Origin: Chloroflexota bacterium
Lineage (GTDB): Bacteria > Chloroflexota > Anaerolineae > Anaerolineales > Villigracilaceae
NCBI GenBank assembly: GCA_016235425.1
Contig: JACRLC010000015.1
Coordinates: 1 to 64,000, forward strand
DNA length: 64,000 bases
Reading direction: 5' to 3'
Shown: positions 1 through 64,000 of the stretch, piece after piece
Layout: each line of letters starts with the position of its first letter
How positions within the stretch are numbered: position 1 is the stretch's first letter
The notes under the pieces: model-generated
The model's database searches: none
Seen by the model: only the letters and a program-made list of their open reading frames with translations
Told to the model about the DNA's origin: nothing
Program-made: the position numbers and the translations under genes

Positions 1-49
1 ACATTTTTCGCAGACGCGCAATCTTGACTTGTTTTTCTGTTTTGCTCAT
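1..49 (-). CDS. 5' end of an unidentified gene running off the left edge
   Basis: On the minus strand an ATG at 49 opens a stop-free frame of 16 codons that reads MSKTEKQVKIARLRKM and continues beyond base 1. A GAGG Shine-Dalgarno match lies seven bases upstream of the ATG. The peptide is lysine and arginine rich but too short to identify. It lies in the same direction as, and just downstream of, the decayed comM fragment, so it may once have been the next gene of that transcription unit. Confidence 0.45.
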   Translation of the reverse strand, partial: MSKTEKQVKIARLRKM

Positions 50-63
50 TGGGTTGCCTCATA

Positions 64-599
64 TTATCTGAAGTTTTTTACCCAGAGTGTATCGCAAGAC
101 CTTTCAGTTTTTGGAAAAAACTTTTCTGGACAGCTATATTGCAATGCCTCCGCCAGATGTGGCGACTGTATCTCTTCACTCCCAGTCAAATCCGCAATCG
201 TGCGCGCGAGTTTGAGGATGCGGTGATAGGCGCGCGCTGACAAATTGAGCTGGCTCATCGCCGCCCGCATCAAGCTCTGACCTTCGGGCTGTAACTGGCA
301 AAATTGCCTTACCTCCCCGACGCGCATATCTGCATTGCAAATGATGTCTTTTGCTTTCCCGTTTGTAAATCGTTTATTTTGTATATCTCTCGCGGCCTGA
401 ACACGTGCGCGAATCATTTCACTTGTTTCACCTACTCTGTCACCGCTTAACTTTTCGTAATCCACGCGCGGGACTTCGATATGGATGTCAATGCGGTCGA
501 GCAGGGGACCTGAGATTCGCTTTTGATATTTGGTCACCATTGCTGGCGCACAGGTGCAGGGTTTGAGTGAATCGCCATAATAGCCGCAAGGGCAGGGAT
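64..599 (-). pseudogene. comM/yifB 3'-end remnant (Mg-chelatase-like AAA ATPase)
   Basis: About 175 codons match the C-terminal third of the intact YifB/ComM-like protein at 19197-20726, from the residues CGYYGDSLKPCTCAPA through the Mg_chelatase C-terminal domain (LSARAYHRILKLARTIADL) to LAEALQY. The N-terminal two thirds, including Walker A and B, are absent. Homology stops abruptly near base 599, where the full copy continues with a different sequence. The tail after LAEALQY is also different, which suggests a frameshift. By eye the nucleotide match to the full copy is around 80 percent, so the duplication is not recent. An ATG near 615 would give a 183-residue product with no ATPase site; I regard it as non-functional. 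Confidence 0.8.
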
Positions 600-745
600 A
601 CACACAATCGGACATATTTGTCGTGTTCAGTAAAAAGCAAAAGAGTGATTTTAAGGATCATTTTCATGAATAAAACATAGAACATCTGATGATATGATCT
701 ACGACTGTATAAAGCGTTCCCCTTTCTAACAATACAATCAAAACA

Positions 746-1928
746 CTGACCTTCGGACAAGAGTTCGGACAAAAAGAGGAAACCTTCTATACTGGATATG
801 CGGGCTTGGCGTCCCAATCCAGAAAGAAGGTTTCCATGAATAAGTTTACTCAGCTTTCGGAGTTTTTGGCATATCTATTCGATGATGAAAAGGCCGTTGC
901 GAAGGCAAACGTGATCACGGAAGGCATCTTGAAAGCTCGTTCGTGTCGGATCAGCGAGATTGCGCGGGAAATGCCTGGGCAGGAAGCCGCCAACTACAAG
1001 TGCATTCAGCGGTTTCTAACCCAGCAGTCGTTGGGCTCAACCTTGCAGCGGCTGTATCAGGAGCAAGCGGACTTCATGATCGGGGATCCCACCGAAATGC
1101 CGCGCCCGCAGGCGAAGAAAACCGGATATGTGGGCACTCTGCATGATGGTGAAACCAGCGGCTACTGGTTGTTGCTGCTGGCTACGCCATACCAGGGACG
1201 AGCGCTTCCCTGTCATTTTGTGAGCTACTCTTCCACGATCATTGGAACGGAAGCCACCTCCCGCAACCGCTACCATTTTCAAGCCTTTGCGGAACTAAAG
1301 GAATTGCTGGGCGACAAACCCTTGGTCTTGGATCGCGAATTCAGCTACCTGGAGTTGATGCAGGCACTGGTAACGGAAAAGCTGAACTTCGTGATCCGGC
1401 TGAAAGTGGGAGCCAAATTCCTTGATTCGGAAGGCAAAGCAGTAGCACTGAGTGTGAAGAAGGGCGAAACCCGTATTCTCAACAAGGTATTCTATATGGG
1501 CCAGGTCTTTGTGAACCTGATCGGCCAGTGGAAAGAGGGCTTGCATGAACCCCTCTGGGTGATGACCAATCTACCGGCTGAACAAGGCCTATCCATTTAC
1601 CTCCAACGCATGAAGATCGAGCAATCTTTCCGCGACCTCAAAAGCTTATTGGGCTTCGACAAGATGATGCACAAAAAGCGGCATCTAATGGAAAAGATGG
1701 TGGCTCTCGTGCTCATCGCGTATGCCATTGGCCTGGTTTTGGGGGAAGCCTTACGTTCCCAGTTGTTTCCCCTACCCCAGCGCAAACACAAGCTCTTCTC
1801 CGGGCTCTTCGTTCTTCTGAAACTCAAATGGAGTTTGCCTTACCAGAAATTCAAGCTGGTGAGCCAGCAAGCCTTGCAGACCTTTGCCTCCATCGCTCAT
1901 CCTGTCCGAACTTATGTCTGAACCTCAG
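746..1928 (+). mobile_element. IS4-family insertion sequence, complete
   Basis: The ends are imperfect 25-bp inverted repeats at 746-770 (CTGACCTTCGGACAAGAG...) and 1904-1928, matching at 20 of 25 positions and both starting CTGA when read inwards. The element is about 1.18 kb and carries one transposase gene. The 5-bp sequence AAACA directly abuts both ends (741-745 and 1929-1933) and is a plausible target-site duplication, though it is short and A-rich. The element lies between the comM remnant and the histidine kinase gene. The comM breakpoint is some 145 bp away, so this insertion did not itself cut comM. Confidence 0.75.
836..1921 (+). CDS. IS4-family DDE transposase
   Basis: This 361-residue protein catalyses cut-and-paste transposition of the surrounding element. 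The IS4 family signature Y-(2)-R-(3)-E-(6)-K is visible as YLQRMKIEQSFRDLK near residues 260-275, and it supplies the catalytic Glu. A second acidic residue sits in LVLDREFSY, and the candidate first Asp is in HDGETSGYW. A TTG 30 bases upstream could extend the frame, but AGAAAGAAGG lies five bases before the ATG at 836, so I chose that start. The stop codon overlaps the right inverted repeat, as is common in compact IS elements. The frame is intact, so the copy may be active. Confidence 0.88.
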   Translation: MNKFTQLSEFLAYLFDDEKAVAKANVITEGILKARSCRISEIAREMPGQEAANYKCIQRFLTQQSLGSTLQRLYQEQADFMIGDPTEMPRPQAKKTGYVGTLHDGETSGYWLLLLATPYQGRALPCHFVSYSSTIIGTEATSRNRYHFQAFAELKELLGDKPLVLDREFSYLELMQALVTEKLNFVIRLKVGAKFLDSEGKAVALSVKKGETRILNKVFYMGQVFVNLIGQWKEGLHEPLWVMTNLPAEQGLSIYLQRMKIEQSFRDLKSLLGFDKMMHKKRHLMEKMVALVLIAYAIGLVLGEALRSQLFPLPQRKHKLFSGLFVLLKLKWSLPYQKFKLVSQQALQTFASIAHPVRTYV

Positions 1929-2059
1929 AAACACAGTTGCCCTGACCTTCACAAAGCAGTACAATGAAATCAGCAATTCCTTGAAGTACAATCGTTGGTT
2001 TCCTGATAACCATTGTTGAATTGCTCTTGATTTTGAGAGAGCTTGGCTTTCACCGGGGC

Positions 2060-3784
2060 ATGGACATGAACTGGCAATACATATACACTCCCTACCTCTG
2101 GCCCATGCTCGCCACGGCCGTGTTTATATCGCTGCTGGCGGTCTATGCTTGGCGCCGGCGCAGCGTGCCCGGCGCGCTGCCTCTCTCCATGATGATGCTG
2201 TTCGGGGTATTGTGGGAGGTGGGCGCCGCGCTGGAGCTGGCGGCCGTTGACATACCAACCAAGATCTTCTGGTACAAGTCCATTATCGCCGTTTGTCTGA
2301 TGCCGCTTGCCATCGCCCGGTTTTGTTTTGTGCTGGAATACGCGGGCCTTGGCCGCCTCCTGACCCGCCGAAACCTGGTTCTGCTGTCCATTCCCCCGCT
2401 ATTGCAGTTTTTGCTGGCTTTCACCAATGATATCCACCACTGGATGTGGTTTGAGATCGAGTTTGATGGAACAATCCGCCCATCGTTCGGCGTAGGGAGC
2501 TGGATCCTGACCGGCTTCGGTTACCTGCTGTTCCTGGTGAATTTGATGATCTTTGCCGGGCTGTTTTACCGCTCGCCATCGCACCGCTGGCCTGTTGCGC
2601 TCATCCTCTGCTCGATGCTTATTACGCACACGTTTTACCTGCTCGATTTCCTCCATCGCAATCCCTTAGCGCCGCTGGACTATGCCATCGTGCCGATGAA
2701 TATCGGCTTTATCATATATTCCCTGGCGTTGTTTCGTTTCCACATGTTCGATCCCATCCCGGCGGCGCGCAAGACGGCCATCGAGCAGATGCGCGAAGGC
2801 ATGCTGGTGCTGGACACCGGCGGGAAGATCGTCGACCTGAACCCCGCCGCCGAAAACATCCTGAGCCTGCCTGCGACCGGCGTGCGTGGGCGCGATGTGG
2901 CCGAGGTCCTGCCCGCTTGCGCCGGGTTAAGCGTGGGGGAGGCGCAATCCGAAATCCGCCTGAGGGCGGGGGATGCCCTGCGCCATTACGAGCTTTCTCT
3001 CTCGCCGCTCAAGGACCGCAGCGAGGTGCTTCTTGGCCACCTGCTCCTGCTCCACGATGTGACGGCGCAGAAGCAGGCGCAGGCGCAACTGCTGGAACAG
3101 CAGCGCGCCCTGGCGATGCTCTCGGAACGCGAACGGCTGGCTGGCGAGCTGCACGACGATCTGGGACAGGTGCTGGCTTTCATCAACGCACAGGGCCAGG
3201 CCGTTCACCGGCTGCTGGCCAGGGGGGAGGTTTCCACGGCGGATGAGTACGTTGCTCGTCTGGTCGAAGCCGCCCATGAGGCGGATACCGACCTGCGCGA
3301 GTCCATCCGGGGCCTGCGCGTCACCCTCGCCAGTCTGGGGTTGATCCCTTCACTTCAGGATTACCTGCAGCGCTTCGAACAGCGATATGGCATCCAGACC
3401 GAAATCATCCTGCCAGAGGTGAGCCTGGAAGGCGCCTTCGAGCCAGTGGCCGAGGCCCAAATCCTGCGCATCCTGCAAGAAGGGCTGACCAACGCCAGGA
3501 AGCATGCCAACGCTCGCTGTGTGCAGGTCGTTTTCTCGCTTCAGGATACCCATGTGCAAATTGTCATCCGGGATGATGGGCAGGGCTTTGAGCCGGCCGC
3601 GCTGTCCGGCAGCCTGTGCCGCGGGTTTGGCCTGCAGTTGATGCGGGAGCGGGCTGAGAATATCGGGGGTACCCTCGAAGTGCGTTCTGCGCCCGGCGAA
3701 GGTACACAGGTGACCCTCACCGTGCCGCGACCAATCCCCCCTGCGCCCCCCTTCCCTCATAGGGAAGGGGGGATGGGGGGTTAG
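2060..3784 (+). CDS. NarL-type sensor histidine kinase with 7TM N-terminus and PAS domain
   Basis: A membrane sensor kinase of about 574 residues. Residues 1-220 form roughly seven hydrophobic segments of the histidine-kinase N-terminal 7TM type. A PAS-like domain follows at about 235-335 (EGMLVLDTGGKIVDLNPAAE). The HisKA_3 dimerisation box ERERLAGELHDDLGQ carries the phospho-accepting His near residue 365, and an HATPase domain ends the protein, with an N box (EGLTNARKHA) and G boxes (DDGQGFE, GFGLQLM). This architecture pairs with NarL/LuxR regulators, and one is encoded 18 bases downstream. An upstream TTG frame exists, but the ATG at 2060 or 2066 sits directly before the first membrane segment. 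The last codons run through a GC-rich palindrome that adds a Pro/Gly-rich tail. The signal sensed is unknown. Confidence 0.85.
   Translation: MDMNWQYIYTPYLWPMLATAVFISLLAVYAWRRRSVPGALPLSMMMLFGVLWEVGAALELAAVDIPTKIFWYKSIIAVCLMPLAIARFCFVLEYAGLGRLLTRRNLVLLSIPPLLQFLLAFTNDIHHWMWFEIEFDGTIRPSFGVGSWILTGFGYLLFLVNLMIFAGLFYRSPSHRWPVALILCSMLITHTFYLLDFLHRNPLAPLDYAIVPMNIGFIIYSLALFRFHMFDPIPAARKTAIEQMREGMLVLDTGGKIVDLNPAAENILSLPATGVRGRDVAEVLPACAGLSVGEAQSEIRLRAGDALRHYELSLSPLKDRSEVLLGHLLLLHDVTAQKQAQAQLLEQQRALAMLSERERLAGELHDDLGQVLAFINAQGQAVHRLLARGEVSTADEYVARLVEAAHEADTDLRESIRGLRVTLASLGLIPSLQDYLQRFEQRYGIQTEIILPEVSLEGAFEPVAEAQILRILQEGLTNARKHANARCVQVVFSLQDTHVQIVIRDDGQGFEPAALSGSLCRGFGLQLMRERAENIGGTLEVRSAPGEGTQVTLTVPRPIPPAPPFPHREGGMGG
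3746..3772. repeat. perfect GC-rich palindrome inside the kinase 3' end
   Basis: A perfect 12-bp stem (CCCCCCTTCCCT, loop CAT, AGGGAAGGGGGG) lies within the last codons of the kinase gene, and flanking C and G runs extend the symmetry. It encodes the low-complexity tail PAPPFPHREGGMGG. It resembles a mobile intergenic palindrome that landed at the end of the gene. It has no T tract, and the regulator gene follows at once, so it is not a simple terminator. It could attenuate read-through or protect the mRNA. Confidence 0.6.
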
Positions 3785-3802
3785 GTCGCCGGAGGAACGA
3801 CT

Positions 3803-4498
3803 ATGCATGTCTTACTCGTCGACGATCACGCCTTATTCCTTGAAGGGATCCGTAATCTGCTGGCTTCAGAAGGCATCCAGGTCGTCGGGACGGCCAGGGA
3901 TGGGTTGGAGGCGCTGTCCCAGGCGCGCAGACTGCGCCCGGACGTGATCCTGATGGATGTACAGATGCCGCGCTGCAATGGCCTGTCAGCCACCCGGCTG
4001 ATCAAAGCCGAGATGCCCCAGAGCAAGATCGTGATCCTGACTATGTCGGAAGACGAGCAGGATCTGTTCGATGCGGTCAAGAGCGGCGCCTCGGGGTATC
4101 TGCTCAAGCGGCTGGATGCCGACCAGTTCTTTGCGTATCTTGCCGACCTGGAGGCGGGCCATTTGCCCTTCTCGCCGGGCCTGGCCGCCAAACTTTTGAG
4201 CGAGTTTACGCGGCTGTCAGCCCAGCAGGCGCAGGAACCTGCCTCTCCGCCCGAGAGCACCCCGCCAGGCCAGGCCAGGCAGGCAGAAGCAGGGGCGTTA
4301 TCGCCGCGACAGATGCAAATCCTGACGCTGGTTGCCCAGGGACAGACGTACCGGCAGGTGGCTGAAACGATCGGCATCGCCGAGCGTACGGTCAAATATC
4401 ATATGGGGGAGATCCTGGAACGGCTCCACCTGGCGAACCGTGCCCAGGTGATTGCCTATGCCGCCCAGATGGGGTTTGTTCGCCCGGAACAGGATTAA
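3803..4498 (+). CDS. NarL/FixJ-family response regulator
   Basis: A 231-residue DNA-binding regulator, presumably the partner of the kinase just upstream. The receiver domain covers about residues 1-120, with the acidic pair in LLVDDHALF, the phospho-acceptor Asp52 in ILMDVQMP and the conserved Lys in GYLLKRLDADQ. A Pro/Gln-rich linker (about 132-160) leads to a LuxR-type helix-turn-helix at 165-228 (LSPRQMQILTLVAQGQTY, then AERTVKYHMGEILERL). A strong GGAGGA ribosome site lies upstream of the ATG at 3803. A terminator follows at 4576-4616, so kinase and regulator form one transcription unit. The sulfatase block begins just beyond, and control of that block is a reasonable guess without direct evidence. 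Confidence 0.9.
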   Translation: MHVLLVDDHALFLEGIRNLLASEGIQVVGTARDGLEALSQARRLRPDVILMDVQMPRCNGLSATRLIKAEMPQSKIVILTMSEDEQDLFDAVKSGASGYLLKRLDADQFFAYLADLEAGHLPFSPGLAAKLLSEFTRLSAQQAQEPASPPESTPPGQARQAEAGALSPRQMQILTLVAQGQTYRQVAETIGIAERTVKYHMGEILERLHLANRAQVIAYAAQMGFVRPEQD

Positions 4499-4575
4499 GA
4501 AGAGAGGGGGACGCGGGGAATAGAAGCCTCCTCCGCGTCTCCGCTTCCTTTTGTTATCGCTTCTTTCATTTGCAC

Positions 4576-4616
4576 AAAAGTACAGTCTCTTTTTTCGAGA
4601 GACTGTACTTTTTTTT
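4576..4616 (+). terminator. rho-independent terminator after the two-component operon
   Basis: A perfect 13-bp stem (AAGTACAGTCTCT at 4578-4590, AGAGACTGTACTT at 4598-4610) with a 7-base loop is followed by a run of Ts and preceded by As. This is the best terminator in the window. The A run opposite the T run means it may work on both strands. Confidence 0.85.
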
Positions 4617-4698
4617 CGCCCACACTGTACTCGCGGACCTTCAAGCCTGATGAGGAAGTGGGTAGCATGGAAATGATTTCAAGTCGCGAAGGAGCAAT

Positions 4699-5043
4699 AT
4701 GGAAAAGTACATCCGGGTGGCCCTGTATGGCAGCTCCCTTTTAATGGCTGGACTGGCCGTGAGCTTGAAAGAGAAGCCGGGACTGGAGGTGGTTCATATC
4801 CATCCAGGCGCTCCCGATGCCTGCCAACGCCTGAACGAGCCTGGTTTCCGCGTCATTATTCTCGACATCAACGAGCCGCCCACTGACCTGGTTCTATCGC
4901 TGTTCCAGAAACATCCCGAGCTTAGCTTGCTCGCCCTGGACCCGGCCGGGGACAGGCTGCTCGCCCTGACCGGCGAAACTTCGCAGCCGTTGACGATCGA
5001 CGATCTATTGCAAGTGATCCAGCATAAGGAGACTTTCCGATGA
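4699..5043 (+). CDS. degenerate receiver-like protein
   Basis: A 114-residue protein of unknown function. The alternating hydrophobic pattern fits a CheY-like fold: RVALYGSSLLMAGLAV, then VVHIHPG, then RVIILDINEPP. An Asp at residue 56 stands where a receiver phospho-acceptor would be. The N-terminal acidic pair that binds magnesium is missing, with YGSS in its place, so this is probably a pseudo-receiver or an atypical input domain. A good AAGGAG site precedes the ATG. The stop codon overlaps the start of the next gene (ATGA), which indicates translational coupling to the membrane protein. It may act as a cytosolic partner for that protein, but this is inference only. Confidence 0.6.
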   Translation: MEKYIRVALYGSSLLMAGLAVSLKEKPGLEVVHIHPGAPDACQRLNEPGFRVIILDINEPPTDLVLSLFQKHPELSLLALDPAGDRLLALTGETSQPLTIDDLLQVIQHKETFR

Positions 5044-5729
5044 ATAAATCCGAAACCATTAAATTCGTACATTCCACCACAACGCCGCGCGCCGCGGCCA
5101 TCGCCGGGATCTTGTTTGCTGCCCTGTTCACCCTTAGCATTGCACTCGTCCGCATGTCAATGCCTGCTGATCTGGCCGATATCAGCGGGTGGACGGATGT
5201 GACCCGGGGTCGCGTATCGCTGGCCATGGGGCTGATGCCCTTCGCGGGGCTCGCCTTTCTGTGGTTCGTGGGTGTGGCGCGCGACCGCCTGGGCGCATTC
5301 GAAGACCAATTCTTCTCGACGGTGTTCCTGGGCAGCGGGCTGCTATTTCTGGCGATGACCTTCTGCGCCGTCGCTGTAGGGGCTGGCATGTCCGCCGCTT
5401 ACCAGATCGGAGGAAGCCAAGTGATGACGATGGATGTGTACCTGTTTGGCCGGGCCGTCACCAGCCAGATGTTCAACACTTACGCGCTCAAGATGGCAGG
5501 CGTCTTCATGTTCTCGCTGAGCACGCTCTGGTTGCGCACGGGCGTGATGCCCCGTATTTTGTCCTACCTCACCTACGCGGTGGTGGTCGTCATGCTGGTG
5601 AGCGTCAGCCAGAACCTGTGGATGGTGCTGATCTTCCCTGCCTGGGTGCTGATCATCAGCGTCTATATCTTGATCCTGAACCTTCGCCGGGAACCCACGG
5701 TAAGCAGGGATGGCATGACTGCTCAATAA
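5040..5729 (+). CDS. multi-pass membrane protein, function unknown
   Basis: A 229-residue protein with about five or six predicted membrane spans, for example AAAIAGILFAALFTLSIALV near residue 19, then segments around 62-80, 95-118, 150-165 and 175-215. I do not recognise a family. The first helix follows a short Thr/Lys-rich cytosolic start. Its ATG overlaps the stop of the receiver-like gene by four bases, so the two are co-translated. A potassium-channel-like CASTOR homologue begins about 40 bases downstream, which suggests a shared role at the membrane, but no motif shows what is transported or sensed. Confidence 0.6.
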   Translation: MNKSETIKFVHSTTTPRAAAIAGILFAALFTLSIALVRMSMPADLADISGWTDVTRGRVSLAMGLMPFAGLAFLWFVGVARDRLGAFEDQFFSTVFLGSGLLFLAMTFCAVAVGAGMSAAYQIGGSQVMTMDVYLFGRAVTSQMFNTYALKMAGVFMFSLSTLWLRTGVMPRILSYLTYAVVVVMLVSVSQNLWMVLIFPAWVLIISVYILILNLRREPTVSRDGMTAQ

Positions 5730-5770
5730 GTGGTTTATCGAAGACCAGCCATCAGTAAGAAAGAAGGAAA

Positions 5771-7705
5771 ATGGCTCTCGGTAACCGGCTGCGCTACGAG
5801 ATCGATAATTTTCTGACCCGGGGTACGATTGCTCTGGTTACGGCCTTATTCGCCGTGACCTCGTGCATGGTCCTGGCCGCAGCTGCCATCCTGGTTTTTG
5901 CTGGTGTGAAACCGGCTGGAAGCACTGGGGAACTGAATCTTGCAGAAGCCATCTGGCTGGCAGTTACCCGCGCGCTGGACCCCGGCACCTTTGCAGACGA
6001 TACCGGTTGGTCGTACCGCCTGGTTGGGTTCCTGGTCACAATGGGCGGTATCTTCCTGACCAGCGCGCTGATCGGTGTGCTGGTCAGCGGACTGGACCGG
6101 CGCCTTTTCGAGCTGCGCCGGGGCCGCACGCCAGTAGTAGAAACCGGGCACACATTGATCCTGGGTTGGTCGCCGCAAATCTACACCATCTTGCACGAGC
6201 TGGCCTGCGCCAATCGCAGCCGGCGTTCGAGACGCCTGATAAGGATGGCTGGCCCGGAAAGCCGGCGCCGCGCTTGCGTGGTGATCTTGGCTGAGCGGGA
6301 CCGGATGGAGATGGAAGAGGAAATCCGCCTCAAAGCAGCCAACATGCTGGGCACGCGCGTGGTCTGCCGCAGTGGGGATCCGCTCGACCCGGACGTCTTG
6401 CAGATCGCCCATCCTGAAACTACCCGCGCGATCATCGTCCTCTCGACCGGGGGCCCGCACCCGGACCTGCCGGTTGGTCAGGCGCTGCTGGCCCTAGCCT
6501 GCCATCGAGCGCAGCGGGAGCAACGATACCATATTGTGGCAGCTATCCAGCGCCCGGCGAACCTGGAAATCATGCGCATGATCGGCGGTGAGGGAACGCA
6601 GGTCTTTCTGGTAGACCGCTTGATCGCCTGTCTCATCGCCCAGGCCTGCCGCCAGCCGGGTCTCTTGCCGGTGTACGAGGAACTGTTGCGCTTCGAAGGC
6701 GTTCCCATTCGGTTCGCTGAAATTCAAACCCTGGCTGGCGCCACCTATGGAGAAGCGATTTATCGCATGGAGAATGCCATTTTGATTGGCCGCCAATCCC
6801 CCGACGGAGCAGTCCAGATCAACCCACCGGCGGATACCAGGCTCCAACCGGGCGACCAGCTGATCCTGCTCCAAAGAGTAGGCGAGTCCGTCCACATTTC
6901 CCACGCAACCCATTTGGATGCGCGCTCCCGCGTCATGCGCGGCGAGTCACCAGCTCCCCTCTCACCAGATAACCTGCTAATCCTGGGCTGGAACCAGCGC
7001 GCACCTACCATCCTGGAACAGTTAAGTCACTACGCTCCCCCTGGTTCGCAAGTCACGGTATGCGCGCTCTTTCCTACCGGGGAAATTCAGCCCTGTTGCG
7101 CTGGGGCAGATGCTGGCTCCCTGCGCGTGACTTTCGAGCAGGGCGACCCGCTGGACCGCCTCACCCTGGAGAGGCTGGCTGCAACCGGTCATGCCTTTAT
7201 CGTGATCCTCAGCCCGCCCGAGACCCCGGATGTGCAGTTGGCCGATGGAACCACGGTGATGACTTTCCTGCACCTGCGGGACATCGCCAGGAAGACAGCT
7301 CAGAATTACTCCATCTTGATGGAAATTGTCGAGCCACGCAGCCGGGACCTGCCCGGGATATCCACCGCCAGCGATGGAGTGATCAGCGAAGGGATCGCGG
7401 CCCTGGTCCTGGCCCAGCTCGCCGAAGATAAGGATCTGGCCCCGGTTTTGGTCAGCCTGCTCTTCCCGGGAGGAAGCCATATCTTTCTCAGGCCGGTCGG
7501 AGACTACGTGCTGCCTGGCGAGCCGGTGAGCTTTCGTACGCTGATGGCGGCGGCTCAATGCAGGGGCGAAACCGCCCTTGGCTACCGCCTGCTTTCCGAA
7601 GCCGGCCAGGACGGCCGCTTCTCAGGCGTGCACTTGAACCCGGATCGCTCCGCTTTCATTTCGTTCAGCGAGCAAGATCGCGTGATCGTGCTTGCGAAAG
7701 GGTGA
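5771..7705 (+). CDS. CASTOR/POLLUX (DMI1)-type ion channel homologue
   Basis: A 644-residue protein of the bacterial family related to the plant symbiosis channels CASTOR and POLLUX. An N-terminal amphipathic region (RLRYEIDNFLTRG) leads into membrane spans at about 20-45 and 84-105, separated by a pore-loop-like stretch (AIWLAVTRALDPGTF). The family hallmark GHTLILGWSPQIYTILHEL follows near residue 126, then two RCK-like Rossmann regions (VVILAERDRMEMEEEIR; NLLILGWNQRAPTILEQL) and a TrkA-C-like end. Plant members conduct cations across the nuclear envelope; in bacteria the role is not established. AAGAAGGAAA precedes the ATG. The stop lies just before the sulfatase-maturase start, so the gene appears to be in the sulfatase operon. 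Cation or charge balance during sulfate uptake is a possible link, as inference only. Confidence 0.82.
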   Translation: MALGNRLRYEIDNFLTRGTIALVTALFAVTSCMVLAAAAILVFAGVKPAGSTGELNLAEAIWLAVTRALDPGTFADDTGWSYRLVGFLVTMGGIFLTSALIGVLVSGLDRRLFELRRGRTPVVETGHTLILGWSPQIYTILHELACANRSRRSRRLIRMAGPESRRRACVVILAERDRMEMEEEIRLKAANMLGTRVVCRSGDPLDPDVLQIAHPETTRAIIVLSTGGPHPDLPVGQALLALACHRAQREQRYHIVAAIQRPANLEIMRMIGGEGTQVFLVDRLIACLIAQACRQPGLLPVYEELLRFEGVPIRFAEIQTLAGATYGEAIYRMENAILIGRQSPDGAVQINPPADTRLQPGDQLILLQRVGESVHISHATHLDARSRVMRGESPAPLSPDNLLILGWNQRAPTILEQLSHYAPPGSQVTVCALFPTGEIQPCCAGADAGSLRVTFEQGDPLDRLTLERLAATGHAFIVILSPPETPDVQLADGTTVMTFLHLRDIARKTAQNYSILMEIVEPRSRDLPGISTASDGVISEGIAALVLAQLAEDKDLAPVLVSLLFPGGSHIFLRPVGDYVLPGEPVSFRTLMAAAQCRGETALGYRLLSEAGQDGRFSGVHLNPDRSAFISFSEQDRVIVLAKG

Positions 7706-7709
7706 ATCC

Positions 7710-9029
7710 ATGATAGACCAGAGCCAACCCTTTATGCCTGCCACCAAGCCTTCCCAGGCGCCGCCAGCTTTTCACCTGCTGGCCAAGCCGGCCGGCGCAG
7801 CCTGCAACCTGGATTGTAAATATTGCTTCTTTTTATCCAAGGAAAAGCTGTACCCGGGCAGCCCCCTGCGTATGGCAGACGATCTGCTGGAGCTGTACAT
7901 CCGGCAGTTGCTCGAATCGCACCGGGAGCCGGAGGTGACCATCGCCTGGCAGGGCGGCGAGCCGACCTTGATAGGCCTGGACTTTTTCGAGCGCTCCATC
8001 GAGCTGGTCCAAAAATACAAAAGACCTGGCCAAAGGGTGCTCCACACCATCCAGACCAACGGCACACTGATCGACGAGCGCTGGGCAGCTTTTTTCAAAG
8101 AAAACAACTTCCTGGTTGGTCTGAGCATCGATGGGCCCAAGCCCATGCACGATGCCTACCGGGTGAACAAGGGCGGGGCGGGCAGCTTCGACGCGGTGAT
8201 GCGCGGTTGGAAAATTCTGCAGGAGCATCAAGTGGATGTCAACATCCTGTGCACCCTGCACGCCGCCAATGCCGATCACCCACTGAAGGTCTACCGCTTC
8301 TTCCGGGATACTATACATGCGGAATATATCCAATTCATCCCGATCATCGAGCGCGCCACCCGAGAAAGCCTGCCCATTGCCAACCAGGGCTGGAGCGACC
8401 GCCCAGGCGGCGAGCGACCGCTCTACATACAGGCAGGCGACCGGGTGACGGAGCGCTCGGTGAAACCCAGGCAGTACGGGCGTTTCCTGACCGCCGTCTT
8501 CGACGAGTGGGTGCGGCGGGATGTCGGTAAGGTGTTCGTGCAGATGTTCGACGCTGCCCTGGGGAGTTGGATGGGCCTGCACAGCCTGTGCATCTTTGCC
8601 CCGACTTGCGGAGAAGCGCTGGCCCTGGAACATAACGGCGATCTCTTCGCCTGCGACCATTTCGTCGAGCCCGGCTACCTGCTGGGCAATATCCGGGAAA
8701 CGCATTTGATCGAGCTGATCGCCTCTGAGCGCCAGAGTAAATTCGGACAGGACAAACTCGCCAGGTTGCCGCGCGCCTGCCGGGAATGCCCGGTGCGCTT
8801 TGCTTGCCACGGCGGCTGTCCAAAGGACCGTTTCTTGCGCGCCCCGGATGGCCAGCCAGGGCTGAATTATTTGTGCGCCGGGTACAAGCTGCTCTTCAAA
8901 CACATCGACCCGGCAATGCGCCGTATGGCGGACCTGCTGCGCCGCGGGCATTATGCGGATGAAATCATGAATGATCCGGCCATGCTGAACACAGTGAAAC
9001 ATCCAGGCCGAAGGAGGCTGTCATGCTGA
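7710..9029 (+). CDS. anaerobic sulfatase-maturating enzyme (radical SAM, SPASM)
   Basis: A 439-residue oxygen-independent enzyme that oxidises the active-site Cys or Ser of sulfatases to C-alpha-formylglycine. The radical SAM motif CxxxCxxC is at Cys32, Cys36 and Cys39 (CNLDCKYCFF), followed by the GGEPTL S-adenosylmethionine-binding segment. The C-terminal SPASM region supplies ligands for two further Fe-S clusters (CGEAL, FACDHFVEP, CRECPVRFACHGGCP, YLCAGY). The Asp after Cys in the CDHFV motif is the residue proposed as catalytic base in this family. I chose the ATG at 7710 because AAAGGG sits eight bases upstream; a TTG at 7692 is the alternative. The three sulfatases encoded downstream carry the Cys-type signature it would modify. 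Oxygen sensitivity suggests maturation under anoxic conditions. Confidence 0.9.
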   Translation: MIDQSQPFMPATKPSQAPPAFHLLAKPAGAACNLDCKYCFFLSKEKLYPGSPLRMADDLLELYIRQLLESHREPEVTIAWQGGEPTLIGLDFFERSIELVQKYKRPGQRVLHTIQTNGTLIDERWAAFFKENNFLVGLSIDGPKPMHDAYRVNKGGAGSFDAVMRGWKILQEHQVDVNILCTLHAANADHPLKVYRFFRDTIHAEYIQFIPIIERATRESLPIANQGWSDRPGGERPLYIQAGDRVTERSVKPRQYGRFLTAVFDEWVRRDVGKVFVQMFDAALGSWMGLHSLCIFAPTCGEALALEHNGDLFACDHFVEPGYLLGNIRETHLIELIASERQSKFGQDKLARLPRACRECPVRFACHGGCPKDRFLRAPDGQPGLNYLCAGYKLLFKHIDPAMRRMADLLRRGHYADEIMNDPAMLNTVKHPGRRRLSC

Positions 9030-9499
9030 CTGAGTTGGAATTAACGATCCTGATGCGAGCGGCGCTGGCCGCCCTGCTCGGCCTGCTCATCGGCTGGGAG
9101 CGCAAGGCCGCCGGAGCGCCCATCCGGGCGCGGACCATCGCCCTGGCCGCGATGACCGTGGCGGTATTGACAGCGCTGATTGAGAATCTGCTCCCAGATG
9201 AAATCGCCCGCCTTACGGCAGGTATCATGACCGCCATCGGTTTCCTGGGCGCCGGGGTGATCCTGCGCTCTAATACAGGCGAGGTGCGCGGCCACACCAC
9301 GGCAGCCTGTCTGTGGGCGATGAGCGCTATTGGCATCGTCATTGGGTCTGGGCACGAAGTCCTCGGCATCCTGTTGACCCTGCTGATCTATACAGTCATC
9401 GCCTGGGATGAATGGCCGCTCGTGTCCCGGCTGAGGCGACAAAGAGAGCAGCAGCCAGCCGTCGAGACACGCTCAGAGAGTCACGTGTCAAGACCGTGA
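9023..9499 (+). CDS. MgtC/SapB-family membrane protein
   Basis: A 158-residue protein with four predicted membrane helices. It matches the MgtC/SapB family: LLGLLIGWERKAAGAPIRARTI carries the family R/K-rich loop, followed by GIMTAIGFLGAGVILR. MgtC proteins influence magnesium homeostasis and, in some bacteria, modulate F-type ATP synthase; they are not proven transporters. An AAGGAGG ribosome site lies within the end of the maturase gene, and the ATG overlaps that gene by seven bases, so the two are coupled. Its presence beside a channel and a SulP permease suggests an ion-homeostasis component of this block. Confidence 0.85.
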   Translation: MLTELELTILMRAALAALLGLLIGWERKAAGAPIRARTIALAAMTVAVLTALIENLLPDEIARLTAGIMTAIGFLGAGVILRSNTGEVRGHTTAACLWAMSAIGIVIGSGHEVLGILLTLLIYTVIAWDEWPLVSRLRRQREQQPAVETRSESHVSRP

Positions 9500-9562
9500 A
9501 GCATCTGCGATTGAAGGCAAAATGATTCAGCTTTTTGCCCAGGTTAATAAGGAGAATACAAA

Positions 9563-11944
9563 ATGAATACGCAAGACAAAATCCAACGGGAGATCCTGCC
9601 CATCCCCGACATTCCACACGTCGGGCTGACCACCTACGATGCCAAGGACCCGGAAACCAAATATCCTCCAATCATGCCGTTGCGACCACCCAAGGGCGCA
9701 CCCAACGTGCTGATCGTGCTGATCGACGACGCGGGCTTTGGCGCCTCATCCGCCTTCGGCGGGCCTGTGCACACGCCCACCGCCGAACGGATGGCGGCGG
9801 ATGGGCTGAAATACAACCGCTTTCACACCACCGCGCTCTGCTCACCGACGCGGCAAGCGCTGCTCACGGGACGGAACCATCATACGGTCGGCATGGGCTG
9901 CATCACGGAACTCGCCACGTCGGCGCCCGGCTACACCTCCATGCGTCCCAACACCTGCGCGCCGCTCGCCGAGACCCTCAAGCTGAATGGCTATTCAACG
10001 GCGCAGTTAGGCAAGTGCCATGAAGTGCCGGTGTGGGAGACCAGCCCCATGGGTCCGTTTGACCACTGGCCGACTAGCAGTGGCTTTGAGTATTTCTACG
10101 GTTTCATCGGCGGCGAGACCAACCAGTATTACCCGGCGATCTACGAAGGCACGAAGGCGGTCGAGCCAGAAAAGACGCCCGAGGAAGGCTACCACTTTAC
10201 CGAGGACATGACCGACAAAGCCATCAACTGGGTGCGCCAGCAGAAGGCGCTCATGCCCGACAAGCCCTTCTTCGTCTACTTTGCCCTCGGGGCGACCCAC
10301 GCGCCGCATCACGTGCCGAAGGAATGGGCGGACAAGTACAAGGGGAAGTTCGACCAGGGCTGGGACAAACTGCGTGAGGAGACCTTCGCGCGGCAAAAGG
10401 CATTGGGCGTGATCCCGCCCGAGGCAGAGTTGACGAAACGCCACCCCGAGATCCCTGCCTGGGACGAGATGCCCGCCGAGATGAAACCTATCCTGGCGCG
10501 CCAGATGGAAGTGTACGCCGGTTTCCTGGAACACGCCGACTATCACGTCGGACGGCTGATCGATGCCCTGGCAGATTTGGAAATCCTGGATGACACGCTG
10601 ATCTACTACATCATCGGCGACAACGGCGCCAGCGCTGAAGGAGGCCCGGTCGGGACCCCCAACGAGATGATTGGCATGAACTACACACCGGAGATCGTGG
10701 AATTTATCCGGCCAGTTACGACGCCCGAATACCTCGGCGCCCACATCGGCGAATTCGGCACACCCGCATCCTTCAATCACTACGCCGTGGCGTGGGCGCA
10801 CGCCATGGACACGCCCTATCAGTGGACCAAGCAGGTGGCCTCGCACTGGGGAGGCACGCGCAACGGCACGATCGTCCACTGGCCCAACGGCATCCGGACT
10901 AAAGGCGAGGTGCGTTCGCAGTTCCATCACGTTATTGATGTAGCGCCGACCGTGCTCGAAGCGGCTGGGCTGTCCCAGCCGGCGTTCGTCAACGGCATCC
11001 AACAGAAGCCGTACGAGGGCGTGAGCATGCTGTACTCGTTCGACGATGCCAGGGCGGCCGAGCAGCACGAAACCCAGTACTTCGAGATGTTCGTCAACCG
11101 CGGCATCTACCACAAGGGCTGGACCGCGGTCACCCGCCACAGCACCCCATTCATCGTCGGCCGGATGCCAGCGATTGACGACGATGTGTGGGAGCTGTAC
11201 GACACGAACACCGATTGGACGCAGGCCCACGATCTCTCCAAGGAGATGCCCGAGAAACTGCACGAACTGCAGCGCCTGTTCCTGATCGAAGCGGTCAAGT
11301 ACAACGTGCTGCCGCTGGACGACCGCCGCGTTGAGCGCTTTAATTCCGACCTGGCGGGCCGGCCCGTGCTGATCCGGGGCAAATCGCAACTGCTCTTCAG
11401 CGGCATGGGACGGCTTGCCGAAAACGTCGCCCTCAACCTCAAGAACAAATCGCATGCGGTGACGGCCGAGGTGGTGCTGCCAGATGGCGATGCCAACGGA
11501 GTGATCGTCGCCCAGGGCGGCGGCTTCGGCGGCTGGTCGTTGTATACCAAAGACGGGCGGCTCAAGTACTGCTACAACCTGTTGGGGATCTGCCGGTACT
11601 ATACCGTGGCGAGCTCAGCGCTCCCCTCGGGGAAGTGTCAGGTGCGCATGGAGTTCACGTATGATGGCGGCGGACTCGGGAGAGGCGGAGGCGTCACGCT
11701 CTTCGTGGATGGCAATAAGATCGGCGATGGGCGTGTCGATATAACCCACCCCATGCTCTTCTCTGCTGACGAGACGATGGACATCGGCTGCGAAGGCGGC
11801 TCGATAGTCTCCGAAGACTACACCGCCAGGACTGGCAAGTTCAACGGCAGGATTAACTGGGTGCAGCTCGACCAGGGTGTAGACGATCACGATCATCTGA
11901 TCAGCCCTGAAGAACGCCTGCGCGTGGCCATGACCCGGCAATAG
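9563..11944 (+). CDS. arylsulfatase (Cys-type, large AtsA-like)
   Basis: A 793-residue sulfatase of the alkaline-phosphatase superfamily that hydrolyses sulfate esters. The signature C-S-P-T-R (Cys93, in ALCSPTRQALLTGR) is the site for conversion to formylglycine. Metal ligands are visible in VLIVLIDDAGFG near residue 50 and in YIIGDNGASAEG near residue 353. The length and the C-terminal beta-rich region (about 600-790) match the long AtsA/AtsD type known from mycobacteria and pseudomonads rather than the 450-550-residue type. There is no signal peptide, so it should be cytoplasmic. AAGGAG precedes the ATG. It is a close paralogue of the gene at 15262, with most blocks near-identical, which implies duplication within the locus. 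The substrate cannot be read from sequence. Confidence 0.92.
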   Translation: MNTQDKIQREILPIPDIPHVGLTTYDAKDPETKYPPIMPLRPPKGAPNVLIVLIDDAGFGASSAFGGPVHTPTAERMAADGLKYNRFHTTALCSPTRQALLTGRNHHTVGMGCITELATSAPGYTSMRPNTCAPLAETLKLNGYSTAQLGKCHEVPVWETSPMGPFDHWPTSSGFEYFYGFIGGETNQYYPAIYEGTKAVEPEKTPEEGYHFTEDMTDKAINWVRQQKALMPDKPFFVYFALGATHAPHHVPKEWADKYKGKFDQGWDKLREETFARQKALGVIPPEAELTKRHPEIPAWDEMPAEMKPILARQMEVYAGFLEHADYHVGRLIDALADLEILDDTLIYYIIGDNGASAEGGPVGTPNEMIGMNYTPEIVEFIRPVTTPEYLGAHIGEFGTPASFNHYAVAWAHAMDTPYQWTKQVASHWGGTRNGTIVHWPNGIRTKGEVRSQFHHVIDVAPTVLEAAGLSQPAFVNGIQQKPYEGVSMLYSFDDARAAEQHETQYFEMFVNRGIYHKGWTAVTRHSTPFIVGRMPAIDDDVWELYDTNTDWTQAHDLSKEMPEKLHELQRLFLIEAVKYNVLPLDDRRVERFNSDLAGRPVLIRGKSQLLFSGMGRLAENVALNLKNKSHAVTAEVVLPDGDANGVIVAQGGGFGGWSLYTKDGRLKYCYNLLGICRYYTVASSALPSGKCQVRMEFTYDGGGLGRGGGVTLFVDGNKIGDGRVDITHPMLFSADETMDIGCEGGSIVSEDYTARTGKFNGRINWVQLDQGVDDHDHLISPEERLRVAMTRQ

Positions 11945-11966
11945 AAGGGATTTCTCTGATTTCTCA

Positions 11967-12003
11967 AGGGTATTGTGCGCTGCTGTCCAGCGCACAATAC
12001 CCT
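11967..12003. other. perfect 16-bp intergenic hairpin
   Basis: AGGGTATTGTGCGCTG (11967-11982) pairs perfectly with 11988-12003 across a 5-base loop, between the first sulfatase and the sulP gene. No T run follows, and the sulP ribosome site comes only a few bases later. It could be a processing or stabilising element, or a weak attenuator that lowers sulP expression relative to the sulfatase. Confidence 0.6.
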
Positions 12004-12018
12004 GGGTATAAGGATACG

Positions 12019-13764
12019 ATGTTCCACTCGATCCACCTGCGCTATCTGCCCAAGATCAAAATGCTGGCCGCCCTGCACGACCTGCGCGCTGCGGGGTTGC
12101 TGAGCCAGATCAGCGCCGGGATTACCCTGGCCGCGCTGATGATCCCCCTCAATATCGGCTACGCCCAGGTCGCCGGGCTGCCGCCGGTGGTTGGCCTGTA
12201 TGCCTGCCTGGCGCCAATGATTTTCTTTGGGCTGTTCAGCGCCTCTCGCAACCTCGTCGCCGGGGGGGATGCGGCCGTGACCGCGCTGATGGCCTCGCTG
12301 TTGGTCACCCTGGCGCCGGTCCAGGACCCGCGCTACGTGGAGCTGGCCTATGCCCTGGCGCTCCTGACGGCCGCCATCCTGTTCACCTTTTGGTTTTTCC
12401 GCCTGGGCCGTCTGGCAGACTTTCTCTCCAAGGCCGTGCTGCTCGGATTGGTCAGCGGCCTGGGTCTGGAAGTGTTGACCGGCCAGGTGCAGAAGATCCT
12501 GGGCATCCACGTCGAAGCCAACGGCTGGCTGGCCGAGGTCTGGGAAATGGTGCAGAGCATTCCCACTGCAAATATCTACTCCCTTGCCCTGGGCGCCGGC
12601 GCGATCGTTGTGATTCGTTTGCTGTCACGCTATGCGCCCAAAATTCCAGGGGCATTGGTTGCGCTGATTCTGGCCACGGCGGCGGTGCCAGTCTTTAGCC
12701 TGGAGCAGCGCGGGGTGAAGGTTTTGGGACAAATCCCCGCCGGACTGCCCTCGCTGCACCTCCCGCAGGTCGGATGGGTGGACTATCTCAACCTGTTCCC
12801 CGGCGCGCTGGCGATCGCCGCCATCACCATGGCCGAAGGGCTGCTGCTTGTACGCAAGTATGCGACCAAATACCGCGACGAGATCGACCCCGACCAGGAA
12901 TTGTTCGCCCTGGGTATGGCCAACCTGGCAACCGGGCTGAGCGGCGGATTTGTGGTCGGCGCAAGCGCATCCCGTACCGCGGCGATGGACGGCGCAGGGA
13001 TGCGTTCGCAGATCCCGGGCATCGTCGGGGCGGTCGTGGTCGGGATCGTTTTACTGTTCCTGACCGATCTTTTGGCGATCGTGCCGATCGCCGTGCTGGC
13101 CGGCATTGTCGCCAATTCTGTGCTTGGCCTGATCGAAGTGCACGGGCTGGGGGAACTCCGCCGCCTGCGCCGCACGGAATTTCGGATCGCGGTAGTTTGC
13201 TTGGCCTGCGTTCTGGCGCTCGGACCGTTGGAAGCCGTGATCATCGCCTTCCTGCTTTCGACCATCGAAGTGGTGCGGCGGGCGGCCAACCCGCACATGA
13301 GCGCGATGCGCCTGCTGCCCGGGGGAGACGCGTACATCCCCTGTTCCGACCTGGCGGACGCCATGCCCGTGCCAGGCCTGATCCTGTTCCGCTTTGGCGC
13401 GCAACTCTTCTTCGCCAACGCCAATACCTTTCAAGAGGGCGTCAGGCAGGTCGTTGCCTGCAACGCTCCGGCCCGCTGGTTCGTGCTCGACGCCGAGGCG
13501 GTCAGCGACATCGATACGACCGGAGCCGAGGCGCTGGCGCATACCATCGAAGACCTGGAACAGCGCGGCATCACCTTTGCGTTGACGCGCGCGGAAGCGC
13601 CGGTCCCTGAGCTGTTGGAGCGATACGGATTGCTCGACAAGATCGGCAAAGACGGGCTTTTCGCCACCAACCGCCTCGCGGTGGAGGCATATTGCCAGGC
13701 TACTGGACAGGCCAATGAAGATCTTGCCCCTGCCCAGGGTGAGCCGGAGGCCCAGATCTCTTGA
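12019..13764 (+). CDS. SulP-family anion permease with STAS domain
   Basis: A 581-residue inner-membrane transporter of the SLC26/SulP family, which moves sulfate or other anions such as bicarbonate. The SulP signature region ALMIPLNIGYAQVAGLPPVVG lies near residues 35-60. About ten to twelve further membrane segments follow, with the conserved GMANLATGLSGGFVVGAS region near 295. A cytosolic STAS domain occupies about 450-560 (WFVLDAEAVSDIDTTGAEAL), where Asp-Thr-Thr is at the usual regulatory position. The gene lies between two sulfatase genes in the same direction, which favours sulfate as substrate. It could export sulfate released in the cytoplasm or import it; direction is not shown by sequence. 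Confidence 0.9.
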   Translation: MFHSIHLRYLPKIKMLAALHDLRAAGLLSQISAGITLAALMIPLNIGYAQVAGLPPVVGLYACLAPMIFFGLFSASRNLVAGGDAAVTALMASLLVTLAPVQDPRYVELAYALALLTAAILFTFWFFRLGRLADFLSKAVLLGLVSGLGLEVLTGQVQKILGIHVEANGWLAEVWEMVQSIPTANIYSLALGAGAIVVIRLLSRYAPKIPGALVALILATAAVPVFSLEQRGVKVLGQIPAGLPSLHLPQVGWVDYLNLFPGALAIAAITMAEGLLLVRKYATKYRDEIDPDQELFALGMANLATGLSGGFVVGASASRTAAMDGAGMRSQIPGIVGAVVVGIVLLFLTDLLAIVPIAVLAGIVANSVLGLIEVHGLGELRRLRRTEFRIAVVCLACVLALGPLEAVIIAFLLSTIEVVRRAANPHMSAMRLLPGGDAYIPCSDLADAMPVPGLILFRFGAQLFFANANTFQEGVRQVVACNAPARWFVLDAEAVSDIDTTGAEALAHTIEDLEQRGITFALTRAEAPVPELLERYGLLDKIGKDGLFATNRLAVEAYCQATGQANEDLAPAQGEPEAQIS

Positions 13765-13831
13765 ATAAATCGGCCTGCACTACCAGATGAACGATCATCA
13801 GACGATTTGACTATATCCAGGAGAGAATGCG

Positions 13832-15232
13832 ATGAATGAAAATAACAAAATCCAAATGGCACGCGGTACCAGACCAAACATCCTCTTTTTTCACGTTGAC
13901 AACCTGGGCTACGGCGAGCTGGGCTGTTACGGCGGGGGCGTGCTGCGCGGCGCCGACACGGCGCGCATCGATGCATTCACCCGGGAAGGTTTTCAACTGC
14001 TCAACTACGCCCCGGAGGCGCAGTGCACACCGTCGCGCTCGGCGCTGCTCACCGGCCGCCACGCCATTCGCTCCGGCACCCACACGGTCCCGATCGGAGC
14101 CTGCGAAGGCACCGGCCTGGTCGCCTGGGAGCGGACCCTGGGCGACATCTGTTCCGAGGCAGGCTACGCCACGATGTGCCTGGGCAAATGGCACGTGGGC
14201 GATGGGGATGGCCGCTGGGCCACCGATCACGGTTTCGATGAGTGGTATGGGCCGCCGCATAGCTACGACGAGGCGCTGTGGGAGACTGACCCGTGGTACG
14301 TGCCGGGCCGCGACCCCGTGGCCTATATGCTCGATGCACAAAAGGGATCACCACCGCGAGAAGCCGAAAAACTCACCTATGAGGTGAGGCGCAATGTTGA
14401 CGTGGAGTACAAACGCCGCGCATTTCGCTTTTTGGAGGAGAATGCAGCGGCTGAGCGGCCCTTCCTGCTCTATTTCAACCACACCATGCTGCATATCCCC
14501 GTGGTGCCGCGCGACGAATATAAGGGGGTGAGCGGCAACGGCGACTTTGCGGACAGCCTGCTGGAGCTCGACGGCGACTTTGGCGACCTGCTCGACAAGA
14601 TCGACGCCTTGGGCCTGCGCAGCAATACCATCATCGTCTTCGCCGGTGATAACGGCAACGATCCCAGCCTGCTCCATATGGGAACGTCGGGCTTTTTCGA
14701 TGGCACGTTATTCACCGGCATGGAAGGCGCGCTGCGGACGCCGTGCATCGCCCGCTGGCCAGACCACATCCCCGCCGGGCGCAAAAGCAACCAGATTTTT
14801 CACATCACGGACTGGTTCACCACGCTGATTACCATGGCGGGGCTCCAGGTTCCCGATGACCGGGTCATCGACGGCAAAGATCAGTCGCCATTTCTCTACG
14901 GCCAACAAGAGGGGTCGAACCGGGAGGGATTCCTTTACTGGGTGGGACCGCGCCTTTACGGCGTGAAATGGCAGAACTTCAAGATGGCCCTCGTCGAGCA
15001 GCGCTCGTGGTTCGACCCGGCCCCGGAGTATGGATTTGCGAACGGCCGCAACCTGATCTGGGATCCGAAGGAGACCCAACCTGTCGAGCCGCGCTACTTT
15101 CACTCCTGGACGGCGGCGCACTTCAGCCGGCTGATCAGGGAGTTTCAGGAGAGCGTCAAGCGAGAACCTTTGATTCCCGCCGGGGCGCCGCTGGACTTTG
15201 TGCCAAAAGTGCCGGAAGTTATGGCCGGCTAG
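13832..15232 (+). CDS. arylsulfatase (Cys-type, short form)
   Basis: A 466-residue sulfatase. The signature C-T-P-S-R is at Cys65 (AQCTPSRSALLTGRHA), the target for formylglycine formation by the upstream maturase. Metal-site segments are NILFFHVDNLGYGELGCYGG near residue 11 and IVFAGDNGNDPS near residue 268. In the first one Asn and Asp occupy the positions where many sulfatases have Asp-Asp, which may affect calcium binding or be a tolerated variant. It has no signal peptide and is clearly a different subfamily from the two large sulfatases on either side. AGGAGA lies upstream of the ATG at 13832. The specific substrate is unknown. Confidence 0.88.
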   Translation: MNENNKIQMARGTRPNILFFHVDNLGYGELGCYGGGVLRGADTARIDAFTREGFQLLNYAPEAQCTPSRSALLTGRHAIRSGTHTVPIGACEGTGLVAWERTLGDICSEAGYATMCLGKWHVGDGDGRWATDHGFDEWYGPPHSYDEALWETDPWYVPGRDPVAYMLDAQKGSPPREAEKLTYEVRRNVDVEYKRRAFRFLEENAAAERPFLLYFNHTMLHIPVVPRDEYKGVSGNGDFADSLLELDGDFGDLLDKIDALGLRSNTIIVFAGDNGNDPSLLHMGTSGFFDGTLFTGMEGALRTPCIARWPDHIPAGRKSNQIFHITDWFTTLITMAGLQVPDDRVIDGKDQSPFLYGQQEGSNREGFLYWVGPRLYGVKWQNFKMALVEQRSWFDPAPEYGFANGRNLIWDPKETQPVEPRYFHSWTAAHFSRLIREFQESVKREPLIPAGAPLDFVPKVPEVMAG

Positions 15233-15261
15233 GTGTATGTTTTCAGAAAGGAAAAAATACG

Positions 15262-17634
15262 ATGAACGCAAATCACAACATCCAACGGGAGATTCTCCCG
15301 ATCCCCGACCCTACACATGTCGGGGTGACTCTATATGACGCCAAGGACCCAGATAACAAATACCCGCCGATCGAGCCGCTGCGCCCGCCCAAAGGCGCGC
15401 CCAACGTGCTGATCGTGCTCATTGACGACGTGGGCTTTGGCGCCTCATCCGCCTTTGGCGGGCCCGTGCATACGCCCACGGCCGAGCATCTGGCGGCGAA
15501 CGGGTTGAAGTACAACCGGTTCCACACGACGGCCCTGTGCTCGCCGACGCGACAGGCGCTACTGACCGGGCGCAACCATCACACGGTCGGCATGGGCGGC
15601 ATCACCGAAATGGCCACCTCGGCGCCCGGTAACTGCACGCTTCGTCCCAAGAGCTGCGCGCCCCTGGCCGAGACGCTCAAGCTGAATGGATACAGCACGG
15701 CGCAGTTCGGCAAGTGCCACGAAGTGCCATTCTGGGAGACAAGCCCGGCAGGGCCTTTCGACCGTTGGCCGACGGGCAGTGGCTTCGAGTATTTCTACGG
15801 CTTTGTCTGCGCTGAGACCAACCAATACTACCCGGCGATCTATGAAGGCACGACGCCGATGGAACCGGACAAGACACCGGAGGAGGGCTACCACTTCACC
15901 ACCGACCTGACCAGGAAGGCCATCCAGTGGGTGCGCCAGCAGAAATCGCTGATGCCCGACAAGCCGTTCTTCATGTACTTCGCACCCGGGGCAACACATG
16001 CGCCGCATCACGTGCCGAAAGAGTGGTCGGAGAAATATCAGGGCCAGTTCGACGGGGGCTGGGACAAACTTCGTGAGGAGACGTTCGCACGGCAAAAGGC
16101 ATTGGGGGTGATTCCGCCCGGGGCGGAGCTGACCAAACGCCACCCGGAGATCCCTGCCTGGGACGAGATGCCCGCCGAGATGAAACCGATCCTGGCGCGG
16201 CAGATGGAGATCTACGCCGGATTCCTCGAGCACACCGATTACCACGTCGGTCTGTTGATAAATGCTCTTGAGGATCTCGAGGTCCTCGACGACACACTGA
16301 TCTACTACATCATCGGCGACAACGGCGCCTCGGCGGAAGGCACGCTCCAGGGCACCATTAACGAGATGCTGCCCATCAACGGGTTCGGACATCTGGAAAC
16401 CCCGGAGTTCTTGAAAGCGAACATTGACAAGTTCGGCACACCCGCTGCGTACAACCACTATGCGGTGGGTTGGGCGCACGCCATGGACACCCCGTACCAG
16501 TGGACCAAGCAGGTCGCCTCGCACTGGGGCGGCACGCGCAATGGCACCATCATCCACTGGCCCAACGGCATCAAGGCCAGGGGCGAGGTGCGCGGTCAGT
16601 TCCATCATGTAATCGATGTGGCGCCGACCGTTCTCGAAGCAGCCGGGCTGCCCCAGCCGGCCTTTGTCAACGGGATCCAGCAGAAGCCGTACGAAGGCTT
16701 CAGCATGCTCTACTCGTTCGACGACGCTAAGTCCGACGAGCGGCACACCACCCAATACTTCGAGATGGTCGGCAACCGCGGCATCTACCACAAGGGCTGG
16801 ACGGCGGTCACCAAGCACCGCACGCCGTGGACCATGGGCGCGATCAAGACGGTTCCCTTTGACGACGACGTGTGGGAGCTGTATGACACGAACACCGACT
16901 GGACACAGGCGCACGACCTCTCCAAGGAAATGCCCGAAAAGCTGCACGAGCTCCAGCGCCTTTGGCTGATCGAGGCGGTCAAGCACAACGTGGTGCCGCT
17001 CGACGACCGCATGTACGAGCGCTTGAACCCGGAGCTCGCCGGGCGCCCCCAGTTGATCCGCGGCAACCGGCAGCTCCTGTTTGGCGGGATGAAACGCCTG
17101 TCGTTGGGTTCGTTGGTCAACATGATGAACAAGTCATACGCCATCACGGCCGAAGTGGTGGTGCCTGAAGCCGGGGCGGAAGGCGTGATCGTCGCGATGG
17201 GCGGAATCACTGGCGGGTTCAGTCTCTACGCCAAAGGTGGCAAGCCCAGGTACTGCTACAACCTCTTGGGGCTGCGGCACTTCATTGTCGAGGGAGGGCA
17301 GGCGATTCCGTCTGCCAAGCATCAGGTGCGGATGGAGTTCGCCTACGACGGCGGCGGCCTGGCCAAGGGCGGCACGGTGTCGCTCTTTATTGACGGCAAG
17401 AAGGTCGGTGAGGGCCGTGTCGAGACGACCCAGCCCTTCGCCTATTCTGCCGATGAAACGGTTGACGTGGGAATGGAAGCGGGTTCACCGGTGTCGCCGG
17501 ACTATGGGCCGCGCGGCAACGCCTTCAACGGCGAGGTCAACTGGGTGGAGATTGATGTGGACAAGGAAGCGCTGGATCAGGATCACATCCTGACCGGGGA
17601 AGAGCGGTACCACGTCGCGATGGCGCTGCAGTAA
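15262..17634 (+). CDS. arylsulfatase (Cys-type, large AtsA-like), paralogue
   Basis: A 790-residue sulfatase closely similar to the product of 9563-11944 along its whole length. The formylglycine signature C-S-P-T-R is at Cys93 and YIIGDNGASAEG is retained. The main differences are around residues 360-390, next to the active site, and in the C-terminal beta domain, so substrate preference may have diverged. The frame extends about 290 bases upstream into the previous sulfatase gene. The ATG at 15262 has an AAAGGAAAA site and aligns exactly with the paralogue's start, so I chose it. No signal peptide. A hairpin follows the stop at 17648-17686. Confidence 0.92.
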   Translation: MNANHNIQREILPIPDPTHVGVTLYDAKDPDNKYPPIEPLRPPKGAPNVLIVLIDDVGFGASSAFGGPVHTPTAEHLAANGLKYNRFHTTALCSPTRQALLTGRNHHTVGMGGITEMATSAPGNCTLRPKSCAPLAETLKLNGYSTAQFGKCHEVPFWETSPAGPFDRWPTGSGFEYFYGFVCAETNQYYPAIYEGTTPMEPDKTPEEGYHFTTDLTRKAIQWVRQQKSLMPDKPFFMYFAPGATHAPHHVPKEWSEKYQGQFDGGWDKLREETFARQKALGVIPPGAELTKRHPEIPAWDEMPAEMKPILARQMEIYAGFLEHTDYHVGLLINALEDLEVLDDTLIYYIIGDNGASAEGTLQGTINEMLPINGFGHLETPEFLKANIDKFGTPAAYNHYAVGWAHAMDTPYQWTKQVASHWGGTRNGTIIHWPNGIKARGEVRGQFHHVIDVAPTVLEAAGLPQPAFVNGIQQKPYEGFSMLYSFDDAKSDERHTTQYFEMVGNRGIYHKGWTAVTKHRTPWTMGAIKTVPFDDDVWELYDTNTDWTQAHDLSKEMPEKLHELQRLWLIEAVKHNVVPLDDRMYERLNPELAGRPQLIRGNRQLLFGGMKRLSLGSLVNMMNKSYAITAEVVVPEAGAEGVIVAMGGITGGFSLYAKGGKPRYCYNLLGLRHFIVEGGQAIPSAKHQVRMEFAYDGGGLAKGGTVSLFIDGKKVGEGRVETTQPFAYSADETVDVGMEAGSPVSPDYGPRGNAFNGEVNWVEIDVDKEALDQDHILTGEERYHVAMALQ

Positions 17635-17647
17635 CAAGTTTTTTCTT

Positions 17648-17686
17648 CGTGGTGTTGTGGGTTGAACAACAGCCTATAACACCACG
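17648..17686. other. intergenic hairpin after the third sulfatase
   Basis: CGTGGTGTT pairs with AACACCACG (9 bp perfect), and the inner bases continue the stem using G-U pairs. There is no T run on the 3' side. It separates the sulfatase gene from the lipoprotein gene and may act as a partial terminator or RNA-stability element. Confidence 0.5.
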
Positions 17687-17710
17687 AGGCCACGCAAAAG
17701 GAGCGAATCT

Positions 17711-18919
17711 ATGAACAGGATAACCAAATCCTACCGGGCGTTGAGCGCAGTGCTTCTGATCCTTGTCTTTCTGGCCCTGCCGGCCTGCGATGCCTCACCA
17801 GCGACTCCTACGCAAGGCACGGCAGGGATAGCCAACCCTGCCTCGGTGTACTGCGAAGAGCAAGGCGGGAAGGTTTCGATCGTTCAGAGTGAAGATGGCA
17901 GCCAGTACGGTTTATGCCTCTTCGATGATAACCGGCAGTGCGAAGAGTGGGCCATGTACCGGGGCGAGTGCCCGGTGGGCGGAGTAGAGGTGAGCGGCGA
18001 AACAGTTACTGACCCGCTGCCCTCCTGGAATGCCGGTCCCGCCAAGAACACGATCCTGAAGTTCGTGGCCGACGTGACCGACCCGGCAGGAGCCTCCTAC
18101 GTCCCGCCCGCCGAACGGATCGCCGTCTTCGACAACGATGGCACGCTGTGGACCGAACAGCCCATGCCTGCCCAGGCGGCCTTCGTCTTCGCCCGCATCG
18201 CGGAGCTGGCAGCCGGGCATCCTGAATGGCAAACCACTCAGCCGTACCAGGCAGTGCTGGAAAACGACGCCCAGGCGCTCGCCGCTCTGAGCGAGGAGGA
18301 CGTAGCGGAGCTGCTCGCCGTGACTCACTCCGGCATGACCGAAGAGGAGTTCACGGCCATTGCGACGACATTCCTTGAAACCGCCCGGCACCCCCGCTTC
18401 AACGTCCGTTACACCGAAACGGTCTACCAGCCCATGCTGGAGCTGCTGGCACTGCTGCGAGCCAATGGCTTCAAGACTTTCATTGTCTCCGGTGGCGGCG
18501 CACAGTTCATGCGCGCCTTCTCCGAGCCGGTCTACGGCATCCCGCTGCAGAACGTGATCGGCAGCAGCCTGCAGTACGAGTTCCGCCAGACGCCGGACGG
18601 CCCGGTCCTGGTGCGCCTGCCGGAGCTCGCCACCTTCAATAACGCCGAGATGAAGCCGATCAACATCCAGCGCGTTATTGGACGCCGCCCGATCCTGGCT
18701 GCCGGAAATTCGGACGGAGACCTGGCTATGTTCCAGTACACCGGCGCCAGTAAGGGGCCGTTCCTGGTCTTGTTGCTGGTCCACGATGATGCGGAGCGGG
18801 AGTATGAATACCTCGCGGGAACCGATGCGGTGATGACCGCCGCAGCGCAGAGTCCCTGGATGTTCGTCAGCATGAAGCGCGACTTCGCGACGATGTTTCC
18901 CTTCGAGATGGACAATTGA
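17711..18919 (+). CDS. lipoprotein: DUF333 domain fused to HAD phosphatase
   Basis: A 402-residue predicted lipoprotein. The signal peptide ends in the lipobox LPAC with Cys26, followed by a Ser/Thr/Pro linker. A DUF333-like domain (NPASVYCEEQGGKV ... GLCLFDD) spans about 40-95. A HAD-superfamily hydrolase domain spans about 110-400, with motif I DNDGTLW, motif II in FIVSGGG and motif IV in GNSDGDLAMF, resembling phosphoserine/phosphocholine phosphatase-like enzymes. The expected reaction is phosphomonoester hydrolysis outside the cytoplasmic membrane. The pairing of DUF333 with HAD is unusual to me. It follows the sulfatase genes in the same direction, but the sulfatases appear cytosolic, so the functional link is uncertain. 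Confidence 0.8.
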   Translation: MNRITKSYRALSAVLLILVFLALPACDASPATPTQGTAGIANPASVYCEEQGGKVSIVQSEDGSQYGLCLFDDNRQCEEWAMYRGECPVGGVEVSGETVTDPLPSWNAGPAKNTILKFVADVTDPAGASYVPPAERIAVFDNDGTLWTEQPMPAQAAFVFARIAELAAGHPEWQTTQPYQAVLENDAQALAALSEEDVAELLAVTHSGMTEEEFTAIATTFLETARHPRFNVRYTETVYQPMLELLALLRANGFKTFIVSGGGAQFMRAFSEPVYGIPLQNVIGSSLQYEFRQTPDGPVLVRLPELATFNNAEMKPINIQRVIGRRPILAAGNSDGDLAMFQYTGASKGPFLVLLLVHDDAEREYEYLAGTDAVMTAAAQSPWMFVSMKRDFATMFPFEMDN

Positions 18920-19048
18920 TCGGGCTGGTCAAGGCGCCAGGTATTCAAACCAACGGGCTTTACCGGTCACACGAACAGGCGTCTACACACGAATCTGAAA
19001 GGAATGGATCCGTGAATCGGATATCCAATGATCTTGATTGGCCTTGCC

Positions 19049-19177
19049 GTGCCGATAAATCGAGCTGCGTCATCGCCGCCCGCATCAGGCTTTGACCTTC
19101 ATCCCTTCGACAAGCTCAGGGCAAGCCTGTAACCGGCAAAACTGCCTGATCTCCCCCACGCGCATATCCGCATCGCA
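19049..19177 (-). pseudogene. second, short comM remnant with a 23-nt insertion
   Basis: This stretch repeats part of the intact comM gene just downstream (compare 19317-19430), including the shared CTCCCCCACGCGCATATCCGC. It is interrupted at about 19103-19125 by an insertion containing CCCTTCGACAAGCTCAGGG, which shifts the frame. It lies directly beyond the stop codon of the full gene, in the same orientation. It is non-coding and looks like debris from repeated recombination at this locus. Confidence 0.75.
19103..19121. repeat. candidate small dispersed repeat inserted in the comM remnant
   Basis: CCCTTCGACAAGCTCAGGG has CCCT/AGGG ends and is absent at the matching place in the intact comM copy (around 19375). 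It therefore appears to have been inserted. I recall very similar short sequences scattered in unrelated bacterial genomes, but only one copy is seen in this window. Confidence 0.4.
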
Positions 19178-19196
19178 GACGAAGATGGGTCAGCAA

Positions 19197-20726
19197 TTAT
19201 CCCATCATTAACTTCGGCCTATACTGCAATGCCTCAGCCAGATGTACAGACTGGATGTCTTCACTCCCCGCCAAATCTGCGATCGTGCGTGCTAACTTGA
19301 GGATGCGATGATAGGCTCGTGCCGACAAATTGAGCTGCGTCATCGCTGCCCGCATCAGGCTTTGACCTTCATCCTGCAACCGACAAAATTGCCGAATCTC
19401 CCCCACGCGCATATCCGCGTTGCAGACGATATCGGATGATCCATTCATTAAGAAGCGCTTGTTTTGAATATCCCGCGCAGCTTGCACGCGGCCGCGAATA
19501 GCTTCACTTGACTCCCCCACGCGGTCTCCGCTCAACTTTTCATAATCTACTCTTGGGACTTCGATGTGGATGTCAATGCGGTCGAGCAGTGGCCCCGAGA
19601 TGCGTTTTTGGTATTTGGTCACCGTCGCGGGCGCGCAGGTACAAGGCTTGAGTGAATCACCGAAGTAACCACACTGGCAGGGATTCATCGCTGCAATGAG
19701 TTGAAAATTCGCTGAAAAAGTTAGCGAGCCTTTGGCGCGGCTGATGGTGACAACTTTATCTTCCATCGGCTGGCGCATGACTTCAAGGACGCGCGTGCCG
19801 AATTCAGGGAATTCATCCAAAAACAAAACACCCCTGTGCGCTAACGATATTTCTCCCGGCTTCGGGATATTTCCGCCTCCCACCAAACCCGCATGGCTAA
19901 TTGTGTGATGCGGTGCGCGGAATGGACGATATCGAATCAATGGCGTACCTGCGGGGAGTTGGTCTGCGACAGAGTAGATGCGGGTCACATCCAGTGATTC
20001 TTCGATGCTCATCTCGGGAAGGATGCCGGGCATTGCGCGCGCAAGTAAAGTCTTTCCCGCTCCCGGAGAGCCGACCATCAGGACGTTGTGCCCGCCGGCC
20101 GCGGCAACTTCGAGGGCGCGTTTGACGTGTTCCTGTCCTTTTATTTCGCTGAAATTGGTTGGGGTGAAGAGGGGTTCGAGATCATTGCCTGAGGCTTGAT
20201 AAGGCTCGATTAAACGGCGGCCAGCCAAATGGTCGTAAAGATCCGCAAGCGATTTGACCGCGAAAATTTCAAGGTCCGGGATCAGGGCCGCTTCGGGCGC
20301 GTCGACCTCGGGCACGAACATCCGCTTGAATCCATTGGAGCGGGCAGTGGCGGCCATCGGCAGGACGCCGCGTGTGTGACGCACGACCCCGTCCAGTGAA
20401 AGCTCGCCGATGACGAGCGCGTTTTCAACAACGTCGTGAGGGAGAAAGCCTGCGAGCATGATTACGCCGAGCGCGATGGGCAGGTCATAGGCTGGCCCCT
20501 CTTTGCGGACAATGGCAGGCGCAAGGTTGACCACCACGCGATGGCGCGGGAAATGCAGGCCCGCGTTCTTTACCGCGGTTTGCACCCGTTCGCGGCTTTC
20601 CTGCACGGCAACGTCCGGTAGGCCTACGATGGTAACGCCGGGCAGGCCATTGCTGAAATCCACTTCCACTTCAACGATGACGCCTTCAAGGCCGATGACT
20701 GCGCATGAATACACCCTGGACAGCAT
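19197..20726 (-). CDS. comM: YifB/ComM-family Mg-chelatase-like AAA+ ATPase
   Basis: A full-length 509-residue member of the family that includes ComM, a hexameric helicase promoting branch migration during natural transformation. The N-terminal Lon-protease-like ChlI domain covers about 20-140 (VEVDFSNGLPGVTIVGLPD). The AAA+ core has Walker A GSPGAGKTLLAR near residue 218 and Walker B VLFLDEFPEF near 300, followed by NPCQCGYFGDS and a Mg_chelatase C-terminal domain (LSARAYHRILKLARTIADL). It is the only intact copy of three related sequences in the window. It reads against its neighbours on both sides and separates the sulfatase block from the polysaccharide operon. Confidence 0.92.
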   Translation of the reverse strand: MLSRVYSCAVIGLEGVIVEVEVDFSNGLPGVTIVGLPDVAVQESRERVQTAVKNAGLHFPRHRVVVNLAPAIVRKEGPAYDLPIALGVIMLAGFLPHDVVENALVIGELSLDGVVRHTRGVLPMAATARSNGFKRMFVPEVDAPEAALIPDLEIFAVKSLADLYDHLAGRRLIEPYQASGNDLEPLFTPTNFSEIKGQEHVKRALEVAAAGGHNVLMVGSPGAGKTLLARAMPGILPEMSIEESLDVTRIYSVADQLPAGTPLIRYRPFRAPHHTISHAGLVGGGNIPKPGEISLAHRGVLFLDEFPEFGTRVLEVMRQPMEDKVVTISRAKGSLTFSANFQLIAAMNPCQCGYFGDSLKPCTCAPATVTKYQKRISGPLLDRIDIHIEVPRVDYEKLSGDRVGESSEAIRGRVQAARDIQNKRFLMNGSSDIVCNADMRVGEIRQFCRLQDEGQSLMRAAMTQLNLSARAYHRILKLARTIADLAGSEDIQSVHLAEALQYRPKLMMG

Positions 20727-20823
20727 GGACGAAGTTTAGACGAGGTGGGAGGAAATGTCAATTGAATGGGGGAGAAATTGTTGAACATTCAAAATGGAAC
20801 CGGACGCGCTCCATTTACTGGGA

Positions 20824-20829
20824 TATAAT
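20824..20829 (+). promoter_or_regulatory. candidate -10 box for the diacetamido-mannuronate operon
   Basis: A perfect TATAAT in an AT-rich run lies about 45 bases before the start of the first gene of the operon, and the upstream gene is transcribed the other way. No convincing -35 hexamer is present at the usual spacing, so this is a weak call based on location and the -10 match. Confidence 0.3.
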
Positions 20830-20874
20830 ATTTTTCGCTTTCCCACACTCAGAAGAATCTTTAAGGCTTGACTC

Positions 20875-21831
20875 ATGACACACAACTTTGCCATTATCGG
20901 TGTTGGAGGATACGTTGCTCCGAGACACCTAAAAGCAATCCGCGATACCAATAATCATTTGGCGGCGGCCGTTGACCCAAAGGATTCGGTTGGCGTGCTC
21001 GATCAATTCGGATTCGATGTGATGTTCTTTACCGAGATCGAGCGGTTCGACCGCCACCTGGAAAAACTGCGCCGGGGGCCGGAGGAAAGCCGCGTTCATT
21101 ACGTGAGCGTTTGTTCGCCGAATTACCTGCACGATGCGCATTGCCGCCTGGCCCTGCGAATTGGCGCCGACGTAATTTGTGAAAAACCGCTGGTCATCAA
21201 CCCGTGGAATCTCGATCATCTTGAGGAAATCGAGATGGAAACAGGCCGCCGGATAAACAATGTTTTACAGTTGCGTGTCCATCCTGAACTATTGAAATTA
21301 AAGCAATCGCTGAATGCAGATCCCGGCACGGGACAGCATGACGTAGTGTTAAGCTATATCACGAGCCGCGGCAATTGGTATCATGTTTCCTGGAAAGGAC
21401 AGCAGGAGAAATCGGGCGGCGTTGCCACAAATGTGGGCATCCATTTCTTTGACCTGCTCATCTGGTTGTTTGGGCCTGTGGTGGACGTGAGGCTTTATCA
21501 CAGCGATGATTATCGCATGAGTGGGTTTATTGAATTGGAACGCGCCAGGGTGCGCTGGTTCCTTTCCGTGGATAGCAATGACTTGCCGTTTGCCGCCAAA
21601 CCGGGCGGCAAAACCACCTTCCGCTCGATCACGGTGGATGGACGGGAGATCGAGTTCTCGGAAGGATTTACGGACCTGCACACGCGCGTCTACGAGGATG
21701 TTTTAGCCGGACGCGGTTTTCGCATCAAGGATGCAAGGCCGTCCATTGAATTGACCCATCGCATCCGCACTTCGCCGGTCTCACCGCTGGATACTTTGGC
21801 GCATCCCATGTTGATTGCAAAAAGGGGGTGA
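20875..21831 (+). CDS. wlbA: Gfo/Idh/MocA oxidoreductase, WlbA/WbpB-like (UDP-GlcNAcA 3-dehydrogenase)
   Basis: A 318-residue NAD-dependent enzyme, probably oxidising C3 of UDP-N-acetyl-glucuronate. The N-terminal Rossmann domain begins FAIIGVGGYVAPRHLKAI, and the family motif EKPL is in ADVICEKPLVINPWNL near residue 105. The C-terminal domain has the substrate-site segment GGVATNVGIHFFDLLIW. The WlbA/WbpB assignment rests on these features plus gene order: acetyltransferase, aminotransferase and 2-epimerase follow directly, the set known from Bordetella wlb and Pseudomonas wbp loci. The stop overlaps the next start (GTGA). The UDP-GlcNAc 6-dehydrogenase that would supply the substrate is not in this window. 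Confidence 0.88.
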   Translation: MTHNFAIIGVGGYVAPRHLKAIRDTNNHLAAAVDPKDSVGVLDQFGFDVMFFTEIERFDRHLEKLRRGPEESRVHYVSVCSPNYLHDAHCRLALRIGADVICEKPLVINPWNLDHLEEIEMETGRRINNVLQLRVHPELLKLKQSLNADPGTGQHDVVLSYITSRGNWYHVSWKGQQEKSGGVATNVGIHFFDLLIWLFGPVVDVRLYHSDDYRMSGFIELERARVRWFLSVDSNDLPFAAKPGGKTTFRSITVDGREIEFSEGFTDLHTRVYEDVLAGRGFRIKDARPSIELTHRIRTSPVSPLDTLAHPMLIAKRG

Positions 21832-22427
21832 GCGTGGATTACTTCGTGCACGAATCCAGTTACATAGATGAAGGGGCAAGGATCGGCAAAGGGACAAAGA
21901 TCTGGCATTTTTGCCATATCATGAGCACCGCGGTAATTGGCGAGCGTTGCAACATTGGTCAAAACGTACTTATCTCCAATGATGTCACACTGGGAAATAA
22001 TGTAAAGGTGCAAAACAACGTTTCGTTGTACACGGGGGTAATCATCGAGGATGATGTTTTTCTTGGCCCATCCATGGTGTTCACAAATGTCATTAACCCG
22101 CGCAGTCACGTCAGCCGGAAGGATGAATATAAAACGACACTCGTCAAACGCGGCGCGAGCATTGGTGCGAATGCAACCATCGTCTGCGGCGTTACGCTTG
22201 GACGATATTGCTTTGTCGGTGCCGGGTCGGTGGTGACGCGCGACGTTCCCAACTACGCACTGGTTTACGGGAATCCGGGCCGCGTGCAAGGCTGGATGTG
22301 TCAGTGCGGGGTACGCCTGGAATTCAAGCGCACCGAAGGTTTTGAAACCGCGGCCTGTCCGCAATGCGGGGACCGCTATAAAAAAGAAGGACAGGTTGTA
22401 ACCCCTCTCACAGGAGCAAATCAATAA
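21828..22427 (+). CDS. wlbB: left-handed beta-helix N-acetyltransferase, WlbB/WbpD-like
   Basis: A 199-residue trimeric acetyltransferase that would use acetyl-CoA to acetylate the 3-amino group of UDP-2-acetamido-3-amino-glucuronate. Hexapeptide repeats run from about residue 12 to 145 (ARIGKGTKIWHFCHI, GERCNIGQNVLI, GASIGANATIVCG). The conserved YGNPGRVQGW closes the helix domain. A C-terminal zinc-ribbon-like tail has two Cys pairs (CQCG and CPQCG), as seen in WbpD-type enzymes. It starts with GTG, overlaps the previous gene by four bases and has a GGGGG-rich ribosome site. The aminotransferase gene starts immediately after its stop. Confidence 0.9.
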   Translation: MSVDYFVHESSYIDEGARIGKGTKIWHFCHIMSTAVIGERCNIGQNVLISNDVTLGNNVKVQNNVSLYTGVIIEDDVFLGPSMVFTNVINPRSHVSRKDEYKTTLVKRGASIGANATIVCGVTLGRYCFVGAGSVVTRDVPNYALVYGNPGRVQGWMCQCGVRLEFKRTEGFETAACPQCGDRYKKEGQVVTPLTGANQ

Positions 22428-23543
22428 ATGAGTATCCCGCTTTTGGACCTTGTTGCGCAATATCACGCGATCAAAGATGAGATGGATGCCGCCGTTTTAG
22501 GGGTGTTGGAATCGGGCAAATTCATCCTTGGCCCGAACGTAACTGCACTTGAAAAGGAAATTTGTGAATATCTCGGCGTAAAACACGCGGTCGGCCTGGC
22601 ATCAGGAACCGACGCGTTGATTATCGCACTGCGCGCCGCGGGTGTGGGCGCGGGGGATGAGGTCATTGTCCCGGCCTACACATTTTTCGCCACCGCAGGA
22701 GCAGTGCTGAATGTGGGCGCGACGCCTGTTTTTGTGGACGTTCATCCTGACACATATTTGATGGATTTCACACAAGTCGAATCCATTATCACAGCCAGGA
22801 CCAAAGCCCTGATCCCCGTCCATCTTTACGGCCAGCCTGCGGATATGGATGAGATTCTCGCCATCGCAAAAAAACACAACTTGAAAGTTATCGAAGACAA
22901 TGCCCAGGCCATCGGCTCGGAATACAAGGGGAAAAAGACCGGCAGTATCGGCGATATGGGTTGTCTGAGTTTTTTTCCCAGCAAGAATTTGGGAGGCTAT
23001 GGCGATGGTGGAATGCTCGTCACGAATGACGATGGCCTGGCTGAAAAAGCGCGCATGTTGCGCGCGCACGGCTGGAAGAAAAAATATTTCCCGGAAATGC
23101 TCGGCTACAACTCACGTCTCGATGAAATCCAGGCCGCGATCCTGCGCGTGAAACTGAAACATCTCGACGATTGGAATCACCGCCGCCGCGAAATCGCCCG
23201 CCAATACTCGCACACATTGAAAGCGTTTGGCTTGGAAACCCCAGTCGAAGCGCCTGGCCGCACACACGTCTATCATTTATACATGGTGAGATTCAGTCGG
23301 CGCGGCGAAGTGCAGAAAAAATTGAAGGATGCTGGAATCGCGACCGAAGTTTATTATCCACAACCGCTTCATCTCGCGGACCCTTGTAAGGCTCTCGGTA
23401 AAAAGGAGGGGGATTACCCTGTTGCAGAAAAAGCCAGCTTGTCCCTGCTGGCGCTTCCTCTCTACCCGGAACTCTCGAACGCGCAGTTTGAGGAAGTCTG
23501 TGTGGAGGTGGAGAAAATTGCCCGGGCAACGAGTGCAAGCTAA
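22428..23543 (+). CDS. wlbC: DegT/DnrJ/EryC1 aminotransferase, WlbC/WbpE-like
   Basis: A 371-residue PLP-dependent sugar aminotransferase that would convert UDP-3-keto-GlcNAcA to the 3-amino sugar with glutamate as donor. The PLP Lys is Lys186 in FFPSKNLGGYGDGG; other family motifs are GTDALIIALRA near residue 62, PVHLYGQPADMD near 128 and EDNAQAIGSEYKG near 157. AGGAG precedes the ATG, which follows the acetyltransferase stop directly. Together with its neighbours it builds a 2,3-diacetamido uronate. The C-terminus is complete, and 43 bases separate it from the epimerase gene. Confidence 0.92.
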   Translation: MSIPLLDLVAQYHAIKDEMDAAVLGVLESGKFILGPNVTALEKEICEYLGVKHAVGLASGTDALIIALRAAGVGAGDEVIVPAYTFFATAGAVLNVGATPVFVDVHPDTYLMDFTQVESIITARTKALIPVHLYGQPADMDEILAIAKKHNLKVIEDNAQAIGSEYKGKKTGSIGDMGCLSFFPSKNLGGYGDGGMLVTNDDGLAEKARMLRAHGWKKKYFPEMLGYNSRLDEIQAAILRVKLKHLDDWNHRRREIARQYSHTLKAFGLETPVEAPGRTHVYHLYMVRFSRRGEVQKKLKDAGIATEVYYPQPLHLADPCKALGKKEGDYPVAEKASLSLLALPLYPELSNAQFEEVCVEVEKIARATSAS

Positions 23544-23586
23544 CCGCCCGCGTGAAGCGGTTTTATATTCACAAAAGAGTCAAACG

Positions 23587-24660
23587 ATGAAAGTAGTCTC
23601 GATTGTTGGGGCCCGCCCGCAGTTCATCAAAGCGGCGGTGCTCTCTGAAAAATTGCGCCAGCAGGGACAGGAAATCCTTGTCCACACAGGCCAGCATTAC
23701 GACGATAACATGTCGGATGTTTTCTTCGATGAGTTGAAAATTCCCCAGCCCGACATCCATCTTGGAATCGGGAGCGGAAGCCACGCCGAGCAGACCGGGC
23801 GAATGTTGATCGAAATCGAATCGGTGCTCGAACGCGAGAAACCGGATTGGTGCGTGGTTTTCGGCGATACCAATTCCACATTGGCAGGCGCGTTGGCCGC
23901 CGCCAAACTCCACATTCGAGTGGCGCACGTTGAAGCGGGACTGCGCTCGTTCAACAAGGCCATGCCCGAGGAAGTGAACCGCGTGCTTTGCGATCATGTT
24001 TCGGACGCGCTGTTTTGCCCAACGTCAAATGCGGCGGAAAATTTGCGAAACGAGGGCATCACGCAGGGCATCCATGTGGCAGGCGACATCATGGGGGATA
24101 TGCTCAAGCGGTCATTGGAACGCGCCCGGAAGAAAAGCAAAATCCTGGAGCAACTGGACGTCCAGCCGAAGAATTATGCCCTGGCGACGGTTCACCGCGC
24201 GGCAAACACCGATAATCTGGATAATTTGAAGACTCTGCTTGAGACGTTCGGAAAAATAAATCGAATTGTGATTCTTCCGCTTCACCCCCGGACCCGCGGG
24301 ATGATTCAGCGAAATGGGCTGACTCTCCCCGAATCCGTTCGGGCAATTGACCCGGTCGGTTATTTCGATATGCTGCAATTGGAGGCGAATGCGGATTGCA
24401 TCCTGACCGATTCCGGCGGAATGCAAAAAGAGGCCTACTGGGTGGGCGTCCGCTGTATCACGCTCCGCGAGGAGACCGAGTGGGTGGAAACCGTGCAGGC
24501 AGGCTGGAATCGAGTGGTTGGAACCAACCCGGGTTTGATACTGGATACAGTGCTGAACTGGCTCCCGCAGGGCGAGAGAAAGGATATTTACGGAGATGGG
24601 GAGACGGCAGGGAGGATTGCAGGGATTTTAGAGGGGATGAGGAAAATGGATATGCCCTGA
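23587..24660 (+). CDS. wbpI: UDP-N-acetylglucosamine 2-epimerase family, WbpI/WlbD-like
   Basis: A 357-residue non-hydrolysing epimerase. In this context it should convert UDP-2,3-diacetamido-glucuronate to the mannuronate form. GARPQFIKAA opens the protein, with HTGQHYDDNMSDVFF near residue 36, GDTNSTLAGALAA near 94, HVEAGLRSF near 118 and the C-terminal TDSGGMQKEAYWVG near 274. WecB-type UDP-GlcNAc 2-epimerase is the alternative reading, but placement after the wlbABC genes favours the diacetamido substrate. An upstream in-frame extension overlaps the aminotransferase gene and is rejected because the protein family begins at this ATG. This gene ends the operon; no clear terminator follows. 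Confidence 0.88.
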   Translation: MKVVSIVGARPQFIKAAVLSEKLRQQGQEILVHTGQHYDDNMSDVFFDELKIPQPDIHLGIGSGSHAEQTGRMLIEIESVLEREKPDWCVVFGDTNSTLAGALAAAKLHIRVAHVEAGLRSFNKAMPEEVNRVLCDHVSDALFCPTSNAAENLRNEGITQGIHVAGDIMGDMLKRSLERARKKSKILEQLDVQPKNYALATVHRAANTDNLDNLKTLLETFGKINRIVILPLHPRTRGMIQRNGLTLPESVRAIDPVGYFDMLQLEANADCILTDSGGMQKEAYWVGVRCITLREETEWVETVQAGWNRVVGTNPGLILDTVLNWLPQGERKDIYGDGETAGRIAGILEGMRKMDMP

Positions 24661-25100
24661 GGAATTGTCAATTACCGTTGCATCACCTAAAAGTATCATT
24701 AACGGAATCGTAAGGGTTGGCAGTTGCCCCATGTTTTATAATGCAACTGGGTTCTGAATGGTCTATAATCGAAGCACACGAGACCTAACTCGGACGAGCC
24801 GAAAAAGTTTTACCGCGAAGCCCGCTACACCTGCCCTGGCGGGCGGTGCCAGGGAGAGCGCAAAGATTTTAAAGGTTTTTCTTAGCGGCCTTTGTGTGCT
24901 TGGCGGTTCAAAAATTCTTGCACACGTGTGCCTGCGGCTCAGTGCAGGCAAAAAACAAGGAGTTCACTTGTCAGGTACTAAAGACCCAGGTTTTCGCGTC
25001 CATTCCGCAGAACAGCGGAAAAAAGTACAAAAGATGCAAAAATGAGAAGAAAACATCGGGAACTGCATCGAGTTTATCTATAAGAAAGGCTAGGATAATC
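24661..25100. other. 440-base intergenic region with degenerate spacer repeat
   Basis: I see no gene here. The middle part (about 24805-24930) has an imperfect inverted structure, with ACCGCGAAG on one side, GCGCAAAG in the middle and CTTGGCGGTTCAAAA on the other, the style of low-complexity spacer repeat found near other module borders in this window. Two TATAAT boxes occur at 24737-24742 (with TTGGCA 14 bases upstream, a short spacing) and at 24764-24769. Either could be part of a promoter for the surface-protein genes, which would give a leader of over 300 bases. Reading frames crossing this region have no coding character. Confidence 0.4.
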
Positions 25101-26933
25101 ATGTACGCTCGAGAGCAACTTTATCTCCAGGTAAACAACCGGCTATTGCGCTCAATCCTGGTTGGCGTGTTCATATTTTCTTTTATTATGGGAAGTTATT
25201 GGTATCCAGTTCATGCAGCCGGCACGCCTCCTAACTTAATCATTGCCAAGGTTCACACAGGCGATTTCACCGAGGGTGATGTGGGTATTTACACCATCAC
25301 CGTGAGCAATGTCGGGGGTGGTCCGACCGATGGCACAACGGTCACTGTGACAGACACCTTGCCTCCCGGCCTGACAGCCACAGACATGAGCGGCACGGGA
25401 TGGAGTTGTGCGCTGGGTACATTGACTTGCACGCGCGCAGACCCGCTTGGCGCCGGGTCGGATTATCCAAATATTACGCTGACAGTAAGTGTCGCTGTGG
25501 ATGCGGCGGCAAGCCTGACGAACGATGTAAGTGTCAGCGGCGGCGGAGAAGGAAGTGGCACAATGGACGACAACACCGCCAGCGATCTGACGACAGTTAT
25601 TCAATTGCCCGACATAATTATTACCAACGTCACATTATCACCCGAATCTCCGGATCCCAATCAGGCATTTGATGTGACTATCTCCATTACGAATCGGGGC
25701 GGCGAAAATACGGCGGATGATTTCCCCATCGATATTTATGTTGACCAAAACCCCATGGATATTATCGACCCGCTTACAGGATGCCCTTCGGAGATCGGGT
25801 ATTTTACGCAACCTGGGGATCGTTACATAAATTCCCTGCCTGCTGGATCATCCACTGTGAAAACAGCCAATTTCACCAGCGGGCTTCCCGAGGGCGTTCA
25901 CTATCTATGGATATATGCAGATGCGGATTGCATTGTTGGAGAGAGTTTTGAGAGTAATAATAACAATGGGCCGGTCATTATCAATAGCGGGTTTAATGAT
26001 ATCGACACCGCGAAAGTTATTAGTATTCCATATTCCCATTCCACAGATACCACATCTGCAACGACAGCCGTGGACGATCCCAATGTGCCCGAATGCGGAG
26101 CTGGCCAGGGTTTTGCGAGCGTCTGGTATTCTTATACTCCATCAGCCGATGGGATCGCGTACTTTGACACCTTTGGCTCAAACTACAATACTTTAATGGC
26201 GGTCTGGACTGGAACACGCGGTAGTCTTACAAGTGTAATTTGTAACGACACCACGCTTACCCTGGGTGTAACTGCCGGCGTCACCTACTACATCGAAGTT
26301 ATTCAAAATGAACCATCGGTTCCTCCTCAGATAGGGGGGGCATTAGTCTTCCATGCCACTTCGTTTGCGGATGTTCCCAGCACTTACTGGGCATGGCGCT
26401 GGATAGAAGGTCTCTACAGGGCAGGCATTACAGGAGGGTGCGCCACGTCGCCATCCAAGCTCTATTGCCCGGATAATCCGGTCACGCGCGCTCAGATGGC
26501 CGTATTCCTCCTGAAAGGCATGCATGGTTCATCGTTTGCTCCGCCTCCGGTGGGGGCCAGCACCGGCTTTGGCGATGTTCCCACAGACTATTGGGCGGCG
26601 GCCTGGATCAAACAACTCGCCGTGGAGGGCATCACCAGTGGATGCGGGAGCGGGGTCTATTGTCCCGAAAATCCTGTAACCCGCGCTCAAATGGCAGTTT
26701 TCCTGCTGAAGTCAGGGCATGGGACTGCATATACTCCTCCCCCAGTAGGAACTGGCACTGGTTTTAGCGATGTTCCCGCCGATTATTGGGCGGCGGCCTG
26801 GATCAAACAACTTGCCGCAGAGGGCATCACCAGTGGATGCGGGAGTGGAATCTATTGTCCTGACAATCCTGTAACCCGCGCACAGATGGCGGTATTTTTG
26901 GATAAAACTTTTAACCTGCCGCCATTACCATAG
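25101..26933 (+). CDS. secreted SLH-like surface protein with DUF11 and CARDB-like domains
   Basis: A 610-residue exported protein. A signal peptide or anchor helix (LVGVFIFSFIMGSYW) ends at HAAG near residue 41. A DUF11-type repeat follows at about 43-165 (VGIYTITVSNVGGG, DTLPPGLTATDMSG), then a CARDB-like domain at about 170-290 and a beta-rich pre-peptidase-like region at about 295-415. Three SLH-like repeats fill about 418-610, each with W-I-x-x-L, G-I-T-x-G-C and Y-C-P-x-N-P-V-T-R-A-Q-M-A-V-F-L. No catalytic site is visible, so it is probably a structural or adhesive S-layer-associated protein. The ATG at 25101 directly precedes the signal peptide; longer upstream frames are non-coding. 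Confidence 0.85.
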   Translation: MYAREQLYLQVNNRLLRSILVGVFIFSFIMGSYWYPVHAAGTPPNLIIAKVHTGDFTEGDVGIYTITVSNVGGGPTDGTTVTVTDTLPPGLTATDMSGTGWSCALGTLTCTRADPLGAGSDYPNITLTVSVAVDAAASLTNDVSVSGGGEGSGTMDDNTASDLTTVIQLPDIIITNVTLSPESPDPNQAFDVTISITNRGGENTADDFPIDIYVDQNPMDIIDPLTGCPSEIGYFTQPGDRYINSLPAGSSTVKTANFTSGLPEGVHYLWIYADADCIVGESFESNNNNGPVIINSGFNDIDTAKVISIPYSHSTDTTSATTAVDDPNVPECGAGQGFASVWYSYTPSADGIAYFDTFGSNYNTLMAVWTGTRGSLTSVICNDTTLTLGVTAGVTYYIEVIQNEPSVPPQIGGALVFHATSFADVPSTYWAWRWIEGLYRAGITGGCATSPSKLYCPDNPVTRAQMAVFLLKGMHGSSFAPPPVGASTGFGDVPTDYWAAAWIKQLAVEGITSGCGSGVYCPENPVTRAQMAVFLLKSGHGTAYTPPPVGTGTGFSDVPADYWAAAWIKQLAAEGITSGCGSGIYCPDNPVTRAQMAVFLDKTFNLPPLP

Positions 26934-27005
26934 TTGCACTGAAGGCCATCCAAACAACTCATTTTTGTGCTTCAGTATATACTTGGCATTTCATAAAACG
27001 CTTGG

Positions 27006-27084
27006 GGCAGATTACCAAGTCTCCCGCCTTTTGTTGGGTTTGGTAATCTGCCAAAGCAAATTGCATTCTGCTGATGCAATTTGC
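27006..27084. other. two consecutive perfect hairpins between surface-protein genes
   Basis: First, GGCAGATTACCAA (27006-27018) pairs perfectly with 27040-27052 over a 21-base loop. Four bases later, GCAAATTGCAT (27056-27066) pairs perfectly with 27074-27084 over a 7-base loop. Neither has a following T run. They lie 50-130 bases before the GH26 start codon. They could be RNA processing signals, an attenuator, or operator-like inverted repeats. Confidence 0.55.
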
Positions 27085-27136
27085 AAATTATTCTGATCCT
27101 GCAAGCAAACATACTTTTCAAAAGAGGTCATTTTCT

Positions 27137-28843
27137 ATGAAATCTGCAAGGGTTCTTGGTCAAATTTTCATCCTTCTGGCAATAATATCCTTATTTCCAG
27201 GAAATCGAGTCTCTTCTGCACCGGCAACTGATCTTCCCGTTCTGGTGGGAATTTACCCCAGCGCAGAATTATATGCAACGGTGAATGAAATCTCAGGCTT
27301 GGACACTTGGTTGGGGGCTCCTACCGTATCTATCGCGGGCACATTTTTGGATCTGAAATCACCAGCCTGGCTTATAGTGGCGGAACTGAATGCATCCTGG
27401 GATGCCGGCTATATCCCCTTTATAAACCTGGGCGCGGGATCCTATCCTTGGGATAACCCGGTACCGGTTACTGCCGCCCAAATTGCCAATGGCGAGCTTG
27501 ATGTCCAAATTCGTGAGTGGGCAAACATTTATAAGGCCTGGTCATATTATGGCGCAAAGCGTGCGATGATTGCCCCACTGCAGGAGATGAACGGCGAGTG
27601 GAATACGTATGGTTTGGATGCGGCTAATTTCAAATTGGCTTATTATCGTATTCAACAGATTTTTAAAGAGGAAGGCGTACTTCGCGAATCTGTGATGTGG
27701 GTCTTCGCGCCAAACGGCTTTGCGCATCCGGGACATGAATTTGAAAACTATTATCCAGGCAATAGTTATGTGGATGCGGTCGGCTTTAGTTCCTTTAACT
27801 TCGGAGGCTGTCCCAGTGTGCCAGCCTACCAGCGTTGGGAAACTTACGATCAGATATATAAGCCATACCTGGATCGCATGGCGGTAATGGCGCCCGGCAA
27901 GCCGCTTTTTATTGCCGAAATTGGCACTGTAGCAGAGGGTGGACCAACAACGCTGATACCTGGCGATAAAAACACCTGGCTTACTGATGCGCTCACAAAC
28001 CTCGCATCTTATCCGGGGTTGCGCGGTTGGATCTACTTCAACCGGGAAGACGCGGCCAGTTCCGGCAATCTAAGCGGCTGTCCCTCGCAAGGCGATAATC
28101 GGATTTATCAGGATTTTTATGGGCAGAATTACAATGGTTTTAAGGATACTGTAACCAATCCTTCCCTTGATTATGCACAGTGGAGCACGACTGCGCCGGA
28201 AGTTAATAGCATCATGTTCAACCCGGCCAATGGCATGTTTGAGGATGTCTGGCCAGCTTCGGACTTCTCCGGTTTGAATTCCATCTGGTATGCTGATTCG
28301 GTAAACATCCTTGCTGGTTCAGGCATTACGGGAGGATGTAGTGCCACTGTTGTAGATTTACCGGGGACGGTGGGGGACATCACCTTCCGATATTACTGCC
28401 CCGATAATCAGGTAACCCGCGCCCAAATGGCTGTTTTTCTTTTGAAGGCCGGACACGGTTCAGGTTACGTGCCGCCAAAAGCAACAGGTAAATTTGCCGA
28501 TGTGCCGTCTTCATACTGGGCGGCAGACTGGATTGAGCAACTTGCCACTGAAGGCACAACCGCTGGTTGTGGCGACGGCAACTATTGCCCGGAAAACCCG
28601 GTTACACGAGCACAAATGGCTGTATTCCTTTTGAAAGCCAAGTATGGTTCATCCTTTACCCCTGCGGATGCGCTGGGTGTTTTTGCCGACGTATCAACTA
28701 CATACTGGGCGGCAGACTGGATCGAACGACTTGCAAATGAAGGCATCACTGCTGGTTGTGGCAATGGTAATTACTGTCCGGAAAATCCCGTCACCCGCGC
28801 TCAAATGGCTGTCTTTTTGGTGAAAACATTTAATCTTCCATAG
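27137..28843 (+). CDS. SLH-anchored glycoside hydrolase, GH26-like
   Basis: A 568-residue secreted enzyme. The signal peptide ends near residue 30 (LFPGNRVSSAPA). A TIM-barrel domain at about 35-345 fits glycoside hydrolase family 26 (beta-mannanase-like), with the presumed acid/base Glu150 in APLQEMNGEW and nucleophile Glu261 in LFIAEIGT. Three Cys-containing SLH-like repeats occupy about 385-568 and end in TFNLP. It should act outside the cell, held to the wall, on mannan or a related polymer, perhaps to trim the cell's own glycan. An AGAGGT site precedes the ATG at 27137; a longer frame is rejected because it begins inside a hairpin. The next SLH-like gene starts ten bases after its stop, indicating one operon. 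Confidence 0.8.
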   Translation: MKSARVLGQIFILLAIISLFPGNRVSSAPATDLPVLVGIYPSAELYATVNEISGLDTWLGAPTVSIAGTFLDLKSPAWLIVAELNASWDAGYIPFINLGAGSYPWDNPVPVTAAQIANGELDVQIREWANIYKAWSYYGAKRAMIAPLQEMNGEWNTYGLDAANFKLAYYRIQQIFKEEGVLRESVMWVFAPNGFAHPGHEFENYYPGNSYVDAVGFSSFNFGGCPSVPAYQRWETYDQIYKPYLDRMAVMAPGKPLFIAEIGTVAEGGPTTLIPGDKNTWLTDALTNLASYPGLRGWIYFNREDAASSGNLSGCPSQGDNRIYQDFYGQNYNGFKDTVTNPSLDYAQWSTTAPEVNSIMFNPANGMFEDVWPASDFSGLNSIWYADSVNILAGSGITGGCSATVVDLPGTVGDITFRYYCPDNQVTRAQMAVFLLKAGHGSGYVPPKATGKFADVPSSYWAADWIEQLATEGTTAGCGDGNYCPENPVTRAQMAVFLLKAKYGSSFTPADALGVFADVSTTYWAADWIERLANEGITAGCGNGNYCPENPVTRAQMAVFLVKTFNLP

Positions 28844-28853
28844 AAAGAAAAAT

Positions 28854-30596
28854 ATGGTTCGCAAATCGAGATTCGGCTTCCTTGCTTTAATACTAATTCT
28901 TCTGGGATCCGCAAGCCCCGTTCATGCCGTATCGTCTGTTACTTCACCGTATACGCCGGCGCTGGACTCCCCGCCTCTGATCGAGTTTAACTCTATTGCG
29001 AACGGCCTGTCCCTTCCAGTATCCATCACTAATGCCGGTGATGGATCTGGACGGCTTTTTATTACCCTTCAGGGCGGGCAGATCGTTATTCACGATGGGA
29101 CACAAATCCTCCCCACGCCGTTTCTGAATGTTGCCTCCCTGATTTCATCCGGCGGTGAACGCGGACTGTTGAGCGCAGCCTTCCATCCCGGCTATGCCAG
29201 CAACGGGTATTTCTACATCTATTACACACGCGCTTCGGATGGCGCCATTGTGATCGCTCGATATCATACATCTGCCGACCCCAATGTGGCAGATCCCGCA
29301 TCGGGAAATACCCTGATGGTCATTCCACATCCGGGCGCAGCCAATCATAATGGCGGTCAACTTCAATTTGGGCCGGACGGTTATTTGTACATCGGAACGG
29401 GTGATGGCGGCACGGGCGGGGCAAACTCACAAAATGGGAATTCCCTGCTTGGAAAGATACTGCGTATTGATGTCAACAGCGATTCTCCATATGCCATTCC
29501 TGCCTCGAATCCTTTTGTGTCCGACTCGGCGGTTGCCGATGAAATTTGGGCTTTGGGATTGCGAAATCCCTGGCGTTTCTCGTTTGATCGTTCAACCGGC
29601 GACCTCTTCATTGCAGATGTCGGACAGAACGATTGGGAGGAAATTGACTTTCAAACGGTCTCCAGTTCAGGCGGACAAAATTACGGCTGGCCCTGTTACG
29701 AAGGGAATCACATTTATAACAGTTTCAGCGATTGCACCGCCAAAGGAACTTTAACCTATCCAGTGACTGAATACAATCATGGCGCATCAGACAGCATTGG
29801 GTGTTCCGTATCGGGCGGTTATGTCTATCGCGGAAGCGAATACCCCGGCCTCTTTGGCGCGTATCTATACGGCGATCTGTGCACCGGCAGGGTATGGGGG
29901 GTATCCTCGTCGGGTGCGGGAGACTGGGCAAGCGTTGAGCTTGCTTCCACCGGTTACATTATTTCAACCTTTGGGGAAGATGAAGTCGGGAATCTATATG
30001 TTGCAGATTATGGAAACGGAAATATCTATCGCATTCTCGCCTCCACTTTTTCAGATGTATCGCCTTCCCATTGGGCCTGGTCATGGATCGAACGGTTGTA
30101 TAGGTCGGAAATAACTTCCGGCTGTACTGCCAGCCCACTGCGCTATTGTCCGGAGGATCCAGTCACACGAGCCCAGATGGCCGTCTTCCTTGAGCGCGGC
30201 ATTCACGGCGCTCTTTTTACTCCGTCCTCCCCAACAGGCATTTTTGGCGATGTATCCCCCATTCATTGGGCGGCGTCCTGGATCGAGTCACTATATGCTG
30301 ACGGCATCACTGTAGGCTGTGGCGGCGGCAACTACTGTCCAGAGCAATATACCAGCCGCGCCGAGATGTCCGTTTTTCTACTACGCGCGGAACATGGCAG
30401 CGCCTACTCTCCTCCGCCTGCCAGCGGAACAGTATTTACCGATGTGCCGCCCAGCTATTGGGCCGCGGCGTGGATCGAGCAATTAGCGGCTGAAGGCATC
30501 ACCGGTGGCTGTGGAACAAATTTGTTCTGTCCGGATAACGCCATCACGCGCGCAGAAATGGCCGTTTTCCTCGTCAAGACATTCAACCTGCCCTAA
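28854..30596 (+). CDS. SLH-anchored PQQ-type sugar (sorbosone/glucose) dehydrogenase-like protein
   Basis: A 580-residue secreted protein with a signal peptide ending near VHAVSS (about residue 26). Residues 40-395 form a six-bladed propeller of the glucose/sorbosone dehydrogenase family (GERGLLSAAFHPGY, HNGGQLQFGPDGYLYIGTGD, WALGLRNPWRFSFD, GQNYGWPCYEGNH). Such enzymes oxidise sugars with PQQ and calcium, although many family members have no proven activity. Three SLH-like repeats follow (about 398-580), one with TSRAEMSVFL in place of TRAQMAVFL, and end in TFNLP. It is ten bases after the GH26 gene, suggesting surface enzymes that work in succession on carbohydrate. A short GC-rich hairpin follows at 30610-30643. 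Confidence 0.82.
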   Translation: MVRKSRFGFLALILILLGSASPVHAVSSVTSPYTPALDSPPLIEFNSIANGLSLPVSITNAGDGSGRLFITLQGGQIVIHDGTQILPTPFLNVASLISSGGERGLLSAAFHPGYASNGYFYIYYTRASDGAIVIARYHTSADPNVADPASGNTLMVIPHPGAANHNGGQLQFGPDGYLYIGTGDGGTGGANSQNGNSLLGKILRIDVNSDSPYAIPASNPFVSDSAVADEIWALGLRNPWRFSFDRSTGDLFIADVGQNDWEEIDFQTVSSSGGQNYGWPCYEGNHIYNSFSDCTAKGTLTYPVTEYNHGASDSIGCSVSGGYVYRGSEYPGLFGAYLYGDLCTGRVWGVSSSGAGDWASVELASTGYIISTFGEDEVGNLYVADYGNGNIYRILASTFSDVSPSHWAWSWIERLYRSEITSGCTASPLRYCPEDPVTRAQMAVFLERGIHGALFTPSSPTGIFGDVSPIHWAASWIESLYADGITVGCGGGNYCPEQYTSRAEMSVFLLRAEHGSAYSPPPASGTVFTDVPPSYWAAAWIEQLAAEGITGGCGTNLFCPDNAITRAEMAVFLVKTFNLP

Positions 30597-30609
30597 TCTT
30601 TGACGACTG

Positions 30610-30643
30610 CCTCGCCCTACTCCTTCAAGCGGATGGGGCGAGG
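30610..30643. terminator. GC-rich hairpin after the surface-enzyme genes
   Basis: CCTCGCCC (30610-30617) pairs with GGGCGAGG (30636-30643) over an 18-base loop just after the sugar dehydrogenase-like gene. It lacks a T run, so it is at best a weak or factor-assisted terminator. Confidence 0.35.
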
Positions 30644-30768
30644 ACTTCTCCGCCGCGCCGCGTTTCCACTCCACGCCCGCTTCTTTCCGCCCCGCTTCCT
30701 GTTCCCGTTTCGTAAGCGCTCCATCCCCTTAGCCAAAGACCCAAATCACCATGCAAGGAAATCGCGGA

Positions 30769-31815
30769 ATGCGAAAAATTTACTTTCTCTTCCCCGGAAT
30801 GAACCTGAATGTGGGCGGACACCTGGCCCAGGTGAAACTCCTTGAAGTTGCCAAAAACCTTTGCCCGGCTGAAGCTGTAACCTATGAGACCCAGGAAGAA
30901 GGCACGCGCTTCCTGAATTCAATCCTGGAACAGGATGACACACGAAACGCTATTTTTTTCATCCATTGGGGTCCTCACGTTCCAGACCTTATCAACCGGC
31001 TGGCAGAAAAAAATGTGGTCTATGTTTCCTATAGCACAGGGTACGGCTTCAAAATCCCGCCGCGCGTTCCCATCCTTGCCGGCAGCCGGCATACGCAGGC
31101 ATATTGGGGCAGGCAGGCTCCCGATTCGCTGATCTACCATCTGCCGGGCATTATCTCGGATGAATTCAAAAACCTGCATCGAAGCCGGGATATTGACGTG
31201 CTGGTTCAAAAGCGAAAATCATCGCGATATTTGCTCGAAGAATTGGTCCCCGAATTGGAACGTCATTGTTCCGTTCTGGTGTTGGATTCCTGGGTGGATG
31301 ATCTGGCGGCGGTTTTCAACCGGAGCAAGGTATACCTGTACGATTCTTCCGATTATTGGTCACAGCATGGTTTAAGTGAAGGCTTTGGGCTGCCTCCGCT
31401 CGAAGCATTGGCATGCGGCTGTGTGACATTTTCGAGCATTAATGATGCCCTTTCGGATTATTTGGATCCCGGATTCAACTGCCAAAAACTGCGTGTATAT
31501 TCAAAACAGTATGACGTGGAACGGATCTTAAGTGCAGTTAGTGGGTGGCAGGAGAAAATTCAGGAAAACGATCCCGCGGCGGAATATCGAGGCCATTCTG
31601 TCGAGAAGCGCCTGGGAATCATACTCTCCGGTCTTAATGATTTTTTTGATCATCAGGCGCTCGACCCAAATGCCTTTGAAACTGCAAACGTTTATGCTGA
31701 AGACAGGAATGCCGAGGCTGTTAACAAACCATCGCTTCCTGAACCGGTTTTGAAAATGGGACGGATCCTTCCTGCCTTCGTAAAGAAATGGATCAAGGCA
31801 TTGTTGTTTGGTTGA
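30769..31815 (+). CDS. GT4-like glycosyltransferase
   Basis: A 348-residue cytosolic glycosyltransferase of GT-B fold. The N-terminal start KIYFLFPGMNLNVGGHLAQV carries the acceptor-domain glycine loop, and the C-terminal donor-site signature SEGFGLPPLEALACGCVTF, with the E-x7-E pattern of GT4 enzymes, is near residue 205. A basic C-terminal helix (VKKWIKALLFG) may touch the membrane. The ATG at 30769 is preceded by AAGGA at suitable spacing; an ATG six codons earlier is possible. Donor and acceptor are unknown. It probably adds a sugar to the surface polysaccharide. Confidence 0.8.
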   Translation: MRKIYFLFPGMNLNVGGHLAQVKLLEVAKNLCPAEAVTYETQEEGTRFLNSILEQDDTRNAIFFIHWGPHVPDLINRLAEKNVVYVSYSTGYGFKIPPRVPILAGSRHTQAYWGRQAPDSLIYHLPGIISDEFKNLHRSRDIDVLVQKRKSSRYLLEELVPELERHCSVLVLDSWVDDLAAVFNRSKVYLYDSSDYWSQHGLSEGFGLPPLEALACGCVTFSSINDALSDYLDPGFNCQKLRVYSKQYDVERILSAVSGWQEKIQENDPAAEYRGHSVEKRLGIILSGLNDFFDHQALDPNAFETANVYAEDRNAEAVNKPSLPEPVLKMGRILPAFVKKWIKALLFG

Positions 31816-32029
31816 AAAGACGCATGATTGCGGCGCGTGTATCGTCATGGGCAAAATGCTGAGGTGAGAGGCACTCCTATAAAACGGCAGCCAGTTACAG
31901 GGTCCGGTTTTGATGCGGCTTTGAGCGCCGCGGTTTTCTAGTACAATATGTCGAGTTGTCGAAATCGCAGTAAAGGATCGGGAAGTCGGGCGGCAAGCCA
32001 GGCAACGATATTCCATAACAGGTGTAAAC

Positions 32030-34729
32030 ATGCCGACAATATTCATAGGCGGTTATTATGGGGCAGGGAATCTGGGAGACGAAGCCATTTTGGATTCCAT
32101 GCTTCGCGATTTGCGTTCGTTGCGCTCGGACCTTTCATTTTCGGTTACATCATGGGACCCCGCTCAGACGAGCAAACAATACAATGTAAATGCCGTGCAT
32201 TGGAAAGATATCAACGGGATCCTGGCTTCAGGTCAGCAAGCCGACTTGATCCTGTTGGGAGGGGGAGGCTTGTTCCAGGATTACTGGGGAATGGAGCCTG
32301 AGACGTATTTACGCAGGGGCTGCAGGGATATTACCGCCTACGGAAGCCTGCCCCTGTTGGCAAAATTATTGGACATTCCCTGCATGATTTATGCAATGGG
32401 GCTTGGCCCCTTGCAAAGCACGATGGCGCTCGAACATACCCGCCTGGCATTTGAGCGCTGTCAGGCAGCCTCGCTGCGTGATAACGAATCGCTTGAATTG
32501 TTGAGACGAACAGGTTTCCAATTTGGGAAAGCCGGGGGGCCTTCAATCGAGGTTCTGGCGGATCCGGTGTTTTCGTTGGTTGAATCCGAAGAGGATGATA
32601 ACAACGTCGCCGAGTTTCTGCGCCAGAGACAAATTGACGATCAGACTGAATTGGTCGGTGTTGTGTTGCGTTTTTGGGATCGTGCCGGGTCCCTGCACGA
32701 TTGGCTGCCACCCATTGCAGAGGGTATCAACCGTTATTTGGGAGAGAACACCCGCGCCCAGGTTGTACTTATTCCATTCCAGGTGAATGAAGCCAATCCT
32801 TACACAGATGATGCCGCAGTTTTAAAACAGCTCTACCAGTTCATGGCTGAGTCCTGGCGTGTCCACATTATCGAAGAAAGCATCACCCCGCGCTTTGCCC
32901 AGGCGTTAATAAAGAAATGCTCTGTGGTGTTGGGTATGCGCCTGCATGCTTTGATTCTGGGAATAAATGTATCCACTCCAATCGTGGCGCTGCCGTACGA
33001 TCCCAAAGTATCGGCTTTGATGAAACAGGCCGGCCTGGAAGCATTTTGTTGTGACTCGATTTCGCCAAACCCGGAGGAATTGGCCGCCAAACTCAAAATT
33101 GCCCGAGACAATCGAAAAGAGTTGCAAGCCAGGATGCGCACACTGGGGGGTGAATGGGCAACTTTGGCAAAGAAAAATGCGACCCTGGCTGTGAGTTTGC
33201 TTCGTGATTCCCGACGTGCCCGTCTAAACTTTCCCCAACAATTTGCCTTGGAGCAGTTGGCACTATTGGAAAAAACGGATCATGAACTTGAGGTGCAATT
33301 GGCCGAAAACCATGCTCTTCAATCCCGCCTCTCGGAATTGGAAATACTCGCTGGAAAGCTTGCGGAAATTCAGACGAGCAACTTCTGGAAGCTGGCAAAG
33401 CTCTACTACCGAATTATGGATGAAAGCCCGGTCAGGCATGTTTATAAATTCATGGTCGCCTGGAAACAGGAGGGCTTGGGCCGCGCCTTGCAAAAGGCGG
33501 CGGAAAAAATAAAGACCCGTGCAACATCCAGAAAATCCATCCCTGTATTCATAGATGAAGAAGATTTGGATTCATCCAGGATTTTGCAGAATGCCATTAA
33601 AACCCTGAACTCCAGATCGCTCAAGGGAATCTTTGTGGTCACCAGCGCTTTTGTGTTTGACGAACTTTATAATCAGAGGGTAATCAATCTTTCAAAATTT
33701 CTAGCACGTGAGAATTGGGGGGTGATTTATGTTGCCTGGCGTTGGACCAGGGAGGAAAAAATGCCGGGCGCCGGGCAGGAAGTGTACAAAAACGTATTCC
33801 AAATTCCCGTGGACGTATTTCTTCAAAACCTGGAGGACATGGCGGGTATAACACATGCAATTAAATACTTTGTCGTGGAGTTTCCACATCCCGAATTCTT
33901 TTCGGCCGCTCTCAAGCTTCGGCGCTACGATTTCAAAGCGATCTATGAGATCATCGATGACTGGGAGGAATTCAACAAGGTCGGCCAGGCGATTTGGTTC
34001 ACCAAGAACATCGAGAAGGCACTCGTTCTCAACGCCAATTTTTTGACGGCTGTTTCCCAACCTTTGGTTGATAAGTTTTCCGGCGTGCGGCGGGATATTC
34101 ACTTAATACCGAATGGTTATGACCCGGCCTTGCTGGGAACGAGACATCGAAACATCGCCAAAAGAAAATTCAAGGAAGATGAGATGCACCTGGGGTACTT
34201 CGGCCATCTTACCGAATCATGGTTCGATTGGGATTTTCTTTTTGGAGCGCTGGACCTTGCAGAGAAAAAAAATATAAAATTGAAACTGCACATCATTGGT
34301 TATGGTGAACCAAACCAGCAGGAGAGACTGGAAAAATACCAGGACAGGGTGAAGCTTTACGGTAAAATTAAACCATCCGACCTGCACCATTATGCAAGGG
34401 AATGGGATGCGGCTTTAATATGTTTTAAGTCTGGAAGACTTAGCGAAGCAGTTGATCCCATCAAAGTATATGAGTATGCTTATTTTGGCCTGCCGGTGAT
34501 CGTCAAGGGAATAAACCATCTAAAGGATTACCCATCGGTATACGTTGTGTCAGACGAAGAACAATTCATTGGAACGCTTGGCGCGCTTCGAAACAACGCG
34601 CAGATGCGCCGCCATGAATTTGTCCCGTCCCCCGGGAGCGTCGAACAGATGCTTGCAAAATCCACCTGGAAGCGAAGATTCTCACATCTATTGAATATTT
34701 TGGAGAGCGAAGGATGGATGTCCTTGTAA
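32030..34729 (+). CDS. fusion of CsaB-like polysaccharide pyruvyl transferase and GT-B glycosyltransferase
   Basis: An 899-residue two-enzyme protein. Residues 1-385 match the polysaccharide pyruvyl transferase family (CsaB): GGYYGAGNLGDEAIL at the start, ADLILLGGGGLFQDYWG near 75, then VLGMRLHALILGI near 302 and ALPYDPKVSALMKQAG. CsaB adds a pyruvate ketal from phosphoenolpyruvate to wall-polymer mannosamine, the ligand of SLH domains. A coiled-coil linker (about 405-460) leads to a glycosyltransferase at about 540-899 (YEIIDDWEEF, LIPNGYDP, KVYEYAYFGLPVIVKG). That second half is related to the last domain of the protein at 39692. CsaB is normally about 360 residues and stands alone, so the fusion is notable. 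It overlaps the next gene by 16 bases. Confidence 0.88.
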   Translation: MPTIFIGGYYGAGNLGDEAILDSMLRDLRSLRSDLSFSVTSWDPAQTSKQYNVNAVHWKDINGILASGQQADLILLGGGGLFQDYWGMEPETYLRRGCRDITAYGSLPLLAKLLDIPCMIYAMGLGPLQSTMALEHTRLAFERCQAASLRDNESLELLRRTGFQFGKAGGPSIEVLADPVFSLVESEEDDNNVAEFLRQRQIDDQTELVGVVLRFWDRAGSLHDWLPPIAEGINRYLGENTRAQVVLIPFQVNEANPYTDDAAVLKQLYQFMAESWRVHIIEESITPRFAQALIKKCSVVLGMRLHALILGINVSTPIVALPYDPKVSALMKQAGLEAFCCDSISPNPEELAAKLKIARDNRKELQARMRTLGGEWATLAKKNATLAVSLLRDSRRARLNFPQQFALEQLALLEKTDHELEVQLAENHALQSRLSELEILAGKLAEIQTSNFWKLAKLYYRIMDESPVRHVYKFMVAWKQEGLGRALQKAAEKIKTRATSRKSIPVFIDEEDLDSSRILQNAIKTLNSRSLKGIFVVTSAFVFDELYNQRVINLSKFLARENWGVIYVAWRWTREEKMPGAGQEVYKNVFQIPVDVFLQNLEDMAGITHAIKYFVVEFPHPEFFSAALKLRRYDFKAIYEIIDDWEEFNKVGQAIWFTKNIEKALVLNANFLTAVSQPLVDKFSGVRRDIHLIPNGYDPALLGTRHRNIAKRKFKEDEMHLGYFGHLTESWFDWDFLFGALDLAEKKNIKLKLHIIGYGEPNQQERLEKYQDRVKLYGKIKPSDLHHYAREWDAALICFKSGRLSEAVDPIKVYEYAYFGLPVIVKGINHLKDYPSVYVVSDEEQFIGTLGALRNNAQMRRHEFVPSPGSVEQMLAKSTWKRRFSHLLNILESEGWMSL

Positions 34730-35769
34730 TTTACCAATTCTGTACCTTTGGCGGGGTGGAACGCGTTATCCTAAATCGGGCAAAGGCTTTTAGAAAACAA
34801 AGGCTGGATGTGAAAATATCCATTGGATATTTGCGCGATCGCGGCGCTCTCCAATCCTTCAAGGACTATATCGATGTAAACAACCTGAATGGGGTGGTCT
34901 CGCCGTTCATCCTGCCTGCCGATCTATCCCACAAATGGGATAAATATGATTATGTTTTCATTATTGACACCCCGGAGGTATTCGAAGCGACAGCTTCTGC
35001 CCAAAATGTGTATGTGGAATGTCATACACCTTATAAGCAGAGCCGCCAGTACCTTGGGAATATGCCAGGTCATGTCAAAGGGATCCTTGTTCCTGCAAAA
35101 TCGTTCAAAACGCTGATCCAAAACGAATTCTCCAGCCTGCCTGAAGTATTCGTGATGCCCAACCCGGTGTCAGATGAATTTTATAACATTCGGCCTTTGG
35201 AGACGGAAATCTTTACGAAAAGGCCTCTTACTTATTTTGCCAGAGTGGAGGACCTGAAGAATTTCATCGAAGCCGCCCGCATCTTCGAATTGACCTCGAG
35301 CATGGACGATGTAATGTACTGGATCATCGGCGAAGGAGGGGACGAAAAAAAATTAATCCATTCCCTCGAACGCAAGGGACTGCTTGAGAGGTCCATCCTC
35401 CGCGACCGGGTTGATTTTGATAAAGTTCCCACCCTCGTTAATCTGGTCAAAAGACACAGGGGAATATTCATCTCCCCATCCAAGGGAGAATCATTCGGCT
35501 TGAGCGCCGCCGAGTTCATGAGCGGAGGCGTCCCCGTCCTGTTATCGGATATTCCGGCGCATAAGGAACTTGTGGAAAACGATGATAGATTCTTATATAA
35601 ATTGGGAAATATATCTTCCGCCGCAATAAAAATGGAGACCCTTTTGAACGATTGGGACAATATGAGCGAAAGGGCCGGAGCGCTTGCCCGCAAATTCAGG
35701 GAAGATAATTTCCTTAAAGCCTGGCAATTTTTTATAGCCGATCAGCAATCAAAAATGGGCGTTAGATGA
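34714..35769 (+). CDS. GT4-family glycosyltransferase
   Basis: A 351-residue GT-B enzyme. It opens with VLVIYQFCTFGGVERVILNRA, a typical GT4 acceptor-side glycine loop. The donor-side motif GESFGLSAAEFMSGGVPVLL near residue 253 contains the two conserved acidic residues. AEGATG-like context is provided by a GAAGGATGG segment before the ATG at 34714, and the gene overlaps the CsaB fusion by 16 bases in another frame, implying coupled translation. Sugar specificity cannot be told from sequence; action on a lipid-linked intermediate at the inner face of the membrane is the usual role in such loci. Confidence 0.88.
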   Translation: MDVLVIYQFCTFGGVERVILNRAKAFRKQRLDVKISIGYLRDRGALQSFKDYIDVNNLNGVVSPFILPADLSHKWDKYDYVFIIDTPEVFEATASAQNVYVECHTPYKQSRQYLGNMPGHVKGILVPAKSFKTLIQNEFSSLPEVFVMPNPVSDEFYNIRPLETEIFTKRPLTYFARVEDLKNFIEAARIFELTSSMDDVMYWIIGEGGDEKKLIHSLERKGLLERSILRDRVDFDKVPTLVNLVKRHRGIFISPSKGESFGLSAAEFMSGGVPVLLSDIPAHKELVENDDRFLYKLGNISSAAIKMETLLNDWDNMSERAGALARKFREDNFLKAWQFFIADQQSKMGVR

Positions 35770-35800
35770 CGCCAGATGAATGTAAAAAAGGTATTCAATC

Positions 35801-37315
35801 TTGACGTTAAATAAAGACAAAAACGATTTCCCGAAGCAAATCGATGAGACAGGGGTTGGCGCAGTCAACCCCAATCACTGGCGGCAGGAATTCACCTGGC
35901 TGGCCCTGATCCTGGCCGCGGGGTTATTGCCGCGGCTGGTTTTCATAAGATCCTTTCCAGCCCATCCGACTTCAGATTTTCTCAATATTCTTGATTTTGC
36001 AGTTTTATTAAAAGATGACTGGTTTGCCAGGAATGCCTGGCAATGGCAATACTTTTCTCCCGGACTGCCGCTGATCATCGCCGCTATTCTTAATTTCATC
36101 CACAAGTCTCCCGAGACAATAGGAAGATGGGCCACTGCCGTATCCACCGGTTTAGTGCCGGTTTTGCCCTATATCATATGGAAAGATACTTTTCGTATGA
36201 GGACACGGATTATCGCCGCTCTCCTCCTGGCCTTGTGGCCGGGTCAAATTTTGTTTTCAAGTGTGCTGGCGCAGGACAATTGGATTATCTTTCCAACTGT
36301 TGCCCTGTCTGTGCTGGCAGTACGCATTCTCGTCACGAAAAGAGGCGGTAACCCTGTCCTGGCCGCTGTACTATACACAGCGACCGTGGCCATACGTCAG
36401 GAGATGATGATCGCGCTCCTTCCAGTGACAATCATTGCGGCACTGGGGGCAAGGGCAGATAAACGCGCTCGCAATCTTATCGTGGGAAGCTCTGTCGTTG
36501 GAATCCTTTTCGCCGTTCTTGTTCTTCAGCGTGGAATCGCAACCGGCCGTTACGCGCTTACAACTGAACACTTTGGTATTTCAATTTTGGGCGCATACAT
36601 TCCCGGTGCGGGAATGGGATGGATAAGTCCGATTCCGTATTTGGATGCGACACACCCCGAATTGCTCGAACAGGATCAGTTGGGGAATGGATTGGATCAT
36701 GGAGCGCTGAATCTTGTCTGGCAGGAATTCCTGCGCCGCCCCAAATTTCACGTGTTTCGCATTTTTGGATCTGCATTCACCAATCTCTTCGAAATGGATA
36801 GACAGATTATTTGGTGGAGCCTGGGCGCTGAGGGCATATTACCGCATCAGTATCGGAAAGCCGCTTTTGCCTTGGAGACCGATCTGACTCCTTTATTACG
36901 GATCTACCCCATCGCGGTAAATATACTCTTTGTATCTTCAATCTTTTTTGCCCTGGGGCAACGCGCCATTTTGGAAAGGATAAGCCCAATCATTGCAACG
37001 ACCATACTTAAACTTGGACTGCACGCTGTCATTGTGTCCCAACCTAGATACTTTTTAATAATTACTGCTCTTGAACTTCTAACTTTTTCCATCGTAACCG
37101 AAGTTTGTTTTAGAACAGAGCATTCGCGAATGTCATTGCGTTCTTTAGCCGCAGGCATCTTGAGCGTTTTAGCCTTGTCGCTTTTGTCTACGCAGGCCAG
37201 GATTTACAACTTGACACATGATGAATTATCTCAGCGGACACAGCGCGCTTTCCTGCAGGTGGAAGCCGGGGAATTAAAATCTACGACGAAACAAGATCAA
37301 TGGTTGAACGCTTGA
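35801..37315 (+). CDS. GT-C-fold membrane glycosyltransferase-like protein
   Basis: A 504-residue protein with around ten predicted membrane helices. The layout fits the GT39/ArnT-like GT-C superfamily: after the first helix, the outward loop holds an acidic residue (PAHPTSDFLNILDFAVLLKDD, here noted as the SDF segment), where these enzymes coordinate the donor. They use polyprenyl-phosphate sugars and transfer to lipid, glycan or protein outside the membrane. The start is a TTG at 35801 preceded by AAAAAAGG ten bases upstream; no in-frame ATG is suitably placed. The C-terminal tail is short and polar. The gene lies between GT genes on the same strand with a 31-base gap. Confidence 0.7.
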   Translation: MTLNKDKNDFPKQIDETGVGAVNPNHWRQEFTWLALILAAGLLPRLVFIRSFPAHPTSDFLNILDFAVLLKDDWFARNAWQWQYFSPGLPLIIAAILNFIHKSPETIGRWATAVSTGLVPVLPYIIWKDTFRMRTRIIAALLLALWPGQILFSSVLAQDNWIIFPTVALSVLAVRILVTKRGGNPVLAAVLYTATVAIRQEMMIALLPVTIIAALGARADKRARNLIVGSSVVGILFAVLVLQRGIATGRYALTTEHFGISILGAYIPGAGMGWISPIPYLDATHPELLEQDQLGNGLDHGALNLVWQEFLRRPKFHVFRIFGSAFTNLFEMDRQIIWWSLGAEGILPHQYRKAAFALETDLTPLLRIYPIAVNILFVSSIFFALGQRAILERISPIIATTILKLGLHAVIVSQPRYFLIITALELLTFSIVTEVCFRTEHSRMSLRSLAAGILSVLALSLLSTQARIYNLTHDELSQRTQRAFLQVEAGELKSTTKQDQWLNA

Positions 37316-37496
37316 TGAAATTGCAAAAATCTCCCTATGATAAAATCAGCAAGCTCAATCGTCTTAATAACTCATTTTTGGACGATTTTAGCAGAAACCC
37401 TGTTCTCGGTTCAGTTTGGATCTCACAATGCCTGATTGACAGCAAAATGGAGCTTCATCGTTGAACTTGGCGAAACATATTTTTTGAGGAAACGTC

Positions 37497-39695
37497 ATGC
37501 CAAAATCTTTGTCGGGGCTTTTGAATTATTATCGGAGTTTTTGGAATGTTTACCAATTGGAAGAGAAAGCCAAATGGAAACTGTGGGATTCATCCCAAAA
37601 TACCGTCGATAAGACGGAACGTGTCTCTCTGGTTGTTTTGGGAAACGAAGATACCACACAGATAAACGCCTTTCTTGCATCTTTAAAACAGCAAACCTGG
37701 CTCCCGGATGAGGCCATCTTAGTGGGATTATCTGCCGCTGAATCTTCTGAATTACAAAAAAAGGAGGCCCTTCAAGAAAATCTCCCATTTCCAGTTCGCT
37801 TTCTTGACAATCCTGGAAATTCTCCCGGCGCTGCAAGAAATCTGGGTATTGACCTTGCCAGCTATCCCATCGTGGTTCTTGGGGGAGTGGATTGCCTGCC
37901 GGAACCGGAGTGGCTGCAACAACTTTTGACACCTCTTATGTGCGAACCAACTCTTGCGTTTAGTTTGGGAGAGGTGTTCGATCCCAATCCAGTCCACCTT
38001 GCGCTCCAGCGTTTTTATAAGTCAGAGAAAACGCATCTGCCACGGTCACCCTTCACTTTTGAAAAATCCCTTGCCCTGCGTAAAATTTGGTGGGCGCGGG
38101 CAGGTGGATTTCCAGAGGATGTTCCTCCTTTTACCGATTCATCTCTTTTTGCAGAACGCCTTTTGGCTCAGGAAATCACTTGTGCCTGCAACCCCGCCGC
38201 CAAAGTGAATCAGGGTTTTTCGGTTTCAACACCTAAAACATGGAAGCTGGCTTTCAAAATGGCAGTCGGAGAGGGACGGATCGGCTTATTCGCTCCATTC
38301 ATTTGGAAACAGTTAAAGTATTTCCTTGGCGCTATGTCCCTGGCATTGACATTCATCCTGTTCCTCGGCGGCACATTCAAGATTGGTTTTATTCCTGCGG
38401 CAGTCTCATTTGTTTTTCTGGGCCTATGGATGCTGGTTTGGGGAAAAGCGCTTAATAGAGCCCCTGGTAATGAAAGTGCCAACACTTGGGCGAGAAACTG
38501 GTTGCTCGCGGGACTGGCGCTATCCCGCTTCCTGGGTTATCTCTGGGGAGTACGTCAACGTTCCCAAACACTGGACAACTTGAACAAACAAGCCGAGCGG
38601 CACCTGGAAAAGATTGTATCCGCCCACCCTGACCGAAAGGGTATCATCGTTTATTTTCCCACACACGATTGGGGGCATATGTTCCAGCGGCCCCAACAGA
38701 TGGCCCGTCACCTTGCACAGGCTGGCTATCTATTTTTCTATGGCACAAAAAACGAGATATCCGATGCGGTGTACGAATTCCACCTTGCGGAATCAAACTT
38801 GTATCTCGTATCCATGCCCGCCGTGCCGCCGGAAGTATTCCGTACTGTGGGGCCTGTAATCTTGTACATTGGCGCCGCCTGGCATGCCGCCCTTCTCGAT
38901 CTGTACCCGGACTCTCTCTCGATTTATGACCACTACGATGATCTGAAAGTCTCATCCGCCCAGGTTGAGGATCACGAAACCCTGCTGCAACGCGCAGATG
39001 CCATCCTGGCCAGCAGCCAGCAGTTATTTGACACCGTAAAACACACACGCCCGGATGTTCTCTTTATTCCCAATGCAGTGGACGACAAATGGGTGGAAAA
39101 ATTCCAGCCAAAACCGGAAATCCCTCCTCCTCCCGACCTGTTGCCAATTTTGCAAAAGAACCAACCCATCATTGGATACAGCGGCGCCCTCGCTGAATGG
39201 TTCGATTATCCCCTGCTTGCCGAAGTATCGAAACAACATCCCGAATGGCAAATCGTTCTGCTTGGTGTGAATTACGATCACAGCCTCGACAACAGCGGCA
39301 TTCTGGATATGCCCAATGTCCATTGGCTGGGTCAAAAGCCCTACGATCAACTCTTCCATTATGTTTGGCGGTTTGACGTGGCCACAATCCCCTTCAAGAT
39401 CAACGAGATCACCTATGCCACCTCGCCGATCAAGCTTTTCGAATATTTCTTCTGCCAGAAACCGGTTGTATCCACGCCGCTTCCCGAATGCGCGCGGTAT
39501 AATCAGGTGCTTATCGCCGATACCCCCGAAACATTCAGCGCCCAAATTCAGCAAGCCCTCACAATTGCCTCCTCGCAAGAGTACCGGGATGCAGTCTGTC
39601 AAGCTGCGCGTTCAAATACGTGGGAACAACGAGTCAAGCTGATCGTCTCCCGCCTGAATGAAATCAAACACCTCAAAAATGGAGGTCGTGATTGA
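37497..39695 (+). CDS. bifunctional glycosyltransferase, GT2 + GT-B
   Basis: A 732-residue protein with two transferase domains. Residues 40-260 are GT2-like (VSLVVLGNEDTTQINAFLAS; the family's NxGxxxARN as GNSPGAARNLGI; GGVDCLPEPEWL where many enzymes have a D-x-D). Two or three membrane helices follow at about 275-350. The C-terminal GT-B domain (about 380-732) has MFQRPQQMARHLAQAG, IPNAVDDKW, GYSGALAEWFDY and TSPIKLFEYFFCQKPVV. This half is clearly homologous to the first domain of the following protein. GAGG lies ten bases before the ATG. It probably makes a two-step addition while membrane bound. Confidence 0.82.
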   Translation: MPKSLSGLLNYYRSFWNVYQLEEKAKWKLWDSSQNTVDKTERVSLVVLGNEDTTQINAFLASLKQQTWLPDEAILVGLSAAESSELQKKEALQENLPFPVRFLDNPGNSPGAARNLGIDLASYPIVVLGGVDCLPEPEWLQQLLTPLMCEPTLAFSLGEVFDPNPVHLALQRFYKSEKTHLPRSPFTFEKSLALRKIWWARAGGFPEDVPPFTDSSLFAERLLAQEITCACNPAAKVNQGFSVSTPKTWKLAFKMAVGEGRIGLFAPFIWKQLKYFLGAMSLALTFILFLGGTFKIGFIPAAVSFVFLGLWMLVWGKALNRAPGNESANTWARNWLLAGLALSRFLGYLWGVRQRSQTLDNLNKQAERHLEKIVSAHPDRKGIIVYFPTHDWGHMFQRPQQMARHLAQAGYLFFYGTKNEISDAVYEFHLAESNLYLVSMPAVPPEVFRTVGPVILYIGAAWHAALLDLYPDSLSIYDHYDDLKVSSAQVEDHETLLQRADAILASSQQLFDTVKHTRPDVLFIPNAVDDKWVEKFQPKPEIPPPPDLLPILQKNQPIIGYSGALAEWFDYPLLAEVSKQHPEWQIVLLGVNYDHSLDNSGILDMPNVHWLGQKPYDQLFHYVWRFDVATIPFKINEITYATSPIKLFEYFFCQKPVVSTPLPECARYNQVLIADTPETFSAQIQQALTIASSQEYRDAVCQAARSNTWEQRVKLIVSRLNEIKHLKNGGRD

Positions 39696-42600
39696 ACGTC
39701 ACTACCATAGCCGCCGAAACTGAAGCGGAAAAAGAAATCCTGAACACAATTGCAAAACATCCTGAAGCCAGGCAAACCATTATTTTCGCGCCCAGCTTAT
39801 CCTGGGACGATAAAATGTTCCAGCGGCCTCAACAACTGGCGCGTGCCTTTGCGCGCCGCGGCGCGTTGGTGTTCTACATGCAGCCCGATCGTTCCTGGCC
39901 GCCCGTCTTTACCGAAATCGAAGAACGTCTCGTAATATGCCGTACCCCTGCCGACGCGTTTCGCATCGTTCCAGATGCCTTCATTTACGTGCTTACCTGG
40001 AATATTCCCCTTCTGGCCTACTTTGATTCCCCGCGTGTGATATACGATTACCTGGATGATCTCTCCGTTTTTCAAGGAGACCCCCAGCGCATTCGACGTG
40101 ACCATGGGGATTACCTGCTAAAAGCGGACCTCGTTCTCGCTACATCCGACAGGCTTTATCGTCAGGCCGCTTCACTTCGGACCGACAGCCTGCTCTGCCC
40201 CAATGGGGTGGATACTCCCCACTTCGCTGATTCTGCCAATACCATACCCGACGATCTGTCACCTATCCTCGCCACAGGTAGGCCGGTGATCGGCTATCAC
40301 GGAGCCATGGCGCGTTGGTTGGATTATGAGCTTCTGGCTGCCCTGGCAAAACAGAGACCGGATTATTCCTTTGTTCTGATAGGTTCGGACCACGACCAGA
40401 GCCTGCACGCCAGCGGTATTCTCGAACAGCCAAACATCCACTGGCTGGGATCGAAACCATACAATGAATTGCCGCGTTATGTGAGCCGGTTCAAAGTGGG
40501 GTTAATTCCTTTTGTGGTGAACGAGATTACCCATGCCACATCGCCAATCAAATTGTTCGAATATTTCGCCGCGGGAAAACCCGTTATCGTTTCTCCGATG
40601 GAGGAAAGCAGCCGCTCTCCGGCAGTGCTGATCGCAGGCACTCCCGAGGAATGGCTGGAAAAAATGGAACAAGCCCTGAAACTGGCAGAGGATCCAAAAT
40701 TTGTGGAACTTTTGCAAACCATTGGCCGCGAAAATTCGTGGGAATCCCGCGCCGAATCCATCCTCGAAAGGTTACAGGTGATTCGCGTTACCCCGCGAAG
40801 AAAACCCTGGTACATTCGCTTACAGCCTCGCAACCCCCGGATACAACAAGTCATCCGGCTGGCCGGCCGCGGCTTAAAAGTGCTGCGAATGTCCGGTATG
40901 CGGGGTTTTCTGAAAGGGATATATTATAAATTCTATGACCGCTTCGCGCGCTTGCGGCAGTCTCCCCTGTTTCGCTTGCCGCGCGCCTTGGAAGATACCT
41001 ATATCCCGGAAGATAACAGCCAGGTGACACTTTACACGGATGACGGTGACTTATTGCCTGATTATTGGCCGCGCAGCGGCCTAACACAGACTCCCGCCAA
41101 TCAACCACGGCCGCGTGTCTCGTTGATCGCCACCACGTACAACGAGAAGAAACAAGCATCGGAGTGGTTGAAAAGCACGTTACAGCAAAGTGTTTTACCC
41201 GACGAAATTGTGATCGTAGACGGCGGCTCAACCGACGGCACGTTTGAGCTGTTGAACTCTTTCGTGGAAAAAAGCGCAGTGCCATTGCTTGTGATCTCTG
41301 AAAAAGGGGCGAACATCGCACGCGGACGAAATACTGCGATCCAAAATGCCCGCCATGACGTTATTGCCGTCACCGACTGCGGGTGCCGCATAAAGGACAC
41401 GTGGTTGGAAAACCTGATGGCTCCGTTCATGCTTGAGCCGCGCACACAGGTTGTATCGGGGTGGTATCGGGCAGTTGACTCCCAGGGACGCGAACTTCCC
41501 TATAAAGGCTGGCCAGCTTTGGGGGAGGTCGATCCGCAGGCCTTCGTCCCGTCATCGCGCTCGCTCGCTTTCACAAAAGATGCGTGGCGGCAGGCAGGGG
41601 GATATCCCGAATGGTTAACGCTGACTGGCGAGGATACGTACTTTGCCCTGGAGCTTAAACGATTTTGCACTCATTGGGCATTCGTTCCTTCGGCTGTGGT
41701 GGATTGGATTGGTCCTTTGTCATGGGCGGAGTTTTGGAAAAAAGCCTGCACGTGGTCCACGGGTAACGGAGAAATTGGTTATAACGCCTGGCTCTACCGC
41801 CTGACCGCCCGCCGCCTCGTGATGGGTCTTCTGGGAATCGCGGCGGTATATTTCCTGCTGGGATATGCAATTACGAAGTTATTCCACTTGTCCCCGATAT
41901 TCTCGTGGGCAGGCAGTCTTTTGGGATTGGGAGTTCTTTTGTTTGCCGGGTTGGGATGGCTGAGAAAGATCACTCCCTCGGAAGCGCTGGGATCTTTGGG
42001 TTTGCGGATCATGCAAACCTGGGGGTTCTGGGCCGGCGCGAAGCGCAAAGCGCAAGTGGACCTGCGCCGCCTGGCCGGGACAAAGGGATTGTTCTTCATC
42101 CTGGCAGGCGTTCCCATAGACGACACAGGGGGCGGCGCGCGCTGTACGCAAATCGCTTTGGAACTTCTGCGCCAGAATTATTGGGTTGTTTACGCACATC
42201 GTTATCCCAAATGGGAAAATGCAAACTCTGTGATACGCATCGCTCATCCAAACCTGTTCACCTATATTCTCGGTGAATTTGAATGGGACGATTTTGTCCG
42301 CCGGTACGGATTATTATTGAATGACCGCCAGGCTTATGCTCTTATCGAATTTCCCTCTCCCGAATTCCTGCCGTTTGTGCGAAAGATCGGTGAAAAAGGA
42401 GTGAAGATCCTCTATGATATGATTGACGACTGGGATACGTCCCTGGGAAACTGGGGATATTCATCCAGTATTGAACGCGAAATGATTCGCATAAGCGACG
42501 ACTTGATCGCAACAGCGCCGGCGCTCAAAGAAAAACTGGAGGATATTGGCCAGAGGCCGGCGGTCATGCTTCCTAACGCGGTGAATAGCCGCATGTTCAA

Positions 42601-43129
42601 CCCTGACCGCCGCCATCAACGCCCTGCAGATTTTCCGGTGGCCGATTGGACGGCAATTTATATCGGCGCACTTTGGGGAGATTGGTTTGATTGGGACCTG
42701 CTAACGGCCGTTGCAAATCGATACCCGAAAGCCGCTGTAGTTGTAGTCGGTGATTACCGCGGCCAGTGCAGTAATCCTCCGCAAAATCTGCACTTTCTAG
42801 GGCTAAAACCCCAATCGGCCCTTCCTGCTTATTTGTCTCACGCGGATGTTGCCCTTATTCCGTGGAAAGTGAATATAATTACCCAGGCTACCAGCCCATT
42901 AAAACTGTACGAGTACCTTGCCATGCACCGGCCAGTGGTTGCCCCAGACTTGATGCCCATACGCGGCATTCCAGGGGTCAGCCTCGCAAATTCCTTCCAG
43001 GAGTTCATTGACCTTGTCGAAAAGGTTCGCCGCGAGCCGTTGGATATCGATGCGATTGACGGGTTCGTCAAACTCAACAATTGGCAGGGACGCGTAGAGC
43101 AGATGCTCAAATTCGTTCAAACTCAATAA
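39692..43129 (+). CDS. trifunctional glycosyltransferase, GT-B + GT2 + GT-B
   Basis: A 1145-residue protein with three transferase modules. Residues 25-365 form a GT-B domain (MFQRPQQLARAFARRG, LLCPNGVD, GYHGAMARWLDY, TSPIKLFEYFAAGKPVI). Residues 470-700 are GT2 (LIATTYNEKKQASEWLKSTL, DEIVIVDGGSTDGT, NIARGRNTAI, VTDCGCRI), followed by two membrane helices at about 705-765. Residues 795-1145 form another GT-B domain (LYDMIDDWD, LPNAVNSRMF, TSPLKLYEYLAMHRPVV) related to the second half of the CsaB fusion. The start is TTG at 39692, six bases after GGAGG, overlapping the previous stop by four. The multi-module design suggests processive assembly of a repeat unit. Confidence 0.85.
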   Translation: MNVTTIAAETEAEKEILNTIAKHPEARQTIIFAPSLSWDDKMFQRPQQLARAFARRGALVFYMQPDRSWPPVFTEIEERLVICRTPADAFRIVPDAFIYVLTWNIPLLAYFDSPRVIYDYLDDLSVFQGDPQRIRRDHGDYLLKADLVLATSDRLYRQAASLRTDSLLCPNGVDTPHFADSANTIPDDLSPILATGRPVIGYHGAMARWLDYELLAALAKQRPDYSFVLIGSDHDQSLHASGILEQPNIHWLGSKPYNELPRYVSRFKVGLIPFVVNEITHATSPIKLFEYFAAGKPVIVSPMEESSRSPAVLIAGTPEEWLEKMEQALKLAEDPKFVELLQTIGRENSWESRAESILERLQVIRVTPRRKPWYIRLQPRNPRIQQVIRLAGRGLKVLRMSGMRGFLKGIYYKFYDRFARLRQSPLFRLPRALEDTYIPEDNSQVTLYTDDGDLLPDYWPRSGLTQTPANQPRPRVSLIATTYNEKKQASEWLKSTLQQSVLPDEIVIVDGGSTDGTFELLNSFVEKSAVPLLVISEKGANIARGRNTAIQNARHDVIAVTDCGCRIKDTWLENLMAPFMLEPRTQVVSGWYRAVDSQGRELPYKGWPALGEVDPQAFVPSSRSLAFTKDAWRQAGGYPEWLTLTGEDTYFALELKRFCTHWAFVPSAVVDWIGPLSWAEFWKKACTWSTGNGEIGYNAWLYRLTARRLVMGLLGIAAVYFLLGYAITKLFHLSPIFSWAGSLLGLGVLLFAGLGWLRKITPSEALGSLGLRIMQTWGFWAGAKRKAQVDLRRLAGTKGLFFILAGVPIDDTGGGARCTQIALELLRQNYWVVYAHRYPKWENANSVIRIAHPNLFTYILGEFEWDDFVRRYGLLLNDRQAYALIEFPSPEFLPFVRKIGEKGVKILYDMIDDWDTSLGNWGYSSSIEREMIRISDDLIATAPALKEKLEDIGQRPAVMLPNAVNSRMFNPDRRHQRPADFPVADWTAIYIGALWGDWFDWDLLTAVANRYPKAAVVVVGDYRGQCSNPPQNLHFLGLKPQSALPAYLSHADVALIPWKVNIITQATSPLKLYEYLAMHRPVVAPDLMPIRGIPGVSLANSFQEFIDLVEKVRREPLDIDAIDGFVKLNNWQGRVEQMLKFVQTQ

Positions 43130-43145
43130 TTGGATATTACTTACA

Positions 43146-43976
43146 ATGACAAAAGATACTTCCGTTCCTTTTTACGACTCGGCCAAGCAAAGTACGGCCT
43201 GGCTGGATGAGTTGCAGCAAACCCTGCGTTACAAGGATTTGATCCTCCACCTGGTCAAACGCGACGTGACATCCAGGTATAAGCGCTCCATCCTGGGGGT
43301 GGCATGGACAATGCTCAACCCGCTCGGCATGATGATCATTCTGACCGTGATTTTTTCCCAGTTGTTTGGTGCGGTCGAGGGCTACGCCGCCTATATCCTG
43401 AGCGGGCTGGTTATGTGGAATTTTTTCGCCCAAAGTACTGTTTCTGGAATCAACAGTGTTGTGTGGGGAGGGGATCTGTTTCGCAAAATCTACTTTCCGC
43501 GCTCGATTTTCGCCATTTCTGCCATTGGGACCGGCATCGTCAACCTGCTCATTTCAATGGTGCCTTTTATAGCGGTGAGCATTTTTATTGGGAAACTTCC
43601 AACGATCAATTTCATATTGGTTGTTATCCCAATTTTGTTGCTTTCCATGTTCACTTTGGGTTTAACTTTGATTATTGCCAGTCTTGGGGTGCGTTTCCCC
43701 GATATCGTTGAAATGTATAACAATATTCTCCTCACAGCATGGATGTACCTGACCCCCATCATCTACCCGATGGATGTTCTTCCAGCGTGGGTGGCATCCC
43801 TGATGAAATTCAATCCAATGTTCCATTTATTAAAACTGTTCAGGGATCCCATCTATTATGGCGAACCGCTTTACCCGCAATTGTTGGGTATCTGCACTTT
43901 TATCTCAGTTGTGACACTTGTCCTGGGATGGATCATTTTTTCAAGGATGACCGATGAAATTGCCTACCGATCCTAG
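43146..43976 (+). CDS. ABC-2 polysaccharide export permease (Wzm-like)
   Basis: A 276-residue membrane component of an ABC exporter for undecaprenyl-linked polysaccharides or teichoic-acid-like polymers. It has about six membrane helices. The N-terminal amphipathic segment (LILHLVKRDVTSRYKRSIL) matches the gate-helix region of Wzm/TagG proteins, and GVAWTMLNPLGMM and YLTPIIYPMDVLP are family landmarks. It starts 16 bases after the triple transferase and overlaps the ATPase gene by 23 bases, forming the export pair for the polymer made by the upstream enzymes. Confidence 0.92.
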   Translation: MTKDTSVPFYDSAKQSTAWLDELQQTLRYKDLILHLVKRDVTSRYKRSILGVAWTMLNPLGMMIILTVIFSQLFGAVEGYAAYILSGLVMWNFFAQSTVSGINSVVWGGDLFRKIYFPRSIFAISAIGTGIVNLLISMVPFIAVSIFIGKLPTINFILVVIPILLLSMFTLGLTLIIASLGVRFPDIVEMYNNILLTAWMYLTPIIYPMDVLPAWVASLMKFNPMFHLLKLFRDPIYYGEPLYPQLLGICTFISVVTLVLGWIIFSRMTDEIAYRS

Positions 43977-44727
43977 TACCGATAACAATGTGGTTATCGG
44001 CATCGAGAATGCCTCTGTAAAATATTTTGTCCCGCGCGAACGCGTTGGCACATTCAAGGAATATGCCATTCGCAAGATCCAGCGCCGCATCATCAATGAT
44101 GCCTTTTGGGCGCTCAGTGATATTAGCTTTGAAGTGAAAAAAGGCGAAATCTTCGGCCTGATCGGCGCAAACGGCGCAGGGAAAAGCACACTGCTGAAAC
44201 TGGTTGCCCGCGTACTTCGCCCGTCTGAAGGCAGGGTTTGGGTGCGGGGCCGTGTGGCTCCTCTCCTGGCCATGGGCGCCGGATTCCATATGGAACTTTC
44301 CGGGAGGGAAAACGTATTCCTGAACGGAACCCTGCTCGGCTATTCACAGAAACAGATTCTCGAACGTTTCGACGCCATCGTTGAATTTGCCGAATTACAG
44401 GATTTCATTGACGCACCCATGCGTACCTATTCTTCGGGCATGGTCGCCCGCCTCGGCTTCTCGGTTGCCACCGACCAGATGCCGGATGTCTTGATTGTTG
44501 ACGAAGCCTTATCCGTAGGGGATACGGCTTTTCAGAAAAAAAGCATCGATCGTATTCGTGAATTCCAGAAAAACGGTGCTACTACCCTGTACGTGACCCA
44601 CAGCATGGGAGAAATAGAGAAGACGTGCGACCGCGCGGCCTGGTTGGACCACGGACACCTGCGCTTTGTCGGAGGCCCAAAAGAGGCCGTCGATCTCTAT
44701 CTGGACCGAAAGCCTGCCGCCGCGTAA
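43954..44727 (+). CDS. ABC polysaccharide export ATPase (Wzt/TagH-like)
   Basis: A 257-residue nucleotide-binding subunit that powers the permease. Walker A is GANGAGKST near residue 69, the ABC signature is YSSGMVARLGFS, Walker B is VLIVDEALSVGD and the switch His is in YVTHSMGE. The segment FVPRERVGTFKEY before the first strand, and the LLAMGAGFHMELSGREN region, are typical of Wzt and TagH exporters. It lacks the C-terminal carbohydrate-binding domain of long Wzt proteins, so the polymer is probably exported without a modified-end recognition step. A dispersed repeat begins just after the stop. Confidence 0.92.
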   Translation: MKLPTDPSTDNNVVIGIENASVKYFVPRERVGTFKEYAIRKIQRRIINDAFWALSDISFEVKKGEIFGLIGANGAGKSTLLKLVARVLRPSEGRVWVRGRVAPLLAMGAGFHMELSGRENVFLNGTLLGYSQKQILERFDAIVEFAELQDFIDAPMRTYSSGMVARLGFSVATDQMPDVLIVDEALSVGDTAFQKKSIDRIREFQKNGATTLYVTHSMGEIEKTCDRAAWLDHGHLRFVGGPKEAVDLYLDRKPAAA

Positions 44728-45030
44728 TTTATAGTATTACCCTGTGAAAACTACGTCAACCGCGAAGATTTTGTAGCGCGATATTTATATCGCCTTTGGT
44801 TGCGGAATGAATTCCGCGTTACGATATTCAGCGCCCAAGCTTTGCTCTTCATCTAAGCAAAACCCGTGTCGCTATCCTTTTGCAGAATGATTGCCTCATG
44901 TTGCCGCGACGGGAGGAGATGCGGGCGCCGCTGTTCAATGCAACTGTTGCATTGACTCGGCAGAGCCGTGCGCCAAAAATCGGTCGAAGAGCAACATTCC
45001 AAACATAAATGCATTTCAAGGAGCGAAAGT
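44728..45030. other. 303-base intergenic region with repeat and palindromes
   Basis: Besides the 41-bp repeat at its left, it has two short perfect palindromes: GCGATAT-TT-ATATCGC (44778-44793) and GCGGAAT-GA-ATTCCGC (44802-44817). The remainder (44820-45015) shows nothing recognisable. The AAGGAG ribosome site of the methyltransferase lies at the right end. Confidence 0.55.
44730..44770. repeat. 41-bp dispersed repeat, copy 1
   Basis: A TATAGTATTA stretch followed by GTGAAAACTACGTCAACC and GCGAAGATT is repeated at 52698-52738 with three mismatches. Both copies are intergenic, in the same orientation, and each lies at the end of a functional block. Confidence 0.7.
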
Positions 45031-45825
45031 ATGTCCCCTTTCCGTTCATTACTAAGACGGCTGTCACAATTGACGGGAAACAAAGAGAACAAAAGTGAAA
45101 CCAGCTTCCCTGTACGACCACCCTTAACCAAGGAAGAGGAAGAGATACAGGCAAGGATTTCTGCCATTCCATATTGGTTTCACCAAATAGAAGTTGCGCC
45201 GGGTATCGTCACACCTGGCGCAAGTAATACTTTCCAGAAGCTCGAGCGGTTTGAACTGCCAAAGGATTTATCGGGCAAGCGGGTTCTGGATATTGGCTGT
45301 TTTGAAGGCTTCTTCACTTTTGAGTGCGAACGGCGCGGGGCGGAAGTTGTGGCAATTGACGTTATCCCGCCTGGCCCGGAGTCGGGTTTTTCCCTTGCTT
45401 ATGAATTGGTGGGGTCACGGGCAATGTTCCATTACGCCAGCATCTACGATTTGAATCCCGAACAATTTGGGACCTTTGATTTGGTGTTATGTCTTGGCGT
45501 GATTTATCATCTGCGTCATCCCTTATTGGGCCTGGAACGCGCGCGTTCGGTCTGCAAGGATAAATTCATTGTTGAAACCCAGATCTGTGATAAATACTTT
45601 ATCAACGCCGATCGCAAGCCGGTTGATTTGACCGCTGTTGCGCCGGCCCTTGCGCAGGTTCCAATGGTCCAGTTCTATCCGGGCGATGAATTGAACCGCG
45701 ACTCTTCCAACTGGTGGGCGCCGAACCTGCCCGCGCTGGATGGGATGCTGCGTACGTCCGGCTTTATACCGGAGAAGTACATCGAGAACGGTGTAAGGGC
45801 GTGTGTGCATTGCAAGATTGCATAA
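45031..45825 (+). CDS. SAM-dependent methyltransferase (CmoB/DUF1698-like)
   Basis: A 264-residue class I methyltransferase. Motif I is VLDIGCFEGFFTFECERRG near residue 85, with motif II/III in VVAIDV and FDLVLCLGVIYHLRHP. This layout resembles the DUF1698/CmoB-like group, many members of which modify sugars or lipids in surface-polysaccharide loci; CmoB proper acts on tRNA, which is less likely here. The ATG at 45031 has an excellent AAGGAG site; an upstream extension is rejected. The N-terminal 45 residues are charged and probably flexible. It is followed 15 bases later by a glycosyltransferase gene, suggesting it methylates a sugar of the polymer. Confidence 0.78.
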   Translation: MSPFRSLLRRLSQLTGNKENKSETSFPVRPPLTKEEEEIQARISAIPYWFHQIEVAPGIVTPGASNTFQKLERFELPKDLSGKRVLDIGCFEGFFTFECERRGAEVVAIDVIPPGPESGFSLAYELVGSRAMFHYASIYDLNPEQFGTFDLVLCLGVIYHLRHPLLGLERARSVCKDKFIVETQICDKYFINADRKPVDLTAVAPALAQVPMVQFYPGDELNRDSSNWWAPNLPALDGMLRTSGFIPEKYIENGVRACVHCKIA

Positions 45826-45840
45826 ATTGATTGATTCATC

Positions 45841-46998
45841 ATGTACATGACAAGCGCATCGCTGTTTTTTACATACGCCTCGCGGTTGGTCAGGAAAGAT
45901 ATCCCACTTAAGATGGGCAAAGTTGAAGCCTGGCCGGAAAATACGCCCTTTGTCAGCGTTGTCATCCCATGCTACAACCATGGTCAATATGTGGACGAGG
46001 CCGTTGAAAGCGTCCTCGGTCAAACCTGGCAAAACTTTGAGATTATTATTGTTAACGATGGTTCCACCGAAGAAGAGACGCTCGATATCCTGAAAGATTT
46101 TACGCGCCCCAAAACACGTATTCTGCACCTTCCCAAAAACATGGGACTGCCCGCCGCACGCAATGCAGGGATCGAAAAAGCGCGCGGAAAATACATCTGC
46201 TGTCTTGACGCGGACGATAAGTTGCAAGCGACCTATCTCGAAAAAGCCGTCGCCACAATGGAAGTGAACGCGGGCTTATCCTTTGTGTGGTCATGGACAC
46301 AGGTGTTTGGAAATGAGAGCAGGGTCTGGTATACCCCGCAGTTCGACCCGTACAAGATCATTTATGCCAATCAAACCGGCCCTTCCGCCGTATTCAAGAG
46401 ATCGGCTTGGGAACAGGCGGGCGGTTTTCAGGAGGATATGAGGGAAGGATTCGAGGATTGGGAATTCTGGATCCGCCTGACGGGCAATGGATATCGCGGA
46501 CAAAGAATTTCTGAAAACCTGATCTACTACCGGCGAATGGGCTACAGTTTTGCCCTCAGGGCGGCTGAAAAGATGGATGCGCTTTTTGAACGGATCAAAT
46601 TCCATAACCCAAACATTTACGATGATCCCAAAGATGCAATTGACAGGGCCGCAGCAGGATATTGTGACGTTTACAGTAACAATCCGTTTGCAAACCTGAA
46701 TAATGAGCGCGATTATTTGAAGGGCATTGCATCACTGCAATTGATCGTTTCCGGCCTGGGATCGGAAGATACTACAAAAGCGCTCAAAGGCATGGACCAA
46801 ACTGCCCGTGCTGGTGCGCCGCTCATCTGGGTCGCTAACAAAGCCCTGGATGAAAGCACCATAGACTTATTGTATGAAACGACTCCATTTGTTTATATCC
46901 TTCCCAATTTCCTGCCTCAATATGCCCGGCGGGAATTTATCCATAATTTGCAGGCAGTGTGGAATATTAGCTCCATCCAGTACTTTCATAAGAAATGA
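45841..46998 (+). CDS. GT2-family glycosyltransferase
   Basis: A 385-residue GT-A enzyme. The family pattern is clear: VSVVIPCYNHGQYVDEAVES, then FEIIIVNDGSTEEETL, GLPAARNAGIEKARG and the metal-binding CLDADDKL near residue 122. The acceptor-side AGGFQEDMREGFEDWEFWIRL (abbreviated here as the EGFEDWEFW motif) carries the usual ED catalytic pair. About 130 C-terminal residues are not recognised. Several ATG codons cluster near the start (45841, 45847) and the ribosome site is weak, so the exact start is uncertain. It converges with the metallophosphatase gene, 73 bases away. Confidence 0.88.
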   Translation: MYMTSASLFFTYASRLVRKDIPLKMGKVEAWPENTPFVSVVIPCYNHGQYVDEAVESVLGQTWQNFEIIIVNDGSTEEETLDILKDFTRPKTRILHLPKNMGLPAARNAGIEKARGKYICCLDADDKLQATYLEKAVATMEVNAGLSFVWSWTQVFGNESRVWYTPQFDPYKIIYANQTGPSAVFKRSAWEQAGGFQEDMREGFEDWEFWIRLTGNGYRGQRISENLIYYRRMGYSFALRAAEKMDALFERIKFHNPNIYDDPKDAIDRAAAGYCDVYSNNPFANLNNERDYLKGIASLQLIVSGLGSEDTTKALKGMDQTARAGAPLIWVANKALDESTIDLLYETTPFVYILPNFLPQYARREFIHNLQAVWNISSIQYFHKK

Positions 46999-47071
46999 AG
47001 CATTCCACCCGCAGTACAACTGCTGGCGAACCCAAAAAAGGATAGGCTCTGACTATGGAATGGCTTGTCTC

Positions 47072-48499
47072 TCAGGGCAGGTTAAAGGTTCGGACAAGGA
47101 AAACAGCCATTTGGTCACGCGTGACCGGTGAATCCGGGCAGTAGAAGCCGGAAGCACAGCCGCTTGTAATTCCTTCTTTTGCAAGTTGTTCGATCCAGTC
47201 TGCGGCCCAGTGATCCTGGGAAATGTCTGTGAACACGATGCCGGTTGCGGGAGGCGGATCATACGTACTGCCGTGTTCGGCGCGCAGGAGAAAGACGGCC
47301 ATCTGGGCACGGGTTACGGGGTTATCGGGACAATAATTATTGTTGCCGCAGCCACTGGTGACACCGTCGTTGGCAAGTTGTTCAATCCATGAAGCCGCCC
47401 AATGGGAGTTGGTTACGTCGCTGAAGACGTTCCCCGCAGCGGCAGGCGGCGAGAACGAAGCGCCGTGGATGCCGCGTTCCAGAAAGACGGCCATCTCTGC
47501 GCGGGAAACGCTGTTATCGGGACAATATATAAGCGGGGACGCGGCGCAACCGCTGGTGATGCCGGATTGGTAGAGGCTCTCTATCCACGACCAGGCCCAG
47601 TGATTTTTGGCGACATCCGCAAAGGTCGTTTGCAGGATATATTCGTCACGCCTGGTTGGCGTACGGCTCCAGAATTGGAAGGTGATTTGCGTATCAGCGG
47701 CTTCCACCAGCATGGCGCCGTAATTGTTGTTGTACCGCACCACACTTCCGGGAACGGGTGTTTTGAAAGAGTAAATGCTCGATCCTCCCAGGCCGTTCAC
47801 GAAATATGGAAAGCCATTGAGCACGATCCGTTCGTACGTGTGATCGTGGCCGGCAATCACGGCATCTGCGCCCCAGGCTTGATAATCCCATTGCGTGTAG
47901 GCGTTGGAACCGTGGCTTGCTGAAGAGAAGGGCGCGTGGTGAAGCAGGACGATCTGCCAGGGTGAGGAGGAAGCGCCTAGGGCGTTTTTCAGCCAGGTTC
48001 CCTGTACAGATGTTTCGCTCGTTCCGTCTGGTTCGTGCGTATCGCTGTCGAGCGCGAAGAAATGGACAGGTCCCTGGACAAAATCGTAATAGCGCTCGTT
48101 CCCAGGCAATGTGAAATAGTCCAGATATGGCTGGGCGTTCGGTGTTCCCCAATCATGGTTGCCGAGGACGGGAAAAAATCTGTTGACGGTCCCGCCTGCG
48201 CCATAGCCGCCTGCATAAGGATAGATGTATTCGTGGTAGTACTGCCCGATGTTTGCGTCAATTTGTGCGGCGGACCCGGTGTTGTAGTTATTATCGCCGA
48301 CGGTAACAATAAAATCCGGATTCCAGCTTTTGACCAGGTTCGCCACATCCTCTTCGGCCTGGCTGGAAGAGCCGTAATCCCCGATCACTGCAAAACGGAT
48401 GCTGGCAGGACTGGAAGCCGCCCGGCTGGGTGTCATGGGAGAGGTGCCCAAAAGGAGCAATAAAACCCAGCTGATTGCCTTTAATCTTGTGGATGGCAT
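47072..48499 (-). CDS. SLH-anchored calcineurin-like metallophosphatase
   Basis: A 475-residue secreted phosphoesterase on the minus strand. The signal peptide (AISWVLLLLLGTSP) ends near residue 28. All metallophosphoesterase motifs are present: VIGDYG, VGDNNYN, LGNHDWG, LLHHAPF and AGHDHTYER, over about 35-285, resembling purple-acid/alkaline phosphatases with a two-metal centre. Three Cys-containing SLH-like repeats cover about 290-475 and end in TFNLP. It should act at the cell surface, perhaps scavenging phosphate. AAAGGAAAA precedes the ATG at 48499. It is the only minus-strand gene inside the glycan region, and has its own control region shared with rmlC. Confidence 0.85.
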   Translation of the reverse strand: MPSTRLKAISWVLLLLLGTSPMTPSRAASSPASIRFAVIGDYGSSSQAEEDVANLVKSWNPDFIVTVGDNNYNTGSAAQIDANIGQYYHEYIYPYAGGYGAGGTVNRFFPVLGNHDWGTPNAQPYLDYFTLPGNERYYDFVQGPVHFFALDSDTHEPDGTSETSVQGTWLKNALGASSSPWQIVLLHHAPFSSASHGSNAYTQWDYQAWGADAVIAGHDHTYERIVLNGFPYFVNGLGGSSIYSFKTPVPGSVVRYNNNYGAMLVEAADTQITFQFWSRTPTRRDEYILQTTFADVAKNHWAWSWIESLYQSGITSGCAASPLIYCPDNSVSRAEMAVFLERGIHGASFSPPAAAGNVFSDVTNSHWAASWIEQLANDGVTSGCGNNNYCPDNPVTRAQMAVFLLRAEHGSTYDPPPATGIVFTDISQDHWAADWIEQLAKEGITSGCASGFYCPDSPVTRDQMAVFLVRTFNLP

Positions 48500-48530
48500 G
48501 GTCTTTTCCTTTCGTAAAGTGGTATCCAAA

Positions 48531-48536
48531 ATTATA
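48531..48536 (-). promoter_or_regulatory. candidate -10 box for the metallophosphatase gene
   Basis: TATAAT on the minus strand lies about 32 bases upstream of the ATG at 48499, in the 258-base divergent gap shared with rmlC. No good -35 box at 16-18 bases is seen. The rest of the gap shows no other feature I can support. Confidence 0.3.
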
Positions 48537-48757
48537 ACGTTTGTTTTGCGAAACCACGGTTTACCGTAACGGCGTGTGGTAAAATCCGGCTCGAATAAAA
48601 TGCGAGATCATTTGGCCGCTTTTAGGGCGATTCAATGACCATCTGACAAGATGACGCAAATAAACCTGGATGAAAATAAATCAAAAGCTGGATTGGCATT
48701 ACATTGAAAGGCGGATTACAGCGAAGGATCGACCAAATATCCCGATAAGAAAATTTT

Positions 48758-49306
48758 ATGGAATACACAAGACAAGAAATTGCAGATATTATTTTGATCC
48801 AACCGAAGGTTTTCAAAGACGATCGCGGCTTTTTTTTGGAAAGCTATAGAAAAACGTCTTATTCTGCGGCGGGTATTTCCGGGGATTTCGTACAGGATAA
48901 CCATTCCGGTTCGACCCAGGGTGTCCTGCGGGGGCTCCACTACCAAATACAGAGCCCGCAGGGAAAGTTGGTGCGCGTGATCGCCGGGGAAATATTCGAT
49001 GCGGCTGTTGATATTCGCCGCAGTTCCCCGACATTTGGACGCTGGGTGGGAGTATGTCTCTCGGCGGAGAAAAAAAATCAGCTGTGGATCCCGGCAGGTT
49101 TTGCGCACGGTTTCTATACAATCAGCCCATGGGCAGAAATTCTCTACAAGGCAACCGATTATTATGCGCCCCGCGGGGAACGAACGATCCTTTGGAATGA
49201 CCCGGCGATCGGCATTCAATGGCCGCTGGTGGATGGAAATCCACCGATCCTTTCACCGAAAGACTCGGCAGGGTCGTCGCTGGCGGATGCCGAACTATTT
49301 CAATAA
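48758..49306 (+). CDS. rmlC: dTDP-4-dehydrorhamnose 3,5-epimerase
   Basis: A 182-residue cupin enzyme, the third step of dTDP-L-rhamnose synthesis. Conserved elements are FLESYRKTSY, QDNHSGSTQGVLRGLHYQ (His and Arg of the active site), VAVDIR-like DAAVDIRRSSPTFG and PAGFAHGFYT. Length is normal for RmlC. It is the first gene of an rmlCBAD set on the plus strand; the gap to rmlB is 15 bases. Confidence 0.94.
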   Translation: MEYTRQEIADIILIQPKVFKDDRGFFLESYRKTSYSAAGISGDFVQDNHSGSTQGVLRGLHYQIQSPQGKLVRVIAGEIFDAAVDIRRSSPTFGRWVGVCLSAEKKNQLWIPAGFAHGFYTISPWAEILYKATDYYAPRGERTILWNDPAIGIQWPLVDGNPPILSPKDSAGSSLADAELFQ

Positions 49307-49321
49307 ACAGTGAGACGTACC

Positions 49322-50401
49322 ATGCAAAATATTCTTGTTACAGGCGGGGCCGGTTTCATTGGTTCCAATTTTGTGCATTATTTGCTGGATGCGGAACCGG
49401 ATGTGAAGGTCATTAACCTGGACGCTCTGACCTACGCCGCATCACCCGAAAACCTTGAGAATCTGCCGGACCCCGGCCGCCATGTTTTTGTAAAGGGCAA
49501 TATTCTGGATCGTGATCTGGTGAATGGCCTGATGCAGGAACATTCCATTGGCACGGTTGTACATTTCGCCGCCGAGTCGCATGTGGATCGTTCCATCCTG
49601 GGACCGGAGCTATTCCTCCAGACGAATATCATGGGAACCTTCACCCTGCTCGAGGCTGCGCGTGCATTCTGGTCCGGGAAGGGACTCGAGCATCCTGAAG
49701 TCCGCTTCCATCACGTTTCAACGGATGAAGTTTATGGGTCGCTTGGTCCCGATGATCCAGCCTTTTCGGAGACAACCCCCTACTCTCCCAACTCACCCTA
49801 TGCCGCATCCAAGGCCGGCAGTGACCACATCGTGAGGTCGTACGCTCATACTTTTAACCTGCCCACCACCATCACAAATTGTTCCAACAATTACGGCCCC
49901 CGGCAATTCCCCGAAAAACTCATCTCTTTGATCATCCTGAATGCCCTGGCGGGAAAAGACCTGCCAATATATGGAGACGGCCGGCAGGTCAGGGACTGGC
50001 TGTTCGTGGAAGATCACTGTGAGGCGATCTGGACCGTTGTTAAGCGCGGTGTGCCGGGAGAAACGTATAACGTCGGCGGGAATAACCAGCCAACCAACCT
50101 CAGTATTGTCGAGTCTATTTGTGATTTGCTGGATGAACTTGTTCCCGACCAGCATACCCCGCGCCGCAACTTGATCAAGTTTGTCACAGACCGCCCCGGC
50201 CATGACCGCCGCTATGCCATGAACATCGGGAAGATCAGCAGGACCCTGGGATGGCGGCCCAGGCACACCCTGCAGAATGGGTTACGCGAGACCATCCAGT
50301 GGTATCTTTCCAACATGGACTGGGCAAATGCCATTCGCGAACGGAACGAGTATCAAAAGTGGGTCTCCAAAAATTACAGCCAAAGGGAGAAACAGGCATG
50401 A
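49322..50401 (+). CDS. rmlB: dTDP-glucose 4,6-dehydratase
   Basis: A 359-residue short-chain dehydrogenase-type enzyme, second step of dTDP-rhamnose synthesis. The NAD site is [17 protein letters not shown], the catalytic triad region is [12 protein letters not shown] (Thr, Asp, Glu), and the YxxxK motif is in [12 protein letters not shown]. Further landmarks are [16 protein letters not shown] and [10 protein letters not shown]. The ATG at 49322 begins the Rossmann strand; an upstream in-frame GTG is possible but unlikely. Its stop overlaps the rmlA start (ATGA). Confidence 0.94.
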
Positions 50402-51273
50402 AAGGAATTATCCTGGCGGGGGGGCATGGAACCCGCCTTCACCCCTTGACCCTGGCGGTCAGCAAACAACTCCTGCCGGTCTACGATAAACCGATGATCT
50501 ACTACCCGCTCTCCATGCTGATGCTGGCGGGCATACGCGATATTTTGTTGATCAGCACCCCGCATGACCTGCCATTGTTCCGTCACCTGCTGGGGAGCGG
50601 GGAACAGTGGGGGCTGAGATTCCAGTACTTGGAACAGGACCAGCCTCGGGGGCTGGCGGATGCGTTTCGCGTCGGCGCGGACTTTGTGGCGGACCAGCCC
50701 AGTTGTCTGATCCTGGGCGACAACATTTTCTTCGGCCACGGCCTGCCGGATATCCTGCGGCGGTCGGCTCAACTCACGAAGGGCGCGCGCATCTTTGCCT
50801 ATCCGGTGCGCGACCCGGAACGCTATGGGGTGGCGGAGTTTGACGAGGGCGGAAAAGTGCTCAGCCTGGAGGAAAAGCCGCGCCAGCCGCGTTCGCATTA
50901 TGCCGTGCCGGGAATTTATTTCTATGACTCGCAAGTGGTGGAAATTGCGGCAAACTTGAAGCCCTCCGCGCGCGGCGAATTGGAGATCACAGATCTAAAC
51001 CGCGTGTACCTCGAGCGGGGGCAATTGAACGTGGATGTTATGGGGCGGGGCTATGCCTGGCTGGATGCAGGCACGCACGAATCGCTCCTGCAAGCCGCCA
51101 CCTTTATCCAGGCCGTGGAAGAGCGCCAAGGCATGATGATCTCCTGCCCGGAGGAAATTGCGTACCGCATGAAATACATTGACCATACCCAGCTTTCGGA
51201 ACTGGCCCGTAAAATAAACAACAACTCCTATGGATACTACCTCGCCCGCCTCGCGAATGGGGTAGTCGAATGA
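50398..51273 (+). CDS. rmlA: glucose-1-phosphate thymidylyltransferase
   Basis: A 291-residue nucleotidyltransferase that makes dTDP-glucose from dTTP and glucose-1-phosphate, the first step of the rhamnose pathway. The signature is [16 protein letters not shown] at the N-terminus, with [16 protein letters not shown] and [11 protein letters not shown] following. The sequence [10 protein letters not shown] has His where many RmlA proteins have Ser or Ala. The ATG at 50398 overlaps rmlB by four bases, and the end overlaps rmlD by four bases, so rmlB, rmlA and rmlD are translationally coupled. Confidence 0.94.
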
Positions 51274-52148
51274 AAATTCTTTTATTGGGAAAGACCGGTC
51301 AATTGGGGTGGGAACTTCACCGCTGCCTCCTGCCGCTGGGTGAAGTTCAAGCCCTGGATTATCCGGAGATGGACCTGGCAAATCCGGAGAGCCTGCGGGA
51401 GGTCATTCGCGCTTCGGCGCCGGATATCATCGTGAACGCCACCGCCTATACCGCCGTGGACAAAGCCGAAAGCGAGCGCGATCTGGCTTTTGCGATCAAT
51501 GCCGCCAGCCCAAAGATAATGGCAGAAGAGGCCAAAAAGATAGGCGCGGCCCTGATCCATTTTTCGACAGATTATGTTTTCGACGGCACGAAGGGCACTC
51601 CTTACGTGGAAACCGATGCCCCCAACCCGCTCAACATGTATGGAAAGAGCAAATTGGCCGGGGAGCAGGCTATTCAGGCCGTGGATGGAAATTATCTGAT
51701 CTTGCGCACCGCCTGGGTGTACAGCACCCGCCGTGACAGCTTTGTAACGAAGGTGTTACAATGGGCGCGCCAAAATGAGATATTGCGTATTGTGGACGAT
51801 CAAATCTCCAATCCCACCTGGGCGCGCATGCTGGCTGAGGTCACGGCTTTATTGATCGCAAAAGCGCCTGGGGATATTTCCGCCTGGCTGGCCGGGCGCA
51901 GAGGCATATATCATCTGGCCGGAGACGGGTTTACCAGCCGTTATACGTGGGCCAAAGAAATCCTTGCACTCGACCCGAATTCCCACGAGCAGGTTGCGAA
52001 AGAGATCCTGCCTGCATCCACAACAGAATTTCCCACACCCTCCGTAAAACCGCTTTTTTCGGCGTTGGGGTGCACGGGCTTCGAACAAACCTTCAATCTG
52101 GTTTTGCCCTCATGGCAACAAGCGCTACACCTAGCAATGCAAAAATAA
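51270..52148 (+). CDS. rmlD: dTDP-4-dehydrorhamnose reductase
   Basis: A 292-residue SDR-type reductase giving dTDP-L-rhamnose. The cofactor loop is [16 protein letters not shown], the catalytic motif is [12 protein letters not shown] (YxxxK), and [18 protein letters not shown] is a family landmark. It overlaps the preceding gene by four bases and completes the pathway. The short reading frame that follows contains a likely terminator, so transcription of the rml genes probably ends there. Confidence 0.94.
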
Positions 52149-52173
52149 CAGTACATAAGGATAAATCTTAAAG

Positions 52174-52422
52174 ATGAAAATTGCTTATCCCTGTGTGATG
52201 GATGCCAAACCTGAGTTTGAATGGCGGACATTTCTCTTGGCTCATAGCCTTTTATGTAGTGTTGGTTGCAATCCAGAAGATATTAAGATAGGCCCAAAAT
52301 GTGAAAATCTTTGGTACGACGATGATCGTGTGCATTGGTTGTGGGGGATGCAAACTTATATGGCGGTGAAAGTGAGATATTACGACAAGCTATGTATACA
52401 GCGACATTCAGATCTTAACTTT
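52174..52422 (+). pseudogene. truncated gene start after rmlD
   Basis: An ATG 25 bases after rmlD opens a frame whose first 65 or so codons look coding (MKIAYPCVMDAKPEFEWR; FLLAHSLLCSVGCNPEDI). I do not recognise the family for certain; it resembles the start of proteins found among glycosyltransferase genes. The frame continues to 52566, but the second part is low-complexity, rich in Phe, Ser and Cys, and includes a terminator-like hairpin at 52423-52445. I therefore take it as the 5' end of a gene cut off by rearrangement. Confidence 0.45.
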
Positions 52423-52445
52423 CGGCCATTTTTTAGGCCGTTTTT
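52423..52445 (+). terminator. short terminator-like hairpin downstream of rmlD
   Basis: CGGCC (52423-52427) pairs with GGCCG (52436-52440) and is followed by five Ts. The stem is short, but GC-rich and well placed to end the rml operon. Confidence 0.45.
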
Positions 52446-52566
52446 GAATTATCTCTCCCACTCAGCAGGCATTTTTGGCATATTTCTTTGTTTTTCCTCC
52501 CACTGCGCTGTTGTTGCTACCCCGAGAACCTATCGTTCAGCCGCAGTGGTGGGCTGGGAAGGCTGA

Positions 52567-52853
52567 ATGGCCTAATGTGACGGCTGGGTAGGATGAATAA
52601 TTCAAAACTCGCATCAAAAATGACCGAAAGATGAGTCAGATAATGAGTTAATTTAGATTTGGTTGAAATAAGTAAATGTTTAGAGCAGAGAGATTTGTAT
52701 AGTATTATTCCGTGAAAACTACGTCAACCGCGAAGATTCCTGGCAAAAAAAACCTGACCACTGAGACACGGAGTCACGGAGTCTTTCCTTGTTTTTATCT
52801 CGGTGTCTTCGTGTCTCGATGGTGATATTTTGGTTGCGGCTGGAGGCCGCGCT
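52567..52853. other. 287-base intergenic region made of repeats
   Basis: No gene is visible. It contains the second copy of the 41-bp dispersed repeat (52698-52738) and then an imperfect inverted repeat, GAGACACGGAGTCACGGAG (52763-52781) against 52799-52817, matching at 16 of 19 positions. GGAGG for the sulfotransferase gene is at the right end. Confidence 0.6.
52698..52738. repeat. 41-bp dispersed repeat, copy 2
   Basis: Matches 44730-44770 with three mismatches, in the same orientation, including GTGAAAACTACGTCAACC followed by GCGAAGATT. It lies where the GC-rich rml genes give way to the AT-rich region. Confidence 0.7.
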
Positions 52854-53555
52854 ATGAGTGTTGAAATCATTTCCGTGCATTTCCCAAAAGCGGGAGGTTC
52901 ATCGCTAAAGAAATCGCTTCTAGATGCATATGGTCAGGAGAGTGTTTATCTTGACTATAAAGATGATCCGGTAGATCCAACCTGTCAATACTACATTGAT
53001 CCTGAAGGATGTCGTCGTAAAGCGAATGCCATTTGCGATAGATTGGAGATCAAAATAATCCATGGCCATTTCAATCCATCAAAGTATAATCAAATAAAAA
53101 ATGCAAAGAGTATCGTTTTTTTGCGCCATCCAATAGACAACTTAATATCAATTTATTTTTTTTGGAAAACATATAAAGAACCATCTCATGCAATATTTAA
53201 TTACTTTCGCGATAACCAATTAACATTGATTGAGTTGGCTAAACTTCCAGCAATTAGATATTTAATGTCTCGTACATATTTTAGTGATGTCGATATGAAA
53301 TCGTTTGACTTTATTGGGTTTCAAGAAAACTATTCTGAAGATTTACATTCGCTATCCAAATTACTTTCTATTCCAATCACTGAGAATAAAGAAAACATAA
53401 ACGCCTTTGTTGATTATAGTGAAGAAGTCAAGGCGATCAAGGCAAACAAACAAATTATGGGAACACTTCATGATTGTTTAATTGAAGATATTATGTTTTA
53501 TGAAAATGCGAGAAAAATCCAGGCTGCCCAGAACTATAGAAAAAACGGCAGATAA
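52854..53555 (+). CDS. PAPS-dependent sulfotransferase-like protein
   Basis: A 233-residue protein with the two PAPS-binding elements of sulfotransferases: the 5'-phosphosulfate loop in VHFPKAGGSSLKKSL near residue 8 and the 3'-phosphate element in IVFLRHPIDNLISIYFFW near residue 88 (Arg, Pro and following Ser). The His of IIHGHFNP lies between them, as in the Sulfotransfer_2/3 group. The expected reaction is transfer of sulfate from PAPS to a glycan hydroxyl. GGAGG lies six bases before the ATG at 52854. The gene is AT-rich compared with rmlCBAD. It is slightly short for the family but ends in a charged helix as expected. Confidence 0.75.
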   Translation: MSVEIISVHFPKAGGSSLKKSLLDAYGQESVYLDYKDDPVDPTCQYYIDPEGCRRKANAICDRLEIKIIHGHFNPSKYNQIKNAKSIVFLRHPIDNLISIYFFWKTYKEPSHAIFNYFRDNQLTLIELAKLPAIRYLMSRTYFSDVDMKSFDFIGFQENYSEDLHSLSKLLSIPITENKENINAFVDYSEEVKAIKANKQIMGTLHDCLIEDIMFYENARKIQAAQNYRKNGR

Positions 53556-53678
53556 CAGTGCTGTAATTCAAGAAATTGTGAGCGTCAGTAAGGAAGATAC
53601 GACTCCGGCGTATTTGAAAACGGGTTTGCATTGGTTCGAGAAAAAGAAAACCAACACCCCAAATCATAAGAGGTTGAA

Positions 53679-56321
53679 ATGGAATTCACAGGCGAACGCT
53701 ATATACCGCAACTAGATACTCCAGAAATAAGTTACGAACATTGGCACAGATATTTGTATGCCAGTCATCTCGTAAAAGGTAAAAAAATTCTTGATATTGC
53801 CTGTGGCGAAGGTTATGGCAGCTATCTACTTGCTCAAACTGCAAAACATGTGGTTGGTGTAGATATCAGCGTTGATGCCATCAACCACGCAACAAGTACT
53901 TATAACCGAAAGAATCTTGAATTTAAATCAGGCTCTCTAGTGCATATCCCGATTGAAAAAAAAACCGTCTTTGACGGAATCGTTTCATTTGAAAGTGTAG
54001 AACATATAAGTCAAGATAGCCAAGAGATATTCCTAAAAGAGGTAAAGAGACTTCTCAAACCTAATGGGTTTTTACTTATATCGACCCCCAATAAACTAGC
54101 TTATAGTGATGTTACTGGCTATAAAAATGAGTTCCACATCAAAGAATTTTATGTTCAAGAGTTTCAGAATTTCTTGGGAGGATTTTTCAAACACATAAAG
54201 TTATTGGGGCAAAGAATTTATCCCATTTCTTATATTTGGAATTACGATTCCAAAGAAGAAACCAATTATGTAGAAGAGTACAGAATATCTGAGACGCCAG
54301 ATGGATTTCGTCCTACAAACGAACAGAAAACCCCCTTATACATTTTAGCCTTATGTTCTGACACAGAGATTTCATTACCTTTGACATCAGTGCAAGTTGA
54401 CCTGTCTGAAAAAATTCTAAAAATCCAAAATCAAAAAATCTATCAACTGGATACCAAGTTAAATGAAAACAATCAAATCATTAAAGATTTAAGAGACCAG
54501 ATTGATAAGCAAAAACAGCTTATTCAATCTCTTGCTTCACAAGCGCTTGAAAAAGAGCAAGCAATACAAGTGCTTACAGCTCAATCGTTAGCATCACAAA
54601 TAACCCAAAAAGGACAGGCAACACTAGAGCTCACGAATCAAGCGACTGAAAAAGAACAGGCAATACTGGCGCTCACGAATCAAGCGACTGAAAAGGAACA
54701 GGCAATACTGGCGCTCACGAATCAAGCGACTGAAAAAGAACAGGCAATACTGGCGCTCACGAATCAAGCGACTGAAAAGGAACAGGCAATACTGGCGCTC
54801 ACGAATCAAGCGACTGAAAAGGAACAGGCAATACTGGCGCTCACGGAACTAGTGATTGAAAAAGAGAGGATGAAAGTTCAAGCCGAAGCAACTTTAGCTC
54901 AAAAAGATGAAGACCTGAAGAATATCTCCTCCCAAATCATTGAAATTAAGGCCAGTACAGCTTGGAGAATAATTCAATGGTTGTGGCAAATTCGCCTATT
55001 TTTTGCACCATCAGGTAGCCGCCGTGAACAATTAGGGCGATTAGGCATGCGAGCTTTGAGAGTTTTACGCAATGAAGGTTTGGCGGCATCTATTCAAGCA
55101 ACGCTACGAAATTTTGGTGTAGTCAGTAGCCCAAGTTCGGTCAATAAAAATATTCCATCTACATCTGAGCCAACTACAACCTTGATTGATGAACAAATTG
55201 AAAACCCTGAACTATTAGACGGCAGTAATCCCAGTCTAGTTATTGAGAATGTTTCATCCATATCCGAACCAACTGCAACCTTGATTGATGAGCAAATTGA
55301 AAGCTCTGGACTATTTGACGGCAATTGGTATCTTGCACAATATCCCGAGATCAAAGATATTAACATGAATCCGTTGCAACACTATCTAAGCATCGGTGTG
55401 TTTCAAGGCTACAACCCGAATCCACTTTTTAATACGTCAATATATGCAAAAACGCAGGGTTTAAGCCCCAAAGATGCATTGCTTCATTTCTACAATAGTC
55501 AACGCCTATTATCCCCTGGCGCCTATCGCAATACCGATGTTTTGTTATCAGTCCAGCATGCCTATCAAACAAATACCAAAACAATCTTAATTGAAGATCG
55601 ACGATCAGATCGAAGACGTTTCGCCGTCTACTTCCAGTGTGGCTCTGGCTCATTGCACCATCAGTGGTTTTACAACGGCCCAAGACCATGGGATTTAATT
55701 GTCAACCACTATGACGATACTTATGTTGGCAAAATCCCTTGTGAAATTGAATTCCAACAGGTAGGCCTGCTACCGGGCACTAAATTTACCTTTTTCTCAA
55801 CACTCCTAACAAATTGGCCACACTATCTTTCCGGATATGATTACGTCTTTCTACTTGATGATGACATCTTGATCAGTGAAGCAGAAATAACTAATCTCTT
55901 CACGATTGCACTGGATCATTCCCTTGACTTAGCACAAGCGAGTCTTTCACCAGATTCTTATTGCGCTCATCCAGTATTTAAAAACCCGGGCACAACAGGG
56001 CTTCGATATGTAAATGCTGTTGAGATTATGATGCCAATATTATCTAAACGTGCACTAAAAACAGGAGGACACATATTTAGCCAGACCATTAGCGGCTGGG
56101 GACTTGATGTTGCGTTAGGGCAATTGGTTATGGACCAACTTAAAGGTAAGGCTGCTGTTATTGATGATGTTGTTGCTAAGCATATAAAACCAATTGACGT
56201 GGACAATGGATCATTTTATCGTATGCTCCACAATTCGCTGATATATCCTGAAATTGAACTAACACATCTTCAAAAGATTTATGGAGTTGGCAAGAGCTTC
56301 TATGAGATGTCCAATGATTAG
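53679..56321 (+). CDS. mosaic protein: methyltransferase, coiled coil with tandem repeats, DUF707-like domain
   Basis: An 880-residue protein. Residues 1-235 are a class I methyltransferase (FTGERYIPQ; ILDIACGEGYGSYLLAQ; VSFESVEHI). A long coiled coil spans about 245-425 and includes five copies of a 14-residue repeat, ATEKEQAILALTNQ (about 322-391). A conserved linker follows near 430 (STAWRIIQWLWQIRLF, then PSGSRREQL). Around 550 a YLAQYPEIKD ... NPLQHYLSIG motif appears, as often found beside glycosyltransferases. The C-terminal part (about 600-870) resembles DUF707 (WFYNGPRPWDLIVNHYDD, YVFLLDDDILISEAE, SGWGLDVALG), a glycosyltransferase-like family better known from plants. It probably methylates and extends the surface glycan. 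Confidence 0.75.
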   Translation: MEFTGERYIPQLDTPEISYEHWHRYLYASHLVKGKKILDIACGEGYGSYLLAQTAKHVVGVDISVDAINHATSTYNRKNLEFKSGSLVHIPIEKKTVFDGIVSFESVEHISQDSQEIFLKEVKRLLKPNGFLLISTPNKLAYSDVTGYKNEFHIKEFYVQEFQNFLGGFFKHIKLLGQRIYPISYIWNYDSKEETNYVEEYRISETPDGFRPTNEQKTPLYILALCSDTEISLPLTSVQVDLSEKILKIQNQKIYQLDTKLNENNQIIKDLRDQIDKQKQLIQSLASQALEKEQAIQVLTAQSLASQITQKGQATLELTNQATEKEQAILALTNQATEKEQAILALTNQATEKEQAILALTNQATEKEQAILALTNQATEKEQAILALTELVIEKERMKVQAEATLAQKDEDLKNISSQIIEIKASTAWRIIQWLWQIRLFFAPSGSRREQLGRLGMRALRVLRNEGLAASIQATLRNFGVVSSPSSVNKNIPSTSEPTTTLIDEQIENPELLDGSNPSLVIENVSSISEPTATLIDEQIESSGLFDGNWYLAQYPEIKDINMNPLQHYLSIGVFQGYNPNPLFNTSIYAKTQGLSPKDALLHFYNSQRLLSPGAYRNTDVLLSVQHAYQTNTKTILIEDRRSDRRRFAVYFQCGSGSLHHQWFYNGPRPWDLIVNHYDDTYVGKIPCEIEFQQVGLLPGTKFTFFSTLLTNWPHYLSGYDYVFLLDDDILISEAEITNLFTIALDHSLDLAQASLSPDSYCAHPVFKNPGTTGLRYVNAVEIMMPILSKRALKTGGHIFSQTISGWGLDVALGQLVMDQLKGKAAVIDDVVAKHIKPIDVDNGSFYRMLHNSLIYPEIELTHLQKIYGVGKSFYEMSND
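54639..54848 (+). repeat. 42-bp tandem repeat, five units, within a coding sequence
   Basis: Five near-identical 42-bp units (beginning CAAGCGACTGAAAA) encode QATEKEQAILALTN heptad-pair repeats. The units differ mainly at one position (GAAAAAGAA or GAAAAGGAA) in the order A, G, A, G, G, which suggests that an 84-bp pair was duplicated. Flanking sequence shows older, decayed units. Fourteen residues equal two heptads, so unit gain or loss keeps both the frame and the coiled-coil register. Confidence 0.9.
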
Positions 56322-56837
56322 GAAATGTTATGAACTTCAGAAGACAAGAGCGAAGGTGTTGACGAACTTTTAAAGCATCGGGATTGCAAACGCCAGAAAA
56401 TGAAGGAATCACACAACATTTGCTGAGTATGCCTGAGGCATGGGCCAATCTGCGACGACGTGCCGCCTAGATAAAACTTCGCTTCACGACCCACTGTCAT
56501 GGCAGTAAAATAAAGTTCTTCTTGGTTTCTGGTAATCTGTATGATGATAAGTTTTTTTATCAACGTCAGAATAAAGCGATAAATGCTTGATTTTCATTTG
56601 CTATATTGCTGGGTATGGTTTTATAGTTGTTCTCAGAGTTTACCCCCCTAAACTTTATAACAGGCTCTAAGAGAGCGTTTCTTAAATCGCTACAATCTTC
56701 TCAAATTCAAACAATAAACCCGTTTGTACACGGATTTCATGGACAACACGGATTTTATAAAGGGTTATCCGTGCCATCTGCATAAAGATAGAGTCTCTAA
56801 GCACCATAAACAAAATCAGCTATCTTTGGAGGATACA
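56322..56837. other. 516-base intergenic region, possible gene remnant
   Basis: At about 56359-56470 a plus-strand frame reads TFKASGLQTPENEGITQHLL and ends LRRRAA before a stop. It looks coding and may be the last 35 codons of a lost small gene, family unknown. At about 56733-56785, CACGGATTTCATGG and ATCCGTG form an imperfect inverted spacer repeat. TATCTTTGGAGG at the right end is the ribosome site of the next gene. Nothing else is recognisable. Confidence 0.4.
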
Positions 56838-58706
56838 ATGATTGAATCGTCGGAATTAATTAGTATCTATAAGCCAAATTTGTTAAAGAAAAAAATCGAA
56901 ACAGAGTTACTGACCATTGCAATTTCCCTTGTAAAGAATGAGGGGGATATCATCGCGGCATGGACCTCTCACATTTGTAAGTTATTTGACATGGTTTATA
57001 TTGTTGATCATTCATCGATTGACGGGACCAGGGAATTCCTTTTTGAGATGGCCCAAAAGGAAAATAATGTTCACCTAATTGCATTTGAGCATCCAGGATA
57101 TTTTCAAGCAGAGATCACAAATCACCTGGCTGAGATTGCCGCGCGCGATTATCCTAATGCCTGGATTTTTCCGCTTGATGCAGATGAATTTTTATCGATA
57201 ACAAGCAAAGCTGAGTTTTTATCAATTATCCAAAAAATTGAGACAGATCGAGTTTTACAATTGCGCTGGAGAAATTGCGTACCGTTGTCCCTTTCAGCAG
57301 ACAATGAGTTTACAGATATTTCACCTTGCTTAATACCGCCTCATCAAGGAACTTTCAAGAAACTCGCATTACATTCGTCAACATATCTCAACAATAATTA
57401 TCAGTTTATGCAGGGAAATCACGAGTTGCAAGATGGCTCTGGTAATTTAATTAATCGAGACGTTCTAATAGATTTCGCTGATCTTTATCATGTGCCAATT
57501 CGCAGTTATTATCATTTTTCCCTCAAATGTATGCAAGGCAATTTGGCCTATAATGCACTTCCAAATGAGCGCAAAGATGCCGGACAAGGATCCCACTGGA
57601 AAATCATGATGGAAAAAGTATTGCAGGATGGTGTTTTGAGTCCAGCTATGATTCGTGGATTTATTGCACATTATGGTGAGCCGCATTTAGTTAACGACAG
57701 TGGCGTCACTATTTATAGTTTGATAGATTCTGGTTGGGTCTGCGCTCCCCTTAACTTCCCCCATTTGCCGCTTCCAAAAGTATCACGTCTATATAAGTAT
57801 ATAAACATGGCAAAACAAATCTTGGAAGAAAATCACAAACCAGAGTTTGAAAATTTTTTTAGAATTGTGAATAAAAATAACGCTTCAACAGTATTTGAAC
57901 AATTAGGTGAAAATCTGCGTTGTGCAAATTCTAGTAAATTTATTAGTATGCCACAGGTTACGCACAAGGACTCGGAGAAAATTGCAGAGATAAAACTTCT
58001 GCATCAGTTTATATCAAAAGCTTACACACAACATGAAATGCCGGTTCCATCTGCGTGGGAATCTCACGTTCCATTTTTATTTTGTCTATTAGATTTTGTT
58101 AGACCAAGACGTTTCGTAGAGCTTGGGACACACTTCGGTAATTGTTTTTTTGCAGCATGTCAAGCTTCACTTGATATGCAATCAGCGATTGAGTGCATCG
58201 GAATCGATACTTGGGAAGGAGATCAACATGCCGGTTATTATAACAATGATGTTTATAAGGATTTCGTGTATATCCTGAACAACAATTATTATGATGTTGG
58301 AAAATATATTCGTAAGACATTTGATGAAGCTAGTTTTCAGTTTGAATCAGGCTCTATAGATCTGCTTCACATTGACGGCTTACATACTTATGAAGCTGTG
58401 GCGCGTGATTTTGAGACGTGGCTCCCAAAGATGTCTGATTGCGGTCTCGTCATGTTTCACGATACACAAGAACGAGGAAATGACTTTGGGGTATGGAAAC
58501 TTTGGGATGAGGTCAAAAGTATCTATCCGTCGTTCAATTTCGAACATGGACACGGCTTGGGGATCTTATTAGTTGGAAATAATCCTTCACCACATGTCCA
58601 TAGTTTATTTGATATACTCACACAAGTCGATTTTGCGAATTTTATGAAATTCTTTTTCTCTCATGTTGGAAAACTGTCACCGATCAACAAGAAAGCAAAG
58701 GTTTAA
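56838..58706 (+). CDS. mosaic protein: GT2-like glycosyltransferase + class I methyltransferase
   Basis: A 622-residue two-domain protein. Residues 22-300 are GT2-like (LTIAISLVKNEGDIIAAW, VYIVDHSSIDGTREFLFE, IFPLDADEFL with the metal-binding D-x-D, and a late WKIMMEK). Residues 400-620 form a methyltransferase ([70 protein letters not shown]) that is strikingly similar to the first domain of the protein at 60227. GGAGG precedes the ATG at 56838; an earlier frame start is rejected. Domain order is reversed relative to that neighbour, which shows module shuffling. The product probably modifies the surface polysaccharide. Confidence 0.82.
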   Translation: MIESSELISIYKPNLLKKKIETELLTIAISLVKNEGDIIAAWTSHICKLFDMVYIVDHSSIDGTREFLFEMAQKENNVHLIAFEHPGYFQAEITNHLAEIAARDYPNAWIFPLDADEFLSITSKAEFLSIIQKIETDRVLQLRWRNCVPLSLSADNEFTDISPCLIPPHQGTFKKLALHSSTYLNNNYQFMQGNHELQDGSGNLINRDVLIDFADLYHVPIRSYYHFSLKCMQGNLAYNALPNERKDAGQGSHWKIMMEKVLQDGVLSPAMIRGFIAHYGEPHLVNDSGVTIYSLIDSGWVCAPLNFPHLPLPKVSRLYKYINMAKQILEENHKPEFENFFRIVNKNNASTVFEQLGENLRCANSSKFISMPQVTHKDSEKIAEIKLLHQFISKAYTQHEMPVPSAWESHVPFLFCLLDFVRPRRFVELGTHFGNCFFAACQASLDMQSAIECIGIDTWEGDQHAGYYNNDVYKDFVYILNNNYYDVGKYIRKTFDEASFQFESGSIDLLHIDGLHTYEAVARDFETWLPKMSDCGLVMFHDTQERGNDFGVWKLWDEVKSIYPSFNFEHGHGLGILLVGNNPSPHVHSLFDILTQVDFANFMKFFFSHVGKLSPINKKAKV

Positions 58707-58977
58707 ACCGATTTTCTCTTTTTAAGTTAGATAAGTATCCTTTCTTTCTACTGATGTTTGAATTATTAATTTCCGTTCAAAACAACGATTTTACGAGAGG
58801 AAATTGGATTTTCAAGCGGAAATTATTTTTTCAAAATTCAGTAACTCTATTCGGTGTTCTTCCATTTGACGGTTTCCATTTTCGTGTGCTTGATTGTATA
58901 TCAATTTGTTTTACTCAAAATAAGCTATAGGTTACATCGGCTATAAGATTATATTCTCAAAGAGAGGTTGACATCAG
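58707..58977. other. 271-base AT-rich intergenic region
   Basis: Strongly AT-rich, with no coding frame and no convincing promoter boxes or hairpins. An AGAGAGG ribosome site lies shortly before the sulfotransferase ATG at 58978. Confidence 0.4.
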
Positions 58978-59760
58978 ATGGATCGACAAGAATTAATTAA
59001 ATTGATTGACTCTGAAAGACAAAATCCTTACAGTAGTCTCTCGTATCATGCATGGGTATCAACAAAGTTCAAGTATTTTTTTGTTGGAATTCCCAAGGTT
59101 GCAGGTACCAAAATCAAACTTATGCTTCAACACATTGAGGGTTATCCAATACCTGAATTTGTCGGTGAAATTCATAGCAGGGAGAATCTCAATTATCCGT
59201 TCGTGAAAAAGTTAACAGATTTTAATACAGAAGAAGCACTCCAAATTTTGACATCCCCTGAGTGGTTTCGTTTTTCCTTTGTGCGTAACCCATATGATAG
59301 GCTCTTCTCAACTTACAAATCAAAGATTGGGGATAATGAAAATATGGAGAACGAAGAACTTCGTAATAGTTTGCGGAGGTCATTTGGGTATCCTCTTCGT
59401 GATGGTCAACCCGCGGGTAGAATTGCATTCAGAGATTTTGTGCGGTTCGTACAGGCTTTACAAGGTAGACCTCAAGATGACCATTGGCAGTTGCAAACAA
59501 AACTTTTGATGCATGATGTGATTAAGTATGATTTTATTGGGCGAATGGAGAAGTTTAGTGAGCATTTTAGCCTAGTGTTGTACAAATTAGGTGCTCCCAT
59601 CGAAGATGTATCCAGCGTTGCAGGGCTTGTAAACGAGACCACGAAAATTTACAACGCTGCAGTATACGACAAGGAACTTGCTGACATCGTATACGAAATA
59701 TATAAGGAAGACTTCTTATTTCTAGGCTATGACAGAGACAGTTGGTTATTTGACTACTAA
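58978..59760 (+). CDS. PAPS-dependent carbohydrate sulfotransferase (Sulfotransfer_2-like)
   Basis: A 260-residue enzyme resembling the HNK-1/chondroitin sulfotransferase group. The 5'-phosphosulfate loop is in FFVGIPKVAGTKIKLML near residue 35, and the 3'-phosphate element is FSFVRNPYDRLFSTYKSKIG near residue 98 (Arg, Asn-Pro, Ser). The segment DHWQLQTKLL and KYDFIGRMEKFSEHF later match the family's distal region. It transfers sulfate from PAPS to a sugar hydroxyl. No PAPS-synthesis genes are in the window. With the gene at 52854 it suggests a sulfated glycan. Composition is AT-rich like the surrounding genes. Confidence 0.8.
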   Translation: MDRQELIKLIDSERQNPYSSLSYHAWVSTKFKYFFVGIPKVAGTKIKLMLQHIEGYPIPEFVGEIHSRENLNYPFVKKLTDFNTEEALQILTSPEWFRFSFVRNPYDRLFSTYKSKIGDNENMENEELRNSLRRSFGYPLRDGQPAGRIAFRDFVRFVQALQGRPQDDHWQLQTKLLMHDVIKYDFIGRMEKFSEHFSLVLYKLGAPIEDVSSVAGLVNETTKIYNAAVYDKELADIVYEIYKEDFLFLGYDRDSWLFDY

Positions 59761-59834
59761 AATTTGACCAAGTATACGCGAATAAGAAAGCCCTTATTGA
59801 TGTCTTTATACGATGTAAGCCACTTTCCGTATAA

Positions 59835-60165
59835 GGAATCTATCGTTCATACATAGATTCGGGATACTATTATGCACAAATCAGTCGTTGTTTAGAGTAC
59901 TTCCCTAGGAGCAAATTAAGATTGTCCTATTTGATGATCTACAACGAGACCCGTACCTATTAATTCTTGAAACATTCATTGGTAATGATTACTACAGATC
60001 AGAAAACTTTTGCTAAAACATGAAAATCCTCATATTCCAGAAAACGATAAGTATATACAAGCGCCAATTGCGCCTAAATTTCGAGCCTTTCTAAAGGATC
60101 ATTGTCGAGAACATAATGCCAATCTGGCACAGTTCCTGGATAGGGATTTATCGCATTGGCAATAA
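59835..60165 (+). pseudogene. C-terminal remnant of a third sulfotransferase
   Basis: Reading across at least two frame changes, the segment gives YRSYIDSGYYYAQISRCLEY, FPRSKLR, then IVLFDDLQRDPYLLILETFI, then KFRAFLKDHCREHNANLAQF and LDRDLSHWQ before a TAA at 60163-60165. The order Y..Q...YFPR, LFDDLQRDP and L..LDRDLSHW is the typical C-terminal layout of sulfotransferases of the heparan N-sulfotransferase type. The PAPS-binding N-terminal part is missing. The frameshifts and the lack of a start mark it as a decayed gene. It belongs to a different sulfotransferase subfamily from the intact gene just upstream. Confidence 0.7.
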
Positions 60166-60226
60166 ACCATCCCATTCTTCTACTCATTGGAGAAAACAAA
60201 AAGCGTGGTTTTAGGAGTTCTAAAAC

Positions 60227-63200
60227 ATGAAGTTAAAAGACTTGAAAGTTATTAATCCTCTTGATCATCCTATTTGTTTAACCAAACCTATGCGATTGGC
60301 ATATCCCCCGGCATGGGTCGAACATATTCCTTTCGCTATGTTTTTGATGGACCTTGCTCGCCCACAAGTATTGGTTGAACTAGGCACTCATTCGGGAAAT
60401 TCTTACAATGCCTTTTGTCAGGCCGTCAAACAACTAGGCTTGAATACTCGGTGTTATGCCGTGGACACGTGGGAAGGAGACGAACATGCAGGATTTTATG
60501 GTCCTGAAATCCTTGCAAATCTTCATGAACATCACGATCCATTATATGGGGAATTTTCTCGTCTCATTCGAAGTACTTTTGACGATGCAGTTAATTATTT
60601 TTCTGATGGGTCAATAGATCTTCTCCATATTGACGGTTTGCATACTTACGAAGCTGTAAAGCATGATTTTGAAATCTGGCTTCCAAAGTTAAGCGATCAT
60701 GCGGTGGTTTTGTTTCACGACACAAATGTGCGTGAGCGCGGCTTCGGCGTTTGGACATTATGGATGGAACTTAAACAACGATACCGATCTTTTGAATTTT
60801 TCCATGGACATGGTCTAGGAGTATTACAAGTTGGGAGGATGCCTGTCCCCGAACTAGAGCTGTTTTTTTCCATGACCGATAATCAATCAAAAAGAGCGAG
60901 GGAGTTTTTCTTTACTCTCGGTTCTCGGCTCTCTACGGTTATGGAGGAAGAACAGAAAGTTCAGGCACTAACAACGCAAGTGGCCGAACGCGATCAGCTG
61001 ATCCAAACCTACTCAACGCAAGTGGCCGAGCGCGATCGGGTAATTCAGACGCTCTCAACACAGATGACCGAACACGAGCGGTCTGCGCAAGTGCTTCTGG
61101 AAAAAATAGCTGAAGCCAATAAGAAGGTGGCATCCATTTCAACACATTTGAGTGAGCGCGAACAAATTCTACAAGCCCTGAATACCAAATTATGGGAAAT
61201 CTATGGAAGCCGTGCCTGGCGGCTTATTCAATTTTTATGGAAGATTCGGCTCGTACTCATTCCGCATGGCAGTCGAAGGGAAAATATATTGAGATTTGCC
61301 AAACAAGTATTAAGAGGCAAAACACTAAAAAGAAGCAAGAAGAATGTCTCTCATGAGATAACAGTTCAGCCTAAACAGAGTGGAGGAGGCCATATTATCT
61401 CTATTTCACCAGTATCCATAGGAAACACGCTCAAAGCTCATACAGAGCCAATTGATATAATCATATGCGTACATAACGCTTTGGAAGATACGCTCAATTG
61501 TCTTGAAACAATTGAATTGCACACTAAACAACCATATAACATCGTTCTTGTTGATGATGGAAGCAATGAAGAGACCCGAAATTACTTAGGCGATTTTGCC
61601 ACTTCTCGGAACCACTGTTCATTGATAAGGAATGAAGTGGCTAAAGGATATACCCGGGCAGCCAACCAGGGATTAATTGCATCGAATTCCAAATACGTCA
61701 TATTATTAAATAGTGATACCCTTGTTGGGCCTGAATGGTTGGACCGTTTATATACCGCCATTACATCCAAAGATCAAATTGGTGTGGCCGGTCCTCTCTC
61801 TAACACTGCCTCCTGGCAATCCATCCCCCAACTAAGTGAGAATAGTGACTGGGCCGCCAATCCCCTGCCAGATGGAATGACTGTTGAGCAGATGAGTGAA
61901 ATGATAGCTCGACAGTCAGCATATCTGTATCCGGAAGTGCCTCTCCTCAATGGCTTCTGCATGATGATGCGACGCGAGCTTTTGCATGACATTGGCTATT
62001 TTGATGAGGAGAACTTCAGCGCTGGTTATGGTGAAGAGGATGATTTCAACTTAAGGGCGCGCAAGGCAGGTTGGAAGTTAGTCATTGCTGACGATGTTTA
62101 TATCTACCATGCTCAATCGAAAAGTTACTCAAATGAACGGCGGCATGCATTGGGAGCCCGTGCAGGTGAAAATTTACGAAAAAAGCATGGGAACGATGTC
62201 ATTCAACAAAGTGTCCAATTCATGCACCCTAATCGAGTGATGGAAGGCATCAGGGCCAGAAGCGAAGCTATGTTGGGTGCCCAGGATTGTTTGAACAAGG
62301 GGCGAAGAAAGTTTGCTGGAAAAAGGGTACTTTTCATTCTTCCAGTCAATGGCGTAGGTGGAGGAGCTAATGTAGTCATTGACGAGGCCAGGTGCATGCG
62401 TTCCATGGGAGTGGACGCCCAAATTTTTAATTTGTTCCAATATCAAGATGGTTTCTTTCGCAATTACCCACATTTGGACATTCCCACTATCGCTGGAAAC
62501 ATTGAGGATATTGCCAGTATAGGTAAATCTTTTGATGCGGTCATAGCCACAATCAATACGTCGGTCAAGTGGCTGAAACCATTGGAGGCTTCAAGTATAG
62601 TTCTTGGTTACTACATACAAGGCTTTGAAGTTTTTATGTATCCGGAAGGCTCCGAAGATGCCCAAAATGCGCTAAACTCCTATACTCTCATTGACCGCAT
62701 AAAGCATTTTACAAAAACCAAATGGGTCCAAAAAATGGTTTTGGAGAACACCGGTGCAAATAGCGACGTCATTGGGATCAGCGTAAATACTGATCTTTTC
62801 CGCCCGCGAGACATGCGCATGTTTGATGCCAGACCTGTTCGGGTAGTTGCCATGATCCGGCAATGGTCGCCGTATCGCAATCCAGAATTAACCATGTCAG
62901 TCCTGAAGCGTATCAAAAACACCTTTGGCGAGACGGTGACAATTCAACTTTTCGGCTCAAGGGATGTTCGTAATACAGAGATGACACTCCCACTGGATTT
63001 CGATTGGGAGCAGTATGGATTATTGTTACAGCCGCAGGTGGCAAACTTGCTCAGCAGTGCGGATATCTTCGTTGATTTTTCTGGTCACCAAGCCATGGGC
63101 TTAACAGCCTTGGAAGCCATGTCCTGCGGCTGCGCGGTCATCGTTCCGGAAAATGGCGGTGCGACCGAATTCGTGACAGACAGAAAAAATGGCTTGGTCG

Positions 63201-63367
63201 TAGATACCCACAACGAAGAAGCTTGTTACAGCGCCTTGAAATTGCTCGTCGAGGATGGCGAATTGAGAAAAAACATTCAAATTGCTGGCATAAAAGACGT
63301 CACTCGTTATTCTCCTGAGACAGCCAGTTATAGAATCTTGCGCTCTCTGTTCGGTGACAATAATTAA
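60227..63367 (+). CDS. mosaic protein: methyltransferase, coiled coil, GT2 and GT4
   Basis: A 1046-residue protein with three enzymatic modules. Residues 25-205 form a methyltransferase ([49 protein letters not shown]) almost duplicating the C-terminal domain encoded at 56838. A coiled coil of repeated STQVAERD-like units spans about 240-320, then a linker ([25 protein letters not shown]) like that of the protein at 53679. Residues 409-670 are GT2 ([67 protein letters not shown]), of the rhamnosyltransferase-like type. Residues 700-1040 are GT4 ([33 protein letters not shown]). It may assemble several residues of the rhamnose-containing polymer. Confidence 0.85.
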
Positions 63368-63389
63368 ATACCAAATTGGAATCCCAATA

Positions 63390-64000
63390 ATGATCAAGGA
63401 AATACTTCGAGATAAATTATTCCTTTTCTTCTGCCTTGTTTTTATTGTAATAGCTTTGAGTTACCCACTGACTTTTACCTTTGATTCAGGCCACTATATG
63501 TTCTTGGCAGATGTTATCAATAATCATAACTGGCCGGAATGGGACCCGATTCGCGGGATTGTGTTCCCCCTATTTTTAAGCCTATTCACAAACATCTTAG
63601 GCCGTAATCAAAATGCATTGTTAATCCCAATGACCTTTGCGCAGGTAATCCTGTTTTTATTCGCCACTTTTTTTGTGCTCCATGACACTAAGATCACCAA
63701 ACCGTTTCAGAGAAAAATAATCATAATGGTTGTTTTTTTGTTCATCATGCTTGATCCATTGATCATGGGATATTATCACACGGTATTGACAGAGTTTTTT
63801 GCCGCGACTATTGGAATATTATCCTGTTATTTTGCATATAGACTATATCAGATTTCAGAAACGTTACCAACCATCTCCAAACACACCATTTTCCCCTATG
63901 TTTACTTCCTGCTGGTCATCCCCTTTGCCTGGCATCTAAAACAGCCTTACGTTGGAACTGCACTTTTCCCTTTCTTGCTATCCAGTTTATTAATACTGAT
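63390..64000 (+). CDS. membrane glycosyltransferase-like protein, truncated by the window edge
   Basis: An ATG at 63390, 22 bases after the previous stop, opens a frame with no stop to the end of the window (203 codons). The product is very hydrophobic, with at least five membrane helices (FLFFCLVFIVIALSYPLTF, then around 65-100, 115-135, 140-165 and 180-203). The first outer loop is FDSGHYMFLADVINNHNWPE, an acidic motif in the place typical of GT-C/GT39-like enzymes that use polyprenyl-linked sugars. The ribosome site is weak (TTGGAA). It is probably co-transcribed with the mosaic glycosyltransferase gene. Identity beyond a GT-C-like membrane protein is unsure. Confidence 0.65.
   Translation, partial: MIKEILRDKLFLFFCLVFIVIALSYPLTFTFDSGHYMFLADVINNHNWPEWDPIRGIVFPLFLSLFTNILGRNQNALLIPMTFAQVILFLFATFFVLHDTKITKPFQRKIIIMVVFLFIMLDPLIMGYYHTVLTEFFAATIGILSCYFAYRLYQISETLPTISKHTIFPYVYFLLVIPFAWHLKQPYVGTALFPFLLSSLLIL

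Follow-up and report, generated by a model that had tools for sequence, protein, structure and literature searches.

How pyruvylated polymers anchor SLH-domain proteins is known mainly from work on Firmicutes, where the pyruvyl transferase CsaB stands alone. Part of this picture comes from P. alvei, whose CsaB, in the available sections of PMC6030368, is a separate enzyme that works after TagA and acts on lipid-linked repeats, with a UDP-GlcNAc 2-epimerase as the source of UDP-ManNAc for its acceptor. Residues proposed to bind phosphoenolpyruvate (PEP) and acceptor are D106, R217 and R337 in Pvg1p and R148, R306, H308 and K328 in CsaB (sections of PMC4872226 and PMC10435577).

Chain-finishing enzymes can share a polypeptide with glycosyltransferases (GTs). 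According to the available sections of PMC11231755, K. pneumoniae O7 ORF6 is a methyltransferase-kinase followed by a coiled coil and two GT2 modules, K. pneumoniae O12 WbbB is a Kdo transferase with two polymerising GTs, and in this layout it is the N-terminal enzyme that finishes the chain. WbdD of E. coli O9a is a kinase-methyltransferase without a GT module (PMC3482155 and PMC11231755, in part). Addition of PEP to reactions with the pyruvyl transferase WbbZ shortened chains in vitro, which its authors read as premature termination (PMC10629545, in part), and the terminal pyruvate of Klebsiella O1 that WbbZ provides is not required for chain-length determination (PMC11231755, in part). Our searches of an open-access library turned up no description of a CsaB-GT fusion, and the available sections of PMC11231755 and PMC10629545 mention no protein in which a pyruvyl domain is linked to a coil and a GT.

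Results

The fusion gene occupies positions 32030–34729 on the + strand of the 64-kb stretch of DNA that we analysed (the window). It is a single uninterrupted ATG frame of 899 codons which, as judged from the frame, from Pfam matches and from an AlphaFold2 model, encodes a pyruvyl transferase, a linker and a GT-B glycosyltransferase in one chain of 899 amino acids. A preliminary description of this DNA had presented the frame as intact and had named a missed stop between the halves as a possible refutation; we looked for one and the frame is open throughout. The open frame, together with the occurrence of pyruvyl-GT fusions in 10 other genomes of the order, rules out an overlooked stop codon or a frameshift separating the two domains, and the same recurrence rules out an isolated oddity. 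Structure prediction of the full chain, one of the checks proposed beforehand, gives two well-predicted domains (mean pLDDT 83.9, pTM 0.53), and solved GT-B-type folds superpose on residues 1–394 and 532–897 with Z scores of about 23–27 among the matches listed. No solved structure was matched by phmmer to the fusion protein at E 0.01, and Pvg1p (5ax7) is absent from the best 50 structure matches of the model. The best Foldseek match, the capsule multienzyme 8qoy, was set aside (TM-score 0.27, rmsd 25 Å). The modifying enzyme is N-terminal and the GT C-terminal in one chain, the same format as in WbbB and ORF6-O7, and by that likeness the N-terminal modifier of the 899-residue fusion would be a chain finisher.

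The N-terminal half holds a PS_pyruv_trans domain (residues 14–325; 32069–33004, + strand) that matches PF04230 with E 4e-34 and 119.2 bits, where the cut-off is 25.3, which bears out the earlier identification of a CsaB-like pyruvyl transferase. D17, R150, R304 and H306 inside the domain and K326 just after it (codon starts 32078, 32477, 32939, 32945 and 33005, + strand) are invariant across 21 aligned domains, so that the loss of key residues, the other refutation named beforehand, is not seen. The claim of a "complete family pattern" stands for these five residues and is slightly too strong as a whole, because the score for the CsaB model TIGR03609 (195.7 bits) is under the NCBIfam cut-off of 213.1; L038, a protein of the same clade as the fusions, passes with 214.6 bits. 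R150, R304, H306 and K326 correspond by motif to R148, R306, H308 and K328 of P. alvei CsaB (K326 by motif only); these four are the P. alvei residues that the mapping covers. The correspondence to D106, R217 and R337 of Pvg1p rests on a profile hit to 5ax7 that is weak (E 0.011) and has a negative score for the segment containing D106. With this mapping, the putative PEP- and acceptor-binding residues are kept in the fusion, and its CsaB-like domain may transfer pyruvate from PEP. The preliminary description had CsaB-type enzymes normally standing alone at about 360 residues, which is true of the Bacilli sampled: the CsaB cut-off is passed in 119 of 299 Bacilli genomes, and the frames listed for matches over it are at most 509 amino acids long, save one of 758.

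The linker (residues 376–531; 33155–33622, + strand) had been described as a heptad-rich coiled coil, a description that we could not confirm. It is part-helical in the model at low confidence, with pLDDT below 50 across most of 395–469 and across 497–513, and its longest run free of proline and glycine is 39 amino acids. Its heptads are no better than those of shuffled sequence (equal scores in 155 of 1000 and 517 of 2000 shuffles, two tests), so that a significant coiled coil is not supported, and an amphipathic helix is not significant either (431 of 1000 shuffles as good). The extended coiled coil expected of polymerase-terminator proteins was not found in this linker. Among 15 proteins tested, a 3.5-residue periodicity of the linker stands out in eight (no more than 13 of 1000 shuffles scoring as well), most clearly in L038, L071 and L034; the best periodic stretches of L069 and L073, with their prolines and tryptophans, may not be coils. 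Bacilli linkers that precede the GT in a methyltransferase-GT and a glycerophosphotransferase-like-GT protein fall in between (52 and 29 of 1000 shuffles). Within the linker of the fusion lies a junction motif, SNFWKLAKLYYRIMDESPVRHVYKFMVAWKQEG (residues 450–482; 33377–33475, + strand), that can be aligned with the Bacilli proteins L033 and L136.

Pfam, alignment and structure comparison identify the C-terminal half as a GT4-like GT-B domain (residues 532–897; 33623–34720, + strand). Glyco_trans_1_4 matches residues 720–846 with 34.7 bits against a cut-off of 27, the N-terminal half of GT4 gives a sub-threshold Pfam match at 550–700, and 6kih, 3c4q and 6d9t match residues 531–898 with Z scores of 26.3–27.5 among the matches listed; the domain is thus a full GT-B domain, as first proposed. 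A DPIK.YEY motif is invariant across six aligned sequences. The nearest relatives of the GT half are Bacilli proteins, among them L033 and L136 (40–42% identity). L033 (41%) has a SAM methyltransferase in the N-terminal place, followed by the junction motif and the GT, and L136 has in that place a glycerophosphotransferase-like domain (PF04464, 19.3 bits, under the cut-off of 22.1). Three different N-terminal modifiers (pyruvyl, methyltransferase and glycerophosphotransferase-like) are therefore found on one GT. L033 resembles the window in GT half, junction motif and next gene, and L136 in GT half and junction motif, whereas both differ from it in the N-terminal modifier and in an ABC ATPase that bears Wzt_C. 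In L064, L066 and L069, a relative of the GT half is encoded by a gene of its own within the same cluster.

The domain-architecture search proposed beforehand returned 12 pyruvyl-GT fusions among 65 PF04230 matches, in 11 of the 201 genomes of the order Anaerolineales; two of the fusions, L064 and L065, share a contig. The remaining matches are 40 comparison loci and 13 weak or partial matches, which were left out. Removal of L095, an FrhB-pyruvyl fusion that stands outside the counts, left 39 controls. The related pyruvyl domains have GT partners of at least three kinds, namely GT2, TuaH-like GT4 and other GT4. In a midpoint-rooted tree of 74 domains, the 11 of 12 fusions included form one clade together with the coil-ended L038, a CsaB-like protein with a coil and without a GT. 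L073, which holds part of the domain only, is outside the tree, as are four controls unmatched by our home-made domain profile (L079, L084, L105 and L111), which are in the neighbour count. Bacilli CsaB fall on the same side of the tree as the fusions, and 32 of the order's 35 stand-alone enzymes in the tree fall on the opposite side of the joining fork, which is weak (51/76). Outside the counts, we also observed pyruvyl-flippase fusions in L035 and L037 (Pfam) and L036 (by kinship of sequence alone), another with the order reversed in L039, and a pyruvyl-GT4 fusion without a linker in L140, from a Bacilli genome.

Upstream of the fusion, all on the + strand, lie a UDP-GlcNAc 2-epimerase gene (23329–24660), genes for three SLH-domain proteins, with DUF11, CARDB and three SLH (24894–26933), a GH26-like domain (27074–28843) and a glucose/sorbosone dehydrogenase-like domain (28854–30596), and a glycosyltransferase gene identified by Pfam (Glyco_trans_1_2; 30751–31815). 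Downstream on the same strand, a GT4 glycosyltransferase gene (34714–35769) overlaps the fusion by 16 bases, and in L033, L064, L066, L069 and L073 a relative of this GT4 likewise follows a relative of the GT half. There follow a GT2-GT4 fusion (37497–39695), the GT4 part of which resembles the GT after the pyruvyl domain in L067 and L065 (41–42%), and, by Pfam and kinship, a GT4-GT2-GT4 fusion (39692–43129), the GT2-GT4 part of which resembles the GT2-GT4 parts on the pyruvyl domain in L064, L067, L069 and L071 (39–44%). An ABC transporter, as the polymerase-terminator type requires, is encoded by an ABC-2 membrane protein gene (43146–43976, + strand) and a gene for a 257-residue ATPase (43954–44727, + strand). 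No Wzt_C cap-binding domain was found in this ATPase; Wzt_C is present in the clusters of G112, L033 and L136. The window also holds an SLH-domain metallophosphoesterase gene on the − strand (47072–48529) and rhamnose-type, sulfotransferase-like and many GT genes. The fusion is the sole PF04230 match of the host genome, which has 66 SLH matches and, elsewhere, four LCP ligase matches. TagA/WecG was not found in the host genome, which makes synthesis of the P. alvei acceptor by the same route improbable here.

SLH-protein genes are present in 8 of 10 fusion stretches, of which the window is one, compared to 1 of 39 stand-alone controls (p 9e-7; because the loci are related, this and the following p values overstate the evidence). 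L068 and L073 were excluded from these counts, as their contigs have 3,056 and 7,176 bases, and SLH genes were not found in the stretches of L064 and L072. Without the three loci that trained the profile, the window among them, the counts are 5 of 7 against 1 of 39 (p 9e-5). Pfam matches alone give 5 of 10 compared with 1 of 39 (p 7e-4), and counting by genome gives 5 of 11 compared with 11 of 190 (p 6e-4), with no SLH match in the other 6 fusion genomes in the Pfam genome search. Mean stretch length is 16.8 kb for the fusions without the window and 17.4 kb for the controls. Five SLH matches were reported for each of G504 and G436 (in G436, with 33 of 40 candidates scored), yet an SLH gene adjoins the fusion. 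An ABC pair like that of the window occurs in 6 of 10 fusion stretches compared with 6 of 39 controls (p 0.008), or in 5 of 9 fusion stretches without the window, the source of the query genes (p 0.02); the search showed no such pair in L066 and L069 and the ATPase alone in L071 and L072.

Discussion

With a probability of roughly one half, we suggest that the fusion is a bifunctional variant of a polymerase-terminator, in which the GT builds, the CsaB-like domain caps, the ABC transporter exports and SLH proteins bind. The domains, the invariant residues, the recurring gene neighbourhood and the exchange of N-terminal and GT partners are the observations behind this suggestion; both activities, the acceptor, the terminal pyruvate, the growth stop, the export route and the SLH binding are what it predicts. 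The C-terminal GT-B domain would add a sugar, or sugar repeats, to a lipid-linked chain at the membrane. The N-terminal CsaB-like domain would then put a pyruvate ketal from PEP on the sugar at the growing end and so finish the chain, with the linker keeping the two active sites apart. The ABC pair (43146–44727) would export the finished chain, and SLH proteins would bind its pyruvylated end at the surface. That the tag is a finishing cap is suggested because relatives carry the same fusion beside genes for SLH-type surface proteins, and since the N-terminal enzyme finishes the chain in described systems of the same layout, the GT would act first.

The layout of N-terminal finisher, linker, C-terminal GT and ABC pair matches the polymerase-terminator plan by analogy, and this likeness to ORF6-O7 and WbbB (described in sections of PMC11231755) supports the suggestion. 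The fusion differs from both in that pyruvyl transfer would be the finishing step, in that its linker is short and in that its ABC ATPase has no cap-binding domain; the latter two features count against the full analogy. Moreover, other members fuse a different GT, so the fused GT of the window need not be the polymerase. WbdD is similar in having a modifier domain and a coil in an ABC-dependent pathway, and L038 resembles it most. WbbZ of K. pneumoniae O1 shares the pyruvate at the chain end and the shorter chains in vitro (PMC10629545, in part), but is separate from its own polymerase, WbbY. P. alvei CsaB is of the same domain family with matching R/R/H/K residues, and SLH-protein and UDP-GlcNAc 2-epimerase genes lie near the fusion; the fusion, unlike CsaB, is joined to a GT4-like domain, scores under the CsaB cut-off and comes from a genome in which TagA/WecG was not found.

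A rather unlikely alternative is that the pyruvyl domain modifies the inside of the chain, as described for P. alvei CsaB on lipid-linked repeats (PMC6030368, in part): pyruvate would be placed on a sugar of each repeat, the fusion would merely group two enzymes of the same repeat, and SLH proteins would bind pyruvylated repeats along the chain. Such internal modification would account equally well for the SLH linkage, and the nearby 2-epimerase gene, the LCP ligase matches, the short linker and the ATPase without a cap-reading domain all fit it. However, the fused GT is GT4-like rather than TagA, TagA/WecG was not found, and both the ABC pair in the cluster and the methyltransferase and glycerophosphotransferase-like domains on the same GT and junction in Bacilli would be left unexplained. 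It is more doubtful still that the pyruvate belongs to an exopolysaccharide unrelated to SLH proteins, the SLH genes being nearby by chance or through shared cell-surface islands. SLH neighbours are not rare in a genome with 66 SLH matches, and the rhamnose-type, sulfotransferase-like and GT genes of the window would suit an exopolysaccharide, but the contrast with controls of similar mean length, the SLH genes beside the fusions of G504 and G436, with five reported matches each, and the position of the fusion clade on the CsaB side, with most stand-alone enzymes across the weak fork, argue against it.

The preliminary description had proposed that pyruvylation comes first and that the fused GT then attaches the next sugar to the pyruvylated residue or close to it, an order of steps that we consider very improbable. 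Two activities in one chain could hand a product between sites, and three loci have an unfused relative of the GT half in their cluster; together with the fusions in 11 of 201 genomes, this co-occurrence supports the broader claim that the two activities serve one pathway. A coupling to addition of the next sugar is unsupported, as at least three kinds of GT follow related pyruvyl domains. Two of the closest relatives of the GT half carry other N-terminal modifiers, the N-terminal enzyme finishes the chain in systems of the same layout (PMC11231755, in part), and pyruvylation by WbbZ in vitro went with shorter chains (PMC10629545, in part), all of which speak against pyruvylation before the next sugar.

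If the fusion does cap chains, then chain termination in ABC-dependent glycans and surface anchoring by SLH domains, which have been studied separately, would meet in one protein. Here the pyruvyl step would belong to a protein that also builds the chain and is encoded near SLH genes, unlike the stand-alone CsaB of Firmicutes. A wider idea, which we put forward tentatively and at less than even odds, is that in this lineage a polymerase-terminator machine produces SLH ligands that end in a pyruvate cap, on a modular junction-GT chassis that takes pyruvyl, methyl or glycerophosphate-type caps; the SLH anchor would then exist only at chain ends, and the protein that makes the chain would set its distance from the membrane. 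The fusion offers a clear test, whether pyruvate is at the end or inside of the anchor chain, for which the caps exchanged on one GT chassis are natural parts.

A single frame joins a CsaB-like domain to a glycosyltransferase

The open reading frame at 32030-34729 (plus strand) runs unbroken from ATG to stop over 899 codons, bearing out the preliminary description of a single intact frame. It encodes a PS_pyruv_trans domain (residues 14-325) and a Glyco_trans_1_4 domain (residues 720-846), each above its Pfam cut-off; the NCBIfam CsaB model TIGR03609 scores 195.7 bits, below its cut-off of 213.1. An AlphaFold2 model built on a 19-sequence alignment (mean pLDDT 83.9, pTM 0.53) contains two well-predicted domains separated by a poorly predicted stretch (about 395-513). 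Among the matches listed, residues 1-394 resemble solved GT-B-type UDP-GlcNAc 2-epimerases (Z about 25) and residues 532-897 resemble solved sucrose-phosphate synthase, MshA and BshA (Z about 25-27).

No loss of key pyruvyl transferase residues is seen: D17, R150, R304, H306 and K326 are invariant across 21 aligned pyruvyl domains. Profile comparison with Pvg1p (5ax7) gave a weak match (E 0.011, with the piece containing D106 alone scoring below zero) in which D17, R150 and R304 lie opposite D106, R217 and R337, described as the proposed catalytic residues of Pvg1p in PMC4872226. R150, H306 and K326 are the counterparts of R148, H308 and K328 of Paenibacillus alvei CsaB, which PMC10435577 describes as critical to PEP binding. 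Because the invariant residues correspond to these site residues, the pyruvyl domain looks competent from its sequence.

The linker had been called heptad-rich, a description that did not hold up: two tests written for the purpose found as strong a signal in 155 of 1000 shuffles and in 517 of 2000, and no amphipathic helix was demonstrable in it. Heptad periodicity stands out in eight of the 15 linkers tested (at most 13 of 1000 shuffles; comparison loci L034, L038 and L068-L073), with the best stretches of L069 and L073 containing prolines and tryptophans.

Glycosyltransferase fusions form one clade

PF04230 occurs in 49 of the 201 genomes of the order (65 matches). Twelve of these matches, spread over 11 genomes, have glycosyltransferase (GT) domains in the same protein, L073 being counted by BLAST and genome search only. 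What directly follows the pyruvyl domain varies: L068 and L073 have a TuaH-like GT4 resembling the window's, L034, L065, L067, L070 and L072 have another type of GT4, and L064, L069 and L071 have a GT2 and then a GT4. L066 is cut inside its GT2: the pyruvyl-GT2 frame (2420-4678, plus strand) stops there and the next frame (4811-6361, plus strand) is a match for the latter GT2-GT4 portion of window gene 39692-43129, which may reflect a split gene or an assembly fault. Kin of the window's GT half are separate genes in the same cluster in L064 (36% identity), L066 and L069.

In a tree of 74 pyruvyl domains, all 11 GT fusions included share one clade (97/93) with L038, a CsaB-like protein that comes from elsewhere in the phylum and carries a coil but lacks a GT. 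The 15 Bacilli CsaB proteins form their own clade (99/99), and a further clade (100/99) unites L035, L036 and L037, pyruvyl-flippase fusions that belong to other groups within the phylum. The tree includes 35 of the order's stand-alone pyruvyl transferases: 32 sit across its deepest, weakly supported fork (51/76), and L096, L099 and L106 lie on the CsaB side outside the fusion clade. Within this sampling, then, the fusion clade contains none of the order's stand-alone genes (17 of the 65 matches lie outside the tree, 13 not fetched and four unmatched by the domain profile).

The two halves have different relatives

The pyruvyl half of the window's fusion falls among fusions of the same order. 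Its GT half is placed, with moderate support (85/85), closer to proteins from Bacilli, the nearest three of which share 38-42% identity with it, than to the GT4 found in L068 and L073, at 28-29%. In L033, from Paenibacillus phytohabitans, a SAM methyltransferase is followed by the same junction motif and GT; in L136 (Bacilli) a glycerophosphotransferase-like domain (PF04464, 19.3 bits, below cut-off) takes that place; and in L137-L139 (Bacilli) the GT stands alone. Matches to this half are rare in Bacilli (5 of 299 genomes). The next gene after the fusion, 34714-35769, is closest to the following gene in L033 (35% versus 26-29%). The simplest reading is that the fusion would be a mosaic produced by exchange within the linker. 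The L136 gene (9787-12588, minus strand; 934 aa) also has a coil-like linker, and lies near an NTP-transferase gene and an ABC ATPase with Wzt_C.

Most fusion loci lie near SLH-protein genes

The fusion is the sole PF04230 match found in its genome (99.57% complete), which has 66 surface-layer-homology (SLH) matches and four LCP ligase matches; a search of it for TagA/WecG returned no match. SLH-protein genes lie in eight of the 10 fusion stretches fetched (the window, L034, L065, L066, L067, L069, L070 and L071; none was found in L064 or L072) versus one of 39 stand-alone controls (L094; Fisher p 9e-7), although such p values overstate the evidence, given the kinship among the loci. The SLH profile was built partly from the window, L066 and L071, and without these the count is 5/7 versus 1/39 (p 9e-5); Pfam genome hits alone give 5/10 versus 1/39 (p 7e-4). 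By whole genome at E 0.001, SLH matches occur in five of 11 fusion genomes versus 11 of 190 others (p 6e-4); leaving out the genome of the window gives four of 10 (p 0.003). Pfam misses SLH in the L067 neighbour and gives only a sub-threshold match in that of L070, so their repeats are divergent. An SLH gene also adjoins L038, and none was found in the three pyruvyl-flippase stretches. An ABC pair like the window's membrane protein and ATPase (43146-43976 and 43954-44727) is present in six of 10 fusion stretches versus six of 39 controls. If the window, which supplied the query genes, is left out, the count is five of nine (p 0.02).

The window's SLH repeats (26361-26891, 28490-28810 and 30243-30563) carry a conserved cysteine pair, GC...(Y/F)CP, before the RA(Q/E) motif, as do SLH-like repeats of L066, L067, L069 and L070. 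The window also encodes a sulfatase (14968-17634), a sulfate permease (12019-13764) and sulfotransferase-family proteins (52803-53555 and 58978-59760), and the glycan may be sulfated. Three multi-domain methyltransferase proteins (53679-56321, 56724-58706 and 60227-63367), one with DUF707, one with GT2 and one with GT2 and GT4, make it seem that this genome favours such fusions.

A possible order of steps

The CsaB-like domain, the GT and the terminator-spacer-GT plan are each of a known kind; no description of a pyruvyl transferase-GT fusion was found in the open-access papers searched. In ABC-dependent O-antigen systems, as described in PMC11231755, the enzyme that completes the glycan is placed at the far end of a coiled coil, apart from polymerase modules that may belong to the same polypeptide. 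The fusion keeps this domain order, with the pyruvyl transferase in the finishing place. PMC10629545 reports PEP-dependent polymer shortening in vitro with the terminal pyruvyl transferase WbbZ. The neighbouring SLH genes point to SLH proteins as possible readers of the pyruvate; PMC6030368 gives pyruvylated ManNAc as the Firmicutes SLH ligand. A UDP-GlcNAc 2-epimerase is encoded at 23329-24660. Taking these together, the most likely order would be that the GT half acts first in chain building, the pyruvyl domain places pyruvate last, the ABC transporter exports the chain and SLH proteins bind it. The domain anatomy and gene linkage are observed; from them we infer the two activities, the acceptor, the end position of the pyruvate and the arrest of the chain. 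This differs from the preliminary description, which suggested that pyruvylation could be coupled to addition of the next sugar.

A serious rival is that the pyruvyl domain acts on internal repeats, as P. alvei CsaB is described as working on lipid-linked repeats (PMC6030368). Also counting against the proposed order, chain length in Klebsiella O1 is not set by the terminal pyruvate according to PMC11231755, the spacer of the fusion is short and has no significant coil, and no Wzt_C was found in the window's ABC ATPase, unlike the ATPases in the clusters of L033, L136 and comparison genome G112.

Other pyruvyl transferase fusions

In Bacilli, L140 (5762-8008, minus strand; 749 aa) joins a CsaB-like domain directly to a full GT4 with no linker, and is the only CsaB match above cut-off with a frame longer than 509 aa among the matches listed. 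L095 (1804-5283, plus strand; 1160 aa) combines FrhB/FdhB-type iron-sulfur domains with a pyruvyl transferase, its tail weakly matching coil families. In other families of the phylum a CsaB-like domain is fused to a polysaccharide flippase in L035 (10222-13263, plus strand) and L037 (9449-11806, plus strand), both by Polysacc_synt in Pfam, and in L036 (3174-6146, minus strand), assigned by pyruvyl-domain kinship and length; L039 (5592-8093, minus strand) has the two domains in the opposite order. In Bacillus, csaA and csaB are adjacent, and the pyruvyl-flippase fusions would unite the two in one gene.
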